A stretch of 64,000 nucleotides of DNA from Halomicrobium urmianum (lineage in GTDB: Archaea; Halobacteriota; Halobacteria; Halobacteriales; Haloarculaceae), in assembly GCF_020217425.1 (NCBI RefSeq), contig NZ_CP084092.1, positions 1-64,000 of the forward strand, in the 5' to 3' direction. Each line of letters begins with the position of its first letter. Position 1 is the first letter of the stretch. The position numbers and the translations under genes are program-made. Positions 1 to 64,000 of the stretch are shown here, in pieces. The notes below the pieces were generated by a model. That model saw only the letters and a program-made list of their open reading frames with translations. It ran no database searches and was not told the DNA's origin.

Positions 1-47
1 ACTCCTCTGGAGACGGCTAGGGTTGCGTACGAGAAAGACGCCCACAA

Positions 48-451
48 TTACAGACAGTCGTAACAGAAGGTTGATACAGACTGTTGTAGCAGACGGCCGG
101 TACAGATGGCTATACAGTAGGCCGCAAGCGTTTCCACAACCGGCACGGCGATCGGGAACGAATCGGGGCGAACGACTGTACGTCTAATCTGTTACAGCGA
201 GGGGGGGACAGACAGCCATAACAGACAGACGTTACAGAGGACTGTGGCCGATACGGGCATGCACGGCCAGAGGACAATTCGAGGCAGATCTCCATCACAA
301 CTATCAATTATGGAAGTCTGTTACAGTCGTCTGTTGCAGATACCACAAATTGTAGAACGCCGCCAGGAGAGCTATCGCACGAGTTTTCTAATTACAGACG
401 TCTGTTACAGACACCAGACACAGATAGCTGGCACGTACGTCTGACACAGAT
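48..451. repeat. 13-bp-phased iteron arrays upstream of the par operon
   Basis: Copies of an 8-bp motif close to TTACAGAC recur with an exact 13-bp period. Start positions are 48, 61, 74, 87 and 100; then 192, 206, 219 and 232 (one 14-bp step); then 321 and 334; then 392, 405, 418 and 444 (one slot empty). The strongest copies are at 48, 392 and 405. The arrays fill the space before the ParA gene and are repeated downstream of its partner at 2235. By analogy with plasmid and chromosomal partition loci they are probably the centromere-like (parS) or operator sites of this system; that role is inferred. No convincing gene was seen in 1-475. Confidence 0.8.
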
Positions 452-481
452 TTATAGTACAGGAGTGGAAAAGGGGTGCGT

Positions 482-1474
482 ATGATAACGGCCGTGGTCT
501 ACTCCGAGTCGGGTGGGACGTTCAAGACGACGATGACGGCCAACCTGGCAGTCGCACTGGAGCGGATGGGTCAGGACACGCTCGTCATCGACCTGGACCC
601 CCAAGAGGGGAACTTGACCAGTCTCTTCGACGTCGGCGAACACCGGAGCGACCCGGAAGCCGACAACCTGGTCAAGCACGTCCTCGACATGCCCGACGGG
701 GACTTCGGGGAGCTGATCGAGACGTCTGACGAGGGCGTCGACGTCGTCCCGAGCCACGACATGCTCGGGGACTTCACCTCGAACCTGGAGCAGAAGATCT
801 CCTATGAGACGGGCATGAAGAACATGGATCGCGACGACTACCCCCGCTTCGAGCTGCTGTACGAGCTGCTCTGGGAGACGGAAGAGCTCCACGAGGAGTA
901 CGACGCCGTCCTCATCGACCCGAACGCGCGAGCGGAGGACCTCCTCTACAACGCGATCTTCGCGCTCCGGACGCTCGTCGCGCCCGTCAAACCCGCCGGG
1001 AAGGGGAACCTGAGCCTGGACGGGCTCGAGGAGCTCGTCGGGAACATGGAGACCGAACTCGACATCGAGATCGGGCTCTCCTGCGTCGTGCCCTCCGGCG
1101 TCGGCCAGACAAACGCCCACCGGCAGTACCAGAAGCAGTTCGCGAACACGGAGGCGTTCGACACGCCAGTCACCATCGGGAACCGAGAGAGCCTCATGGA
1201 CGCCATGTGGGAGGCCCGAGGCTCGGCGTTCAAGGTGGTCGAGGAACGCTGGAAGACCTTCGAGAAGGACGGCGAGATGGTGAGCGAACCGGGGCAACGG
1301 CGCGTCCGGGACCGAGAGATAGAGACGTTGCGGCGGCTGTACGAACTCGCACAGTTCGTCGCGACCGAGACGTTCGACGGCGACGCCGACCCGGTACTGG
1401 AACTCGACATCGAGGACTACGACAATCGAACCATCGACCTGCGCGAGCGCGAAACGGAGGCGACCACCGCATGA
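482..1474 (+). CDS. ParA/Soj-family partition ATPase
   Basis: P-loop ATPase of the ParA/MinD/Soj type, expected to drive DNA segregation by cycling on nucleoid DNA. The deviant Walker A motif is at residues about 8-15 (SESGGTFKTT), followed by VIDLDPQEGNLT (Walker A' / switch I region) and a VLIDPNA Walker B-like strand near residue 145. A GTG at 476 could also start the frame, but TTTATA at 451-456 lies about 27 bp before the ATG at 482, which fits leaderless transcription from 482. The stop overlaps the next gene (ATGA), so the two form an operon. Phased iterons lie upstream and downstream. Usually encoded on plasmids or secondary replicons in haloarchaea, though chromosomal copies exist. 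Confidence 0.9.
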   Translation: MITAVVYSESGGTFKTTMTANLAVALERMGQDTLVIDLDPQEGNLTSLFDVGEHRSDPEADNLVKHVLDMPDGDFGELIETSDEGVDVVPSHDMLGDFTSNLEQKISYETGMKNMDRDDYPRFELLYELLWETEELHEEYDAVLIDPNARAEDLLYNAIFALRTLVAPVKPAGKGNLSLDGLEELVGNMETELDIEIGLSCVVPSGVGQTNAHRQYQKQFANTEAFDTPVTIGNRESLMDAMWEARGSAFKVVEERWKTFEKDGEMVSEPGQRRVRDREIETLRRLYELAQFVATETFDGDADPVLELDIEDYDNRTIDLRERETEATTA

Positions 1475-1962
1475 GCAACTTCAAGTCCGGCTCCGGGAAC
1501 CTCGACTTCGGCGACGGCGACGAGGACAAAGGCGAGAGCGGAGCCTCCGATGAGGCGGAGGTCGAACGGGAAGAACGAGAGCGGCCCGAAGCGGGTTCCG
1601 CCGAGTCGACGGCGGAGGACTCGGGAGGCGAAGCCCGGTCGGGACGGACCGACACCGACGAACGAACGGCGACTGACCGGGAGACAGTGACAGAAACGGA
1701 TCCGGAACCGTCTATCGACGAGTACCCCTACTTCGTCCGCCGGAACAACGTCGGCGACGAGCGCGACACCCGCCTCGAGATCCACGTCCGCGACGAGGTC
1801 GCCGACCGCGAGGCCGAGTTCCGGAACGCCGTCGCAGAGCGCCTCGACGCCGGCGAGATCTCGAAGACAGACGCCCGGGAGTTCGCCCTGCTCGCGGCGT
1901 ACGAACACCCGGAGAAGGTAGCCGAACTGATGGAAGACGAAGGGTTCGGCGCGCTCGACTAG
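1471..1962 (+). CDS. Acidic ParA-partner protein, probable iteron-binding adaptor
   Basis: 163 residues. The first 90 are acidic and low in complexity (Glu, Asp, Ser, Thr), typical of a disordered arm. The C-terminal 70 are ordered and helical, with YPYFVRRNNVGDERDTRLEIHVRD followed by a helix-rich tail (KTDAREFALLAAY...). The ATG overlaps the parA stop by 4 bp, so translation is probably coupled. Position and architecture (disordered arm plus compact C-terminal domain) match the second gene of two-gene partition loci. I do not recognise a named family, so DNA binding to the neighbouring 13-bp repeats is an inference. No ParB-type HTH or clear ribbon-helix-helix signature is visible. Confidence 0.75.
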   Translation: MSNFKSGSGNLDFGDGDEDKGESGASDEAEVEREERERPEAGSAESTAEDSGGEARSGRTDTDERTATDRETVTETDPEPSIDEYPYFVRRNNVGDERDTRLEIHVRDEVADREAEFRNAVAERLDAGEISKTDAREFALLAAYEHPEKVAELMEDEGFGALD

Positions 1963-2322
1963 AACGCCCCTGACACGGGATTTCGAGAATCGGGGGGACA
2001 TGGTTGATATAGCCAGATGCGATTTATGAATTGCTAGACGGACGGCCTCAGCTGGTTTTCGGCAGCGGTTGTGAGACTCCAGTGACAGGACGTGCCGCCG
2101 GTCAGTCGAACAGACACTACGAGAGTCCCGTCAGTCAACCGGGATCGCGAAACAGCGTTCTGGCGTCGATCAGACGTCGTGGGGTCCCGCAGCGATGGTC
2201 TGGCCGAGTATGAGGCCGCTGACCTCGATATCTGTCACAGCTATCTGTTACAGATATCTGTAACAGGCATCCGATACGCCAGGCACAGCCAGTGGAGCGT
2301 GGGCGGGAGGCAAAACGCGATG
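1963..2322. other. Intergenic region after the par operon
   Basis: No convincing gene. It holds the second iteron cluster (2235-2268, listed separately) and the 3' end of the convergent regulator gene. Two short open frames cross it, but they have no recognisable content. Confidence 0.6.
2235..2268. repeat. Three-copy iteron cluster downstream of par
   Basis: TCACAGCT at 2235, TTACAGAT at 2248 and TAACAGGC at 2261 sit exactly 13 bp apart and match the arrays in front of parA. The partition operon is therefore bracketed by the same phased motif on both sides. Confidence 0.75.
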
Positions 2323-3381
2323 TCAGCGCTCGGCGAGTGTTACCGACGAAGCCTCGTAGTCCTCGAGGAAGGTCCCGGGCCCGCCGACGGGGAGTTTGCT
2401 GCTACCGGTGTCCACCACGAGGGAGCATTCGACCGGGAACGAACTGGTAAACGGCTCGACGATCCCCTGCCTCGTTTCGGTGATAGTTCCCTGGATAGTC
2501 TCCCTGTGGGGGGCGTCCCGGAGCGGTGTCACAGACAGATCAGCCGCTACGGTACGGTCGGCATGGAGGTGTAACGTCGAATCGACCACTGCGTGCCTGA
2601 AGTTGTCGTAGGTCGCAGGCAACTGGCGCGGCGTGTGAGTACAGACTTCCTCCGAGACGGGCCAGTAATTCGCGAGGAGTGAGCCGACGAGGATGGGCGC
2701 GATGTCCGGCTGGGAGAACGTAATCGCCCGCTTGTCGCGGTTCGACCGGGAGTTCATGCCGACGGGCGCGATCACGCCGTACTGCTGATCGACTGTCAGT
2801 ATCATCGGGGCGACGTGGTCCCACGATCGGGCGACTGTCGCGACTCCGTCGAGATCGGAATCGAACGACGTCGTGCCGGCGTCGCTGACGAGCAACAGCG
2901 TGAGGACGCCGCGATCCACCGCTGCTTCGAGCTCGTCGACGAACTGCGGCAGGTGACGGGCGGGAATCGAGAGCGTGATCTCGCTGTCGGCGGTGGCGAT
3001 GAGGTCGGCCATCCGGCGCAGGACAGTAATCCGTGATTTGAAGACGTCGAACGGCCGGTACTCGTCCTCCGTCGTGGTGTACCACTCGGAGAGTGCCGGC
3101 GTCACCGCCTCGAGTTCGTCGGTCAGGACGCCGATCGCCTCCTCCGGCTTTCGCGCCCGGATCGTCGTCGGTGAGGCGGATTTGTCGACGTCGACGAAGC
3201 CGCGCTCCTCGAGTCGTTCACTCACGTTGTAGACGTAGCGCTTCGAGACGTCGGCCGCGTCGGCTATCTCGCTCGCCGATCCGTCGCCCTGACGCAGGAT
3301 CGAGAGGTACGTGTTGACCTCCTTCTCCGACATCCCCAGTTGCGTCAGCCGATCCACTACCGTCGATTCGTCCATTGACAT
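2323..3381 (-). CDS. TrmB-family transcriptional regulator
   Basis: N-terminal winged HTH typical of TrmB: LTQLGMSEKEVNTYLSIL, then SEIADAADVSKRYVYN as recognition helix and LEERGFV as the start of the wing. A middle linker (KPEEAIGVLTDELEAV) is followed by a C-terminal TrmB effector domain of about 230 residues; TrmB proteins bind sugars there. Possible starts are 3393, 3381 and 3375. An A-rich stretch near 3408-3412 (minus strand) lies about 28 bp before 3381, which is why 3381 is used. It is divergent from the solute-binding lipoprotein gene, so control of that gene and the GH3 enzyme is likely, with oligosaccharides as probable ligands. Confidence 0.88.
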   Translation of the reverse strand: MSMDESTVVDRLTQLGMSEKEVNTYLSILRQGDGSASEIADAADVSKRYVYNVSERLEERGFVDVDKSASPTTIRARKPEEAIGVLTDELEAVTPALSEWYTTTEDEYRPFDVFKSRITVLRRMADLIATADSEITLSIPARHLPQFVDELEAAVDRGVLTLLLVSDAGTTSFDSDLDGVATVARSWDHVAPMILTVDQQYGVIAPVGMNSRSNRDKRAITFSQPDIAPILVGSLLANYWPVSEEVCTHTPRQLPATYDNFRHAVVDSTLHLHADRTVAADLSVTPLRDAPHRETIQGTITETRQGIVEPFTSSFPVECSLVVDTGSSKLPVGGPGTFLEDYEASSVTLAER

Positions 3382-3607
3382 GGAGACGCGCATCCGTCCA
3401 ATTACTCTTTTTGGACGACGGCCACCCCCCCGGTCCTCCGGCCCCGGCGATAGCGACTCGTCGGTTGTTCGGGACCGTCGTAGCCGGTTCACTGAAGACG
3501 TCCGTACCCGGTTGCGACGGCGAAGCGACTGATGAGGAGGGTAATATTGCCTGTAGTTACGAAGGTATTCAACAATATTATGGTGATGAACGCGTTGACC
3601 GTAGACG

Positions 3608-5446
3608 ATGACAGGGTCACAGGAGTACACGGACGTTCTGAGCCGCCGCCGGTTCGCCGAGCTCGCCGGAGCCACCGGTGTAGTCGCACTCGCAGGCTGT
3701 ACCGGCGACGGGGGAGACGGCGGCACCGGCGAGTCGACGGATCCGTCCGACGAGAACGCCAGCGAGGGAGACGGGGGCGACGGGACGCAGGCGTACGACA
3801 AACAGCACCTGAGCCGGACGAACGTCGTGCCGGCGAACGCGCAGTTCAACCTCCAGAACCCGAACAGCCGCTCCGCGATCGCGTACCAGCTGGTGTTCGA
3901 CGAGTTCACGAAGTTCAACTACGCGCGCGGCGAGTTCGTGCCGCACGCGATCAGCGACTGGGAGTTCACCGGCGACACGTTCGAGATGACCGTCCGCAAG
4001 GGACTGACCTGGGACGACGGCGACCCCGTCACCGCCGAGGACATCGCGACCCAGCTTCGACTCAATCAGATCACGAACGGGTCGATGTGGAACTACACGG
4101 AGAGCGTCGACACGCCCGACGAGCGGACGGTGGTGCTCACCCTCCAGGGAGACGTCAACCCGCGGATCATCGAGTTCGACGTGCTGGGCGACAACTGGGT
4201 CCACCAGAAGGCCGACGTCTTCGGGGAGTACCTCGAAACCTATGAGAGCGGCGACGAGGACGAGGCCGCGCGCCAACTCCAGGAGTTCGCCTACCAGGAC
4301 GTCGTCGCCTCGGGGCCGTTCTCGCTCGAGCAGGCCGGCCAGCAGCAGCTTCTCACTACCCGCCGCGACGACCACCCGGATTCGGAGAACGTCAACTTCA
4401 GCGAGTACGCGTTCCGGTACATCGACGGCAACCAGCAGACCCACCAGGCGCTGATCAACCTGACCGTCGACTCGATCCCGATCGTGTTCGCGCCGCCCGA
4501 GGTCGTCGACCAGATGCCCGACGCCGTTCAGCTCGAAACGACGCCGGGCAAGTGGGGAATGGGGCTCGTCCCGAACCACGAACACAGACACGCAGGCGAC
4601 CGCGCGGTCCGGCAGGCCATCCAGTACGTCGTCGACCGCAAGGCCGTCGTCCAGAACGTCGGCGACACCCTCAAGCAGGCGCCGGAACTCCCGGTCGGCA
4701 TCCCCTCCGACGACCAGGAGCGCTGGCTCGGCGACGCGATGTCCGACTTCGACGACTACGGCGTCGGCGAGACGATGACCGACGAGGCGACGGCCGTCCT
4801 CAAGGAGGCCGGCTACTCGAAGAACGACGGCACCTGGCAGGACAGCGACGGCAACCCGGTCAGGCTCCCCGTCACGGCGCCGGCCGGGTGGTCAGACTGG
4901 ATCACGGCGACCGAGACGATCGTCGACCAGCTCAACGCCTTCGGCTTCGAGGCGACGGTCGACTCCCGGAGCTACGACGCGATGGCCAGCACGGTCTGGC
5001 CCAACGGCGACTTCGCCCTCTCGGCCGGGAGCTGGCTCCCGGGCGGCGCCAGCGCGGCGTTCCCCTACTTCTCGCTGTATCACCAGCTCGTCGAGCACGC
5101 GTCGATACCGTCGAACTACCCCGCGATGATCGAGTCCCAGGGCGGCTCCGAGGCCGACGTGACCGTCCCCGGAAGAGACGGCGACGACCTGACCGTCAAC
5201 CCCAGTGACCGCCTCGAGGAGCTCTCGCAGACGTCGGACGACGCGGCGATCCAGGAGATCGTGTCGGAGCTGGCCTGGGTGACCAACGTCGACCTGCCGG
5301 TCATCCCCGTGATGGAGAAGCTCGACGAGACCTTCCTCACGACCGACGAGTGGTCGGTTCCGGAACAGGGCTCCGAGAAGAACCAGGTGAAGTGGCCCAA
5401 CGCCTGGCTCCCGAAGCAGGGAGACCTGACGTACACCGGCGAGTGA
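3608..5446 (+). CDS. ABC transporter substrate-binding lipoprotein, family 5 (peptide/oligosaccharide)
   Basis: 612 residues. The N-terminus has a Tat motif (SRRRF), a hydrophobic core and a lipobox ending LAGC, so it is a membrane-anchored lipoprotein exported folded. A Gly/Asp/Ser-rich linker follows, then a DppA/OppA-type binding domain with signatures such as FEMTVRKGLTWDDGDPVTAED and the late YDAM...LSAGSW block. TATA-like AATATTA near 3574 precedes the start by about 32 bp. Family-5 proteins bind peptides, but many archaeal members bind gluco-oligosaccharides. Next to a TrmB regulator and a beta-glucosidase, sugars are the better guess. No permease or ATPase genes lie in the window, so the rest of the transporter must be elsewhere. 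Confidence 0.9.
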   Translation: MTGSQEYTDVLSRRRFAELAGATGVVALAGCTGDGGDGGTGESTDPSDENASEGDGGDGTQAYDKQHLSRTNVVPANAQFNLQNPNSRSAIAYQLVFDEFTKFNYARGEFVPHAISDWEFTGDTFEMTVRKGLTWDDGDPVTAEDIATQLRLNQITNGSMWNYTESVDTPDERTVVLTLQGDVNPRIIEFDVLGDNWVHQKADVFGEYLETYESGDEDEAARQLQEFAYQDVVASGPFSLEQAGQQQLLTTRRDDHPDSENVNFSEYAFRYIDGNQQTHQALINLTVDSIPIVFAPPEVVDQMPDAVQLETTPGKWGMGLVPNHEHRHAGDRAVRQAIQYVVDRKAVVQNVGDTLKQAPELPVGIPSDDQERWLGDAMSDFDDYGVGETMTDEATAVLKEAGYSKNDGTWQDSDGNPVRLPVTAPAGWSDWITATETIVDQLNAFGFEATVDSRSYDAMASTVWPNGDFALSAGSWLPGGASAAFPYFSLYHQLVEHASIPSNYPAMIESQGGSEADVTVPGRDGDDLTVNPSDRLEELSQTSDDAAIQEIVSELAWVTNVDLPVIPVMEKLDETFLTTDEWSVPEQGSEKNQVKWPNAWLPKQGDLTYTGE

Positions 5447-5614
5447 CCGCGGCCGACGCCGAACTCGGCTGACGGTCGACGCTCCTGCAGCCCCCGGTCC
5501 CGCGGAACGGCGCTGACTCGTGGCCGTCCCGGCCGAACGGGGCATCTCTCGGCCGCCGAACGCAGTGTGCAGTAGTATTTCGTACGCTATATCGACACTC
5601 TGACACGACAAGCT

Positions 5615-7819
5615 ATGACGGACATGGACACGTCCGATCCCCCGGACGGACAGACGACGGAGAATCGCATCGAGACGCTCCTCGACGAGATGACGCTCGA
5701 AGAGAAGGTCGGGCAGCTCAATCAGCTGAACGGGTCGGATCAGACCGGTCCGGCCGTCGAGGACGTCGACCTCGAGGCGGAGATTCGAGCGGGACGCGTC
5801 GGGTCGGTGCTGAACGCCGACGGGCTGGCGGCCCGCCGCCGATACCAGCGGCTCGCCGCCGAGGAGTCGCGGCTCGGGATTCCCCTGCTCTTCGGATTCG
5901 ACGTCGTCCACGGCTATCGCACCATCTTCCCGATCCCGCTGGGTGAGGCCGCGACGTGGAACCCGGACCTCGTGGAGTCCGCGGCCGACGTCGCGGCGTC
6001 GGAGGCCGCGGCCGCCGGGATCAACTGGACGTTCGCCCCGACGGCGGACGTGACCAGAGACGCCCGCTGGGGACGGGCAATGGAATCGAACGGGGAGGAC
6101 CCGTACCTCGGAGCCCGAATGACGGCTGCCCGCGTCCGGGGGTTCCAGGGAGACGACCTGGCCGCGACCGACAGCGTCCTCGCGTGTGCGAAGCACTTCG
6201 CGGGGTACGGGGCCGTCGAGGCCGGTCGCGAGTACAACACGGTCGACGTGTCGGAGAGCGCGCTCCGCGACGTCCACCTCCCGCCGTTCGAGGCCGCCGT
6301 CGACGCCGGCGTCGGGTCGGTGATGAACGCCTTCACCGTTCACGACCGCATCCCCGCCGGAGCGAGCGAGCACCTCGTGTCCGACGTACTCAAGGGCGAG
6401 TGGGCGTTCGACGGTGCCGTCGTCTCCGACTGGAACTCGTTCCGCGAGCTGATCTACCACGGCGTCGCGGCGGACGAACGCGACGCGGCCCGCCTCGCCA
6501 TCGAGGCCGGGTCGGACGTCGACATGGTCGGTCACGTCTTCGACGCCGAACTCGCGGAGCTGGTCGAGGACGGGGTCGTCGACGAGGCTCTGGTCGACGA
6601 CGCGGTCCGTCGCGTCCTGCGCGTCAAGTTCCGGCTGGGGCTGTTCGAGGATCCCTACCGGTACTTCGACGACGAACGCGAGGCGTCGGTCGCCCTCGCC
6701 GACGAGCATCGGACCGCGGCGCGAGCGGTCGCCCGCGAGTCCACCGTCCTCCTGGAGAACGACGGCGACCTGCTCCCGCTCGACGGCGACGAGGACGTGG
6801 CCGTCGTCGGAGCGCTCGCGGACAGCGCCGACGACGCCCTGGGTGAGTGGCGCGCCCGCGGCGACCCGGCGGACGCGGTCAGCGTCCTCGACGGCCTGCA
6901 GTCGGCCGTCGACGGCGCAGTCGACTACGCGACTGGGTACGAGCCGTTCGGCGACGGGGACGGACAGTTCGGGACTGTCACGGACGACCGCCGCACCGAG
7001 GCCGTCGAGGCAGTCGATGACGCCGACGTCGCCGTCGCCGTCGTCGGCGAGCACTGGCAGCTGTCCGGGGAGTGCGCGAGCCGGTCCGAGATCGGGTTAC
7101 CGGGCGATCAGCGGGCGCTACTCGAGGCCCTCGTCGCGACGGACACCACCGTGGTCGCCGTCCTCATGAACGGCCGGCCGCTCGCCATCCCGTGGACGGC
7201 CGAGCACGTCCCGGCGATCCTGGAGACGTGGTTCCTCGGAACGGAGGCCGGGACCGCCGTCGCCGACGTCCTGCTCGGTGAGTCCGACCCGTCGGGGCGG
7301 CTGCCCATGAGCTTCCCCCGGACGGTCGGACAGGTCCCCGTCCACTACGACCACCTGCCGACCGGGCGGCCAGCGGAGACCGCCGAGGACGGCTGGTCGA
7401 CGTCGTACGTCGACGTCCCGAACGATCCGCTCTACGCCTTCGGACACGGGCGCAGTTACGCGTCCTTCGAGTACGCGGACCTCGAACTCGACGCCGACGC
7501 GATCGAACCGGACGAAACTCTCACCGTCTCCGTGACCGTCGAGAACACGAGCGACGTGGCCGGCACAGAGGTCGTGCAGCTCTACACCCACGACGTCGTC
7601 GGAAGCCGATCGCGCCCCGCCAAAGAGCTGACGCGGTTCGAGAAGGTCGATCTCGAACCCGGCGCGAGCCGCACCGTGACCTTCGAGATCGAGACCGACG
7701 CCCTCGCGTTCTGGACCGCCGACGGCGAGATGGCCGCCGAACCCGGCGAGTTCGAGGTGTTCGTCGGCCGCTCCGCCGAGAACGTTCGACTCACGGACGC
7801 TTTCGAGCTCGTCGACTGA
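5615..7819 (+). CDS. Glycoside hydrolase family 3 beta-glucosidase
   Basis: 734 residues, the usual BglX size. The N-terminal TIM barrel shows the family's KHFAGYGAVEAGREYNT and GAVVSDWNSFREL blocks; the Asp in SDW (about residue 271) is the expected nucleophile. A middle alpha/beta sandwich (STVLLENDGDLLPL) and a C-terminal fibronectin-III-like domain with the PAKEL..F linker follow. It should release terminal glucose from beta-linked oligosaccharides by the retaining mechanism. No signal peptide is visible, so it acts in the cytoplasm on imported sugar. CTATATCG at 5587 sits about 27 bp before the ATG, indicating leaderless transcription. It lies directly after the binding-protein gene and is probably co-regulated with it. 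Confidence 0.93.
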   Translation: MTDMDTSDPPDGQTTENRIETLLDEMTLEEKVGQLNQLNGSDQTGPAVEDVDLEAEIRAGRVGSVLNADGLAARRRYQRLAAEESRLGIPLLFGFDVVHGYRTIFPIPLGEAATWNPDLVESAADVAASEAAAAGINWTFAPTADVTRDARWGRAMESNGEDPYLGARMTAARVRGFQGDDLAATDSVLACAKHFAGYGAVEAGREYNTVDVSESALRDVHLPPFEAAVDAGVGSVMNAFTVHDRIPAGASEHLVSDVLKGEWAFDGAVVSDWNSFRELIYHGVAADERDAARLAIEAGSDVDMVGHVFDAELAELVEDGVVDEALVDDAVRRVLRVKFRLGLFEDPYRYFDDEREASVALADEHRTAARAVARESTVLLENDGDLLPLDGDEDVAVVGALADSADDALGEWRARGDPADAVSVLDGLQSAVDGAVDYATGYEPFGDGDGQFGTVTDDRRTEAVEAVDDADVAVAVVGEHWQLSGECASRSEIGLPGDQRALLEALVATDTTVVAVLMNGRPLAIPWTAEHVPAILETWFLGTEAGTAVADVLLGESDPSGRLPMSFPRTVGQVPVHYDHLPTGRPAETAEDGWSTSYVDVPNDPLYAFGHGRSYASFEYADLELDADAIEPDETLTVSVTVENTSDVAGTEVVQLYTHDVVGSRSRPAKELTRFEKVDLEPGASRTVTFEIETDALAFWTADGEMAAEPGEFEVFVGRSAENVRLTDAFELVD

Positions 7820-7933
7820 AAGCGATCCGTCGACGGCCCGGCTCGGGTTCTCGGTCCAGTCGGTAGTCGCTCGTCACGCGGCACCGGCCGCACCGGACGA
7901 TGCGTACGGTCGTTCCGACGGCCCGGGGCGGTA

Positions 7934-8566
7934 TCAGTCGTAGCGGGCGACTGCCCGTACCGGTGCGCCATCTCCGTCGGCGAGTTTCAGCGGGAACGCC
8001 AGGAACCGGAACCGCCGGGGCAGGTCCGCCAGATCAGTGAGGTTCTCGAAGACGAGGTGTCCCCGGCCGAGCAGCGCGTGATGGGCCGGGACGCCTTGAG
8101 ATGGGGCGTCGTCGGTCGGCGTCGGGTCGACGTTGAGGGCGTCGATCGCGACGTCGTAGCCCTGCTCGACGCAGAACTCGGCCGCCTCGGGCGTCAGATG
8201 TGGGTGATCGAAGTACGTCCCCTCGCCCCAGTACTCGTCCCAGCCAGTGCGGACGACGACCAGGTCGGCGTCGGTGGCAGGGAGCGCGTCCGGCCCGATG
8301 GGCGACCGCGGTGAGCGACCGCGGCAGTCCGCCATGACGGCGTCGCGGGCGAATCGATCGACGTCGAGGGCGTCGAGGGTCCGGCCGTCGGCCTCGGTGT
8401 GACTCGGCGCGTCGACGTGCGTCCCCGCGTGGCTGCCGCACTCCACGGCGGAGACGCGGTAGCCGTCCTCCTGATGGGTCGCGTGCGGTTCGACGGTGAC
8501 CGTCGGGTCGCCCGGGAAGACCGGCATGTCGGTGTCGACGGTCCGGGTGAGGTCGCGGTAGGGCAT
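7934..8566 (-). CDS. Cyclase-family hydrolase (kynurenine formamidase-like)
   Basis: 210 residues. Carries the metal-binding signature of the cyclase / arylformamidase family, SHAGTHVDAPSH, plus a conserved N-terminal DLTRTVDTDMPVFPGDP. These zinc-dependent enzymes hydrolyse N-formylkynurenine, isatin or related amides and lactones; the substrate cannot be read from sequence. The start MPYRDL is chosen because it is the conserved N-terminus; frames extending to 8701 are low-complexity and run into the neighbouring gene. It is divergent from the luciferase-like oxidoreductase with an 83-bp gap, which suggests a shared control region. Confidence 0.88.
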   Translation of the reverse strand: MPYRDLTRTVDTDMPVFPGDPTVTVEPHATHQEDGYRVSAVECGSHAGTHVDAPSHTEADGRTLDALDVDRFARDAVMADCRGRSPRSPIGPDALPATDADLVVVRTGWDEYWGEGTYFDHPHLTPEAAEFCVEQGYDVAIDALNVDPTPTDDAPSQGVPAHHALLGRGHLVFENLTDLADLPRRFRFLAFPLKLADGDGAPVRAVARYD

Positions 8567-8649
8567 ACGGGAGTCGTCGGGAGGCTGGTACAAGACAGTG
8601 ACCGGACCGAGAGCCGAACGGTTACCCATCCCAGACACAGAACGGGGAC

Positions 8650-9675
8650 ATGGACATCTCAGCGGTCGACCTCTCGCCGGTCCCCGAGGACGGCACTGCA
8701 ACGGACGCGTACGAGAACACCGTCGAGGCCGCGCAACAGGCCGAACGGCTCGGTTTTGAGCGGTTCTGGGTGGCCGAACACCACGGCACGGCCGACGCCA
8801 TCGCGGGGACGACGCCCGAGGTCCTCCTGGGCCACCTCGCCGCGCAGACCGACTCGATTCGACTCGGGTCCGGGACTGTGCTGCTCAACCACTACCGGCC
8901 GTTCAAGGTGGCCGAGCAGTTCGGCGCGCTGGACGCGCTCGCACCGGGTCGCGTCGACGCCGGGCTGGGGCGAGCGAACGGGTCGCCGGCCGTCGACCGC
9001 GCGCTCGGGACGGAGCGGCGAGTGCGGAACCCGGACGAGGACCACGCCGAGAAGATCGAGGCCGTCGTTTCCCACCTCTACGACGAGTACCCCGACGAAC
9101 ACCCCTACGGCGGCCTGACGATCCCGTCCTCCGGCGAGGAGCCGCCCGCGCCGTGGGTGCTCGGATCCAGCCCGTCGAGCGCGGCGATCGCGGGCGAACT
9201 CGGGCTTCGCTACTGCTTCGCGGCGTTCATCCGACCGGAGCTGGCCACGCAGTCCTTCGAGGCGTACCGCGATCACTTCGAGTCGTCGCGGCTGGCCGGG
9301 AGTGTCGACGAACCGGAGGGCATGGTCGCGGTGAACGCGGTGTGCGCCGAGAGCGACGCGGAAGCGGCACGGCTCCGTGCGGTCGCCGAGGCGTCGTTCG
9401 AGCGGATCCAGCGCGGGGTCGTCGACAGGCCGTCCGTCGAGGAGGCCGTCGACGAACTCGGTGGCGTGCCCGACCCGACGCCCGAGACGCTCGACGCGGG
9501 CGAGTGGCCGCGGGCCATCTCCGGGGATCCGGACACGCTCGCCGGCCTGCTGGAGCAGCTCACCGAGCGCGTCGGCGTCGACGAGGTGATGATCCAGCAC
9601 GCCGTCGCGGACCACGAGGACGCGCTCCGATCGCACGAACTCCTGGCCGACGGCGTCGGACTGTCGACTCGGTGA
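8650..9675 (+). CDS. LLM-class (luciferase-like) flavin-dependent oxidoreductase
   Basis: 341 residues with the bacterial-luciferase-like TIM barrel: AERLGFERFWVAEHHG, RLGSGTVLLNHYRPFKVAEQF and LAPGRVDAGLGRANG are diagnostic of the MsnO8-type subgroup. Members are FMN or F420-dependent monooxygenases acting on small organic substrates. The rest of the barrel (PWVLGSSPSSAAIAGELGL, a substrate-side block) is intact. A GGGG run just before the ATG may act as a weak ribosome site. Neighbours are a cyclase-family hydrolase and an FAD oxidase, consistent with breakdown of an aromatic or amide compound; the substrate is unknown. Confidence 0.88.
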   Translation: MDISAVDLSPVPEDGTATDAYENTVEAAQQAERLGFERFWVAEHHGTADAIAGTTPEVLLGHLAAQTDSIRLGSGTVLLNHYRPFKVAEQFGALDALAPGRVDAGLGRANGSPAVDRALGTERRVRNPDEDHAEKIEAVVSHLYDEYPDEHPYGGLTIPSSGEEPPAPWVLGSSPSSAAIAGELGLRYCFAAFIRPELATQSFEAYRDHFESSRLAGSVDEPEGMVAVNAVCAESDAEAARLRAVAEASFERIQRGVVDRPSVEEAVDELGGVPDPTPETLDAGEWPRAISGDPDTLAGLLEQLTERVGVDEVMIQHAVADHEDALRSHELLADGVGLSTR

Positions 9676-9853
9676 CGGAGGACTCCGAAGGTAGCCACCC
9701 GGACGTGTTGCCCCGGACCGTCCTATTCCCACGAGGGAAATAGATGTTTGTTCACACTAACCGGATTAATTTTGATGAGGTCACAATTTGCACCCGTTAT
9801 CCTCCGTGAGTTGAGGATAATATTCAAGTAACGATGGGGTTTCCCGTAGTCAT

Positions 9854-11278
9854 ATGTCCGAAGATGTTCCCCCGGGACAGGTCCTCAACGAACTCGACGG
9901 CGAAGCGATCCGATCCCTCGAAGAGCAGTTGCGAGGGGCGCTCGTACTGCCGGACGGGACCGAGTACGAGGACGCGCGACGCGTCTGGAACGGCCTGGTC
10001 AACAGGTACCCCGCGCTGATCGTCCGCTGTGCCGGGGCGGCCGACGTGGCCGCGGCCGTCGAGTTCGCCGGCGACCACGACCTGCCGCTGTCGGTCCGCG
10101 GCGGCGCCCACCACCAGACCGGGAGCGCGATCGCGGAGAGCGGGCTCGTCGTCGACTGCTCGGAGATGACCAGCGTGCAGGTCGACCCCGAAGCACAGGT
10201 CGCCCACGTCGAACCGGGAACCAGGGCCAGGGACGTGCTCCACGAGACCCAGCAGTTCGGGCTGGCCACGCCAACCGGGAGCGCCGCCTCCGTCGGCATT
10301 CCCGGGTCCACGCTGGGCGGCGGCATCGGCTGGATCCGTCGCAAGCATGGCCTCGGCATCGACGCGCTCCGGTCGGTCACGGTGGTCACCGCGGACGGCC
10401 GGCTCCGGCGAGCCAGCCCCGAGCACAACGAGGACCTCTTCTGGGCGCTCCGCGGCGGCGGCGGAAACGTCGGCGTCGTCACCTCCTTCGAGTTCGACCT
10501 CTACGAGGTCGGACCCGAGGTGTACGGGCTGGGCGTCTTCTACCCGGCCGAGCACGACCGGGCCGTCTTCGAGCGGTTGCGCGAGGTGATGGCCGACGCT
10601 CCGCGGGAACTCACGACGCTGGCACTGAACGGCCACGTGCCGCCGCTGCCCGCGCTCCCGGCGGAGCTACACGGCGAACCCGCCGTCGCGGTGATGGGCT
10701 GTTACGCCGGCGACCGCGCCGAGGCCCAGGACGTCACCGCGCCCCTGCGGAACGTCGCCGAGCCACTGATCGACATGAGCGGTCCCATGCCCTACGAGCT
10801 GCTCCACGAACTGGGCGCCCAGATGTATCCCGACGGCCGCAACTACTGCCACCGCTCGGTCTTCCTCGACGACCTCGCCGGCGAGGCGCTCGACCTCGTC
10901 GTCGACGGCGTGGACGACGCCCCGTCGCCGGCGAGCGGAATCGGCGTCTGGCCGCTCGGCGGCGCGGTCCGAGACGCCGACGCCGGCGGCGCGTTCCCGT
11001 GGCGGGACAAGGATTACATGGTCACCGTCGAGGCCAACTGGGACGGTCCCGACTCGAAGGCCAACCTCGAGTGGGCTCGCGAGACCGACGTGGCGTTCCG
11101 CGAGGCCGGCGGCCAGGGTGCCTACGGCGGATTCACCGGCGTCGAGGAGGGGGACGACGAGGACTGGCCGCGCCGCGTCTACGGGGACTCCTACGACCGA
11201 CTCGCGGAAGTCAAACGCGAGTACGACCCCGAGAACCTGTTCCAGCTGAACGTGAACGTCGATCCGTCTGACGCCTAG
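9854..11278 (+). CDS. FAD-linked oxidase with BBE domain
   Basis: 474 residues. An N-terminal PCMH-type FAD-binding domain carries SVRGGAHHQTGSA, whose His is placed to form the covalent 8-alpha-histidyl FAD bond, and GIPGSTLGGGIGWIRRKHG. The C-terminus has the berberine-bridge-enzyme domain ending YDPENLFQLNVNV. The second (cysteinyl) flavin attachment seen in bicovalent relatives is missing: the GxxG loop reads GSTLGGG without Cys. Expected to oxidise an alcohol, amine or sugar with O2. It stands alone, 178 bp after the luciferase-like gene, behind an AT-rich promoter region. Confidence 0.9.
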   Translation: MSEDVPPGQVLNELDGEAIRSLEEQLRGALVLPDGTEYEDARRVWNGLVNRYPALIVRCAGAADVAAAVEFAGDHDLPLSVRGGAHHQTGSAIAESGLVVDCSEMTSVQVDPEAQVAHVEPGTRARDVLHETQQFGLATPTGSAASVGIPGSTLGGGIGWIRRKHGLGIDALRSVTVVTADGRLRRASPEHNEDLFWALRGGGGNVGVVTSFEFDLYEVGPEVYGLGVFYPAEHDRAVFERLREVMADAPRELTTLALNGHVPPLPALPAELHGEPAVAVMGCYAGDRAEAQDVTAPLRNVAEPLIDMSGPMPYELLHELGAQMYPDGRNYCHRSVFLDDLAGEALDLVVDGVDDAPSPASGIGVWPLGGAVRDADAGGAFPWRDKDYMVTVEANWDGPDSKANLEWARETDVAFREAGGQGAYGGFTGVEEGDDEDWPRRVYGDSYDRLAEVKREYDPENLFQLNVNVDPSDA

Positions 11279-11458
11279 TCCGATCCGTCTCGGGATTCAG
11301 AACGTCGGACAGAGGTCAGTCCACGCCGCGTCCGGCACCGGATCCTCAACGGCGACGGGGTCGGAGTTCCCATCGTTCGGTCCGATCAGTCGTCCGCCGA
11401 CGACACAGCGGCGACCGCACTAGCGTTCGTCTTCACCGTCGTCCGCCGTTCCGATGGA

Positions 11459-11531
11459 TTACAGACAGGCAGTACAGACGTCCATTGCAGACATCCATTG
11501 CAGACGCCCATTGCAGACGTCCATTGCAGAC
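11459..11531. repeat. Six-copy 13-bp iteron array
   Basis: TTACAGAC (11459), GTACAGAC (11472) and TTGCAGAC at 11485, 11498, 11511 and 11524 repeat with an exact 13-bp period. The last four sit in a 13-bp tandem unit TCCATTGCAGACG. Motif and period equal those of the arrays around parA 9 kb away, so this is probably another site for the same DNA-binding protein. The surrounding 11279-11876 gap shows no convincing gene. Confidence 0.8.
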
Positions 11532-11876
11532 AGTACATCTGCAAGCGACCGTGGGAACAGCCTGGTCTGCGACGAACGCGGTGTCGGAATCGGTAGACGA
11601 GGTCCGTATCCGGAAGCCGAGGGTTCCACTGCTTCCTCGCCGTCGACGAGATCGCTGTCCGGTCGCGATACGTCCCGGTACAGCCGACGAGCGCGTGGTA
11701 GACCCACGGGCCCGGTTGACTGGATCCAGAGAGGCACCGCTCCTCGCCGTGCGAAGCGGTGAATCGGGACGCGCGTCCACCGGTCGTGTGAGGCGTCGTC
11801 CTGTCTGCATCTCGTAGCGCAGTCATCCCCAGAACGTCCCCAAACATTCAAGCCCGGTGGCGAGGAGTAGCGGGTA

Positions 11877-13727
11877 GTGACTCCACTGCGGCAGGTCTGT
11901 ATACTGGTCGTCCTCGGGAGCGTCGTCGCGACCGGCTGTCTCTCGGGCGTCGCGCTCGGAGCGGAGCCGAGCGTCGACGCCCGTCCCGACTCGGCGAGCG
12001 CCGCCGGCGGAGTGTCCCAGACGGTCGTCGTCGGAAACGCCGACGAAGTGGGTCGCATCAACGTGACCGCCGCCTACGACACGCCGCCGCTCGCCTCCGA
12101 GTTCGTCGTCGATCTGGGACGGATCCCGGCGCCGGTGAACGTCACGTCCGTCGACGGGTTCGAGGCGCAGGGCGACGGTCGGTACCGGTGGACCGGCGCG
12201 ACCGACGACCCCGTCCTCGAGTACGTCGTCACGGTCGAGAACCCCCGGACCCTCACCGACGGTCCCGTGGCGAATCCGGGACCGTGGGCGTTCGTCGGGC
12301 CGGGCGCCGTCCTGCCGGGCATCGAGGGCCAGCGGCCCGAGACCACGCTCCGGACCGACGGGCCGGGGTACGAGACCGACAGCTGGCTGTTCCTCGGTTC
12401 GGTCGAGACGTACACCCGGACGGTCGAGGGGGAGCAAATCGTCCTGATCGTCCCGGAGGCCGCGGCGCCGGTCTCGCAGCCCGAGGCCATCCTCGCGCAC
12501 CTGGCGACGACGAGCCGGGAGATCGGGATCGGCGGCCGGAGCGACCAGGTGAACGTCCTCGCGCTCCCCTCGGTCGGCATCGAGACCCCGTGGAGCGGGG
12601 TGGCCTACCGCCGATCCGACGTCGTCGTCCGCGCGGGGGAGCCGATCGCGTCCGAGCCGAGCGTGTGGGCCCACGAGTACGCGCACACGCGTCAGGACTT
12701 CCGGACGACGCCGGCGACCGAGTGGCTGATGGAGGGAGGTGCGGACTACTTCGCCGGCTACGAGTCGCTCCAGCAGGACCGCCTCAGTTACCCGGGATTC
12801 GCGAGCCAGTCGTCGGACCGGCAGTTCGAGAACGCCGTGCTGGCCGACAGCGACACCTGGCAATCCGAACTCGTCCCCTACTTCAAGGGCGAGCGGGCGC
12901 TGGCGCACCTCGACGAGCAGATTCGCCTGGCGACCGACGGTAAGCGGACCCTCGCGGACGTCTTCAGGCGGCTGAACGGGGCAGACGAGCCGGTGACGCT
13001 GCGCCGGTTCGAGCGGACTGTCGCCGACGTCGCCACGCGGGAGACGGCCGGCGAGTTCAGGCGGTACGTCACCTCGCCGGCGTACGCGCCGCCGCCGCAA
13101 AACGAGTCGAACTACGTCGAGTCGCTCACCGACGACCCCGACGGGGACGGCCTCTCCAGCGCGGCGGAGATCCGGAACGGGACGTCCCCGTTCGACGAGG
13201 ACACCGACGGCGACGGGCTCTCCGACCGCGTCGAACTGGCTGAGGTGGGGACGGATCCGACTGACGGCGACACCGACGGCGACCGGCGCGCGGACGACGG
13301 GGAGTCCACGTTCCCGGCGACCGACCCGACGGTCGCCGACACCGACGGCGACGGCCTCGACGACAGCCGGGAACTCGAACTCGGGACGGACCCGACGGCC
13401 GCCGACACGGACGGCGACGGACTCAACGACAGCCGTGAACGCGAGCTGGGAACGTCACCCCGGTACGCGGACACGGACGGCGACGGCCTCACCGACGGGC
13501 GCGAGGTCGAACTCGGGACGGATCCGACGGCGGTCGACACCGACGGTGACGGTCTCTCCGACCGGGCGGAGCAGCGGGGAGCGACGGATCCGACGAGCGC
13601 CGACACCGACGGCGACGGGTTCGGCGACGCCGCGGAACGCGACCTCGGGACCGATCCCACGGAGCCAACCGACCGGACCGCGTATCTGCGAGCGTCCGTG
13701 ACGACCTTCGTGGACGGACTGCTCTGA
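11877..13727 (+). CDS. Secreted gluzincin-type metalloprotease with calcium-binding repeats
   Basis: 616 residues from a GTG start. A hydrophobic signal segment occupies residues 8-28. The catalytic domain has the zinc motif HEYAH followed by [13 protein letters not shown], whose second Glu is the expected third zinc ligand, as in gluzincins of the M1-like type. The C-terminal 190 residues are at least seven thrombospondin-type-3-like repeats ([10 protein letters not shown] and variants followed by GTDPT), which bind Ca2+ and form a stiff stalk. No PGF-CTERM or other sorting signal follows; the protein ends soon after the last repeat. Probably secreted or loosely attached to the envelope. Substrate unknown. 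Confidence 0.83.
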
Positions 13728-13842
13728 ACCGGCCGTCGTCCCCCGCGGCAGCGACTGTCTCTTCGCGGACGCCGAGCCGACTCACCGGAGTCCGCCGCCG
13801 GCCACAGTCAGAGTTTTAAGGGATAGTTCCCCTCTCAGGGGT

Positions 13843-14796
13843 ATGACAGCGGACGACGTCGCCGAGCACGCAGACAGCGTCCTCGGGGAGATCGAGCGGG
13901 CGGTCGTCACGGACGAGCACTTCCTGCAGACGATCCTCTCAGGGGTCCTCGCCGAGGGGCACGTGCTCCTCGAGGACGTCCCGGGAACGGGGAAGACGCT
14001 CGTCGCCCGCAGCTTCGCCGAGGCGCTCGGGCTGACCTTCAACCGGGTGCAGTTCACGCCGGACCTGCTGCCCGCGGACATCACCGGGACGGAAGTCTAC
14101 GACGAGCAGACGGCCGCGTTCGAGTTCGTCGAGGGCCCGGTGTTCGCGAACGTCGTCCTCGCCGACGAGATCAACCGCGCGCCGCCGAAGACGCAGGCGG
14201 CGCTGCTGGAGGCCATGGAGGAGCGACAGGTGACCGTCTCCGGCGAGACCTACGACCTGCCGGAGCCATTCTTCGTCATCGCGACGCAGAACCCCGTCGA
14301 GCAGGAGGGGACCTTCCCGCTGCCCGAGGCGCAGGTCGACCGGTTCATGCTGAAGTCGTCGATGGGCTACCCCGACCACGAGGGCGAGCGGGAACTGATC
14401 GATCGGCGACTCGACCGGCGGACCAAGGACCCCAGCGTCGACGCCGTCGTCTCGCCCGACGACGTGCGCGCGATGCAGGCCGAACCCGAGGACGTCCGCG
14501 TCGAGGAGCCGGTCCGCGAGTACGTCGTCTCGCTGACGCGCGCGACGCGGGCGGACCGGCACGTCGACGTCGGCGTGTCCCCGCGCGGGACGCAGCGCTT
14601 CCTGGAGGTGTGCCGCGCGTGGGCGCTGCTGCAGGGTCGGGACTACGTCGCGCCCGAGGACGTCAAGGCCGTGGCGCCCGCGGCGCTCGCCCACAGGCTC
14701 GTCCTTACGACCGAAGCGGAGATGCAGGAGGCCAGCAAGCGAGCGATCGTCGAGGCCGTCCTGGACGAGGTCGAGGTGCCCGCGATCGCGCAGTGA
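13843..14796 (+). CDS. MoxR-family AAA+ ATPase
   Basis: 317 residues. Walker A is written EDVPGTGKT (about residues 44-52), Walker B ADEINRAPPKTQAALLEAM, and sensor 1 FFVIATQNPVEQEGTFPLPEAQ, all classic MoxR blocks. The C-terminal lid domain has the SPRGTQ motif. MoxR proteins act as chaperones with von Willebrand-type or DUF58 partners. AGTTTTAAGG near 13811 is a TATA-like box about 28 bp before the ATG. The gene is convergent with the DUF7519/DUF58/DUF7269/DUF4129 genes that usually accompany moxR; here it is on the opposite strand, 14 bp from the end of that operon. Confidence 0.94.
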   Translation: MTADDVAEHADSVLGEIERAVVTDEHFLQTILSGVLAEGHVLLEDVPGTGKTLVARSFAEALGLTFNRVQFTPDLLPADITGTEVYDEQTAAFEFVEGPVFANVVLADEINRAPPKTQAALLEAMEERQVTVSGETYDLPEPFFVIATQNPVEQEGTFPLPEAQVDRFMLKSSMGYPDHEGERELIDRRLDRRTKDPSVDAVVSPDDVRAMQAEPEDVRVEEPVREYVVSLTRATRADRHVDVGVSPRGTQRFLEVCRAWALLQGRDYVAPEDVKAVAPAALAHRLVLTTEAEMQEASKRAIVEAVLDEVEVPAIAQ

Positions 14797-14810
14797 CGGC
14801 CCCGTCGCCG

Positions 14811-16346
14811 TCACCGGGCCGATAGCTGCCGGCCGACGGTCAGGAAGACGACGGCCACGGCCGCGGCACCGATGGCGTAATTGAGCGGCGAGAGCGCCTG
14901 TCCGCCCGCCGTCGCCACGCCGACGAGCGAGAGCGCGACGGCGACGCCGACCGCGCCGACGAGACCGCTCGCCAGCCCGTGGAGGACCTCCATCCGGGCA
15001 CCGGAACGCCGCCCGACCTCGGATCCGACGGTCCACCCGTAGGACCCGACGTCGGCGACGAACACCGCCAGCGCGAAGAGGGCGAACCCGGCGATGGGGG
15101 ACGACGCCGCGACGAGGACGACGACGCCGACGGCCGCGACGCCGACCGAAACGAGCGTGACGCCGGGCGTCCGACCGTCTATCGCCCGCCGGAGCAGGTA
15201 CAGCCCGGTGACCAGCACGGTGGACGCGATCACGGCCGCGAAGGCGACGACTACGGCCACCCCCTCGACGTCCTCCCCGGCGTACAGTCCCGGGACGGCC
15301 CTCGCGATCAGCTCGAGGTCGAGGGCGGGCACGCTCACGAGCGCGACCGCGATCGCGGCGCCGCCAGCGAGGAGGCCGACCGTCGGCAGCGTCGCGACGG
15401 TGACCTGCTGGAAGGTGAGCGATTTCGCCCACCGGAGGAGAGCGGTCGCCAGGAGCGACCCGAGACTGAGCAGCACCAGTCCGACCGCGAGCGCCCGAGC
15501 GGGGCCGCTTCCGACGAAGGTAACGAGAACGCGAAGCGGCGGGACGCCCGCGAGGACGCCCGCCAGAATGCCCGCCGCGTCCGCGAGAGTGAGGACGCTA
15601 CCCAGGACGAGCGCGACGAGTCCGGCGCGTCGCAGGCCGCGCGCCCATCGGTCGGCGAGTTCTCGCACCGTAGAGCGTGTCTCGTCCGTGAGGACGGTCG
15701 GTATCGACAGCCGCGCGACCGCGCTTCCGGCGCTGATCAGGCCGGCCGCAGCGATGAACAGCGTCGGCCCGGCCGTCGAGAGCGGCCGCGACGTCGAGCC
15801 GAGCTCCCGCCCGATCGCCGCAGTGGTCCCGCCGACGGCGTCGACGAGCGTCCCCATCTCGCCGGCGAGAGCAGCGACGGAGACGACGGCGGCGAGGACG
15901 ACGGCCACGGTCGCGATGACGAGTCGCGAGGCCGCGCGCCGAACCCGGCCGTCCGCGAACGACTGGCCGACGACGAGGCCGCACCCGAAGCCGAGGACGG
16001 TCCCGCCGACGGCGATGCCGGCGCCGGAGACGTCGCCCCGGAGGCCCCAGACCGCGGGTGCGGCCAGCGCGGCCGCCGTCCCGACCGGCGCAGCGGCGCC
16101 GCCGACGGGCATCGCCGCGGTCCGGTCGGCGGCGAGCAGTCGGACGGCCAGTGCAAGCGTGACTCCGCCCGCGATCCCGGCCGCGAGCGGGCGCGAGAGG
16201 GGCGTCGCCCGGTCGACAGCGGCCACCGTGAGCAGGACGGCGAGGGCGACGCTACACAGCGACACGACGCTGTAGTCGCCGCCCAGTCGCCGCGGGTCCA
16301 TCGCTCGCGCGTAGCCGCCGAGCGTCGCACGCACTCTCTCACGCAT
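14811..16346 (-). CDS. Multi-pass membrane protein (DUF7519-like)
   Basis: 511 residues, mostly Ala/Val/Leu/Gly-rich helices; I see roughly 12-14 membrane segments separated by short loops, and no catalytic motif. In haloarchaea a protein of this kind (DUF7519) closes the MoxR/DUF58/DUF4129 cluster. Its start overlaps the end of the DUF58 gene by 8 bp, so it is the last gene of the four-gene operon. The role is unknown; the cluster as a whole is thought to act in envelope assembly or stress response. Confidence 0.78.
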   Translation of the reverse strand: MRERVRATLGGYARAMDPRRLGGDYSVVSLCSVALAVLLTVAAVDRATPLSRPLAAGIAGGVTLALAVRLLAADRTAAMPVGGAAAPVGTAAALAAPAVWGLRGDVSGAGIAVGGTVLGFGCGLVVGQSFADGRVRRAASRLVIATVAVVLAAVVSVAALAGEMGTLVDAVGGTTAAIGRELGSTSRPLSTAGPTLFIAAAGLISAGSAVARLSIPTVLTDETRSTVRELADRWARGLRRAGLVALVLGSVLTLADAAGILAGVLAGVPPLRVLVTFVGSGPARALAVGLVLLSLGSLLATALLRWAKSLTFQQVTVATLPTVGLLAGGAAIAVALVSVPALDLELIARAVPGLYAGEDVEGVAVVVAFAAVIASTVLVTGLYLLRRAIDGRTPGVTLVSVGVAAVGVVVLVAASSPIAGFALFALAVFVADVGSYGWTVGSEVGRRSGARMEVLHGLASGLVGAVGVAVALSLVGVATAGGQALSPLNYAIGAAAVAVVFLTVGRQLSAR

Positions 16347-17778
16347 CCTCCGTCACCTCCGTTGCGTCCGCGCCGTCCCTGTTCAGTCCGCCCGCCCCGC
16401 GGACCAGGGTCATCCCGAGCGCCTCCTCCGGATCCCAGTTCACGACGGGCGCGTCCAGCGACTGAATCTCACGGAGTCGCGCCCGCCTGTCGAGCGCGGC
16501 CACCCGCGAGCCCCAGGTCTCCTCGCCCGTCACGTCTGGCGAGAGGACGGTCGTGGCGTAGCCGCGCCGCTCCAGTCGCTCGATCAGTCGGACGGGCTCG
16601 CCGTCGAGCACCGGGGAGACGACGACCACCTGCACCCGGGAGTCGACGTCCGCGACCAGCCGCTCGACCGGGTCGTCCCCGCCGTCGGTGACCTCGGCCC
16701 GGTCGGCGTCCGGCCCGTCCTCGCCGGCCGTGCCGGGCGTCGGAGCACTGCTGGCCGAATCAGTCGTCTCGGGGCCGGCTCCGTCGTCGCCCTCCGCAGA
16801 CTCGCCGTCGCCGTCGGGCGCGTCGAGCGCGTCGGCCACGAACGGCCCGACGCGGGACAGGACGTGCCGGATGCGCTCGCGCGTCGCCGTGCCGCCGCCC
16901 GGCGGCACGAACGAGCGCTCGGCGGCGTCGTCCCCGATCACGGCCAGGCCGACGCCGTGGTTGTCCTCCTGGAGGGCGCGGACGCCGCGCTCGACGGCGT
17001 AGGTCCCGAGCTCGACGGCCGTGAACGTCCCCTCGCCGGAGCCGACGGCCGCGGCCGGCCGCGCGTCGAGGACGAACACGACGGACCGGGACCGCTCCTC
17101 GCGGTGGACGAGCGTCGTGAGTTCGCCCGTCCCGGCGAGCCGGTTCCAGTCGATCCGGTTGGCCGGGTCGCCCGGCTGGTACTCGCGGGAGCCGTAGAAC
17201 TCGACGCCCTCGCCGCCCTCGTCGGACGCCGAACGCCCCACGTACTGCCGGGTCCGGTCGGGCAGGGGGAACGACGGCAGGTGCTGGAGACAGCGGAGCC
17301 GGGACGCGCCCGTCGCCGACGCCGTCTCCGTCACGACGTGGCCGCCCTGGACGCTGCGCACCTGATACCGCACGTCGTCGAACTCGTGGACGCCGCGGCG
17401 GGCCCGGATCGTGTACTCGAGAGTCGCGGTGCCGTTCGGCGGGACGGCCACGGCCGCCCGCGGCGTCCCGTCGACGACGGGGAGCGGCCCGGGGACGCCG
17501 TCGACCACGCGGACGTCCGCGGCGACGCCCTCGCTCTCGGACGCTATCTCCAGGCTGACCGTCACCGCGTCGCCGGGGACGGCCGTCTCCCCGTCGACGC
17601 GGCGCTCGAACGACAGGTCGGGCTCCGGCGGGACGCTCAGGTAGTCGTAGGCGACGTACGCCAGGGGGACGGCGCCGGCCACGAAGAGCAGCGGGTGCCC
17701 CAGCGCGAGTCCCCCGACGGCCGCCGCGAACGTCAGCAGGACTGCCCCGCTCCAGCGCCACTGGTGAGTCGTATTCAT
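16339..17778 (-). CDS. DUF58 domain protein
   Basis: 479 residues. Two N-terminal membrane helices (residues about 10-45), an immunoglobulin-like stretch, then the DUF58 core with FYGSREYQPGDPANRIDWNRLAGTGEL split across its signature (GSREYQPGDP and IDWN are the hallmark) and a following VWA-like fold (VVFVLDARPA). A low-complexity acidic insert of about 60 residues sits near residue 340. DUF58 proteins partner with MoxR ATPases. It shares a 4-bp ATGA overlap with the upstream DUF7269 gene and an 8-bp overlap with the downstream gene, so it is translated within one operon. Confidence 0.9.
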   Translation of the reverse strand: MNTTHQWRWSGAVLLTFAAAVGGLALGHPLLFVAGAVPLAYVAYDYLSVPPEPDLSFERRVDGETAVPGDAVTVSLEIASESEGVAADVRVVDGVPGPLPVVDGTPRAAVAVPPNGTATLEYTIRARRGVHEFDDVRYQVRSVQGGHVVTETASATGASRLRCLQHLPSFPLPDRTRQYVGRSASDEGGEGVEFYGSREYQPGDPANRIDWNRLAGTGELTTLVHREERSRSVVFVLDARPAAAVGSGEGTFTAVELGTYAVERGVRALQEDNHGVGLAVIGDDAAERSFVPPGGGTATRERIRHVLSRVGPFVADALDAPDGDGESAEGDDGAGPETTDSASSAPTPGTAGEDGPDADRAEVTDGGDDPVERLVADVDSRVQVVVVSPVLDGEPVRLIERLERRGYATTVLSPDVTGEETWGSRVAALDRRARLREIQSLDAPVVNWDPEEALGMTLVRGAGGLNRDGADATEVTEDA

Positions 17779-18482
17779 CGGCCCTCACCCTCCGTGGGCG
17801 CCGAGGCTCCGTCTGTGGTCGACGACGTCGGAGCGTCGTCAGCGGCCGACGGCGTCGGAGTACTGTCGGCGGCCGCCAGCGATTCGAGCGCCTCGACGGC
17901 GCGTCTCGCCCGCCTGTGGTCCGCGTCCTCCGAGCGAACGTAGTCCCACAGGCGAGCGCGCAACGGGAGCGGGCCGGCGTCGCGGCCGACGAACGCCGCG
18001 GCGCGCTCGTCGTCTGTCCAGTCGCCGCCGTCGATCGCTGCCGCCGCCTCGTCGCGGGGACGCCCCGTCTCCGCGGCATAGAGTCGGACCGCGGTCTCGC
18101 GGAGGTCGCCCGACAGGTCCGCGACCGCCTCGCGGTCGGCGTCGCCGTCGCCGATCCGGGCGAAGCGGTCGTCCACGGCCGGGCGCGGATAGCCCGTCGA
18201 GCGGCCGTGGATCGCCTCCGGAGCAGCCTCAACCAGCGGTTCGACGCTCCCGTCGGCGGAAGACGAACCTCGGGAACCCCCGAGTTGCGAGGCGAGCGCG
18301 ATGGCGACTGTGACGAGCCCGAGCACGGCCGCGACGGTCTTCCTGACGACGTCGGTGCTCGGCAGGTCGGTCCCCGCGACAGTCTCGGGGAGCGGGACGG
18401 CGTCCGGGGCGACGACGAGCGCGACGAGGCCGACCGCTCCGGCGAGGCCGACGGCCGTCTGCAGGCGGCCGAGGACCCTCAT
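17775..18482 (-). CDS. Membrane protein of the MoxR/DUF58 cluster (DUF7269-like)
   Basis: 235 residues. Two hydrophobic helices near the N-terminus (residues 7-27 and 47-66), then a soluble helical region with conserved-looking blocks (RETAVRLYAAETGRPRDEA and LPLRARLWDYVRSEDADHRRA) and a Thr/Ser/Ala-rich tail. In related genomes the gene between DUF4129 and DUF58 is DUF7269. The start ATG overlaps the stop of the upstream gene, and its stop overlaps the DUF58 start. No enzyme motif is seen. Confidence 0.8.
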   Translation of the reverse strand: MRVLGRLQTAVGLAGAVGLVALVVAPDAVPLPETVAGTDLPSTDVVRKTVAAVLGLVTVAIALASQLGGSRGSSSADGSVEPLVEAAPEAIHGRSTGYPRPAVDDRFARIGDGDADREAVADLSGDLRETAVRLYAAETGRPRDEAAAAIDGGDWTDDERAAAFVGRDAGPLPLRARLWDYVRSEDADHRRARRAVEALESLAAADSTPTPSAADDAPTSSTTDGASAPTEGEGR

Positions 18483-20203
18483 TCGTCTCCCTCCCGGTTC
18501 GCCTCGTCGGTGGTGCGAACTCGCTCGACCGCCGCCCGGACGTCCTCGACCGCCGTCGCGGGGTCGCGTCCGCCATAGGTGACCGCCCTGAAGGCGTCGG
18601 CGATGGTCCAGACCGCCTCCTCGGGCAGCCCCCGGTCGACGGCCCGCTGCCCGACCTCCGTGGGCGTGAGGGTCTCGACCCGACCCGGGACGCGCCGCAG
18701 GAGCGCGTCGAACGCCCGGCGGATCGCGTCGAATCCGGCGGCCGTCTCGCCGCCTGCCGCCGCGGCTGCGGTGCCGCCGGTTCCGGTCGCCGCCGTCCCG
18801 CCGCGCAGGAGCGAAGCCAGCGAGAGCGACCGCACCCGGGCTACGATCGACTCGACCGCAGCGCGAACGCGTTCCCGGAGGAGCACCAGTGCAGCCCCGG
18901 GGTCGCGCCGCCGGAGCGACGCCGCGAGGTCGGCGAGCGTCGCCCGGAGGCGGGAACTGACGGCGACGAGCGCGTCGGACACGTGCAGCAGTACGACGAT
19001 CAGCCGCAGGCCGAACCACGTCGCGTACCGGTAGCCGGCCGCCGCCGCGGCGCCGATCCGCCCGCGGAAGACGACCAGCACCACCAGCCCGATCAGGACC
19101 GCACCGACGCCGACGGCGGCCGCGATGTACGGGGTGTACAGCCCGTCAAGCGTCGTCGAGGCAGTCATGTCGCCCCGCTGGGCCTCGACCCCGACGCTCC
19201 CCCGTCTCGGGAGCGTGACCGTCGCCGCCCCGTCGGCGTCGGTCCGGACGGGGTCGTCATCGCCGACCGCCACGGTCGCGCCGTCGACCGGCCGGCCGCC
19301 CTGCGTCACCCGGACGACGGCCGACTGCCCGGCTGCGAGCATCCCGAGTCCGGGGTTCGTCACCGAGACCTCCAGCGGGTCGGTCCCCAGTTCGCGGCTC
19401 CCGGCCGCCGCGCCCCGTTCGACGGCGACCGTCGTCGACGCGTTCCACGGGACGTCCACGCTGAAGCGGCCGTTCTCGCCGGTCCGACCGGCCGGGTCCC
19501 CGTTCACGAGGACGCGCCCGTCGGCGACGGACGCGCCGTCGACGTGCGCCAGGAGGGAGACGGTCCGACCGGGTCGCGGCTCGCGGTACGGAGCGACGCT
19601 GACGTTCGTCGGGACCGACACGTTCTCCGTGACGATTCCCGGAGCGGGCGCGCCCGCCTCCAGCCCGGGGTGGTACTCGGTGCCGGCGTCGCCCGCCGTC
19701 CGGTGGCTGGCGCGCTCGGCGGCGATCGTCAGGTCCGCCACGTACGGGACGACGGCCGTCGTCCGACCGAACTGGTCGGTCCGCCCCGCGAACTCGCCGT
19801 CGAGGCTGACGCCGACGCCGTCGACCGGGCTCCCGTCCCGCCGGACGGTGATCGTCGCCGGCTTCCCGGGGCGAATCGGTTCGGAGACAGAGATCTCGTA
19901 CGCCCCGGTCGCGTTCTGTGTGGTCCACTCCGGAGGGTTCGCCGACGAAGCACTCCCGTCGGACGAATCGCCGTCACCCGACGAACTGTCGCCAGTACCC
20001 TCACCCTGGCCCTCGCCCTGGCCTGCTCCGCTCTGTCCGGGGCCCTCCGGGCCGGGCATCTCCGGTTCGAATCCGGATCCGAGACCCCCGCTTCCCTCGG
20101 GGGGACTCCCGGCTAGCAGCGCGCCTCCGACGAGCGTCGCCAGACACACGAGAACGAGGGCGAGTCCGGACGCCCGTCTGAGCTGGTCACGACGCCGCGT
20201 CAT
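18479..20203 (-). CDS. DUF4129-containing membrane protein with Ig-like ectodomains
   Basis: 574 residues and the first gene of the operon. A signal/anchor helix (residues 11-31) is followed by a Gly/Ser/Glu-rich linker and an ectodomain of about 260 residues with three repeated carboxypeptidase-regulatory-like modules (PVDGVGVSLDGEFAGRTDQ is one). A membrane helix near residue 355-380 follows, then a C-terminal cytoplasmic domain of about 120 residues ending TPTEVGQRAVDRGLPEEAVW..., typical of DUF4129, which is also found at the end of transglutaminase-like proteins. It probably senses or binds the envelope and passes the signal to the MoxR/DUF58 pair. Confidence 0.82.
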   Translation of the reverse strand: MTRRRDQLRRASGLALVLVCLATLVGGALLAGSPPEGSGGLGSGFEPEMPGPEGPGQSGAGQGEGQGEGTGDSSSGDGDSSDGSASSANPPEWTTQNATGAYEISVSEPIRPGKPATITVRRDGSPVDGVGVSLDGEFAGRTDQFGRTTAVVPYVADLTIAAERASHRTAGDAGTEYHPGLEAGAPAPGIVTENVSVPTNVSVAPYREPRPGRTVSLLAHVDGASVADGRVLVNGDPAGRTGENGRFSVDVPWNASTTVAVERGAAAGSRELGTDPLEVSVTNPGLGMLAAGQSAVVRVTQGGRPVDGATVAVGDDDPVRTDADGAATVTLPRRGSVGVEAQRGDMTASTTLDGLYTPYIAAAVGVGAVLIGLVVLVVFRGRIGAAAAAGYRYATWFGLRLIVVLLHVSDALVAVSSRLRATLADLAASLRRRDPGAALVLLRERVRAAVESIVARVRSLSLASLLRGGTAATGTGGTAAAAAGGETAAGFDAIRRAFDALLRRVPGRVETLTPTEVGQRAVDRGLPEEAVWTIADAFRAVTYGGRDPATAVEDVRAAVERVRTTDEANREGDE

Positions 20204-20749
20204 CGATCGTTACCGCTGTCAATCCGTCTCAGTGCCATGGTTTCGGTGAGTATCGCAACGTAGTCTATCGCACCGGCATCCCGCCTGCCCGTGAACTGCC
20301 GTCTCGGATCCGCGTTCGGCGTCACAGGTCGTCGACACCGAGTGTCTCTCGAGAGCGGGTCGGGTCACGTATCCGCTCGTCCGAGCGGTGCCGCTCTACG
20401 TGGTCGCCCAGCGCTGTCTGTGCGGCTTGCTGTACGTCGGACGATCTCCCACCGGGTTCACTGCCGAGCCTCACCGGCGCCCCTCGAGCTGCGACAGGGG
20501 CGAGAGGGCCTCTCCGGCCGGTAGAGTAGCGAGTCGCGATACCGGTGGTCTCCATCGAACGATCCTATACGTGTAGCCAACCATATAGATTTGGTAATCA
20601 AGTTGCCAGTATATAGAACGACGCCGTCGTGGTGGTTTTCGGCCGGTATTCGGCCCCAGATCGAGAGATCAGTGACTCAGAGAGGTTCGAGTTGTAGTAT
20701 ATCTGAATATAGTTGACAGACGGGGTACAGTATCGGAGAACGTACTGAG
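20204..20749. other. Intergenic, no firm gene
   Basis: A minus-strand frame at 20322-20555 (77 codons, third-position GC only about 70 percent) could encode a small protein but matches nothing I know. From about 20560 to 20740 the DNA turns AT-rich, marking the approach to origin A. Confidence 0.4.
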
Positions 20750-21103
20750 TTAGTGCCGTCGCTGTACTTCGTCCATCTCGCACTGCACGCAGAGGTCGTC
20801 GGCGAAGCAGGCGACGTTGTCGTACGGACACGCCCGTTCCTCGACGTCAACGGAGAGGGTCCGTTTCTCGCGTTTCCACGTCCGTTCCAACTGGCGGATA
20901 TCGGTCTTCGCGGACGAGAACACGATCTCCCCGTTCCGATCCTCGATCTTCACAACCGTCGTGCTGGACTGCTTCGTCTTCATGAGTGCGATGGCATCCT
21001 CATAGGACGAACACGTGGTTCGGTCACGTTCCCCACTGTCGTCTAACGAGACGACCGTAATCGACCCGTCGTAGGATTCTGTCGATTCCAGCGCGCCAGT
21101 CAT
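20750..21103 (-). CDS. Small cysteine-containing protein next to origin A
   Basis: 117 residues. Not recognised. The C-terminus carries four cysteines (ERACPYDNVACFADDLCVQC), a possible metal site. The start at 21103 is supported by a TATTATATTACACC box (minus strand) at about 21121-21134, some 27 bp upstream, which fits leaderless transcription; the longer frame reaching 21379 would read through the origin boxes and is rejected. It is transcribed away from the origin A boxes. It could be a modulator of replication initiation, but that rests on position only. Confidence 0.6.
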   Translation of the reverse strand: MTGALESTESYDGSITVVSLDDSGERDRTTCSSYEDAIALMKTKQSSTTVVKIEDRNGEIVFSSAKTDIRQLERTWKREKRTLSVDVEERACPYDNVACFADDLCVQCEMDEVQRRH

Positions 21104-21207
21104 GCTGGCAACGTTCCTAGGTGTAATATAATAGAATCGACCGTCTATAGCGAATCTAACGCTGTGGGAGCAGCAGGGAACGTGGTCTGAGAACGTATCG
21201 ACGTTGT

Positions 21208-21613
21208 CCCCCCACCCCCCTCGTCCAGACTGTATCACTGACCCGGTACTGACGAATCCAGACCAGTATTCAACACTGATAGGATCACTCGAATCCCCAC
21301 CCCCCTCGTCCAGACTGTAACTCCCGATGGACAGGCATCTGGGCCGTCGTATCGACTCACTCTGGAGGTTTATAACCATTACTTGTATTTTACTATACAG
21401 GATATAATTAGCAGATGTTACCAGACATTACCAATTTACTGTGGTCCCCGGAGTAGACAGTGGGTTTTACCGATAGTCTCGATTCGAATCGGGACATACA
21501 GTCTGGACGAGGGGGGAGGAGGGTCTAATATTAATACTAAAACCCCATTTGAGACGTGAGAATAGCCCTCATTCACCACATATATTCAGTTACAGTCTGA
21601 ACGAGGTTCCACC
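21208..21613. other. Replication origin A: origin recognition boxes around an AT-rich element
   Basis: Four copies of a G-ended box (consensus TACAGTCTGGACGAGGGGGG): minus strand at about 21208-21234 and 21295-21320, plus strand at 21496-21520 and a degenerate one at 21590-21613. The inner pair flanks a stretch rich in A and T (21367-21440, TTTATAACC to ATATAATTAGC), the likely duplex-unwinding element. G-runs point away from it on both sides, the geometry known for archaeal ORBs. The degenerate box lies just in front of the orc1 promoter (TTTATTTCCATTTATTAAG, 21616-21634) and may serve autoregulation. Confidence 0.85.
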
Positions 21614-21646
21614 AATTTTATTTCCATTTATTAAGACATAGTACGT

Positions 21647-22807
21647 ATGACTGATTCGTCCAGACGGGATATCTTCTCAAGTGCAGGAGGGGACATCATT
21701 GCTAATCGCGAGCTTGTCGATATCAGTCATGTACCTGCTCTGGATCGAATCGTCGGTCGTGACACGGAAATCAGCGAAGTCGGCTCAGCGCTCGCGCCCG
21801 GTACGATCGGTGCGCCGCCGGAGTCGATAACGATTTACGGAAAGACCGGAACCGGGAAATCCCTGATCGCGAGAAGTATCACGTGTGAGGCTGTCGCCGA
21901 AGCCGAGGATAACGGCCACCGCCTCACATACGCCTACGTGGATTGCTCCGACGACGACACCGAGACACAGGCGAGCCGGGCTATGGCCCGTGCAGTCAAT
22001 GAACATCTTGGTGCCGATCGTGATATCCCGATGACTGGATACTCCGGTTCACAGTACCGCGAGATGACTTGGGATTTGCTCAACGATCACGACGTCGACG
22101 TCTTGATCACGATTCTCGACGAAATCGATCTACTATCTGACGACGATATTCTACGAAGCCTATCCCGAGCAAAGGAGAGCGGGAAAACAGACACGCATAT
22201 CGGGGTTATCTCAATCAGTAACAAAGTAGAGTACCGTCGAGAGTTGAGCGAACGGGTCGATTCTAGCCTTCAGGATCGAGAGTTCGTGTTTGACCCATAC
22301 GACGCCGAGCAACTCCAGGCAATCCTGACAAACCGTTCGGATGCGTTTGAAGACGGGGTCCTCCAAGAGGGAGTGATTTCACTCATTGCAGCCAAGGCGG
22401 CACAAGAACACGGGGATGCACGAAAAGCAGTCGATATGCTGTACGAAGCTGGCCGTATCGCTGAGCGGAAAGGCGCGTCAGAAGTAACTGAAGACATGGT
22501 CGAAGAAGCCGAGCATCGGGCGAACGTAAACCAGTTCAAGAGCCTTATCTCAGGTAGTGTTCAGCACGTCAAGTATCTCCTGCTGGCACTAGCGACCCTC
22601 ACCACTGATTCCGAAAAGGAACATTCCCAGTTCCGAACCAGCGAGATCTACGACCTCTACACTACAATCGCAGAGCGTGAAGGCTACGATCCCCTGTCGC
22701 AGAATCGTGTTCTCGAGTTACTGGACGAACAGGCATTCCTTGGCGTGACTGAAAATGAACTTACGAGCGGTGGTCGGGACGTGGAACGTATACCGTTCAC
22801 AGATTAA
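21647..22807 (+). CDS. orc1: Orc1/Cdc6 replication initiator (origin A)
   Basis: 386 residues. AAA+ core with Walker A YGKTGTGKS (about residue 66-74), Walker B ITILDEIDLLSDDD, sensor 1 VISISN, sensor 2 region with EHGDARKAVDMLYEAG, and a C-terminal winged-helix domain. It should bind the ORB boxes on both sides of the gene and load the MCM helicase. Codons are less GC-biased than in the chromosomal neighbours (many A/T third positions), so this initiator may have been acquired with its origin. ORB copies occur 5' (origin A) and 3' (22906-23070). Confidence 0.95.
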   Translation: MTDSSRRDIFSSAGGDIIANRELVDISHVPALDRIVGRDTEISEVGSALAPGTIGAPPESITIYGKTGTGKSLIARSITCEAVAEAEDNGHRLTYAYVDCSDDDTETQASRAMARAVNEHLGADRDIPMTGYSGSQYREMTWDLLNDHDVDVLITILDEIDLLSDDDILRSLSRAKESGKTDTHIGVISISNKVEYRRELSERVDSSLQDREFVFDPYDAEQLQAILTNRSDAFEDGVLQEGVISLIAAKAAQEHGDARKAVDMLYEAGRIAERKGASEVTEDMVEEAEHRANVNQFKSLISGSVQHVKYLLLALATLTTDSEKEHSQFRTSEIYDLYTTIAEREGYDPLSQNRVLELLDEQAFLGVTENELTSGGRDVERIPFTD

Positions 22808-22905
22808 TGCAGGATCACAAGGTCGTCTTAGACGCAGTCAAGGAATCATGATTCAGTTTACAGCCGGGATGAAGGGAGGGGGAGAACAAATCCTACGAGC
22901 GAGAG

Positions 22906-23070
22906 ATACAGTCTGGGTGAGGGGATGGGTGACCAGAGTGACGGGGGGTATCGGAGTGAAAATGCAGACATCCAAATCACGGATACAGTCTGGACGAGGG
23001 GGGAGGGAAGAATCGGAGTGAAAACCCAGACACTCGAATCATAGATACAGTCTGGACGAGGGGGGAGAGG
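22906..23070 (+). repeat. Three downstream ORB copies of origin A
   Basis: Direct copies of the origin A box at 22906-22930 (variant GTCTGGGTGAGGGG), 22983-23008 and 23045-23070, all on the plus strand, spaced about 77 and 62 bp apart. They lie between orc1 and the convergent transporter gene. The rest of 22808-23181 shows no gene. Confidence 0.85.
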
Positions 23071-23181
23071 CACTTCCACGATACGCTGTTTCCCTCTGCC
23101 AATGCAGGGAGCAAGCATCGTATTTCTCCCTACTTGCCTGGGAATACGAGTAAGTCCCATCAAGCGTGCGGGCGAAACTGG

Positions 23182-24159
23182 CTACGCTACGACACCACTC
23201 CTCGCGAGCAGTATCAGCCCCGTGACGATCGGCAGGCACCCGAGGATCGTGAGGAACACGACGGTCCCGACGTAGTCGCCCGTCGAGACGCCCTCGTCGG
23301 GGTCGTCCGCGAACTCGATGGACAGCACCATCGGCGTGACGGCGGACGGTCCCGCCGCGAGGACGACGAACGCCCACGTCACGGCGGAGTCGCCGACGTC
23401 GATCAGGGCCACGACGGCCACGGCGACGACGGGAGCGATCAGGAGCTTCAGCCCGACCGTCGGGAGCGTCTGTCGGACCGTCGCGCCGACGTCCATCTTC
23501 GCGACCTGCAGGCCGAGGATCAGGAGAAAGATCGGGATCGAGGCGTCGCCGACCATCCCTAACGTCTGCATGACCGTCCCGTCCGCCGGTGGTGCGGCGT
23601 CGAGCCCGGCGACGGTCATCGCGGCCACGACCGCGTACACGACCGGCTGGCTGAGCACGCGCCGGACCGCCTCGCGGTGGCCGCCGTCCGATCGACCCTT
23701 CGACAGGAGGTAGATGCCCAGCGTGTACAGCACCAGGTTCTGGACGACGACGAACAGCACGGCGGTCGACCGGCCGGCCTCGCCGAACGCGAACGAGGCC
23801 ACGGGGATGCCGAAGTTGCCGACGTTCGGAATCGCGGCGGCCATCGCAGCGCCGTACACCACGGTCCCCTCCTGGCCCCGCGATCGGTCCGTGGCCCAGG
23901 CAATGACGCCCATCACGAAGGTGAATGCAACCATCGCCCCCGCGATGCTCGCGACCGTTCCGACGTCGATCGACGTGGTGACGAGCGTCTCGAACACCAG
24001 CGCGGGCAGGAGGATATACACGGTCACCGTGCTGAGTCCGTCGATGTCGACGTCTCGAGCCCTTCCCAGCAGATACCCCGCGGCAGCGATCGAAAGCGGC
24101 GGGGCGACCGAGGACAGGAAGATCGACAGCACCGACCGGAGCAGATCGATCGCAGTCAC
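23182..24159 (-). CDS. AEC-family transporter (auxin efflux carrier type)
   Basis: 325 residues from a GTG start. About ten hydrophobic helices in two inverted sets of five, each with an unwound proline/glycine region: IPNVGNFGIPVASFAFGEAG in the first and AAGPSAVTPMVLSIEF in the second are typical of the AEC (PIN-like) family. Members export organic anions or malonate/malate-like acids; the substrate is not predictable. It stands alone, convergent to the origin A boxes. Confidence 0.87.
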   Translation of the reverse strand: MTAIDLLRSVLSIFLSSVAPPLSIAAAGYLLGRARDVDIDGLSTVTVYILLPALVFETLVTTSIDVGTVASIAGAMVAFTFVMGVIAWATDRSRGQEGTVVYGAAMAAAIPNVGNFGIPVASFAFGEAGRSTAVLFVVVQNLVLYTLGIYLLSKGRSDGGHREAVRRVLSQPVVYAVVAAMTVAGLDAAPPADGTVMQTLGMVGDASIPIFLLILGLQVAKMDVGATVRQTLPTVGLKLLIAPVVAVAVVALIDVGDSAVTWAFVVLAAGPSAVTPMVLSIEFADDPDEGVSTGDYVGTVVFLTILGCLPIVTGLILLARSGVVA

Positions 24160-24261
24160 GTGTCGGTCTATCCGCGACCGGTCTTATCCGCTACGACTCG
24201 CGTGATCGACCCCATCTCGGTCTCGGCGGACTCGTCCCGCCGCAGTCTCGGCAACGGCGAA

Positions 24262-24918
24262 CTACTCGACCGACTCCCCCTCGGTCGTCAGCGTCGCGTC
24301 GATGAGGTTCGCGGTCCCGCGACGGAGACGTTCGGACACCGCCTGATCGGAGATGCCCAGCTCTTGGGCCACCTCGTCCACCCCGGTCTCACGGGGCACG
24401 TCGAAGTAGCCCCGCTCCCGGGCGGCCACCAGGGCGTCGCGCTGCTCTGGCGTCACCGATCCGAACGATTGCCGCGGGGCGCCGGGTTCGGTCAGACTGC
24501 GGAGCTCGAAGCTCGTCTCCCGTTCGGAGAGGGCGTCCCGGAAGGCCTCGAACTGGTCGCGCGAGACGAACCGGATGCGCAGTTGCCACCCGAGAGCGTT
24601 CGCCTCGGCGTCCAGAATCGATCCCCGCTGGTCGACGTAGTCGTCGATGCGCTCGTCGACGTCCCCGCTCCAGTCGAGCTGGTAGTACTTCTCGTCACCG
24701 AACTCGTAGCTGTCGACGATCTCGTCGACGCTCGGATCGGCCGCGAGGACGTCGTCGGTAGCGTCGAATTCGGTGTGCGCGACCCAGAGACAGGGCATCA
24801 CCCACGCCCTGCTGTGGGCCGCGATGCGCTCGGCCTCAACCGCGAGGTCGGGCAGCTCCCGGAAGGCGTACTCGAGGGCGACGGCCTCGTGGGGCAGCGA
24901 GAAGGTCGCGATGATCAT
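24262..24918 (-). CDS. Bat-type helix-turn-helix regulator (HTH_10)
   Basis: 218 residues. The N-terminal 150 residues form the sensing region common to haloarchaeal bacterio-opsin-activator relatives. The C-terminal HTH_10 domain is plain: SVTPEQRDALVAARERGYF then EVAQELGISDQAVSERLRRG. It should bind DNA and respond to an unknown cue. The start at 24918 (MIIATFSLP) is the conserved N-terminus; the frame also runs further upstream without support. A solitary gene. Confidence 0.88.
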   Translation of the reverse strand: MIIATFSLPHEAVALEYAFRELPDLAVEAERIAAHSRAWVMPCLWVAHTEFDATDDVLAADPSVDEIVDSYEFGDEKYYQLDWSGDVDERIDDYVDQRGSILDAEANALGWQLRIRFVSRDQFEAFRDALSERETSFELRSLTEPGAPRQSFGSVTPEQRDALVAARERGYFDVPRETGVDEVAQELGISDQAVSERLRRGTANLIDATLTTEGESVE

Positions 24919-25053
24919 CTGCCTCGATACGGGCCGGATGGGGAAAACACGTGCGTCACTGGGGAGCAAACGACCACACCGAGCCGCCACTCCGGAACTA
25001 CCGAGAGGCTACTGGACAGCTCACGACCGGTGTCCGTCGCTGTCCGTCGGCGA

Positions 25054-25582
25054 TTATACGATGAACAGGCGCAATACTACGGCCTTCAGGCCGTGGATAC
25101 GCGCCGCCATTTGAGAATCGCTCCACGCTGCGATGACCAGTCCGAGATTTCAAATCCATACTCTCAAGTCGCAGGCGACCTTCGTAGGAGAGAGGAATCA
25201 GGCCGGGAAGAGAGCGATTCCTGCCAGTCCTACGATGGCGGCCTGCCCGCCCCCAAGCAATGAGACAGTAATCGGAACCAGTCCGGGTGAACGGTCGGTT
25301 CCTATAATGAACCGGTGCAGTGCCTGACTGCTGTACACACTACGAAAAGTAACTCCGAGTCCGTTGACGCCCACTCGACCCTCGCTGGGCACAAACAACC
25401 ACGAGGGTCGAACGCGGCATGAGGATAGGAGTACCGGGGGCTTGGCACTCCCAGCAGTCCCACCCGCTTGAGACCACGAGCGTCCCTCTCAGATTCGTAC
25501 TGGTTGGATGCTCGGTGAGATTGCAAACCTGAAAACTCCAACGCTCAGGATTCCTCCGCGTTCACGCGGAGGAGGATGTCAA
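25054..25582 (+). mobile_element. Non-autonomous IS200/IS605-like element (copy 1)
   Basis: The left end shares TTATACGATGAACAGGCGCA with copy 2 at 36889 apart from one base, followed by a subterminal hairpin ACGGCCTTCAGGCCGT (25079-25094) and GGATACGCG. The right end has the hairpin CCTCCGCGTTCACGCGGAGG (25553-25572) followed by AGGATGTCAA. Both ends are conserved in copy 2, with compensatory changes in the stems. The 530-bp interior has no transposase or TnpB frame. Such palindrome-associated elements are known from haloarchaea as derivatives of IS1341-type transposons. The right part may include an old omega-RNA region; that is inference. Confidence 0.75.
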
Positions 25583-25607
25583 TGAAACGTCGTCCGTGGT
25601 GACTGGT

Positions 25608-25847
25608 ATGGAGGACAGACAACCAATCACCCAGCGCGTCGTGCGAGCAGTCGCCAGTCAGACCGAGTCGGATCCGTTAGAACTACCGCCGTTAGGGAGA
25701 GCCGTCGACGTCGATGCGCTGGACAAAGTCGAAGAGATCTCGGGAGAGACGACCGTTCAGTTCGACTACGCGGGCCACACTATCACTGTTCACGACGACG
25801 AGACGATCGACTTGCTGCGTTCCTCCGATCACGGCGTACAGGCGTAG
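25608..25847 (+). CDS. HalOD1 output-domain protein
   Basis: 79 residues. Matches the short haloarchaeal HalOD1 domain: ITQRVVRAVASQTESDPLELPPL, a helix plus proline turn, then VQFDYAGHTITVHDDETIDL. Stand-alone HalOD1 proteins are common in haloarchaea and are thought to be signalling output modules without a known partner. The ATG at 25608 lies 26 bp after the right end of the IS200/IS605-like element, whose insertion may have replaced its promoter. A GTG at 25596 is a possible alternative start. Confidence 0.82.
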   Translation: MEDRQPITQRVVRAVASQTESDPLELPPLGRAVDVDALDKVEEISGETTVQFDYAGHTITVHDDETIDLLRSSDHGVQA

Positions 25848-25921
25848 TCCAGTCGGGTCTGCTCTACTGCCGGCCAGATCCGCTGACTGTTCAGGTGCCA
25901 GTTCGGACCGGTCGACCAGCG

Positions 25922-26950
25922 TCAGGCCGAGTCACTGCTGAAGCGCAACCGATAGTCGAAGTAGTCCCCGTCGTATAGCAGCGTCCCCCCGCCGTGGTCG
26001 TCCGTGAACGCGTCCTTTTCGACGTTGCCGTCGACGTACGCCCGCTCGTCGAGGGCCCGCAACACCGCTCGATACTCGGGTGAGTACGAGTGTGACTCGC
26101 TGTATCCCTCGCCGTCGCCCCGCGCCTGCCAGAGTATCTCTCGGGCGTCCTCGGAGAGGTCGCTCTCCGCGATACGCGCGTCGACGATCTTCGCGCGGAG
26201 GATCGCCTCCATCCTGTCGGGACTGGTCGCGACCTGCTGGACGGTCGCCCGGTAGACCGGCTCGTGGAACCGCTCGTCGCTGACGTCGACTGCGTACGTC
26301 GTCTCGCGGAAGGTTACCCGGTCGGGGGCGTCGTCGGCCAGCAGCCGACTCGCCTCGATTGCCTCCTCCCGCCGGTACACGTACCCGCCGCGCTGGACGA
26401 GTCCCCACGCGACGCCGCCGACGTTACCGCGAGCCCGGGCAGCCATGTGCGCGACGTGGACGGCCCGCTGATCGCTCTCGGGAAGCCGGTCGGCGTCGAT
26501 CGGATCGGCAGACGCGTCGTCGTCGTCGGCAGACGAGGCGTCGGCGTCGTCACTCACCTCGGAGAGTCGAAGCACCGGACGAGTCTCGGTCGCTTCGTCG
26601 ACGACGACGGATCCAAGCTGGTAGTAGGTGCCGTCGCGCTCCGCGTACCTGGGATCGTCGTCGGACGTGCGGAACGGTTTCCGGTACTGGGTCGTGTACG
26701 TCGATCCGTTCAGCGTCTCCTCGAACGCCGCTTCGTCCCAGTCCGGCTGCGTCTCCGAGAGGTCGGCGACGTACCGGTCGCGGAGCGGGCCGTCCCGCGG
26801 GGCGAGAGTGAGCTGGAGGGACCGCTGGGTCCCTCCGGCCTCGTCGTTGTCGCTCGACGCAGACAGGCTCTGACAGCCAGCGGAGGCGGCGACCACGGCG
26901 GCGACTCCCACCGACAGGAACCGGCGTCGCGTCGAATCGCGGGGGATCAT
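25922..26950 (-). CDS. Tat-exported lipoprotein of unknown function
   Basis: 342 residues. Tat motif TRRRFLSVG, hydrophobic stretch and lipobox SAGC at residue about 25. The mature part has no motif I recognise; it alternates beta-rich blocks (TYYQLGSVVVDEAT) with an acidic insert around residue 140 (DDADASSADDDDASAD), and ends YDYRLRFSSDSA-like. The start codon abuts the divergent ArsR-like gene (CATATG, no spacer), and a TATA-like CATTATG (minus strand) near 26974 sits inside that gene's 5' end. Confidence 0.75.
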   Translation of the reverse strand: MIPRDSTRRRFLSVGVAAVVAASAGCQSLSASSDNDEAGGTQRSLQLTLAPRDGPLRDRYVADLSETQPDWDEAAFEETLNGSTYTTQYRKPFRTSDDDPRYAERDGTYYQLGSVVVDEATETRPVLRLSEVSDDADASSADDDDASADPIDADRLPESDQRAVHVAHMAARARGNVGGVAWGLVQRGGYVYRREEAIEASRLLADDAPDRVTFRETTYAVDVSDERFHEPVYRATVQQVATSPDRMEAILRAKIVDARIAESDLSEDAREILWQARGDGEGYSESHSYSPEYRAVLRALDERAYVDGNVEKDAFTDDHGGGTLLYDGDYFDYRLRFSSDSA

Positions 26951-27265
26951 ATGGGGCCACTCACCGCCCGACATAATGCCGTTTTTGGACGGGACGACGA
27001 ACTGGTAGCCGACGTCGAGACGCTCGGAGCGCTCGGGAACGACTCCCGCTACGAGGCGCTCCGACTCATCGCCGCGGCGGACGACGAGCTCTGCGTCTGC
27101 AAGCTCGAACCGGGGCTCGGCGTGAGCCAGGGCGCCGTCAGCCAGGCGCTGTCGCGGTTGTTCACGAGCGGCGCAGAGGGCCGATGGCGATACTACGCGA
27201 CCACGCCGGGGGCCTACCGGCTCCTCCACGCCCTCGGCGAAACGAGAACCACCGGATCTGACTGA
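26951..27265 (+). CDS. ArsR-family regulator with a shortened wing
   Basis: 104 residues. The ArsR winged HTH is clear: LGALGNDSRYEALRLI, the metal-site-like ELCVCKLEPGL, the recognition helix SQGAVSQALSRL, and EGRWRYYATTPGAYRLL. Between SRL and EGRW about five residues usually present (LV.RRK type, the start of the wing) are missing in frame, so DNA binding may be altered. The ATG directly abuts the start of the divergent lipoprotein gene; no closer start exists, but the frame is open upstream, so the true start could lie inside that gene. Confidence 0.75.
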   Translation: MGPLTARHNAVFGRDDELVADVETLGALGNDSRYEALRLIAAADDELCVCKLEPGLGVSQGAVSQALSRLFTSGAEGRWRYYATTPGAYRLLHALGETRTTGSD

Positions 27266-27392
27266 CCGAACAGCCGACGGACGGACCACCACTTGCGCCC
27301 CCTGAGCTGTTCGTGGAGGGTTTCTCGCAAGATGCTCGCGGGGACTCCCGCGTTTCCTCCTCGGCTGCAGATGTCCGGGGTTTGATCTGGCC

Positions 27393-27550
27393 TTACAACT
27401 CGAAAACGGGGGGCTGGTCGCTCCCGGCTGGTCGGTTACAGCTCGAAAATGGAGACGTAACGAGACAGACTGGGACGGAACGGCGAGTATTACTCCGATC
27501 GCCCATCTGGATGGTGGATTCTCGATTTACAACTCGAAAACGCGGGGCTG
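27393..27550 (+). repeat. Third family of G-rich origin-box-like repeats
   Basis: Three direct copies of TTACARCTCGAAAACGSGG followed by GGCTG-like sequence at 27393-27420, 27434-27458 (degenerate 3' end) and 27524-27550. The T/A-rich head plus G-run tail resembles ORBs, but the sequence differs from both the origin A and origin B boxes. They sit just left of the mini-element that bounds origin B. No gene covers 27266-27598. Confidence 0.7.
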
Positions 27551-27598
27551 TTTTCGAACAGCGGCCGGAAGTCGGTAGTTCGGCTATTTTCCCACAGC

Positions 27599-27682
27599 TA
27601 TAGTAGAAAGTGAAACTATTCACACATCGAGGGGCACCCGAGGTGCCCCTCGAGTGTGTCAGTGCGTTCAATTTCTACTATA
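27599..27682. mobile_element. 84-bp palindromic mini-element, copy 1
   Basis: Terminal inverted repeats TATAGTAGAAA / TTTCTACTATA enclose a near-perfect long palindrome (ACACATCGAGGGGCACC / GGTGCCCCTCGAGTGTGT). No coding capacity. It has the same orientation as the copy at 54218 and the opposite orientation to the copy at 30424. The family matches MITE-like elements; the parent transposon is not in the window. Confidence 0.82.
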
Positions 27683-27847
27683 ATCGCATCTCGCTGTCAT
27701 CGTTGCGAGGGCGATCAGCTCTCGTGCTAATCGTAACTCCGGATACCAGGGGAGGAAGCCAACTGGTTCAGTCGCTCCTCGGATATCGGGCTGTAACGGA
27801 TTACATGTATCCACTCGGATCAAAGACGGGAACCGAGCCGATCGGAA

Positions 27848-28658
27848 CCCCCACACCCCGTGTGCGAAATGAAAACGGTCGAGGAGAGGAGGGAGGGGAT
27901 TGCGAGATGGGGCCTGTTGTGATCGATTTTGTCGATTTCAAGCTGTAGAATGCTACTATATGTATATTTGAGGAAAGCAGACTAAAAAAGGAGGTTTTAT
28001 ATGGTATCATGCATAACTGTAACCGTATTGCAAACATCCCATATCTATAATAAAAAATAAGACTATATAGACAGGTACATCATACGTCTTTCACTATCGC
28101 GGAGTTCACAACGCGTAGCTTCAGTATTTCCATTTTGTACGACTCATGGCGACAAATCGGTGTCTCTCGCTTTCACGTCTGTTTCGTCCGCCGCTTGCTT
28201 TTGCGCCGATTTCACTTCGCACACGGGGTGTGGGGGTGAGAGGCCGCCGTCGTTCTTCGTCCTCGACCTCTACATGTTGAGTAGGGGGAGGCCTCGGGGT
28301 CGTCCGAGACAGTGGAGCCGTCTCGTGATGACGAGAGAGCTTCGATCTGCGAAGTCGCTCGTACTACGCCAGCAAATTCATCTTGCACACGGGGGGAGGG
28401 TAGAGCACCGTCGCCCGCTTTGAACTCAATCTGAGGCCGAGATGAGACTCACGACTTTTCATATCGCACACGGGGGGTGGGAGGGGAACAACCGCTCGAA
28501 CGGAGGCCAGGAGAATTCCCTGGTGGTCTTCATATCGCACACGGGGTGTCCGTCCGGAATTTGATTTCGCCCGCGGTCGGAGTGCTCGAAATCACCACCA
28601 CCTACAGTAGGCTTCTAGCCCGGAGATTCGCCAAATTTAACCTCGCACACGGTACCCA
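27848..28658. other. Replication origin B: six ORBs around an AT-rich element
   Basis: Boxes of consensus TTTCRYWTCGCACACGGGG, often extended by TGTGGG: one on the minus strand (27848-27875), then plus-strand copies at 28210-28237, 28375-28400, 28457-28485, 28528-28552 and a weak one at 28634-28658. The first two point away from an AT-rich stretch, 27940-28085, with runs such as CTATAATAAAAAATAAGAC; this is the likely unwinding site. The box core CACACGGGGTGTG is itself an imperfect palindrome. The weak last box lies just in front of the orc1 promoter, as in origin A. Confidence 0.88.
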
Positions 28659-28692
28659 TACCTATTTACGGGACGGCCTACACACGGAAACC

Positions 28693-30039
28693 ATGGCCGA
28701 CGGCGACGATCAACAGTCTCTCTCCAAGTCCATCAAAGGCCGTCTGCAGGAGGGAGTGCAGAACTCCGTTTTCAGGGACAAGGGGCTGCTCGACCCGGAC
28801 GCCGTCATCGACGAGGACCGGATCGTCGGTCGCGATCAGCAACTCGACGACATCATCACGTACCTCCGCCCGGCCCTGCAGGGCAACCGTCCGCCGAACA
28901 TGCTGCTCTACGGGCCATCGGGCACCGGCAAGTCGCTGATCATCAACGCCGTCTGCCAGCAGGTCCTCGAACTCGCCAATTCACAGGGCAACCAGTTCGG
29001 CGTCATCAAGATCAACTGCCAGACGATCAAGTCTCACGACCGCGCCGTCTACCGACTCGTGAAAAACGCCGCGACCAAGGCCGACGTCGACGTGGGCGTC
29101 CCCGAAAGCGGTATCTCGACGGACCAGAAGCTCAACCGCTTCTACGAGATCCTGAGCGATAACTTCGATTCGGTCATCATCATCCTCGACGAGGTCGACC
29201 TCCTCGTCGGTCGCCAGCGCGACCCCAACGACGAGCCGGCGTACTCGAAGTTGCTCTATCAGCTCTCGCGCGCGTCGCAGCTCGGCCGAATCGACGGTCA
29301 CGTCTCCGTCGCCGCTCTCACGAACGACCCCCGCTTCATGGAGGACCTCGACGGTCGGGCGGAGAGTTCGTTCAACCCGCAGGACGTCGTCTTCCCGGAC
29401 TACGACGCGAACCAGCTCCAGGCGATTCTCGAGCGTCGCCGCGACGCCTATCAGGACAGCGTCCTCGAGGACGGGATCATCCCGCTCAGTTCCGCGTTCG
29501 CGGCGCAGGACCACGGCGACGCGCGGAAGGCCATCGACCTCTTCAGGAAGGCCGGTGAGATCGCCGACCGCCGGGGTGAGGACACCGTGTGCGAGGAGCA
29601 CGTCCGCGACGCCCAGCGGGAGGCCGAACGCGACCGCACGCTGACGCAGATGCAGGGCCTGTCGACGCAGAAGAAGCTCTCGCTGTACGCGACTGCCATC
29701 GTGCAGGTCCACTCCCAGCGGAACCTGAACGCCGTTCCCAGCACCGTCGCCTATCGGGTCTATCAGTATCTCACGGACTTGCTGGACGCCGACGAGAAGT
29801 CACGCGACTCCTACCTCCGGTACATGAGCGAAGCTGAGACCTACAACTTCGTGACCTCGGAGAAACGCGGTCGGGGATACGGGAGTGGCGTCCACAAGGA
29901 GTACACGTTCATCGACGACCCCGACGTCGTCGCCGAGACGCTCCAGGCCGACATTCGTCTCGAGGAGATCGACGACGACGAGGACCTGATCAAGTCCGTC
30001 GTCACCGCTCAGATCGACGACTTCTTCGACGGGGAGTAG
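28693..30039 (+). CDS. orc1: Orc1/Cdc6 replication initiator (origin B)
   Basis: 448 residues from ATG 28693. AAA+ motifs: Walker A YGPSGTGKS (about residue 76-84), Walker B IIILDEVDLLVGR, sensor 1 AALTND, sensor 2 region DHGDARKAIDLFRKAG, then a winged-helix C-terminus. Codon use is typical of the chromosome, unlike the origin A initiator. CTATTTAC at 28667-28674 lies 25 bp before the start, so the mRNA is probably leaderless. ORBs flank the gene on both sides. This arrangement resembles the main chromosomal origin initiator of haloarchaea. Confidence 0.96.
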   Translation: MADGDDQQSLSKSIKGRLQEGVQNSVFRDKGLLDPDAVIDEDRIVGRDQQLDDIITYLRPALQGNRPPNMLLYGPSGTGKSLIINAVCQQVLELANSQGNQFGVIKINCQTIKSHDRAVYRLVKNAATKADVDVGVPESGISTDQKLNRFYEILSDNFDSVIIILDEVDLLVGRQRDPNDEPAYSKLLYQLSRASQLGRIDGHVSVAALTNDPRFMEDLDGRAESSFNPQDVVFPDYDANQLQAILERRRDAYQDSVLEDGIIPLSSAFAAQDHGDARKAIDLFRKAGEIADRRGEDTVCEEHVRDAQREAERDRTLTQMQGLSTQKKLSLYATAIVQVHSQRNLNAVPSTVAYRVYQYLTDLLDADEKSRDSYLRYMSEAETYNFVTSEKRGRGYGSGVHKEYTFIDDPDVVAETLQADIRLEEIDDDEDLIKSVVTAQIDDFFDGE

Positions 30040-30067
30040 CCGAAAGCCACGCTCCACGCCGTCGTCG

Positions 30068-30255
30068 AATTCATTTCGCACACGGGGTGTGGCACGTTCG
30101 CGGAGAATGACAGGGTCCGAATATGCGTCCGGCAATGATAAGTACAATTTCATTTCGCACACGGGGTGTTCCCGATTGACCACGGATTTCACCTTGCACA
30201 CGGGGTGTCCGCTCCGAACAGTCGCTAGCAATTCACTTCGCACACGGGGGGACGG
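30068..30255 (+). repeat. Four downstream ORB copies of origin B
   Basis: Plus-strand boxes at 30068-30093, 30147-30172, 30186-30210 and 30230-30255, all containing CGCACACGGGG or TGCACACGGGG. With the upstream six they make ten boxes for origin B. No gene is seen in 30040-30779 apart from these and the mini-element at 30424. Confidence 0.88.
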
Positions 30256-30423
30256 CCCCTCTGACGTTGCGAGAAACCCCCCTCTGGCGTGACGAGAAAC
30301 AACCTCGTCCTCGAACCGACGTGAACGCCGAAGCAGAGCCGTCGGCCAGCCGACGACCGAACCTAATACTTTAGGGGGTAAACTTTCCCCGGTATCTCTG
30401 TTACAATGCAAGTGCCGGGAGCG

Positions 30424-30497
30424 TATAGTAGAAATTGAACGCAATGACACACTCGAGGGGGCCCCTCGATGTGTGAAGAGTTTCAATTTCTACTATA
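30424..30497. mobile_element. 74-bp palindromic mini-element, copy 2 (inverted)
   Basis: Same termini TATAGTAGAAATTGAA / TTCAATTTCTACTATA as copy 1, with a shorter palindrome centre (CTCGAGGGG / CCCCTCGA). The asymmetric arms show it is in the opposite orientation to copies 1 and 3. It closes the right side of the origin B cassette. Confidence 0.82.
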
Positions 30498-30779
30498 GGC
30501 CGATCTGGAATCCCGGACCACCACCCACACCGATGCCTGACGAGGGAGCGTTTTCACCTCTCTCGTCGACGCCTCTGACTCATCCACGTCGTCCCCTTTT
30601 CGGTACGCCCGGCCGTCAGTCGCGTATCAATGACCGCTTCTCCGGCAGTGAGTTTCGAGCGCGAGTAGTCGGCAGTGAGTTTCGGGAGCGAGCGGAGTCG
30701 CCTGCTTTCCCGGGGCGACCACCGACCTCGTGTATCGCCTGACGGCAGGTCGGCACTGCCGAGAGCAGCGAGGAGGGGC

Positions 30780-31004
30780 TCACTCACCCGACCGTTCGTG
30801 GCCGACCACGTTCCCGACTGATTTCGTGATTGTAAGGCGGTGCGTGTACGCGTCTGAGAACGTGTGGGTCCGGAACTCGACGATCCACTCTGCCTCCCGT
30901 TCCACCACCTCGACGACGTCTCCGAGCTGACCGACGCACTCCTCGTCGGCGTAGTCCTCGGCGATCCCGGTGGCCGTCTCCGCGTCCGGTACGTCGTCGC
31001 CCAT
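30780..31004 (-). CDS. Small conserved-looking acidic protein
   Basis: 74 residues from ATG 31004. An acidic N-terminus (MGDDVPDAETATGIAEDYADEE split) is followed by alternating beta strands (EAEWIVEFRTHTFSDAY, HRLTITKSVGNVVG). Not recognised. An upstream frame reaching 31070 adds a Cys-containing stretch (CVDCVTEC) and could be an alternative start. It stands alone between origin B and the RNase J gene; 31005-31314 holds nothing else visible. Confidence 0.55.
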   Translation of the reverse strand: MGDDVPDAETATGIAEDYADEECVGQLGDVVEVVEREAEWIVEFRTHTFSDAYTHRLTITKSVGNVVGHERSGE

Positions 31005-31314
31005 AGCGGATTCTTTGCCCCGAACGGGGATATGACACTCGGTGACGCAGTCCACACAGCGTAACCGCATCGTCCGGCTGGTGGAGCGTTCGCTACACGG
31101 CATCGGAAGCGCCGAGCGTCGTTCCACTGCCTATTTACGTCGGCATCCCCGAGTTCATTCCAACCGAAACACGTGCTGTCCCCGGGCAGGGGCGAGCGAT
31201 CTGGAGCGCTGGCGTCCGACGGCGCCGCTTCTACTTGCAGTCGATCCGGCTCCTGCCCTCCGTATCACGGCGAACTCGTCGCGAGTTCTGGGATCGCCCT
31301 GATCGGACGCAACT

Positions 31315-32658
31315 ATGGACATCGAAATCGCAACTATCGGCGGCTACGAGGAAGTAGGCCGCCAGATGACGGCAGTCCGTGCCGGCGACGACATCGTCGT
31401 CTTCGACATGGGGCTGAACCTCTCGAAGGTACTGATTCACGACAACATCCGGACCGAGGGCATGCACTCCCTCGATCTGATCGACATGGGCGCGATCCCG
31501 GACGACCGCATCATGTCGGACCTGGAGGGCGACGTGAAGGCCATTGTGCCGACGCACGGCCACCTCGACCACGTTGGCGCCATCTCCAAGCTCGGACACC
31601 GCTACGATGCGCCCGTCGTCGCCACGCCCTTCACCATCGAACTCGTCAAAGAGGAGATCAGCGACGAGGACAAGTTCAACGTGGAGAACGACCTCGTGAC
31701 GATGGAGGCCGGGGAGACGATGTCGATCGGGGAGCGGTGCGAGCTCGAGTTCGTCAACGTCGCCCACTCCATCATCGACGCGATCAACCCCGTCCTCCAC
31801 ACGCCGGAGGGCGCGATCGTCTACGGGCTGGACAAGCGGATGGACCACACGCCCGTTCTCGGCGATCCCATCGACATGAAGCGGTTCCGCGAAATCGGCC
31901 GCGAGGACGAAGGCGTCCTCTGCTACATCGAGGACTGTACCAACGCTAACAAGAAGGGCCGCACGCCTTCCGAGGCCGTCGCGCGCAGTCAGCTCGAGGA
32001 CGTCATGCACAGCCTGGAGGACTACGACGGCGGCATCGTCGCCACCACCTTCTCCAGTCACATCGCCCGCGTGAAGTCGATCGTCGAGTTCGCGCAGGAG
32101 ATCGGTCGCGAACCCGTGCTCCTCGGTCGGTCGATGGAACAGTACTCCGGCACGGCGGACCGCATCGGCGCCGTCGACCTCCCGGACCACATCGGGATGT
32201 ACGGCCACCGGAACTCCGTCGACCGGGCCTTCGAGCGCATCATGAACGAGGGGAAAGAGGACTATCTCCCCGTCGTGACTGGCCACCAAGGCGAGCCCCG
32301 GGCGATGCTCACCCGGATGGGCCGCGGCGAGACGACCTTCGAACTCGACGAGGGCGACAAGGTCATCTTCAGCGCCGGCATCATCCCGGAGCCGACCAAC
32401 GAGGGCCAGCGCTACCAGTCCGAACAGCTGCTGCGGATGCAGGGCGCCCGAATCTACGACGACGTCCACGTCTCCGGCCACCTCCGACAGGAGGGCCACT
32501 ACGAGATGCTCGACGCCCTCCAGCCACAGCACGTCGTCCCCGCTCACCAGGACATGGGCGGCTTCTCCGGCTACGTGGACCTCGCCGGCAACCAGGGCTA
32601 CAAGCTGGGCCGCGACCTCCACGTCACGTCGAACGGGAACGTCATCGAGCTGGTCTAA
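31315..32658 (+). CDS. rnj: RNase J-type beta-CASP ribonuclease
   Basis: 447 residues. Metallo-beta-lactamase motif [10 protein letters not shown] (about residue 80) with the downstream His and Asp ligands, and the beta-CASP region including [20 protein letters not shown] and VPAHQD near the end. Archaeal RNase J degrades RNA 5'-to-3' and acts in mRNA and rRNA turnover in the cytoplasm. Length fits the euryarchaeal enzyme, which lacks the extra C-terminal domain of bacterial RNase J. Located immediately after the origin region on the plus strand. Confidence 0.93.
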
Positions 32659-32962
32659 CCCGGTCTCTCCCGATCACTCGGGTCTCGCCGACGGTCGGTA
32701 ACGAAACCGTGAACGTCGACCCCGCACTCGGTTCTGACTCGACTGCTCCTTGGATCCGATGAAGGCGTCAGAATCGTCGAGTTACTCCCTGCGTTCAGTG
32801 GTTCATACGAGTTTGTGTGATAGGCGACCCGCCAGAGTTTGAGGACAGCACGGATGACCAATTCTTCGGGAGATTGCGTGATACAGGACTCTTCAACCTC
32901 GTCTGGATTTGAACTCGCATCGGGCGGCGGGTGATAGTGTTCGGGCCCGGTGGCATGAATGT
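32655..32962 (-). pseudogene. Truncated hypothetical gene cut by the IS5 copy
   Basis: A minus-strand frame is open from the IS border (32962) to a stop at 32655 and reads EHYHPPPDASSNPDEVEE... then LVIRAVLKLWRVAYH... . It has no start on this side of the insertion, so the 5' part appears lost or moved by the IS at 32963. It overlaps the end of the RNase J gene by 4 bp. Family not recognised. Confidence 0.4.
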
Positions 32963-33891
32963 GCTCTGTTGAATCCGGAGACGGTGAACGGATAGCGTCG
33001 CTGTGAAGGGAGAAGCGAAGCGGAAGAATCGGATGTGTCCAGCACCCTCTTCCGCTTCGTTACACAGGCAGTGTCGCTGGCTCAAAAGCGCTGTGCCGCC
33101 AGCCCCACGTCGGCGGTGAGTGACCCGGCTGGCAACGGGTTTCCTGCCTGGAAGCACGTGACGCTGCATTTCTTGCGGATCCACATGGACGCGACGTACC
33201 GCGAAATCGTCGACTGGGTGAGTGAGATGGATCGTGTTCGTGGTTTGCTTCGGCTAGCGAGGTCGGCGTTTCCCGCGCCCTCAACGCTGTGGCGGTCGTT
33301 CGAGCGGGCGCCGATGCGTGTCTGGCGCCAGCTGCTCCGGCGGTCAGCGGCACGCTGCGATCCCGGCGATCATGGCGCGCTGGATGCCACGTTCTTCGAC
33401 CGGCAGGCGGCATCCAGCCACTACATCGCGCGGTCGGATCGCCACAGACGGACACTGAAAGCGACGGCCCTGATCGATACGGAGTCGTGTGCCGTCCTGG
33501 ACGTCCACTGCTCGGCACACTGGCCCCACGACACTCAGGTGGGCCGTCGCGTCGCGCTCCGAAATACGACGAAAATCGAGAGTCTCGCCGGCGACAACGG
33601 CTACGACGATCAGTCGCTGCGGGACGCACTCCGCACCGCAGGCGTCCGGCCGGTCATCAGACACCGGCTGTTCGCCCACTACGACCACGTACACAACGCA
33701 CGGTTGGACAGCGGGCTCTACGGGCAGCGCTGGATGGCCGAGACCGCCTTCTCGGCCATCAAGCGTCGATACGGCTCCGCTGTCAGGCCACGCGCCTGGT
33801 ACCGAGAATTCCGCGAACTGGTGCTCACCGCCGCCGTCTACAACCTCGAACGCTCCATGAAACAGTGACCGCAACCGGATTCAACAAGGCA
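32963..33891 (+). mobile_element. IS5-family insertion sequence, copy 1
   Basis: 929 bp. The left end starts TGCTCTGTTGAATCCGGAGA and the right end is GGATTCAACAAGGCA, imperfect inverted repeats. Flanking 8-mers (CATGAATG left, GTTGTCAC right) do not match, so this copy has lost its target duplication by rearrangement. It contains the transposase at 33035. It is inverted relative to copy 2, with the ends related by about 80-90 percent identity. Confidence 0.85.
33035..33868 (+). CDS. IS5-family transposase (copy 1)
   Basis: 277 residues, DDE type. First catalytic Asp in GALDATFFDRQAASSHY, second in LAGDNGYDDQSL, and the Glu within AETAFSAIKRRYGSAVR, the usual IS5 Y-(2)-R-(3)-E-(6)-K region. 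Nearly the same length and sequence as the product at 34770-35603, with scattered substitutions. The frame is full length and could be active. Confidence 0.92.
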   Translation: MSSTLFRFVTQAVSLAQKRCAASPTSAVSDPAGNGFPAWKHVTLHFLRIHMDATYREIVDWVSEMDRVRGLLRLARSAFPAPSTLWRSFERAPMRVWRQLLRRSAARCDPGDHGALDATFFDRQAASSHYIARSDRHRRTLKATALIDTESCAVLDVHCSAHWPHDTQVGRRVALRNTTKIESLAGDNGYDDQSLRDALRTAGVRPVIRHRLFAHYDHVHNARLDSGLYGQRWMAETAFSAIKRRYGSAVRPRAWYREFRELVLTAAVYNLERSMKQ

Positions 33892-33895
33892 GTTG

Positions 33896-34447
33896 TCACC
33901 GAAGACCGAATACGGCGAGACACGTTATCCAGTCGTCACCGTCTGGGTTCGGGACGTTGATTGCCGCAGAGTATGCTCCCGAATCAAGCGTGGTCGACTC
34001 GTTGATGTATCCCACGACTGTTTCGACGGTCCACTTCTCTGAGTCACCGGCTGCAACTGTTAGCTTCCCACCACCAGAACTCTTCTGTTCAATCTGGGAC
34101 CAACTGGACCCGCTCTTCTTCCAGACTGACCACGAGTAGGGATTGAACGAAAGGTCGGTCCCTGACTCGTTCGTGAGAGTCAGTTCAAGTGAATCGGGAG
34201 CGTCAGCGACAGTCGGTGTTGGAAGGAGGTACACCGAGGCAGTGTCGGTCTCAACCGTCTGCGAACACACCGTAGCGTTGCCATTGCCGGATGGAGGGCA
34301 CCCGAAGTTGGCAATCTTTTCTGCCGATACTGGTGTTGCCGTTGGGTCTGTGGACGGCTCCGACGCGAAGGAGGTACAGCCGCTCAGGAGCGCAATTCCT
34401 GTGCCTGCCGAACAAAGAACTGCCCGCCGGGACCAAGGACGAGTCAT
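33896..34447 (-). CDS. Tat lipoprotein between two inverted IS copies
   Basis: 183 residues from ATG 34447. Tat motif SRRAVL, hydrophobic core and lipobox LLSGC. The mature part looks like a beta-sandwich: SLELTLTNESGTDLSFNPYSW and WTVETVVGYINESTTLDSG, as in small haloarchaeal Ig-like lipoproteins. Its stop lies 5 bp from the end of IS copy 1, so the C-terminus is barely spared. Lower GC than most neighbours. It is the only clear gene in the 847-bp segment bracketed by the two IS elements. Role unknown. Confidence 0.7.
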   Translation of the reverse strand: MTRPWSRRAVLCSAGTGIALLSGCTSFASEPSTDPTATPVSAEKIANFGCPPSGNGNATVCSQTVETDTASVYLLPTPTVADAPDSLELTLTNESGTDLSFNPYSWSVWKKSGSSWSQIEQKSSGGGKLTVAAGDSEKWTVETVVGYINESTTLDSGAYSAAINVPNPDGDDWITCLAVFGLR

Positions 34448-34738
34448 ACCAATTGTTCTATTACTGGCCGACATATGTTTTGGCAACGTGACCGAAACTC
34501 TCTGTTACACTCGCACACCTACTGAGCGGCTGTTTCACTCCGAATTAGCTGGTGAGAACCCGCCTCGATGTGATGAGTCGTTGCGGTCAGTACAGAAGGT
34601 GAGTCCATCACAACAGCAACGCACAACTCATTTCTCCTTGCCGAACTCTACCGCTTCTTAGCCGTGGCGTCTTGACTTGACGAACCATAACTAAGCAGCC
34701 CTCTGACTGTCCGGATAGCGACCGACTACAATACCTTC

Positions 34739-35676
34739 TGCTCTATTGAATCCACAGACGGCGTAGGGATCACTCCTTGATTGCTTGTTCGAGATTATAG
34801 ACTGCGGCGGTGAGCACGAGTTCACGAAACTCTCTGTACCAGATGCCCGGCCTGACAGCGGAGCCGTATCGACGCTTGATGGCCGAGAATGCACTCTCGG
34901 CCATCCAACGCTGCCCGTAGAGGTCGCTGTCCAACCGTGCGTTATGTGCGTGGTCGTAGTGGGCGAACAACCGGTGTTTGATCACTGGCCGGACGCCATC
35001 TGAACGGAGTGCGTCCCGCAGCGACTGATCGTCGTAGCCTTTGTCACCGGCGAGACTCTCGATTTTCTCAGTGTTGCGTAGCGCTACCTGACGGCCCACC
35101 TGGGTATCGTGGGGCCAGTGTGCCGAGCAGTGGACGTCGAGGACGGCACACGATTCTGTATCGACCAGCGCCGTCGTTTTCAGCGTCTGTATGTCGCGAT
35201 CCGACCGTGCAACGTAGTGGCTGGATGCCGCCTGGCGGTCGATAAACGTGGCATCCAGCGCGCCGTGATCGCCTGGATCGCAGCGGGTTGCCGACCGGTC
35301 GAGCAGTTGGCGCCAAATGCGTGTCGGCACCCGCTCGAATGACCGCCACAGCGTCGAGGGTGCCGGGAACTCGAAGCGGGCCAACTGCAAGACTGCGCGC
35401 ACCCGATCCATCTCACTGGCCCAATCGACGATTTCCGCGCAGCTCGCGCTCATATGAACCCGCAGAAAATGCAGCGTGAGATGCTTCCAGCCAGCAAATC
35501 CGTTGCCAGCCGGGTCGCTCACCACCGCCGTGGGGCTGGCAGCACAGCGCTTTTGAGCTAGCGACGCCGCTTGTGTAACGAAGCGGAAGAGGAGTTTAGG
35601 CACATTTCCTCTCTCCGCTTCGCTTCGACCTTCACAGCGACGCTATCCGCTCGCCGTCTCCGGATTCAATAGAGCA
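34739..35676 (-). mobile_element. IS5-family insertion sequence, copy 2, with target duplication
   Basis: 938 bp with inverted ends TGCTCTATTGAATCC / GGATTCAATAGAGCA. It is flanked by an exact 8-bp direct repeat ATACCTTC at 34731-34738 and 35677-35684, the target-site duplication, so this was a simple and fairly recent transposition. It contains the transposase on the minus strand. Confidence 0.93.
34770..35603 (-). CDS. IS5-family transposase (copy 2)
   Basis: 277 residues, full length. DDE blocks as in copy 1: GALDATFIDRQAASSHY, LAGDKGYDDQSL and AESAFSAIKRRYGSAVR. Intact target duplication and intact frame suggest an active element. Confidence 0.92.
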   Translation of the reverse strand: MPKLLFRFVTQAASLAQKRCAASPTAVVSDPAGNGFAGWKHLTLHFLRVHMSASCAEIVDWASEMDRVRAVLQLARFEFPAPSTLWRSFERVPTRIWRQLLDRSATRCDPGDHGALDATFIDRQAASSHYVARSDRDIQTLKTTALVDTESCAVLDVHCSAHWPHDTQVGRQVALRNTEKIESLAGDKGYDDQSLRDALRSDGVRPVIKHRLFAHYDHAHNARLDSDLYGQRWMAESAFSAIKRRYGSAVRPGIWYREFRELVLTAAVYNLEQAIKE

Positions 35677-35724
35677 ATACCTTCAGAATAGAAGGTTTAT
35701 ACTGGAGGTCAACCAGCATATATT

Positions 35725-36594
35725 GTGGTCGTGCCTGTCAAATTATCTGGGACGACAGCGCCAAGACAGGCCTTTGAGTCTGTGATCGCAATCGACGAAA
35801 CCGGTATACACGAAGACAGGATACCGACTGTTGTAAGCGCTTCACTCATCGACAGGGAACAGTCAGTCCATATCGTGAAGGGACTTCTCAGTGCAGGTGC
35901 TAAGCCTTGGCTACAAAAATCGACAGACTTGGATACCGATGATATCTACAGGTTCTTCAGACAAACTGAGATACCGACCCGAGCGCGAGCAGCATGGGGG
36001 TCACCTACTCGCGGCCAGCGGGCACTCATGGCCGTCGAGGCGATAAAAGAAGTCGTCCCAGCAGGAGTCTCACGCGACGGCGACACAACTAACTGCCTCG
36101 TCATACTGGATGGTCGTGTCTCAAACTTCGGGGGGAAACAGAATATCCTACGCTCTCGATCCGAGATACTTGACGACTACTTCGAGAACCAGAACAACGT
36201 CAACATCGCTTTCGCCACACTTGAAAAAGGTGACAGAACATACCCTGAAGTCACTGTGGCGGATTGCGCCTGTAACGTATTTCGCCATCGAATAGAACAG
36301 GAGGACGCAGTTGAACCAATAGACAACGTCCAGCGATTCGATAGCTCACGGTCTGTCCCGTCCGTTACTTTTGAGGACCGTGTTTATGAACTGGCTCCGA
36401 AAGGCGTCGCTCAGAAGAACACGTTTGAGTCGAAGGTGGCGGCGTGGCTGACGGGACACCGTCCATCAGAAGACGTACTCGGAGAGCTGTCACAGCGACA
36501 GTTTGAGAATCTCGTTGAGAACCATATTGACGATGAGGATGTCTCTCAGTACGTTCTCAACACCAGAAACCAACTGGGGAGTCAACAGGCGTGA
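35725..36594 (+). CDS. RNase-H-fold protein, DUF3800-like
   Basis: 289 residues from a GTG at 35725. Visible acidic positions suit an RNase-H-like fold: VIAIDETGIHED at the N-terminus, LVILDGR in the middle and EVTVADCACNVFRHRIE later; DUF3800 proteins show the same D-E...D...D order. A C-terminal helical region follows. TTTATACTGG at 35695 is about 27 bp before the GTG, supporting leaderless initiation there. Codon use is markedly less GC-biased than the core genes, pointing to transfer. It sits right beside the target duplication of IS copy 2. Function unknown; defence or mobile-element roles are common for such proteins. Confidence 0.6.
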   Translation: MVVPVKLSGTTAPRQAFESVIAIDETGIHEDRIPTVVSASLIDREQSVHIVKGLLSAGAKPWLQKSTDLDTDDIYRFFRQTEIPTRARAAWGSPTRGQRALMAVEAIKEVVPAGVSRDGDTTNCLVILDGRVSNFGGKQNILRSRSEILDDYFENQNNVNIAFATLEKGDRTYPEVTVADCACNVFRHRIEQEDAVEPIDNVQRFDSSRSVPSVTFEDRVYELAPKGVAQKNTFESKVAAWLTGHRPSEDVLGELSQRQFENLVENHIDDEDVSQYVLNTRNQLGSQQA

Positions 36595-36702
36595 GCCACT
36601 ACCTCACTGCCCTTCCCAGGCCACGCACCACGGAACCGTGATGTTGACCTGCTCCCGTGTTCATCAGAAACGTAGTACCCGAGCTACAAAAATATTCTGT
36701 TC

Positions 36703-36810
36703 TTAGAGTGTCCATGTAACTGTCTTGAGGGGCGAATCAACCGTCCCCGTTGTGTCAATACCGATTTGATCCGCGTAGGTTGCCGTGCTGCATCCGCTGA
36801 CCTACCTAAC
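36703..36810 (-). pseudogene. C-terminal remnant of a pilin-like or surface protein
   Basis: A short minus-strand frame reads ATYADQIGIDTTGTVDSP then LKTVTWTL before a stop, resembling the end of haloarchaeal archaellin/pilin-like proteins. It has no start and is interrupted upstream by a stop at about 36816. The rest of 36595-36888 shows nothing. Confidence 0.3.
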
Positions 36811-36888
36811 AGGTGTTTCAGCGGGAAAGCTGTCGATATAATAGGATTCCAACAGTACTCTACTATCGAAAAGAGCCAGCTACTCCGT

Positions 36889-37407
36889 TTATACGCTGAA
36901 CAGGCGCAATACCACGGCGTTCACGCCGTGGATACGCGCGGTGACCTAGTGATATATTCTACCGCCAATTGCATTGCTGAGTTTCCATTCTATACTGTCA
37001 AGTGTCAAGAACTGCTATACAGCAGTAAGGTCAGGTCGGAACGGAGCGGATTCCGAACGACCCTCGGAGGCGGCCAGCCCGCCCACATAACGAGGCAGTA
37101 TCCGAAACGCCGACGCGGTGAACGCGAATCCTCGAAGGGTTCGTCCTTGTGCCCGTCGGCCTGAGCAAGCCCGACGATAACTCCGAGTCCGGCGACGTGT
37201 CGGAGGCTCTCTGCTGGCAAAAACACAACAGGTGAGAGTCAACGACACCGAGGATAGGAGTAACAGCCGCTTGGCACGGCTAGACAGCCACCGACCACGA
37301 TGGCTGGGTTAGCGGCGGACTCCCGTGAAGTGGCGGCGTCCGTGGTTGCAGACCTGACACTCCCACCGCTCGGGATTCCTCCGCCTTCAGGCGGAGGAGG
37401 ATGTCAA
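36889..37407 (+). mobile_element. Non-autonomous IS200/IS605-like element (copy 2)
   Basis: Left hairpin CCACGGCGTTCACGCCGTGG at 36912-36931, preceded by TGAACAGGCGCAATA and followed by GATACGCG; right hairpin CCTCCGCCTTCAGGCGGAGG at 37378-37397 followed by AGGATGTCAA. The interior has no transposase. It shares further blocks with copy 1, such as GAGGATAGGAGTA near 37250. Its right end supplies the ATG used by the hicB pseudogene. Confidence 0.75.
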
Positions 37408-37679
37408 CAGGTGATGACAGAGTTTCACATGCCATGGGTGCTGGGGAAGAAATTCGATTAACAAAGGACGGAGACACAGAGCTCTGGACGGCAGTAGATG
37501 TCGAAACAGGTGTTGTCAGCTAGGGAGAAACCCGTGAAGCAGCCCTCGAAAACCTCGACAAGGCGGTTGAAGGACACGACGGTGCAGGTCGGCCGCCCAT
37601 CGACGAAGAACTTCGGGAGCTCGGCATCGATCCTGAGGAGAACACCCCAGGTAGGGAATTGCCCGACGTCCTCAAGTAG
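37401..37679 (+). pseudogene. HicB-family antitoxin pseudogene (internal amber stop)
   Basis: The frame reads MGAGEEIRLTKDGDTELW then TAVDVETGVVS, a TAG at 37521-37523, then GETREAALENLDKAVE and ELRELGIDPEENT...ELPDVLK. This is the haloarchaeal HicB-like antitoxin from end to end, with Gln (expected in VSQGETR) turned into TAG. The likely original ATG is at 37434; an in-frame ATG at 37401 comes from the IS200/IS605-like right end. No HicA toxin gene follows. No frameshift is present. Confidence 0.75.
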
Positions 37680-38361
37680 TACACCCTATGGGTACACCAG
37701 CGTCCTCCGAGAGCGACATGGATCTAAACGAGACGCTCGAGTTCCTTTCTGAAGAACTCGATATCGAGCGCAGCGAGCACGTCCGAGAGGGCGGGCGATC
37801 AGTTGCTGATCTTCGCGACTGACCAGTAGGCTCCATCATCTCTATCGACAACGGTCGTCTCCAGACAGCTGATGACTGCCTTCTTGATCGAAACGGTTCG
37901 ATCTGAGAGTCTCGGTCTACCCGTCCAGTTGTGGTCTTTCCCGACGAACTCGATCCAGAAACCTTCGTGACTACCAGGTTTCTCCCCCGACACCTTGGTA
38001 CGTACTCCGTTGACCTTAGCAGTACATCTCGGTCACGCTCGTAGTTCTGAGTGAGATCGTACGTTCCGGACGCGCTCCACGGGCTGTGCGCCTGGCCGCG
38101 TGTAGCCCATTCCCGCCGGGCAGCTTCCGGCCCCGCCGCTCGTCGTTGGCGCTCCTCGCGGTGGGACCGGACTCCTGCCGGGTCGGGCCGGGCTCGCTCA
38201 CGCACCACTCGTTCGCTCGGCGGGCGCTGCACCGACCGCCCGCCGCGCCCGCATCGATGCTCGGGTACGTTCGCTCGTGTGGGCGGCCCGACGTCCTTGA
38301 ACCGCACCGTCCGTGCCGCCTCCGTGTCTCGTCGCTGGCGCTCCTCGGCACGGACCCGCGG
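37680..38361. other. Region without a firm gene
   Basis: A 45-codon plus frame at 37688-37822 (MGTPASSESDMDLNETLEF...) and a 64-codon minus frame at 37799-37993 are the best candidates; neither is recognised. 38080-38360 is GC-rich with repeated GGCGCTCCTCG words and looks like decayed coding sequence. Confidence 0.35.
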
Positions 38362-38964
38362 ATGACGGCTGGGTTCAAGGGCTTCGCCGGCGCTCGCCGC
38401 GTGCTGCCCGAGCACCTGGCGGACGGTCGGGAGCACGTCACGATTCCGTCGTCACAGCGAACGCGGACGGTGGATCCACGGGCGAACCTGAGTCAGGACG
38501 AACTGGCGAAAGTGAACGAGCGCGCGGACAAGATTGCAGCGACCTTCGAGGCACTGTCGCGAGTCGACGCAGCCCGGCGGTTGGCCGAGGAGTGGGAGAA
38601 ACACGGATAGACGTTCACAGAAGCTGTGTTCGAGGTTCTGGACGAGTAGGCAGACGATCCCCCCGTCTCGACACAGGCGGCTGGCATCGATCCCGACGCC
38701 GAATGGGTCACCGTGGAGGGCGAGATCGTGCGGTTGTTCGACGAGACCGCACCCCGGAAGTAGTACCAGGTCGGATACCTCGAGGACGAGCAGGGAACGC
38801 GGGCCAAGGTGACGGTCTGACGACGGTCCGCGTTCGGTTCGATGGTTCGCACCCTCTTGGAAGGCGAGCGCGTGCGGATCGCCCTCGGAAAGCCGGATGA
38901 GTACAACAGTCAGCAGACAGTCGGCGTCACGAGCGATACTACGACCCTCTCGCTCGACGGGTAA
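38362..38964 (+). pseudogene. OB-fold (RPA/ssDNA-binding-like) protein pseudogene with four in-frame stops
   Basis: One uninterrupted reading register of 201 codons. The N-terminal helical part (VDPRANLSQDELAKVNERAD, EALSRVDAARRLAEEWEKHG) and the OB-like part (AEWVTVEGEIVRLFDE, YQVGYLEDEQGTRAKVTV, GERVRIALGKPDEYNSQQ) match haloarchaeal plasmid-type DNA-binding proteins. Stops are TAG 38608, TAG 38647, TAG 38761 and TGA 38818. There are no frameshifts. The gene is therefore dead by nonsense mutation only, as is the neighbouring hicB. Confidence 0.7.
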
Positions 38965-40034
38965 TTACCTGGCCGCGCTCTCTTTTTTGTTTTGCATTGT
39001 TCGTCGACGGTGGGACTGGTGAGATGATAGTGGGGCAGGCAGGGCATTCGGGAGCGACTACAGGGGCCGATTTAATATATCAGATTCCGTGGAAATCGGC
39101 ACAACCCCGGCAGAGCGGAATGCCACTGAATCGTGTGGGCAAGATAAAGGAGTAATGTAGATTCGAGAAATCCGGCTACCATCATGCGATCTCTCCTACA
39201 TTACATTACTGAATCTAATGTAGATAGGGCATTATACGGCCGCCGTATTGCGATTTCATCCGACAGTAGTGGTGTTCGTCTATTACAGTCATATATCCTA
39301 TAGTTTCTGCTGAGCGCGCTATATTGTATCTCGAAGGAGCGATCGGATTAGCGTTCGAGTGGTGTGCGGGAATCGAACGAATGGGTGGCTTAGCTACTTT
39401 CTATCGAGAGTGGTGGAGTGAACGACAGACGTTGCGATGTCCCGTAATCGACGGTCTAGTCTACCGCTCTGCTACATCCTTTCGAGCGTATCGACGACAC
39501 GATCCTCCTGATCTGACTACTGATCGTCGACGGCGTCGTCCAGCACCCGGCTACAGATGCTGAGTATCTGCGGATACTCCCCTGTGACCGTTGCAGGATC
39601 ACCTACAAGCCTGCATCGGTGAATGGTTCGATACCTGCCGATCCGTTCTCCCGGACCAAGTCACGGTATCCTTTGACCATGTTCAGGGCAATCCGGCCGA
39701 AGTCGTCCGTGAAATCGATCAAGATGCCGATTACGGTCCCCGGGGCGCTTGCATTCTACTCTATCTAGTCTTTTGAGCAGGCTGGTCACGGGACCTTCCC
39801 CGGACGCGGTGGCGTCTCCGTCATTGCTCCGCCCAGTGCAGCGACTTCGACAATATCGTAGAGGCTACCAGAGCGATCGATAGCACTCCCAGCGGTACAT
39901 TCACAGATCCACGGAACGGCTCTTCGTCGGTAGTGTCGGGAAACGAGCCCGTCCCCGACGGGGTTCTGGAAGCGACTGGCGAACGTCAGCGAACGCTACG
40001 TATCCCGGTGGAAACGCCTGATCTGCCGTGACGA
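38965..40034. other. Long region with relicts only
   Basis: No intact gene is convincing. Contents: AT-rich DNA with TAATGTAG sites (39151-39226); a 61-codon plus frame at 39591-39776 (VTVSFDHVQGNPAEVVREI...) of unknown nature; and a minus-strand C-terminal fragment ending at 39821 with one hydrophobic helix (VPLGVLSIALVASTIL) and no start. Confidence 0.4.
39151..39226. promoter_or_regulatory. Cluster of TAATGTAG sites
   Basis: AGTAATGTAG (39151-39160), its inverted form CTACATTACATTACT (39196-39210) and CTAATGTAGAT (39216-39226) lie within 76 bp. The mix of direct and inverted copies in an AT-rich intergenic stretch suggests an operator or a partition/replication control site of a lost accessory element. 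Confidence 0.4.
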
Positions 40035-41501
40035 TCAGAAGGGAAATCTATCGCGTGCCGACTGAACGGCGAGTCGGGATAGCAACTGAGCGGGGCCGCG
40101 CTTCGGGAGATCTCGAACCGTATCGATCGGACTCGGCGGTTTGCCGCCGCCGACGTCCAGCTCCCAGTCGGTCTCGTCGGTGAAGCGGTCGACTGCGTGC
40201 TCCACACGCTGTTGCACTGCGTCGGCGTCCATCGTTTCGACGGTCCCGTCGCGGACCACCACGTCGCCGTCGACGATCACCGTCTCTACGTCGGCCGGCG
40301 CGGCGTTGTTCACCACGTGGGCGGGCACGTTCGTCAGCGGCGTGAACTTCGGCTTGTCTACGTCGAGCACGATCAGATCCGCTCGCTTTCCCGGTTCGAT
40401 GCTACCGATCTCGTCCCCCAGTCCGAGTGCGCGGGCGCCCTCGACCGTGAGCATCCGCACGAGTTCCATCGACTGGTACTGGCCCGCCGTCCGCTTGACG
40501 TTGGCGGCGAGGCGGGCCTGTCGGGCCTCGCCGAACATGCTGTAGGAGTCGTGCCAGTAGTGGTCGTCGATCCCCAGCCCGACGTCGACCCCGGCGTCCC
40601 GCAGCTCGGGCACGGGCGTCCACTGCATCTCCGCGTCCGGGTTCCAGCAGGCGAACACCGACGGGCAGTGTGCGACGGACGCGCCCGCCGCGGCAGTGCG
40701 CTCGACGTCCTCGTCGTCGGCGACCCGGAAATGCGCGGCGATCAGGCGGTCGTCGAGGAGGCCGACGTCGTCGAGGAGGCCGATCGAATCCGCGCTACCG
40801 TTGGCCCGCGCCATCGCGTTGCTCTCCTCGAGCTCCAGCAGGTGCGTGTGGACGAGCACGTCCGGGTACTCCGCTGCGAGCACCGCCGTCCGCTCCCACA
40901 GCTCTCGGGTACACGACCAGTCGTCGTGCGGGCAGATCGTCGCCCTGATACGCCCGTCGTACGTGTCGTGATACTCGTCAATGAAACGGCGAGCGTAGTC
41001 GAACTGCTTGTCGACGGGCACGTCCCAGAACAGGTCCGTGATCGCCGGCCCGAAATAGCCGCGCAGGCCAGCGTCGCCGAACGTCTCCGCGCCCGCCGCA
41101 GGTCGGACATCCATCGAGTTGACCGTCGTGACCCCGCCGAGTGCGAAGTTCAGCGCGGCGAGTTCGTAGCCCGCCTCCAGGAGGTAGTCGAACTCCCCCT
41201 CGCCGAGGCGGCCGAAGAGGGCCGTCATGCTGCCCATCATCTCGAACAGGTCGAGGTCGCTGAACGCGCCGATCAACGGCGTCAGTTCCAGGTGGGTGTG
41301 GGCGTTGACCAGCCCCGGCATCACCAGTTTCCCGTCGCCGTCGATAACCCGGTCGGCCGCAACGGCGTCGTCGCCGTCCCCCGACTTCCTCACGTCAGTG
41401 ATACGGCCGTCGTCGATGAGGACCGTCCCGCGCTCGTACAGGCGGTTCCGGTCGTCTACTGTGAGCACGAGCGCGTCGTCGATCGCTGTATCAACGGCCA
41501 C
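40035..41501 (-). CDS. Amidohydrolase / chlorohydrolase-family deaminase
   Basis: 488 residues from a GTG. Metal-dependent hydrolase of the TrzN/AtzA/SAH-deaminase group: N-terminal composite beta domain, GLVNAHTHLELTPL (HxH metal motif), a His in VHTHLLEL, ...AHFRV, and the catalytic Asp region GLGIDDHYWHDSY. Ends with GSIEPGKRADLIVLDVD, standard for the family. Members deaminate or dechlorinate aminated purines, pterins or triazines; archaeal relatives act on S-adenosylhomocysteine or 5'-deoxyadenosine, so either is possible. The 5' end overlaps the YHS gene by 11 bp. Confidence 0.9.
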   Translation of the reverse strand: MAVDTAIDDALVLTVDDRNRLYERGTVLIDDGRITDVRKSGDGDDAVAADRVIDGDGKLVMPGLVNAHTHLELTPLIGAFSDLDLFEMMGSMTALFGRLGEGEFDYLLEAGYELAALNFALGGVTTVNSMDVRPAAGAETFGDAGLRGYFGPAITDLFWDVPVDKQFDYARRFIDEYHDTYDGRIRATICPHDDWSCTRELWERTAVLAAEYPDVLVHTHLLELEESNAMARANGSADSIGLLDDVGLLDDRLIAAHFRVADDEDVERTAAAGASVAHCPSVFACWNPDAEMQWTPVPELRDAGVDVGLGIDDHYWHDSYSMFGEARQARLAANVKRTAGQYQSMELVRMLTVEGARALGLGDEIGSIEPGKRADLIVLDVDKPKFTPLTNVPAHVVNNAAPADVETVIVDGDVVVRDGTVETMDADAVQQRVEHAVDRFTDETDWELDVGGGKPPSPIDTVRDLPKRGPAQLLSRLAVQSARDRFPF

Positions 41502-42021
41502 CGCCGGTCACCCCCGAACCAGAACTCGTCGCGTGCGTTGCAACGACGGACTCCAGTTGCCCGGGACAGGTCGTACGGTGTGGCCTCCCCGACGGGAATT
41601 GCTGCGCGCCGCGACGTGCCACGTAGCGACTAGTGGTGGTCATGGCTCTGGGATCCATCGGCCGAGATCTGCGGACGCTGCCGGAAAAATCAGCCGGGTC
41701 CGCCGCAAACGGCTCCTTGCAGTGCTCAGAACAGAAATGGTACGCCCCGCCGTCGTAGACGCTGCGTGGTCCGCTATCGTCGGTGCGCACTCCACAGACC
41801 GGATCGCGATACCGGCCGGGTGCACCGAGCCCGAGCCGGTAGACGTACAGCAGGAACCCGGAGAGCGCGAATGCGATCAGATCGAGATAGAACGCGTAGC
41901 TCCGTCTCGGAGGCGACGTCGTCGGTCGTGCGTCCGACGTAGTCGAAACTGCCCGACGTCGTGGGCGAGAGTGGTCGTCGGGGGTTGTGCTACTCTGTCG
42001 GCGTTCGTTCCAGATGCACAC
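41491..42021 (-). CDS. YHS (TRASH-like) domain membrane protein
   Basis: 176 residues from a GTG. Basic, low-complexity N-terminus; one membrane helix (FYLDLIAFALSGFLLYVY); then a YHS domain, DPVCGVRTDDSG...YHFCSEHCKEPF, with three Cys for metal, usually copper or zinc. The C-terminal 50 residues are disordered. It overlaps the amidohydrolase gene, so the pair may be co-transcribed. The start is uncertain because the first 40 residues carry no conserved feature. Confidence 0.7.
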   Translation of the reverse strand: MCIWNERRQSSTTPDDHSRPRRRAVSTTSDARPTTSPPRRSYAFYLDLIAFALSGFLLYVYRLGLGAPGRYRDPVCGVRTDDSGPRSVYDGGAYHFCSEHCKEPFAADPADFSGSVRRSRPMDPRAMTTTSRYVARRGAQQFPSGRPHRTTCPGQLESVVATHATSSGSGVTGGGR

Positions 42022-42238
42022 GAGAAAACCGATCGGAGTGGGGGAATCAGTTTCGCACCGTCTCGCTGACGCACTCCGTGGGGGGTCACCGGGGGTGCCC
42101 GGCAGTTAGGGATTTTTGTCCACGCATAAAAAATCCTGGCCGTTATTCTCAGAATGTGAAACTCCGGTCGTCATTACGGTTCCCTTGTATGTCGTTACGT
42201 TCCCACCGACTGACCTAGGTGGATACCGTTGTCGAGAA

Positions 42239-42374
42239 CTGGGCTGGTATGGTAACCCCCTCACAGGCTGGCATCCAGCCGCGCGTCCTGCTCCCAGGGA
42301 CGACGTCTGTGGTCGGCCGCGTCCCGACAGTTCGATAGTGGGGAGAAGAATGGAACAAACTGCCTCCTAATACT
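42239..42374 (+). repeat. Conserved block, copy A (5' of the rrn operon)
   Basis: Begins CTGGGCTGGTATGGTAACCC CCTCAC, includes the inverted pair GGCTGG / CCAGCC (42242-42280), and ends CTCCTAATACT (42364-42374). A second copy with the same order and ends lies at 48921-49051, after the rrn operon. The 5' 50 bp are about 80 percent identical, the middle diverges. Not coding in either copy. Nature unknown. Confidence 0.65.
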
Positions 42375-42726
42375 ATTGGTATGCTAGTGTTCTGGGCCGT
42401 GACGAAGTGGCTCAGCTGGTGGGTCGCTCCCGGTCGAACTTCGAGATCCCGCGCGTGCGTAAACCAAAGACAACCAGCAAGTAGCAAATGGGACCGGGGG
42501 GCGACGAGATGTGGGGTGAGTCGGATTTTCAGGTACTGCTGACACAATACGGATGGAGGATGAAGTGCCGACTCTCGGCGGAACGGCGACCCACGCTGAT
42601 CTGCGAGCGGTTACACCGCAGGCTGACACCGAACCGACTTCCGCAAAGCACGTCGTGACAGTGGGGAGCCGCGCCTTCACCGCGGGAGTAGGGCGGGGTG
42701 GTCTACGTGACTGCCGCTGTAGCTGT

Positions 42727-42750
42727 CAGTACTTAAACCCGACCGATGGG
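42727..42750 (+). promoter_or_regulatory. Candidate rrn promoter 1
   Basis: GTACTTAAACCCGACCGATG has a TTAAA box about 25 bp before a purine-rich start region. One of three tandem candidates in the 1.27-kb leader 42022-43297, which holds no gene. Confidence 0.4.
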
Positions 42751-42802
42751 TATTAGTCGCAGCCTCACCGTGGCGTGGTTTTGCATCTCATAACCTCCTG
42801 TC

Positions 42803-42820
42803 TTCGATTGGTTTATGTGG
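42803..42820 (+). promoter_or_regulatory. Candidate rrn promoter 2 (TTCGA ... TTTATG type)
   Basis: TTCGATTGGTTTATGTGG closely follows the haloarchaeal rRNA promoter pattern in which TTCGA precedes a TTTATG box by a few bases. Best of the three candidates. Confidence 0.55.
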
Positions 42821-43011
42821 GGGCACCTGCTACGGAGTGATACGTTCGGAGGACGGCGCGACGCTGGGATCGTCCCTTCGCTGCTGTCCCCTCGACACAC
42901 GGGGTTCCGAGCCCGGTTCGTGTGTCGGACGGCCGCACTCGAACCCGCCGTGGTGTTCTACACCAGGGTGGCTCTATCGTGTGGCCTCCGTCACACGCCT
43001 GGGACGAATCG

Positions 43012-43042
43012 GATCCCTTAAGTAGGGTTCTGCCCTACGATG
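43012..43042 (+). promoter_or_regulatory. Candidate rrn promoter 3
   Basis: CTTAAGTAGGGTTCTGCCCT lies about 280 bp before 16S. The CTTAAG box fits a TATA-like element, followed by a small inverted repeat AGGG/CCCT. Confidence 0.4.
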
Positions 43043-43206
43043 ATATCCGTTCGAGGGGCTGCGGGGTACGAGTCCTGCTCGTTCCGCCGTCCCACTCTAG
43101 ACGGGGTTTCCCCGTCGATGATGAGTACGAACACCCATGAGCATCTCACCCCTGCGGTCCGCCGTACAGATGGGATGTGATGTAAGCCCTGATAGTTCGG
43201 TGATAC

Positions 43207-43235
43207 CCGATCGGTGCGTCCGACGGTGTCACCGA
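43207..43235 (+). other. 16S precursor processing stem, 5' half
   Basis: Pairs with 44829-44857 over about 25 bases (CCGATCGG with CCGATCGG, GGTGTCACC with GGTGACAC), with small unpaired bases in the middle resembling a bulge-helix-bulge motif. In haloarchaea this stem encloses 16S and is cut by the splicing endonuclease. Confidence 0.75.
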
Positions 43236-43297
43236 CTTCGACGGACCAGAGAGACAATGCGTGTCTCCGCCAGATCCCTGGCTCTGCCAGGGACACC

Positions 43298-44768
<1,471 letters not shown>

Positions 44769-44828
44769 ACTGACCGGGACTGGGGCTCTGCCCCAGCCCA
44801 CCTGCAAGTCCTGCCCTCGCGGCAGGCA

Positions 44829-44857
44829 CCGGTGACACTCCGATCGCGCCGATCGGG
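44829..44857 (+). other. 16S precursor processing stem, 3' half
   Basis: Partner of 43207-43235; contains GGTGACACTCCG and CGCCGATCGG. Lies between the 16S end and the tRNA-like element. Confidence 0.75.
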
Positions 44858-44901
44858 CACCGAACTGTCAGGGCTTTACAGTTCGTCCCTCTTCGAGGGA
44901 C

Positions 44902-44969
44902 GGGCCGATAGCTCAGTGGAAGAGCACCTCCATTCCGGAGGCGACCTCGGTTCGATTCCGGGTCGGTCA
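44902..44969 (+). tRNA. Aberrant tRNA-like element in the 16S-23S spacer
   Basis: The position is that of the usual spacer tRNA-Ala. The D arm (GCTC AGTGGAA GAGC) and T arm (CTCGG TTCGATT CCGGG) are intact, and the acceptor pairs GGCCGA with TCGGTC. However, the anticodon arm is CCTCC-ATTCC-GGAGG: a perfect 5-bp stem with a 5-nt loop instead of 7, so no anticodon can be assigned, and the outermost acceptor pair would be G-A. Total length is 68 nt, 3-5 short. It may be a dead tRNA kept for precursor processing, or a tRNA-mimic. I would not call it functional tRNA-Ala. Confidence 0.6.
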
Positions 44970-45081
44970 ATACAGCGGGCACCGCGCCCGCACAACCGAT
45001 GCACCAATCCGCGAAAGCGTGATTGGGAAGGGTTCGATGTTGCCCCGTTTACCACCCGGGGTAAAAGATGACAACCGTGTG

Positions 45082-45095
45082 TACGTGCAATCCAG
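45082..45095 (+). other. 23S precursor processing stem, 5' half
   Basis: TACGTGCAATCCAG is an exact complement of 48106-48119 (CTGGATTGCACGTA). It lies about 45 bases before mature 23S and brackets it, as expected of the 23S processing stem. Confidence 0.8.
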
Positions 45096-45138
45096 ACGTC
45101 AACTGGATCCGTTTCATCGTGGAACGTGTATCCGACGT

Positions 45139-48044
<2,906 letters not shown>

Positions 48045-48105
48045 AAGCCATTCCATTCATCCAACATCTGATACACAGACCCGATGATTCGGGTCCAGGC
48101 GGAAC

Positions 48106-48119
48106 CTGGATTGCACGTA
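48106..48119 (+). other. 23S precursor processing stem, 3' half
   Basis: CTGGATTGCACGTA, exact complement of 45082-45095. Confidence 0.8.
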
Positions 48120-48217
48120 TCGTGACTGCTGTACGTCATTGAAGAGGTTATCCGGTCTTTCCGGAGAAGTCTCTGAATCGTTACAGCGGTCACGATCACA
48201 CGGTTTCCATCGGACCA

Positions 48218-48270
48218 CCGATCACTGGTTCCGGACGTAGTTCCGGACGCGGTTCGATTCCGCGGATCGG
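48218..48270 (+). ncRNA. tRNA-like element directly before 5S rRNA
   Basis: CCGATC (48218-48223) pairs with GATCGG (48265-48270) as an acceptor-like stem, a middle hairpin uses the repeat TCCGGA (48231-48247), and a perfect T arm follows: CGCGG TTCGATT CCGCG (48248-48264). The element ends 2 bases before mature 5S. In Haloferax a tRNA-like 5S leader is known to be recognised by the tRNA 3'-end nuclease; this looks like the same device. Confidence 0.75.
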
Positions 48271-48272
48271 CG

Positions 48273-48394
48273 TTCAGGCGGCCACAGCGGCGGGGCAACA
48301 CCCGTACCCATCCCGAACACGGAAGTTAAGCCCGCCTGCGTTCCGGCGAGTACTGGAGTGCGCGAGCCTCTGGGAAATCCGGTTCGCCGCCTAC
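48273..48394 (+). rRNA. rrf: 5S ribosomal RNA
   Basis: 122 nt: TTCAGGCGGCCACAGCGG at the 5' end pairs with the 3' GGTTCGCCGCC; the CCCATCCCGAACACGGAAG loop is universal. No tRNA-Cys follows, although many haloarchaeal operons carry one here. Confidence 0.96.
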
Positions 48395-48433
48395 CACTCA
48401 TACTCGGCGCACTTCGCGCCGACCTCATCCGTT

Positions 48434-48471
48434 ACCCCTCGCCCAGTATCAACGCTGGGTTGAGGGGTTTT
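48434..48471 (+). terminator. rrn terminator hairpin
   Basis: CCCCTCGCCCAG / CTGGGTTGAGGGG forms a strong stem followed by TTTTCG and more T-rich DNA, 40 bp after 5S. Confidence 0.7.
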
Positions 48472-49287
48472 CGTCGTTTCATATCGTGCCCAGAGTGCTG
48501 CAGCGGAGATGAATGCTCGTCTTCGTTATAGTCCTGAAGCGTGAACGCCCAGGTACGGACGGGTTCGCCCGCCCGATCGAGCTCGTCGATTCTCGTCACG
48601 GACTCGAGCGCGCCGTCCGTCTCTGGCTGAAGCCGTGGGAAGGTGTCGTCACGCATTCCATCCCTGTTCCGCCGTCAAAATGCGGGAGAGACGAGTGGTC
48701 GGGCCCGCGCACTCGTCAGTCCCGCTCGACGCGTTGCTCCCCCCGTTGAGCCGGAAGTCAGGCACTCCCGGCGGGAGAACGATGCGACGGCGATTGAATA
48801 TAGCTTTCGACTAGGAATCAACGCAATATATTGGGTCGTCCGACAGGCTACTGACGGGCCCGCCTGTGAGAAAATCCGTTCCGCCTCGAACGAGGCATCG
48901 CCGCAGGGCTTCGTCGGGCGCTGGGCTGGCGTGGTGACCCCCTCACGGTCTGACGTCCAGCCACGTGTCCGTTCTCCAGTCGGCTGTGGCCGACTGAACC
49001 CCGACGGTATGACGTTGGCCGGGATACGGGAAAGAACCCACTCCTAATACTTTTGCTGTGGCTGCGTGGTGGAACACTGGGCTTTCGATCCGTCGATAGT
49101 GTAGCCACTTCCTGGTCGCAGATTCGGTTCCGGTTCCGTTCACCGTCTGTGTGGTGGCCTAACCGTGTACTGGCAGCTGGACGTGATCACCGTTTCTGCC
49201 CGTCCGACGAAGATACTTCAGCGACTACGGTGATGCTAACATTTTAGGAATCAAGTAGTTACATGTTACGTTCAACACAGTCGATAC
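48472..49287. other. Region between rrn and the DUF7504 gene
   Basis: No firm gene. A minus-strand 74-codon frame (48432-48656) overlaps the terminator and is not trusted. The conserved block copy B (48921-49051) lies here. The AT-rich leader of the next gene begins near 49225. Confidence 0.45.
48921..49051 (+). repeat. Conserved block, copy B (3' of the rrn operon)
   Basis: CTGGGCTGGCGTGGTGACCC then CCTCAC, CCAGCC and a final CTCCTAATACT match copy A at 42239-42374 in order and spacing. Both copies lie upstream of a gene or operon on the plus strand (rrn for A, the DUF7504 gene for B). Confidence 0.65.
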
Positions 49288-49920
49288 ATGAGTACGCTTT
49301 CGGCCCCGATTGGCGGCTCTTTGAGTCCGGGCGAGAACGTTCTCGTCCTCGATCCCGAATTCGGGGTGGACGAATCGCCGATCTGTATGGACCTGGTCAC
49401 GGCCGACCGGTCGGTCGAGCAAGCGATGCTCTCGGTCACGGTGACGGAGTCACCGGGCGACCGCGTTCGGCAGTGGCAACAGCACGCCGACACTACGCCC
49501 GCAGCGGCGACGGTACTCGACGTCGACACCTCGATGGGGTCCGCGGCGTCGAATCCGACAGCCGACGAGCACCGAATCCCGTGTGAGAGCGCCTCAGTAC
49601 GGACTGTCTCCGACCCGTCGAACCTCACGAAACTCGGCATCGAGATCACGAGCGCACTCGACGAACTGACTGCTGCAGAGGAGGATCGACGACTCGTCGT
49701 TTGCTTCAGGTCCCTGTCTCCGCTCCTCCAGTACGTCTCTCGCGAAGAACTGTTCAAGTTCGTCCACCTGCTCGCCGACGAGTTCGCTCGGACCGGTGCT
49801 ATCGCTCACTTCCACATGGATCCGACCGCCCACGACGAGCAAACGGTCGCGACGTTTCTCCACCTCTTCGACGGCGTCGTCGAACGTGACGACGGCGCGT
49901 GGGAACTCCGGACCCGGTGA
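49288..49920 (+). CDS. DUF7504-family haloarchaeal protein (RecA-like fold)
   Basis: 210 residues. Alternating beta/alpha pattern of a degenerate RecA-like domain: GGSLSPGENVLVLDPEF at the start in place of a P-loop, ITSALDELTAAEEDRRLVVCF and FKFVHLLADEFARTGAIAHFH as strand-helix units, and a C-terminal DGVVERDDGAWELR. This pattern is common in haloarchaeal DUF7504 proteins near HalOD1 or receiver proteins, with no proven role. No Walker A is visible. Confidence 0.75.
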   Translation: MSTLSAPIGGSLSPGENVLVLDPEFGVDESPICMDLVTADRSVEQAMLSVTVTESPGDRVRQWQQHADTTPAAATVLDVDTSMGSAASNPTADEHRIPCESASVRTVSDPSNLTKLGIEITSALDELTAAEEDRRLVVCFRSLSPLLQYVSREELFKFVHLLADEFARTGAIAHFHMDPTAHDEQTVATFLHLFDGVVERDDGAWELRTR

Positions 49921-50231
49921 TTGCGGGTCAGTTACGGGGATTTCTGCCGGGAATCGGTCGTGACGTCCGCTCAAAGAGCGGGCTCTCGCCCGTTCCGTGT
50001 CACTGGTAGATGCCTCGCGTCAGCGCGAACACGGACAGGGCGACGAAGATGCTCCAGAAACTCGGCGTAGTCCTCGAACCTTCGGTCGTCCCGTGATACA
50101 CGAACCCGTGGTTTGCCCTATCGGAGCCTTCGGTGGGCCAGTTCCGTCGACCAGTCGCGCTCCCACTTCAAGAACGGCCCGAACGTGTTCTTTCAACGGA
50201 CGTATATATCGCCACCTCTGGAATCGAATTG

Positions 50232-50597
50232 ATGTCACAGGCTCAGTCGATCTACGAGCGAATCGGCGGACGGGACGGCGTCGAGGCCGTCGTGTCAGAC
50301 TTCTACGATCGCGTGTTCGACGACCCGCTTCTGGAGCCGTACTTCGAGGACACCGACCGCGAGGCCCTGTACGCTCACCAGGTCCAGTTCATCAGCACCG
50401 TCGCCGGCGGCCCCGTCTCGTACGACGGCGCCGACATGCAGCAGGCGCACGAGGGGATGGGAATATCGGACGAGGCCTTCGACCGCGTCGCGACGTATCT
50501 CGCCGAGGCGCTCAGGGAGAACGACGTCACCGAGGACGACGTCGACGCCATCATCGATCAGGTCGCCGACTTGCAGCCCGACGTCGTAGAGCAGTGA
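50232..50597 (+). CDS. Group I truncated haemoglobin
   Basis: 121 residues. SIYERIGGRDGVEAVVSDFYDRVF and DDPLLEPYFEDTDREALYAHQVQFI are the classic TrHbI helices; PVSYDGADMQQAHEGMGI holds the proximal His (about residue 73) and its surroundings. It should bind heme and O2 or NO in the cytoplasm. Single gene; the 311-bp gap before it shows no other gene. Confidence 0.93.
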   Translation: MSQAQSIYERIGGRDGVEAVVSDFYDRVFDDPLLEPYFEDTDREALYAHQVQFISTVAGGPVSYDGADMQQAHEGMGISDEAFDRVATYLAEALRENDVTEDDVDAIIDQVADLQPDVVEQ

Positions 50598-50675
50598 CTG
50601 TCTCCAGTATCCGCGCCGTACGCTGAGGGCGGGTCGGATTCCGCGCCGTTCCCCGCTAGCGGGGACTGCCGCCCG

Positions 50676-51479
50676 CTACGTGTCCGCCTCGTTGAGTTCG
50701 TCCTCGATCGCCCTGACCGTCTCCCGCCGCTCGATGAAGGAGTCGGCGAACGAGTCGCCCTCTTCGATCACCGACGACGCCGTCGCCATCGGATCGACGC
50801 GGACGTCGGCCTCCGCGGTCGGGAACTCGATCTTCAGCCCGTCGTCGCGGTGCTTCCAGTCGCCGTCGGTGTTGCGGCTGAGGACTTCGCCGTAGTACGC
50901 GCCGGCCTCGCTCGCGGCGGCGGTCAGGACGATGGCGGCCTCGTCGTCGGTCCCGTCGAGCTCCGCGTCGGCGAACTCGTCGGTCCGGAACGTCTCGTCG
51001 AACAGGTCGTCCACCGCCGAGAGCGAATCGATCGAGTAGTCGAGGTCGTACCCGGTGTGGCGCTCGACGAAGTCGTCGGCGAAGCTCCCCATCTCCTCGG
51101 ACCCGGGCTCCGACTGTTCCGCCTCCCGGTCCAGTTCCTCGTCGAGTTCGTCCGGATCGATACCGCTGTCCTGGCGTCGCTCTTCCAGCAGTTCGCCGTC
51201 GGGGTCGAGCAACTCGCCGTCGAGGTCGTAGTTCTCGACGAAGGTGTCGTGCATTCTGACGAACGGCGGATCGGTATCGAGCGCCGCGTGGGCCGTTCCG
51301 AACACGTTCACGATGCTCTCTCCCTCGAAACCGAGCGACCACCCGTAGTCGCGATCGAGCACCCACTCGGCGTCGTAGTTGCAGATCAAGACCGGCGACG
51401 CGTCCTTCGAGCGCTCGCAGGTCGACGCGATGGCGGCGCTTGCGAGGGACGAACGCGTCCTGAAGATCCGAGTCACCAT
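50676..51479 (-). CDS. Acidic protein of unknown function
   Basis: 267 residues, very acidic (Asp/Glu about 27 percent). The middle carries a charged linker (PDELDEELDREAEQSEPG). The C-terminal part ends TVRAIEDELNEADT with a helical repeat. No motif known to me. The N-terminus is uncertain: the first 25 residues are basic and Ser-rich and may not belong; an internal start could be used. Confidence 0.6.
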   Translation of the reverse strand: MVTRIFRTRSSLASAAIASTCERSKDASPVLICNYDAEWVLDRDYGWSLGFEGESIVNVFGTAHAALDTDPPFVRMHDTFVENYDLDGELLDPDGELLEERRQDSGIDPDELDEELDREAEQSEPGSEEMGSFADDFVERHTGYDLDYSIDSLSAVDDLFDETFRTDEFADAELDGTDDEAAIVLTAAASEAGAYYGEVLSRNTDGDWKHRDDGLKIEFPTAEADVRVDPMATASSVIEEGDSFADSFIERRETVRAIEDELNEADT

Positions 51480-51626
51480 CGAGGCGCTGCCGGATCAGTA
51501 CTCGCTCCGGATTCGGGACGTCGGCCCGCCGGAGTGAGACCGAGGCGGACGCCGCCGACGTCGACGGGTCCTGGAGTCGACGTGTCGGCTGCGTTGGCTG
51601 GCCGCTGCGGTGGCCTCTACTGTGCG

Positions 51627-52781
51627 TCAGTAGATGCGCTCGGTCGCGATCTCGGCTCCCTCGACGAGCGCTTCGAGCTTCGCCCACGTGATCTCGGGGT
51701 CGACCATCCCGAGGCCGGCCTGCGTACCGAAGCCGCAGTCGGGTGCGGCGATCAGCGGCGTCGCGTCGTCGACCGCGTCGGCGACCCGTTCCAGGCGGTC
51801 GGCGATGGTCTCGGGATGGTCGATGATGTTCGTCTTCACGTCGACGACGCCGGGGATCAGCGTCCAGCCGTCGGGCACCGGCTGCTCGGCGAACGCCCGG
51901 TACTCGTGCTGGTGGCGGGGATTGGCCTGTTCGACGCTGAGGCCGGTGATGTCGGCCTCGTAGATCTCGGGGAGCATCTCGACCAGGTCGGTGTCGAGGT
52001 GGTGGGGTCCCTCGTAGCTCCCCCAGCAGGTGTGGAGTCGGACCTGCTCTTCGGGGACGTTCGACAGCGCCTCGTTGAGCGCCTCGACGTGGAGGCGCGT
52101 GGCCCCCTTGACCTCCTCGAGGGGTTCGTCCGCGTACGCCGCCGTGTGGCCGACGGTGAGGAGTTCGGGCGCGTCGATCTGGAGGATCGCACCGGACTCG
52201 GCGACGAGTTCGTACTCCTCGGCCATCGCGTCCGCGACGGCGAAGAGGAACTCCTCGTAGTCGCCGTAGTAGTCGTCGACGTGCGTCGCGGTGACGACGC
52301 TGGGCGACGCCGCGGTCATGAACGTCTCCTCGAAGCCGGCGTCGACGGCCTCGAGCGCGTCGTGGAACGCCGCGAGCTCGGCCTCGGCTTCGTCCTGGCC
52401 GGTGTACTCGACGGGACCGGTGACGACGGGGTGCCTCGACAGGTCGATGACGTCCGTCTTGAACGTCTCCTCGGCGTAGTCGGGGAACTCCTGCAGGTCG
52501 GCCCAGAGCTCTTGCTCGCGCGTGCCGTCGATGCCGCTGAGGCGGTCCGCGACGTACCAGTTGAACGAGACGCGGGACTGCTCGCCGTTGTTGGCGATGT
52601 CGAGGCCGACCTCGGCCTGTCGCTCGACGACGTCGCGCGTGGCGTCCGCGACGGTGGCGTCCCACTCGTCGGCGTCGACGTCCTCGCCGTCCTGCCGCTT
52701 CTCGAGGAGGTCGAGCAGTTCCGGCGGCCGGGGGAGGCTTCCGATGTGCGTCGTGCGAATTCGGTTGTCGTTCGCTGCCAT
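51627..52781 (-). CDS. Core-type methionine synthase (MetE C-terminal-like)
   Basis: 384 residues, matching only the catalytic half of bacterial MetE. RTTHIGSLPRP is the family's N-terminal homocysteine-binding block; zinc ligands are visible as HTCWGSYEG and the late DCGFGTQAG. IDAPELLTVGH and PGVVDVKTNIIDHPETIADR complete the signature. It should transfer a methyl group to homocysteine; in archaea the donor is methylcobalamin or a folate-like carrier. MAANDNRIRTT is chosen as start; upstream ATGs (52811, 52901) lack support. Often two such genes occur side by side; only one is here. Confidence 0.88.
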   Translation of the reverse strand: MAANDNRIRTTHIGSLPRPPELLDLLEKRQDGEDVDADEWDATVADATRDVVERQAEVGLDIANNGEQSRVSFNWYVADRLSGIDGTREQELWADLQEFPDYAEETFKTDVIDLSRHPVVTGPVEYTGQDEAEAELAAFHDALEAVDAGFEETFMTAASPSVVTATHVDDYYGDYEEFLFAVADAMAEEYELVAESGAILQIDAPELLTVGHTAAYADEPLEEVKGATRLHVEALNEALSNVPEEQVRLHTCWGSYEGPHHLDTDLVEMLPEIYEADITGLSVEQANPRHQHEYRAFAEQPVPDGWTLIPGVVDVKTNIIDHPETIADRLERVADAVDDATPLIAAPDCGFGTQAGLGMVDPEITWAKLEALVEGAEIATERIY

Positions 52782-53107
52782 GGGATACTCGTGTGAGTAA
52801 TAGAGCCGAGTCATAATATAACCCATGGTATTCACAGTCGCGCGGAGTCGACGTCTTCCCTCACTGTCGATCGTCGCCGGGCCAATAGCAGGACTGATCA
52901 CGTGGCGTCCGACACACCCGTGTCGGCAGAACGAGAGTCCACTGACAAGCCCACCCCTTTAGGGGTGGGTAGCTGACAGAGCCGCCAGCGCGGGCACCGT
53001 CCCTCCGAGCGACTTGGGTCTGGTGGGACGCCGCCGGCGGTCAGCCCGCCGTCGACGGTACCCGTCGACCCGGTGACGACGACTGTCCGGAAGCGAAGCG
53101 GGGGAGG
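52782..53107. other. Intergenic with an IS200/IS605-type right-end hairpin
   Basis: No gene. Contains the 20-bp hairpin listed at 52950. Confidence 0.5.
52950..52969. repeat. Solo IS200/IS605-type end hairpin
   Basis: CCCACCCCTTTAGGGGTGGG followed by TAGCTGAC. A near-identical hairpin with CGCTGAC behind it is at 59354. No transposase is nearby, so these look like stranded right ends. Confidence 0.55.
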
Positions 53108-54103
53108 TCACCGCTCCGCCACGGGCGACTGGTCGGTCGACCGCTCGCTCGCCGCTTCCGTGTCCCGCCACGTGAAGTAGCTGGCGAGCGCCGGGCCGCT
53201 GACGTTGTGCCAGACGCTGAACAGCGCCGGGATGAGCGCCGCCGCGGGCTCGAACAGCGACGTGGCGAGCGCGACGGCGAGGCCGCTGTTCTGGAGGCCG
53301 ACCTCGAAGGCATTCGTCCGCTTGCGGTCCTCGCTCATGCCGGTGGCGTGACCGACGCCGTAGCCGACGCCCAGTCCGATGCCGTTGTGCACGACGACCG
53401 CGAGCAGCACGAACGCACCAGCCGTGAGGATGTTCTCGACGTTGGCGCCGACGACGCCCGCCACGATGGCGACGATGGCGGCGACGCTCACCACGGGGAA
53501 GACGTCGAGGCCGACCTCGGCGGCGCGGGGCGCGTACTGATCGAGCACGTAGCGGAGGCCGAACCCGACCACGACGGGGATGATGACGATCTGGACGATG
53601 CTGGTGAACATGTCCATGAACGTCACGTCGATGCTCTCGCCGAGGATGAACAGCGTCCACGCCGGCATCACGATCGGCGCGGCGAGCGTCGTCACCGTCG
53701 TGATGGCGACCGACATCGCAACGTCGCCCCGGCCGAGGAAGGTCATCACGTTCGACGCGGTGCCGCCGGGGGCAGCGCCGACCAGGATGAGCCCGACGCC
53801 GACGGCGTCCGGGAGGTCGAGGAGGACGTACAGCGCGAACGCCGCAAGCGGCATCACGAGCCACTGGGTCGCTGCGCCGATCCCGACGTCGACGGGTCGT
53901 TCGACGAGCCGCTTGAAGTCCTCGGGCTGCAGGGTCAGCCCCATGCCGAGCATGATGAGCCCGAGCAGCGGCGTGACGTAGTCGAGTATCGGCACGAACG
54001 TGTCCGGGCTGACGAGGGCGAGTCCCGCCGCGGCGATCACCCAGACGACGAAGTACTTTGTCGCGACCTGCGCGGTCCGCGAGACACTGCTGTCACTACT
54101 CAT
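53108..54103 (-). CDS. Bile-acid:sodium symporter family (BASS) transporter
   Basis: 331 residues with about ten membrane helices. Typical motifs: LLGLIMLGMGLTLQPEDFKR, VLVGAAPGGTASNVMTFLG (the GGTASNV sodium-site motif), and the second-repeat EVGLQNSGLAVALAT. It should import an organic anion with sodium; pantoate, pyruvate and keto acids are known cargoes. Sodium coupling suits a halophile. Single gene. Confidence 0.92.
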   Translation of the reverse strand: MSSDSSVSRTAQVATKYFVVWVIAAAGLALVSPDTFVPILDYVTPLLGLIMLGMGLTLQPEDFKRLVERPVDVGIGAATQWLVMPLAAFALYVLLDLPDAVGVGLILVGAAPGGTASNVMTFLGRGDVAMSVAITTVTTLAAPIVMPAWTLFILGESIDVTFMDMFTSIVQIVIIPVVVGFGLRYVLDQYAPRAAEVGLDVFPVVSVAAIVAIVAGVVGANVENILTAGAFVLLAVVVHNGIGLGVGYGVGHATGMSEDRKRTNAFEVGLQNSGLAVALATSLFEPAAALIPALFSVWHNVSGPALASYFTWRDTEAASERSTDQSPVAER

Positions 54104-54217
54104 AGCGCGTGATTCGATAGCAACCGAAAGTCACCTTCGATATTCAATGAAAGCTGTAGCCTGTACTTGTTTTTCAACATATATTGTCCGTAACAGCCGT
54201 GCGAAACTACGAAACGC

Positions 54218-54301
54218 TATAGTAGAAATTGAAACTATTTACACATCGAGGGGCACCCCGGGTACTCCTCGAGTGTGTCAGTGCGTTCAATTTCTACTAT
54301 A
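54218..54301. mobile_element. 84-bp palindromic mini-element, copy 3
   Basis: Same length, ends and orientation as copy 1 at 27599; the centre differs by a few bases (CACCCCGGGTACTCC), so the stem is weaker. It sits between two divergent genes and contributes no promoter I can see. Confidence 0.82.
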
Positions 54302-54534
54302 GAAAACCGACTTCTGCCGCGCGCTCGATCCACTCCCGCGAACGGAGCGTGCGACGCCCGTACCGCCGAGCGGAACAACAGTCGAGGCCCCGCCCGCTGC
54401 GGTCCTCGGTTCGGAGGAGTGCGTGGATCAGCGATCGGACGAAATCGACTGACGCCGTCCGGGCGGCGTGGTGGGTGTGTGCGGGACGCTCACAACCGGG
54501 CGACTGGTATGCGTCTCGCACCCGATCGTTCGAT

Positions 54535-56055
54535 ATGGAGGACTTCGACTTTCTCGTCATCGGTTCCGGGTCCGGTCTCGACGTCGCCAACGTCGCCGTG
54601 AACCAGGGTCAGTCGGTCGCCGTCGTCGAGAAGGGCCCGCTCGGCGGGACCTGCCTCAATCGCGGCTGCATCCCCTCGAAGAAGCTGCTGTATCACGCCG
54701 AGGTCCTCGAAACCGTCCAGGACGCCGGCGAGTTCGGAATCGACGCCGAGGTCGAGGGCGTCGACTTCGCCGACATCGTCCGGAGCGTAAACGAGGACGT
54801 CTCCGGCAGCGCGGAGTCCATCCGCCGCGGACTGTCGTCGTCGTCCCAGCACTCCCTGTTCGAAGGGGAGGCCCACTTCGTCGACGAGCGCACGGTCGAG
54901 ATCGAGGGCGGTGCGGACGACGGCGCGCGGCTCCGGGCGGAGACGGTCCTCGTCGCGGCCGGCACTCGCCCGTGGATTCCGGACGTCGACGGCGTCGAGG
55001 ACGTCGACTACCTCACGAGCACGGAAGCGCTCCAGCTCGAGACGGTCCCGGACCACCTCGTCGTCGTCGGCGGCGGGTACATCGCCGCGGAGCTGGCCCA
55101 CTTCTTCGGCACGTTCGGCAGCGACGTGTCCATCGTCGGCCGGCGACCGCACCTGCTCCCGGAGACCGACGAGGAGGTCGGCGAGGCGTTCACCGAGCGC
55201 TACGCCGATCGGTTCGACGTCTACACCGGGTACGAGGCGGTCGCGGCGCGTGAGTCGGGGAACGAGGTGAGCGTGGACGCACGGCCCTTCCCGCCCGAGT
55301 CCTCCGCGGGGGCCGAGGGATCGAGTTCGGGCGACGACGTGACGGTCACCGGCGACGCGCTGCTGCTGGCAGCCGGACGGGAGCCGAACACCGACACGCT
55401 GAATCCCGGGGCGGCGGGCATTGAAACCGACGCGCAGGGGTTCGTCGAGACCGACGAGTACCTGCGGACGACCGCCGACGGCGTGTGGGCGCTGGGCGAC
55501 ATCGTCGGCGAGTACCTGCTGAAGCACAACGCCAACCACGAGGCCAGGGCCGTCGCCCGGAACGTCTTCGGGACCGACCTCCAGCCGGTCGACTACAGCG
55601 CGATTCCCTACGCCGTCTTCGCGTCGCCCGAGGTAGCAGGCGTCGGCGCACGCGAGGAGGAACTCCGGACGGCCGACGAGGAGTTCGCCACCAGCGTCTA
55701 CCAGTACGAGGATACCGCCCGGGGCGACGCGATGCACGCCGAGGGGTTCGTGAAGGTCCTGATCGACCTCGACGGCGAGATTCTGGGCTGTCACATCATC
55801 GGCCCCGACGCCTCGTCGCTGATCCAGGAAGTCGTCGTCGCGATGCAGGCCGGCTCCGGGACGGTCCGGGACATCCGCGAGTCTGTCCACATCCACCCGG
55901 CGCTCCCGGAGGTCGTCGACCGCGCCTTCGCCGGCCAGTTCTCCCGCGGCGGCAGCAGCCACCACGACCACGGCAACCACGACCATAGCCACCACGACCA
56001 CGGCAACCACGACCATAGCCACCACGACCACGGCAACCACGACCACAGCCACTAG
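54535..56055 (+). CDS. Dihydrolipoamide-dehydrogenase-like flavoprotein with His/Asp-rich tail
   Basis: 506 residues. FAD-binding VIGSGSGLDVAN (a GxGxG variant), redox disulfide GGTCLNRGCIPSKKLL, NAD-binding VVGGGYIAAELAHFF, ALGDIVG for FAD, and the C-terminal dimer domain with active His-Glu (HIHPALPE). The last 30 residues are three copies of HHDHGNHDHS, encoded by three 30-bp tandem repeats (55961-56050). The N-terminal Rossmann loop differs from typical GxGxxG. The enzyme could be a disulfide reductase or mercuric-reductase-like; the tail may bind metal. Start ATG 54535 is the family start; upstream frame is ignored. Confidence 0.86.
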   Translation: MEDFDFLVIGSGSGLDVANVAVNQGQSVAVVEKGPLGGTCLNRGCIPSKKLLYHAEVLETVQDAGEFGIDAEVEGVDFADIVRSVNEDVSGSAESIRRGLSSSSQHSLFEGEAHFVDERTVEIEGGADDGARLRAETVLVAAGTRPWIPDVDGVEDVDYLTSTEALQLETVPDHLVVVGGGYIAAELAHFFGTFGSDVSIVGRRPHLLPETDEEVGEAFTERYADRFDVYTGYEAVAARESGNEVSVDARPFPPESSAGAEGSSSGDDVTVTGDALLLAAGREPNTDTLNPGAAGIETDAQGFVETDEYLRTTADGVWALGDIVGEYLLKHNANHEARAVARNVFGTDLQPVDYSAIPYAVFASPEVAGVGAREEELRTADEEFATSVYQYEDTARGDAMHAEGFVKVLIDLDGEILGCHIIGPDASSLIQEVVVAMQAGSGTVRDIRESVHIHPALPEVVDRAFAGQFSRGGSSHHDHGNHDHSHHDHGNHDHSHHDHGNHDHSH

Positions 56056-56186
56056 TCGGCGTCCGCTCGTCCGTCACCGCGTCCGTCTGACCGTCGGTCG
56101 CCCGCTTGAACGGGTTTCCCGCTCTGGTGTGGGCGACACGAGCTCGCGTCCGCTACTTACCCCCGCGTCGGTTAGGTCGGCCCGTA

Positions 56187-56543
56187 ATGGCCAACGCTGC
56201 AATCGTCGTCCTCGCCGGTACGGAATCGCACGCAGACAGCGGCCGCGTCGTCAACGCACTGGAGGCCGCCAAGGAGTTCGCCGAGAACGATGGCGACGAA
56301 CTCGAATTCATCTTCGACGGGGCCGGGACGCAGTGGATCCCCGAACTGGAGGACGAGGACCACGACTACCACGACCTCTACGCCGCAGTCAGCGACCAGG
56401 CGTCGGCCTGTGACTTCTGTGCCGGCGCGTTCGGCGCCGACGACGCCATCCAAGACGCCGACGTCGTCACCGTCGACGACAACGAGGGCCACCCCAGTAT
56501 CCGGTCGCTCGTCGCCGACGACTACGAGATCATCACCTTCTAA
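56187..56543 (+). CDS. DsrE-like small protein
   Basis: 118 residues. Begins MANAAIVVLAGTESHADSGR, with a helix AKEFAENDGDELEFIFDGAGTQW and a Cys pair in SACDFCAGAFGA, as in DsrE/TusD-like sulfur-relay relatives found in haloarchaea. It is downstream of the flavoprotein, 131 bp apart, so a shared redox or sulfur theme is possible but not proven. Confidence 0.8.
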   Translation: MANAAIVVLAGTESHADSGRVVNALEAAKEFAENDGDELEFIFDGAGTQWIPELEDEDHDYHDLYAAVSDQASACDFCAGAFGADDAIQDADVVTVDDNEGHPSIRSLVADDYEIITF

Positions 56544-56816
56544 TCGGTTCCACGGGCTCCGCTCCGGGAACGGCTCGCAGCCCAGCGACGACCGGACCGT
56601 TGCGGCCGTCGAGGACGTGGCCGTCACCGCCGCGAGCGTCGAGACGTATCGCTTCGACAGCCGGATACGCGTGTCCGCTACGGACGGTGACCAACCGGAT
56701 GGAGGGGCGGACTCTCGAGTTGTACGTCGACGAGTGCACCGTCAATCAGGAGTGCCCGATCCCGTGGGGTAGGTACGGCGTCGAGACCGTCTCGTAGACG
56801 AGTTCGGCTCGTCCGA

Positions 56817-56993
56817 TCACTCGAATCGGAAGTGCGCGGTGAACGTTACCCCGCAGTTTCGGCAATTCACCCGTACCTTCCCATCCCCGTCACAATCGTC
56901 TGCGACGACCTCGGCAGACCTGGGGATCACTGCGATCGCCGATTCGTCGCACTCGGAGCAGGGAATTGCCACCCCTTTGGGACGGTCGTCCAC
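56817..56993 (-). CDS. 58-residue double-CxxC zinc ribbon
   Basis: Minus-strand frame from a GTG at 56993: DDRPKGVAIPCSECDESA, then a middle strand-rich part, then RVNCRNCGVTFTAHFRFE. Two CxxC pairs about 35 residues apart form a single zinc site. Such one-ribbon micro-proteins are common in haloarchaea. Not otherwise recognised; the start is uncertain. Confidence 0.55.
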   Translation of the reverse strand: MDDRPKGVAIPCSECDESAIAVIPRSAEVVADDCDGDGKVRVNCRNCGVTFTAHFRFE

Positions 56994-57217
56994 ACGCCCA
57001 CCTGACGCCTGATGTATTTATGGATTTCTCCTTCCGTTTTAAGTGCATTATATGGAATATTGAAATAGATCCCCGAATTCACCCCATCTGATGTCGAAAT
57101 CCGAGGCAACTGGCCAATTACACGGAGGATCTCCCGAGAGGAGTGACGTTACCGTGCGGTATCAGAACTGCAGTGTACGAGCGGAAGGAACCGAACGAGT
57201 GAGACGTAGAGAGGGAG

Positions 57218-58300
57218 TCATCGCGCCGATTCACGCGCCATCGGCAGCGTGAACGTCGCTCCGTCGCCGGGCTCGGACTCGACCCAGATGTCGCCGTCGT
57301 GCCGCTCGACGATCCGCTTGCAGACGGCGAGTCCGATACCGCTGCCCGACTGATCGTCCGGCGTGTGGAGTCACTCGAACGCCTCGAAGATACGCTCCTG
57401 ATCGTCGGCGTCGATACCGATCCCTTCGTCGCGGACCGATATCTCGCACGTCGCTCCGCTCTCCTCGGCGGAGACGGTGATCCGCGGCGGTTCGGCACCG
57501 CTGTACTCGATCGCGTTCTCGAGCAGGTTCTGGAACACCTAGCGTAACTGATCAGCGTCGCCGCGAACGCGATGAAGGGCGTCCGCCGCCACCTCGGCTC
57601 CGCTCTCCTCGATTCTCGTCTACATGTCGTCGCGCACCTCCTCGAACACGCCGTCCAGATCGACCGGCTTCAGCGGCTCTGCATCGCTCTCGACCTGGGA
57701 GTACACCAGCAGTCCTTGAATCATCTCGCGCATGCGCTCGGCCCCGTCCACGGCGAACTCGAAGTACTCCTCGGTCTCGCTGGAGAGCTCGCCGTCGGCT
57801 CGCCGCTCGATCAGTTGCAAGTAGGTGGAGACCATCCGCAGGGGCTCCTGCAGGTCGTGGGAGGCCGCGCAGGCGAACTGCTCGAAGCGCTCGTTCGACG
57901 TCTGGAGCTGGTCGACCGTCTCCTGCAGTTCGATCTCGCGGGTCTTGGCCCGCGCGTCGTGGCTGCCCGCTGCGAGTCCGGCGATGCTCCCGATCGCCGT
58001 GAGGATGAGGACGTTCTGGAGGGGTCTCTCAGCCCGGCAGCGAGCGCCGTGAGGGCGAGCAGCGCGATCATCGCGGCGATGCCCCCGAGACACCACCTGG
58101 CGACGACGGAGAACGCCTCGGACCGGATGTCGGATCGAGGCAACCAGTAGCTGCTGCAGAGGAGGATCAGACCGGGCCCACCGACCGGGATCCCCATCAA
58201 CAGGTCGGTGCCGAGGTCCGTGTCGACGACGAACGGGTATCCGACGGCGCCGGCGACGTACAGTCCGCCGAGAAGTTGCTGCTCCGCTTCCCGGCCGTTT
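57218..58300 (-). pseudogene. Membrane histidine kinase, inactivated
   Basis: Order on the minus strand: two visible membrane helices of a haloarchaeal sensor (LYVAGAVGYPFVVD, LGGIAAMIALLALTALAAG), a frameshift near 58022, a coiled coil, HisKA with FACAASHDLQEPLRMVSTY, and HATPase_c with [28 protein letters not shown]. Stops: TAG in place of Gln after RDDM (about 57621), TAG in QLR*VFQN (about 57540), and TGA for Arg in AFE*LHTP (about 57370). It pairs in position with the intact receiver gene at 58373. Confidence 0.8.
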
Positions 58301-58372
58301 CACTGTCCGCGAGCGAACGCGCACTGAACAGGTAGGCATCCTTTTTGTATTCTGGCCCCAAGCGAAAGAGAG

Positions 58373-58780
58373 ATGGACGACCCGCCAGAGACTACCGTCA
58401 CTGTCCTCCTGATCGAGGACAACCCGGGCGACGTCCGACTCGTCGAAGAGGCCATCGACGAGACGTCCGGGACGCTTCACGTCACGAGGGACGGACGGGA
58501 GGCGCTCGACTTCCTGCACCAGCGGAACGAATACGCTGACGTCCCGCACCCCGACGTCGTTCTCCTCGACCTGAACCTGCCGAAAGTAGACGGCACTCAG
58601 ATCCTCGGTGAAGTTGGGGACGACCCGGAGCTGGCGTCCGCTCGCGTGGTCGTCATCACCAGCGCCCGGGAGGAACACACCGACCTCGGGCCCGGGAGCC
58701 TCGACGAGGTCGAATTTCTCACGAAACCCACTGATCCCGACGAGTTCATGGCGCGCGTTCGTTCGACCGTCTTCGACTGA
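58373..58780 (+). CDS. Stand-alone response regulator receiver protein
   Basis: 135 residues, receiver domain only. VLLIEDNPGDVRLVEEAI holds the acidic pair, VVLLDLNLPKVDG the phospho-Asp, VVITSA the Thr/Ser switch and FLTKPTDPDE the Lys. It has no output domain. This single-domain type is widespread in haloarchaea next to a PAS or MASE kinase; its divergent kinase partner is broken here, so it must depend on another kinase or be on the way out. Confidence 0.9.
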   Translation: MDDPPETTVTVLLIEDNPGDVRLVEEAIDETSGTLHVTRDGREALDFLHQRNEYADVPHPDVVLLDLNLPKVDGTQILGEVGDDPELASARVVVITSAREEHTDLGPGSLDEVEFLTKPTDPDEFMARVRSTVFD

Positions 58781-58825
58781 ACCCGACCGGCGGTCTCCGA
58801 TCGAGGACCGCGGAGACTTGCTGGT

Positions 58826-59160
58826 TCAGTCATCGGGTCGAACCGCGTCCTCGATGGGGGTGTCGCCGCCGAAGAGCCGGATCGTCTCGCCGACGGTCTC
58901 GTCGTCGTCCAGACAGGCCACGGCCGTCCCGCCCGTCGGCGCGCGGAACGTCCGCACCGCCCTCGTCGCTGTACTCGAAGGCCGCCGAAATATGTCCCGT
59001 CCCCACCTCGTCAGTGAGCGCCGTCGGACGGAGAATCGTGGCGTCGAGCGGGGACCACTCGAGGTAGTCGTCGGCGCAGCACTTGGCCACCCGATACGGC
59101 CGAATGGCCTCGGGGTCGGCCAGCGGGTCGCTCGCCTGGTACGCGCTGATCGCCTGGAGA
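58826..59160 (-). pseudogene. NAD(P)-binding (NmrA/SDR-like) C-terminal fragment, frameshifted
   Basis: Minus strand reads AISAYQASDPLADPEAI, RVAKCCADDYLEWSPLDATI, LRPTALTDEVGTGHIS, then a frameshift near 58935 and TAVACLDDDETVGETIRLF...EDAVRPDD. This is the C-terminal half of a nucleotide-sugar-epimerase or NmrA-like protein; the Rossmann half is missing. Confidence 0.65.
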
Positions 59161-59161
59161 G

Positions 59162-59290
59162 CTAGATCGGGGAGAGCAGCCAGACCGTCACGAGGTCGAC
59201 GAAGAGGAGGACTGCTGCGAATCCCGGTTCGAACTCGTGTTCGGCTGCGCTCACGGAGGCGTGGACGTAGGCCGCCAGTGCCAGGACCAT
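59162..59290 (-). CDS. 42-residue membrane peptide or gene fragment
   Basis: MVLALAAYVHASVSAAEHEF then GFAAVLLFVDLVTVWLLSPI: two hydrophobic segments from an ATG at 59290. It could be a small membrane protein or the tail of a lost gene; its location in a run of gene fragments favours the second. Confidence 0.35.
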   Translation of the reverse strand: MVLALAAYVHASVSAAEHEFEPGFAAVLLFVDLVTVWLLSPI

Positions 59291-59353
59291 GCTACACTCC
59301 TTTCGGTTCTCCGGCAAAACTATCGTGGATTCACGGCGCTAGCAGCGCGGATG

Positions 59354-59373
59354 CCCACCCCTTCAGGGGTGGG
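59354..59373. repeat. Solo IS200/IS605-type end hairpin
   Basis: CCCACCCCTTCAGGGGTGGG followed by TCGCTGAC; pairs with the one at 52950. The loop base and flank are the only differences. Confidence 0.55.
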
Positions 59374-59443
59374 TCGCTGACGTACGACCAGGCCGTCCCG
59401 GGTCGCAGCCCCACTCGCGAACCCCGCCGTGATAACGCTTCCC

Positions 59444-59628
59444 AGCCCCTCAGTATTTTCAAGAACGCTGGCCGGGAAATCGCCCTATGGAACTCGTGGA
59501 AGGCCCGCGACCGGGGTTGCGACCATCTCGAAGTCCCCTGTGAGTGGCACAACGAGGACGCCCGACGCTTCTACCGTGACGTGGGCTTCCGGCCGAAGCA
59601 AGTCGACTACGCGCAACCGCTGGAGTGA
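59444..59628 (+). pseudogene. GNAT acetyltransferase C-terminal fragment
   Basis: ARDRGCDHLEVPCEWHNEDA then RRFYRDVGFRPKQVDYAQPL is the terminal beta6-alpha4-beta7 part of a GNAT enzyme. The acetyl-CoA-binding Q/RxxGxG/A block is absent. It begins about 70 bp after the solo hairpin, so insertion of a mobile element probably removed the rest. Confidence 0.6.
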
Positions 59629-59665
59629 CCCGGAACGGGCGACCGGCACAGCGGCAGCGACGCTG

Positions 59666-60394
59666 TTATCCGGGCCCGAGAGCCGCGATGTCGGCTCCCA
59701 CCGTCGCCAGCGCGTCGGCGGGGTTTGGATCGCTGTCGGCCAGGTGCGTGTACCGGTGGTCCGGGACGCGCGACAGCGCCGCCGCGACGGCCTCGCTGTA
59801 GGTCTCGACGCCGGGTTCCGTCGGGTCGTCGCCGCCCCAGACGTCCCGGATGACCGTCATCGAATCGATGCGCACTTCCAGCCCGCGAGGCTCGTAGCGA
59901 GCCAGCAGTTCGGAGAGCCCGAGCTGGAGGGCGACGTACTCGGCGGTGTTGTTCCCCGTTCGGGAGCCGACAGGTCGGCCGAGACGGGCGAGCTGATTCT
60001 CTGCACTGTCCATGATGACGGCGCCAGCGCCCGCGGGCCCGGGGTTGCCGCGCGAACTGCCGTCGACGTAGAGGACGAACGCGTCGTCCGTCGACTCGGG
60101 GACGGGCGGCCGGGTGAGTCCCGACTCCAGCAGGCCCTCGAGCGCGGGACGCAACTCGGTCGGCGTAGTCGAAGGATCGAACAGCCCGCCGTAGCCGGGG
60201 ACGGCGTCGTCGATGGCGTCGGTGGCGGCCGCTACCTCGTAGCCGACGCCCGCGAGTACCTCGTCGACGAGCGAGGCGAGCGGCGAGAGGTGTTCGGCCG
60301 GGAGGGGGTCGTCGGTCACGCCGGTCCCCTCCCCGGGCCCCGGTCCCGTGCCCTCACGCCCTCCCTCCCGGATGGTCTCGCTGGCGTGTCGCAC
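59666..60394 (-). CDS. rnhA: RNase HI
   Basis: 242 residues. Catalytic residues lie in FVLYVDGSSRGNPGPAGAGA (Asp), NNTAEYVALQLGL (Glu), RIDSMTVI (Asp) and HLADSDPNPADALA (Asp). It should cut the RNA strand of RNA-DNA hybrids. The N-terminal 90 residues are a haloarchaeal extension without known fold. A GTG in GTGVTDDPLPAEHL is a plausible later start that would remove about 25 residues. Confidence 0.9.
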   Translation of the reverse strand: MRHASETIREGGREGTGPGPGEGTGVTDDPLPAEHLSPLASLVDEVLAGVGYEVAAATDAIDDAVPGYGGLFDPSTTPTELRPALEGLLESGLTRPPVPESTDDAFVLYVDGSSRGNPGPAGAGAVIMDSAENQLARLGRPVGSRTGNNTAEYVALQLGLSELLARYEPRGLEVRIDSMTVIRDVWGGDDPTEPGVETYSEAVAAALSRVPDHRYTHLADSDPNPADALATVGADIAALGPG

Positions 60395-60880
60395 CTCTGC
60401 ATATCGGTCCTCGGTGGTCGAGCGGGATAATCCCTTCAGGTCGTCGGTGACGGCCCTCTCGAATCAGTCGGTCTCTCGCAACCGGCCGTCTCTGGCCCGA
60501 ACGATCCGAGATTTTCCCTGTTGCCGCACCCGTGGGCTCGTCGCCGACGCGTTCGCGGCGTCGCCGGCGTTTCACCCTGGCTTCCAGCGGACCGTCGGTC
60601 CCGTCCGGTTCACATGGTTCCGCGCCGAACTGGGCCACCCCGAAGGCACACTACGGCTCTGTGCCCGCTATCGTCCCGGTGAGAACCACGGGCAGGCACC
60701 GTCCATCCACTAGTCGGCCGCCTGCCCGCCGTCGACCGGGGATCCGAACCGCCCGCCGTCGTTTCCTGGATGTTCGTCTCTGTCGGCCCGGGCGCGATCG
60801 CGACCTCGGACTGGGTTTGCCTCGTTCACACTGGCCATTAGCTATAAGGGTTGGTGAATTTGACGTTCTGGAGAACATTC
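60395..60880. other. Intergenic, relict coding sequence
   Basis: No intact gene. Plus-strand frames at 60530-60715 look weakly coding but carry no motif. A TATA-like CTATAAGGG lies at 60842. Confidence 0.4.
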
Positions 60881-61402
60881 ATGATAGATAGGAGGGGTTT
60901 CGTCAAGGGAATCGGAGCGGCCGCGGGCGTGAGTTACATCGGAGCCGGTACGGCGTCGGCGAACGGCTCGGACGAATCCGGGGACCACCAGACGACAGTC
61001 GGTCCCAGCGAGCACTTCGTCGGGACCTGGAGTGCCGCTCCCACGCCGCCTGCCCCGGAGGACCCGTTCTCGATGGCGGACCAGACGACCTGGAAGTTCG
61101 CCAACACGAGCGTCGGCGGATCGGGCGTTCGCCTCCGGCTCATGAACCGGTACGGCGCTGAGCCGGTCACCTTCGACCGGGTCACGGTCGGGCTCCGCGA
61201 CTCCGGCGCCAGTGTGATATCGGGGACGACCGAGGCCGTGACGTTCGGCGGGGAGGAGTCCGTCTCCGTCCCCGGATCGGGAGGCGGATCGAGACGCTGT
61301 GGTCGGGGTGAACGCGGCTACGCTGACTCGGTCAGCGTCGCCGGGATCCGATCGACGGACGTCTCGCAGGTCGCGCAGGTGGCCTTGTCCGTCGCGATGT
61401 AG
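60881..61402 (+). pseudogene. Truncated Tat-exported SGNH-type esterase
   Basis: Tat signal DRRGFVKGIGAAAGVSYIGA, then HFVGTWSAAPTPPAPEDPFS and SGVRLRLMNRYGAEPVTFDR, the N-terminal block of GDSL/SGNH-type hydrolases. After about residue 135 the reading frame runs into non-homologous sequence opposite the zinc-ribbon gene. The SGNH catalytic domain (GDS, SGNH, DxxH) is gone. It cannot hydrolyse anything. Confidence 0.7.
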
Positions 61403-61548
61403 ACCGTCGCGCAGTCCGGACAGCGAAACAGGGACGACCGCGGCTCGGCGGTTCCCATCGACTCGGAGTCGGCCCCCGCGGCGTCGCTGTCGCCGCTGCC
61501 CAGAAACCGCCGCCCGACTGTCCCGGCCAGTTTGGCGATGGATTGCAC
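61318..61548 (-). CDS. Small zinc-ribbon protein
   Basis: 76 residues from a GTG. FRCPDCATVYIATDKATCATCE is split around two CxxC pairs, one zinc site. The N-terminus is helical (IAKLAGTVGRRFLGSG). It starts 2 bp after the stop of the DUF7344 gene, so the two form an operon; this pairing is frequent in haloarchaea. Confidence 0.78.
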   Translation of the reverse strand: MQSIAKLAGTVGRRFLGSGDSDAAGADSESMGTAEPRSSLFRCPDCATVYIATDKATCATCETSVDRIPATLTESA

Positions 61549-61550
61549 GA

Positions 61551-61925
61551 TCAGTCACCCCCGCTGGCGGCCGGCGTCTGCAGGTGCGTCCGGACCTCCT
61601 CGGTCCGGTCCGCGAGCGCCACCGTCCGACCGGAGTCGTCGTATCTGACGAATCCTGTCTGCGCCATCTTCGGCAGGTGCGTGTGCACGAGTGACGCCCT
61701 GATCGCCGTCTCTTCGCCGGTCGAATCGTCGTCCCTCGATCCGCTGGACTCGCCGGGAGCGAGTTCCGTCGCCAGCGCCGCCACCGAGATCGGCGTTTCG
61801 GCGGTCTGGAGCGAGCGCAGTATCGACCGACGCCTCGAACTGGACAGGACGTCGAAGAGTTCGTCCCGCCGCTCTCCGTCCGCGTCAGACTCCGACTGGG
61901 TCGTCTTCGAGGGTCGGCTTACCAT
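61551..61925 (-). CDS. DUF7344-type winged-helix regulator
   Basis: 124 residues. LFDVLSSSRRRSILRSLQ, PISVAALATELA, an acidic loop, ASLVHTHLPKMAQTGFVRYD and RTVALADRTEEVR form the haloarchaeal wHTH of the DUF7344 family. DNA-binding is likely, target unknown. First gene of a two-gene operon. Confidence 0.85.
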   Translation of the reverse strand: MVSRPSKTTQSESDADGERRDELFDVLSSSRRRSILRSLQTAETPISVAALATELAPGESSGSRDDDSTGEETAIRASLVHTHLPKMAQTGFVRYDDSGRTVALADRTEEVRTHLQTPAASGGD

Positions 61926-62172
61926 ATGTAAACGATGTCCCTTGACGGGGATAAGTGTTGTCTTCTAAATATATTTGAAGTGTGTTATCTGCAGTTTCCG
62001 TCCCTGTCGTCCGGGGATTCCACAGCGGCCTGTGTGGTTCGCCGCCTTTCGACGGGCGTCCGTGTGGATTTCGTACCGCGGGATAAGTGGTAATCGTATT
62101 TACACATCCGTCTTGTTGTCAGATGAGCCATTACGAAGGTTTACAATGTGGTACGTAAGTGAACACAGGTAA

Positions 62173-63891
62173 ATGGTGGACCGTGATCTCTCCCGGAGAC
62201 GACTGCTCCGGACCGGGGCGGCGCTCGGGCTCGCCGGATTCGTGCCGCAGGCTGCGGGGGCGTCGACGTCGTCGCCGGACCTCGAGAAGTTCGTCCAGCC
62301 GATGCCCGTACCGGAGGTACGCGAACCCGACGGCAGGCGCGAGGGCGCCGACTACTACGACGTGGCGATCGAGGAGTTCGAGCAGCAGGTCCACCCCGAC
62401 CTCCCGCCGACGACGCTCTGGGGATTCGAGGGGTCCGTCCCCGGCCCTGTTATCAGGGCACGCCGCAACGAGCGGATCAAGCTCCGCTTCGACAACAGCG
62501 GCCTCCCGGCGGACCACCTCTTCGAGGTAGACGACCGCATCAAGGGCACCTCGCCGGACGACTACGACGACCACGACGGTCCCGTACCCGACGTCCGGAC
62601 GGTGATCCACCAGCACGGGCTGAACGTCGAACCGGAGAGCGACGGCCAGGCCGAGGCGTGGACGTCGCCGGACGGGGTCACCGGACCGCGATTCGTCACG
62701 GACGTCCACGACCTCCCGAACCGCCAGCCGCGGATGACCGGGACGTACCACGACCACACGCTCGGCATCAGCCGCCTCAACAACTACGCCGGGCTCCACG
62801 GCTTCTACGTCATCGAGAGCGAGCGCGAGGACCAGCTGGGGCTCCCCTCCGGTGAGTACGACGTCCCCGTCATGCTCGAGGACAGGACCTTCGAGCCGGA
62901 CGGCTCGCTGCACTACCCGGACGAGTTCGTCGCGAACTTCGCGGGCGACACCGCCTTCGTCAACGGCGCCGTCTGGCCGTACTTCGAGGTCGAGCCGAGG
63001 CGCTACCGGTTCCGGCTGGTCAACCAGTCCAACGGCCGCACGTTCGCCCTCTCGCTGTCGAACGACGACGGCCACGACGCCCCCGCCATGTACCAGTTCG
63101 CCCCCGACCAGGGATACCTCGAAGACGTCGTCCCCATCGGACACGGCGGCGACCTCGAGTCGCTGACGCTGGCCCCGTTCGAGCGGGCCGAAGTCGTCGT
63201 CGACTTCTCCGAGTACGCCGGCGAGACGTTCACCGTCACGAACGACGCCGAGTTCCCCTTCTCGGGCGGCCACGGCGACGGACACGGCGGCGACGGACCG
63301 GAGCTCTCGGAGCTCGTGCAGATCCGGGTCACCGATCCGGACGGCGAGGTGACCGACGACAGCACGCCCCCGTCGGAGCTCTCGCTCCCGGCCACCTCCG
63401 ACTACAACGAGGACGCCGCGGAGCAGACGCGCCACATGACCCTCGACATGGCGATGCGAGACGACCTGCCCACGCACCTCCTGAACGGCAAGACCTTCCA
63501 CGACGGGGGCGACCACGCGAAGCCCAGGCGCGGCGCGACGGAGATCTGGGAGTTCGAGAACGGGACGGATCACTCCCACCCCATCCACATGCACCTGATC
63601 GACTTCAGGGTGATCGGCCGCGGCGAGGACGGGACGGCCGCCCCCGCGCCGAACGAGCGCGGCCCGAAGGACGTCGTTCGCGTCGACCCGGGCGAGACGG
63701 TCCGCGTCGTCACGGAGTTCGGCGACTTCACCGGCACGTACCCCTGGCACTGCCACGTCCTCGAACACGAGGAGCAGGGGATGATGCGCCCGTTCGAGGT
63801 CGTCGCCGGCGACGAGCGGGGCGAGGGACAGGGCGGCAGCGATGGCGGGAACGGAAACGGGAACACCGGGTCGGGCAACTCCGGCCGCTGA
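62173..63891 (+). CDS. Tat-exported multicopper oxidase (CotA/laccase-like)
   Basis: 572 residues. Tat signal SRRRLLRTGAALGLAG. Copper motifs in order: HQHG (about residue 145), YHDH (about 195), HSHPIHMH (about 473), and YPWHCHVLEHEEQGMM (about 522), with the axial Met of the type 1 site. Domain sequence VPGPVIRARRNERIKLRF at the start matches three-domain MCOs. A Gly/Asn/Ser-rich tail follows the core. It should oxidise phenols, metals or bilirubin-like compounds with O2 outside the cell. Single gene; 61926-62172 upstream holds only the promoter. Confidence 0.93.
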   Translation: MVDRDLSRRRLLRTGAALGLAGFVPQAAGASTSSPDLEKFVQPMPVPEVREPDGRREGADYYDVAIEEFEQQVHPDLPPTTLWGFEGSVPGPVIRARRNERIKLRFDNSGLPADHLFEVDDRIKGTSPDDYDDHDGPVPDVRTVIHQHGLNVEPESDGQAEAWTSPDGVTGPRFVTDVHDLPNRQPRMTGTYHDHTLGISRLNNYAGLHGFYVIESEREDQLGLPSGEYDVPVMLEDRTFEPDGSLHYPDEFVANFAGDTAFVNGAVWPYFEVEPRRYRFRLVNQSNGRTFALSLSNDDGHDAPAMYQFAPDQGYLEDVVPIGHGGDLESLTLAPFERAEVVVDFSEYAGETFTVTNDAEFPFSGGHGDGHGGDGPELSELVQIRVTDPDGEVTDDSTPPSELSLPATSDYNEDAAEQTRHMTLDMAMRDDLPTHLLNGKTFHDGGDHAKPRRGATEIWEFENGTDHSHPIHMHLIDFRVIGRGEDGTAAPAPNERGPKDVVRVDPGETVRVVTEFGDFTGTYPWHCHVLEHEEQGMMRPFEVVAGDERGEGQGGSDGGNGNGNTGSGNSGR

Positions 63892-64000
63892 TCGGACGAC
63901 TCAACTCCGGAGTGGCCCGCCAGTACTCGGCGGCGTGCGCGACGTCCCGTCCGTCGGCTCTGCGGTCTCTGTCGTCGGACGTGACCTGTCGGGCCCCGCC
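63892..64000. other. Window edge, no gene seen
   Basis: Nothing recognisable after the multicopper oxidase stop. Confidence 0.6.

Follow-up and report, generated by a model that had tools for sequence, protein, structure and literature searches.

The nearest proven counterpart of the DNA element described here is the 3parS cluster of pAMI4, a repABC plasmid of Paracoccus aminophilus, which lies 11.5 kb from repC (PMC9040568). According to the published account, gel-shift, incompatibility and deletion experiments established that RepB binds this cluster and that the cluster causes incompatibility and is required for plasmid stability; its authors propose that 3parS was displaced by an insertion, and that a regulatory role may fall to a site within the par operon (PMC9040568). 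C3, a 399,575-bp replicon of the 4.25-Mb, six-contig genome of Halomicrobium urmianum, carries a feature of the same type: sites of the cognate kind that cluster at a distance from the par locus of this replicon, with no par genes of their own. The window that we analyzed comprises the first 64,000 bases of C3. As described, pAMI4 shares with C3 a size of about 0.4 Mb, a similar distance between the extra sites and par, and the clustering of these sites in a non-coding gap; the site inside the pAMI4 par operon can be likened to the arrays that C3 carries at par. In contrast, pAMI4 relies on the bacterial protein RepB and on separate parS sites, whereas the C3 partner protein belongs to another family and its sites form a 13-bp tandem array (PMC9040568). 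For C3 the comparison is an analogy.

Among archaeal systems, SegAB of Sulfolobales resembles the C3 locus in that the gene for a ParA-type ATPase overlaps the start of a second one that encodes a small putative DNA binder, and in that sites occur both upstream of the cassette and at scattered positions (PMC12284271, PMC9178275, PMC5120986). Both systems have 13-bp palindromes with a 6+1+6 layout, TCTAGA-S-TCTAGA in SegAB and ATCTGT-W-ACAGAT on C3 (PMC12284271). SegAB is described as chromosomal with sites mostly within genes, whereas the haloarchaeal sites abut in tandem on plasmids (PMC12284271, PMC9178275, PMC5120986). Haloarchaeal cassettes also differ from SegAB in having their own motif for each system, and we detected no sequence kinship between partner and SegB. 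The AspA-ParB-ParA system of pNOB8 similarly combines ParA with a DNA binder on an archaeal plasmid, and this binder is reported to spread helically from a palindrome; it comprises three proteins and a 23-bp palindrome, unlike the two genes and the arrays of 13-bp units on C3 (PMC5120986). Finally, the delta-omega system of pSM19035 offers a parallel to what we propose for the C3 partner, namely a small protein whose unstructured N-terminus makes contact with its ParA, and on that plasmid the protein is bound to runs of contiguous iterons in several locations (PMC4498918). These iterons are described as 7-bp heptads over three promoters, in contrast to the 13-bp palindromes of C3 and to its distal array, which lies off a promoter (PMC4498918). 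Full-text searches, judged by titles and abstract openings and with subscription papers outside their scope, returned no description of the ParA–partner family or of 13-bp arrays. Descriptions of how haloarchaea segregate their plasmids are few.

The features of ParA-type partition present at the C3 locus are a gene for a ParA-family ATPase and repeated centromere-like sites beside the genes. The parA gene (482–1474, forward strand) encodes a Walker ATPase of 330 residues (Pfam AAA_31, E = 1.2e-17; CbiA, E = 2e-13). Its stop overlaps the start of the partner gene (1471–1962, forward strand), which codes for a putative centromere-binding protein of 163 residues. The C3 ParA is 72–88% identical to the best-matching places in 41 plasmid records; relatives that are at least 72% identical and loci found through ParA are labelled as haloarchaea, except for L168, a metagenome bin labelled otherwise. 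Canonical ParA proteins carry a signature lysine at the residue before the GG of the Walker motif. In the Walker A stretch of C3 ParA, SESGGTFKTT (residues 8–17, window 503–532), GG is instead preceded by a serine, a residue invariant in 14 sequences. On many haloarchaeal plasmids the NCBI pipeline names the partner "acyl-CoA dehydrogenase" (1471–1962; L118–L144), a name that received no support from family searches.

To score the repeats we used a symmetric 13-bp motif (consensus ATCTGTWACAGAT) derived from 259 sites located at most 560 bp upstream of parA on 27 other plasmids. Since this motif was learned from other plasmids only, circularity is avoided. By motif score, parA is preceded on the forward strand by five mostly right-half units at 43–107, three units at 201–239, the first of which is weak, three units at 303–341 and six units at 387–464, near the parA start. 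A further array of three palindromes near the consensus lies downstream of the partner gene (2230–2268), and it is here rather than at parA that the strongest palindromes scored on C3 are found. Few relatives have an array directly after the partner gene; L172, L185 and L187 have one.

The preliminary description of this DNA had pointed to a six-copy array far from parA. The array is real: six 13-bp units starting at 11454, 11467, 11480, 11493, 11506 and 11519 (forward strand, 11454–11531) follow each other in unbroken phase. The first two are divergent (ATTACAGACAGGC and AGTACAGACGTCC), and the remaining four are near-identical (ATTGCAGACNYCC). The six-row period-13 score has its window maximum, 21.05, exactly at 11454, beyond the maximum of 12.43 in 100 dinucleotide-preserving shuffles of the window. 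Tandem Repeats Finder reports 11475–11531 with period 13, 90% matches and a score of 100, whereas the arrays near parA score 67, 41 and 59. The array is therefore the cleanest, as had been claimed, with respect to copy-to-copy identity. As matches to the par motif its units are the weakest: they reach 0.1 to 9.5 bits, the lowest of all units scored, as opposed to up to 20.0 bits upstream of parA and 23.8 bits downstream of the partner gene. They are right-half sites: CAGAC is present in all six units, and the left arm of the palindrome is largely missing; three departures from the consensus are common to four of the six. Right-half units also occur in the array at 43–107, so this kind of unit is not foreign to the par locus. 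Even so, their affinity is expected to be lower. An inverted half-site, TTGCAGA on the reverse strand (11538–11544), is seen in the sequence directly past the array. Recent tandem copying fits the near-identity of the four units as well as selection does.

When all 399,575 bp of C3 were scanned with the independent motif, the ten best places for six consecutive units included positive runs only at 387 (57.6), 277 (37.7), 2204 (33.7), 11454 (32.8) and 43 (28.4). The next best place scored −23.9, and the same motif at control periods of 10, 11, 12, 14, 15 and 16 reached no more than −18.1 on C3. Exact TDRCAGA pairs spaced by 13 bp number eight in the 4.25-Mb genome, none of them outside positions 48 to 11,530 of C3. 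No array of the C3 par motif was found elsewhere in the genome, either by pattern search of all contigs or by motif scan of C2, C3 and C4. The C3 motif gave no run above control on C2 and C4, nor did the two C2 motifs on C3. Since the motifs do not cross between these replicons, the arrays go with the replicon that carries their par genes. By sequence, the distal array is almost certainly kin to the par iterons. The earlier suggestion of a distal centromere-like site holds in that the array belongs to the same 13-bp site family as the parA arrays and resides on the same replicon; its centromere-like role is what we infer.

In our reading, the fixed 13-bp phase upstream of haloarchaeal parA is a more important result than the distal array itself. 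In-phase 13-bp arrays precede parA at all 46 close-relative loci found through ParA, which are not 46 independent cases: they include L173, L191, L192 and L201, also among the 27 motif plasmids, two loci of one plasmid (L198 and L207) and broken ParA frames (L202, L203 and L206). The rule extends to 29 further par loci, 27 found through the partner (mostly 25–40% identical) and two on C2, most of which have repeat letters quite different from those of C3. Period 13 ranked top of 14 periods (8 to 21) at 28 of these loci, with a mean z of 6.44 versus at most 0.66 for any other period. This set includes L039, which has the same motif as the window, and excludes L042 (142 bp of upstream sequence only), L067 (no ParA in the locus) and L038 (the window's own locus). 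At the one exception, L035, where the reading frame had been assumed to begin within the array, period 13 came second; a 13-bp unit was learned once a later start was used. Palindromy of the learned units, which are rough, was significant at 14 of the 29 loci.

Second clusters recur among the relatives. With a strong cluster defined as a three-unit score of at least 30 outside −1300 to +100 of parA, the 46 loci (820 kb) contain six, in six loci (L170, L171, L172, L185, L187 and L190), and none at seven control periods. The other 40 loci have no second strong cluster within the stretch scanned. In L185 and L187 the cluster sits between the partner gene and an orc1 gene. Farther-off clusters are present in two or three of the 27 whole plasmids and absent from most: in W05, parA and a group of two units are separated by 167 kb in one direction and 113 kb in the other; in W11, three units lie 96 kb away; and W01:273987 is a borderline case with one palindrome and a weak second unit 75 bp past an orc1 gene. 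Sequence searches at several secondary clusters, including those of W05 and W11, revealed no remnant of ParA or of the partner. SMC-like genes adjoin the par cassette (L134, 2471–2714) or a secondary cluster (L171, 14550–16508) in two Natrinema records.

The exact pair is missing from three of the 27 plasmids (W16, W18 and W22), and a reversed control pattern gave one to four matches in eight of 28 records, some of them maybe inside arrays. Exact pairs are thus too weak to support single distal places, and scored runs were used instead. The exact pair at W20:72920 was taken as chance, and clusters in L196 and L204 were dropped as AT-rich noise. The plasmid with the best partner match outside this genome (G015:C5, 212 kb) has arrays at parA only and no distal cluster. 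No distal arrays were found for the other par systems G046, G052, G089 and G061 (40 kb each) or for the second par system of C2 (whole C2).

A distal array of this kind could have arisen by chance, or by simple tandem duplication of a microsatellite-like kind unconnected with par, and the four near-identical units are what slippage would give. Such an origin is hardly credible given a score far beyond that of shuffled sequence, a run that stands out from the rest of C3 with a motif from other plasmids, and exact motif pairs that occur in the genome only at par and at the distal array; for chance as such, the shuffles and the independent motif contradict it. The array might also be an operator from which the partner or another regulator controls a neighboring gene. 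It lies, as the preliminary description stated, in a gene-free gap of about 600 bp between a FAD oxidase and a protease-like gene: 598 bp without a recognized gene (11279–11876), bounded by the oxidase stop at 11278 and the GTG of the next gene at 11877. The GC content is 0.71–0.72 in the flanking genes, 0.632 in the gap and 0.513 in the array, and gap DNA searched against plasmids gave short matches only. The upstream gene (9854–11278, forward strand) encodes a FAD-linked oxidase (Pfam FAD_binding_4 and BBE). The downstream gene (11877–13727, forward strand) encodes a protein with TSP3 repeats (Pfam TSP3_bac) and a zinc-protease-like HEYAH motif of the HExxH type, read in the translation; its best homologues elsewhere are at most 39% identical over most of the query. 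That the array is upstream of a same-strand gene would suit an operator, and the parS arrays of pSM19035 are reported to overlap three promoters at which omega acts (PMC4498918). However, the array ends 345 bp ahead of the start codon of the protease-like gene, which is unlike an operator at a core promoter, and a TATA-like AAACATTCAA, read by eye, sits near that start. Homologues of the protease-like gene at 29 loci in relatives are also without such an array (best three-unit score below 0). On account of this distance and these 29 loci we rejected an operator of the protease-like gene, and regulation of either neighbor from the array seems very improbable. An RNA element was dismissed after an Rfam scan of 11200–12000 without a match. 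Replication iterons were discarded as well, because the gap is flanked by the oxidase and the protease-like gene and the two orc1/cdc6 genes of C3, at 21.7 kb (21647–22807, forward strand) and 28.5 kb (28477–30039, forward strand), do not adjoin it. Just past the first of these orc1/cdc6 genes are two 62-bp repeats, 87% alike (22950–23067), a candidate replication origin. Another repeat, of 30 bp in 3.2 copies at 98% (55957–56052), lies within long open frames of both strands.

A different origin is suggested by the sister plasmid C2 (418 kb). The motif of its par system (C2:388) is different from that of C3, and its two distal arrays, which score 47.8 (at 38,783) and 39.6 (at 53,403) against at most 13.6 in controls, each lie next to a 5′ fragment of parA; these fragments are approximately 200 and 150 bp long with 77% and 73% identity. 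By this sequence evidence the two C2 arrays are relics of par copies, which indicates that arrays outlive their genes as debris. The array at 11.5 kb could likewise be what was left when a second par locus, gained by duplication or by co-integration of a related plasmid, lost its genes but kept the DNA upstream of them; such a relic may still be bound without being under selection. Consistent with this idea, an array precedes a truncated ParA in W14, the extra arrays of W25 (L151) and W10 (L152) belong to second par copies, and the shared off-consensus letters of the distal units would be expected from a related but different par system. An inactive remnant is also what the preliminary description had named as the case against its proposal. 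The C2 arrays come close to that case. At 11.5 kb, however, a trace of parA or of the partner gene was revealed neither by tblastn, for which 14 ParA and 25 partner sequences served as queries, nor by blastn with the C3 par locus, a type of search that did detect the C2 relics. One of the C2 fragments, at 38 kb, likewise escaped the tblastn queries, so a remnant at 11.5 kb may have gone unnoticed if it is short and old. The six units are in intact phase, and several clusters elsewhere are equally free of remnants by the same test; a relic is a serious but somewhat unlikely explanation. Displacement provides yet another account, in which par arrays once stood on both sides of the genes and insertion of the 2.3–11.4 kb stretch moved one of them, which still works. 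The second array right after the partner gene, on C3 and in the three relatives named above, is in line with this scenario, as is the insertion suggested for 3parS by its authors (PMC9040568). On the other hand, the downstream array at 2230–2268 remains in place with different and stronger units, and the joined arrangement was not encountered in any relative: DNA similarity between window positions 1–12,500 and plasmids was confined to separate genes. We regard displacement as doubtful.

The partner gene is conserved alongside parA in relatives. The protein has no Pfam match at E 0.01, and so no ParB-type domain, and no match in NCBIfam or PHROGs. Its N-terminal tail reads MxxFKSGSGxLDFG with an invariant lysine. 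AF2 models, based on alignments of 37 and 40 sequences from which broken or missing frames (L193, L202, L203, L206 and L207) were excluded, predict a long acidic linker of low confidence and a three-helix C-terminal domain (helices 108–124, 132–145 and 147–156, preceded by an unpaired stretch of rising confidence). In fold comparison with VIA the model matched CopG best, with Z 3.4 and an rmsd of 2.3 for 42 aligned residues, and then NikR, with Z 3.0; the best rows, which also contain a plant-type transcription factor and MazE-mt1, range from Z 2.9 to 3.5. These weak matches point weakly to ribbon-helix-helix proteins. The Pfam ribbon-helix-helix families matched none of the 40 partner members, and Foldseek with the partner model gave nothing at E 0.001 or better. 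SegB is absent from the rows of the fold search, which is not evidence against a likeness to SegB. A profile of the 40 C-terminal domains run against PDB sequences, a set that includes SegB structures, returned no SegB up to E 10.

We favor the interpretation that the distal array is a secondary centromere-like cluster of C3's own ParA–partner partition system, and assign it a probability of about 0.55. Positive runs of an independent motif, exact pairs restricted to C3, recurring clusters free of remnants, the period-13 rule and the pAMI4 analogue argue for it; the lowest-scoring units, the 40 of 46 loci with no second cluster, the debris on C2 and the weak fold match of the partner weaken it. 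Binding of the partner at the array is a likely prediction, while the chances of a role in partition are about even. In the mechanism that we infer, a dimer of the 163-residue partner would bind each palindrome ATCTGT-W-ACAGAT through its C-terminal domain. Since the units abut without spacers, neighboring dimers could form a continuous helical filament over each array, and the conserved N-terminal tail, on its disordered linker, would contact ParA. By analogy to ribbon-helix-helix partners and SegB, as these are described, one dimer per palindrome, contact between neighbors, winding, and a tail that reaches ParA would probably all be involved (PMC12284271, PMC9178275). The main complex would assemble on the arrays upstream of parA, probably with autoregulation as a further effect, and downstream of the partner gene. 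The array at 11.5 kb would then be a further loading site with weaker half-type units that are filled cooperatively, and it would add a grip point or join the same focus as the main complex. Bridging or spreading from the distal array, which had been raised previously, is possible; the site could instead nucleate its own complex, have been moved by insertion, or be a relic.

Taken as a whole, we offer a broader picture only tentatively and judge it rather unlikely: haloarchaeal megaplasmids would share an undescribed partition family whose small partner, with no sequence relationship to ParB, winds around 13-bp palindromes that abut one another. The phase would be fixed for the family, and the letters would be plasmid-specific and set incompatibility; several filaments, at par and kilobases away, would be gathered into one multi-point segregation focus. 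The parA–partner cassette is also found on pHS3 of Halobacterium salinarum R1, which makes binding, incompatibility and the role of distal clusters directly testable. A fixed 13-bp phase with changing letters would allow the centromeres of haloarchaeal megaplasmids to be predicted from sequence, and their incompatibility groups may perhaps be predictable in the same way. As for C3, the segregation machinery may take hold of each copy at several places, or the distal array may be a leftover of such a site.
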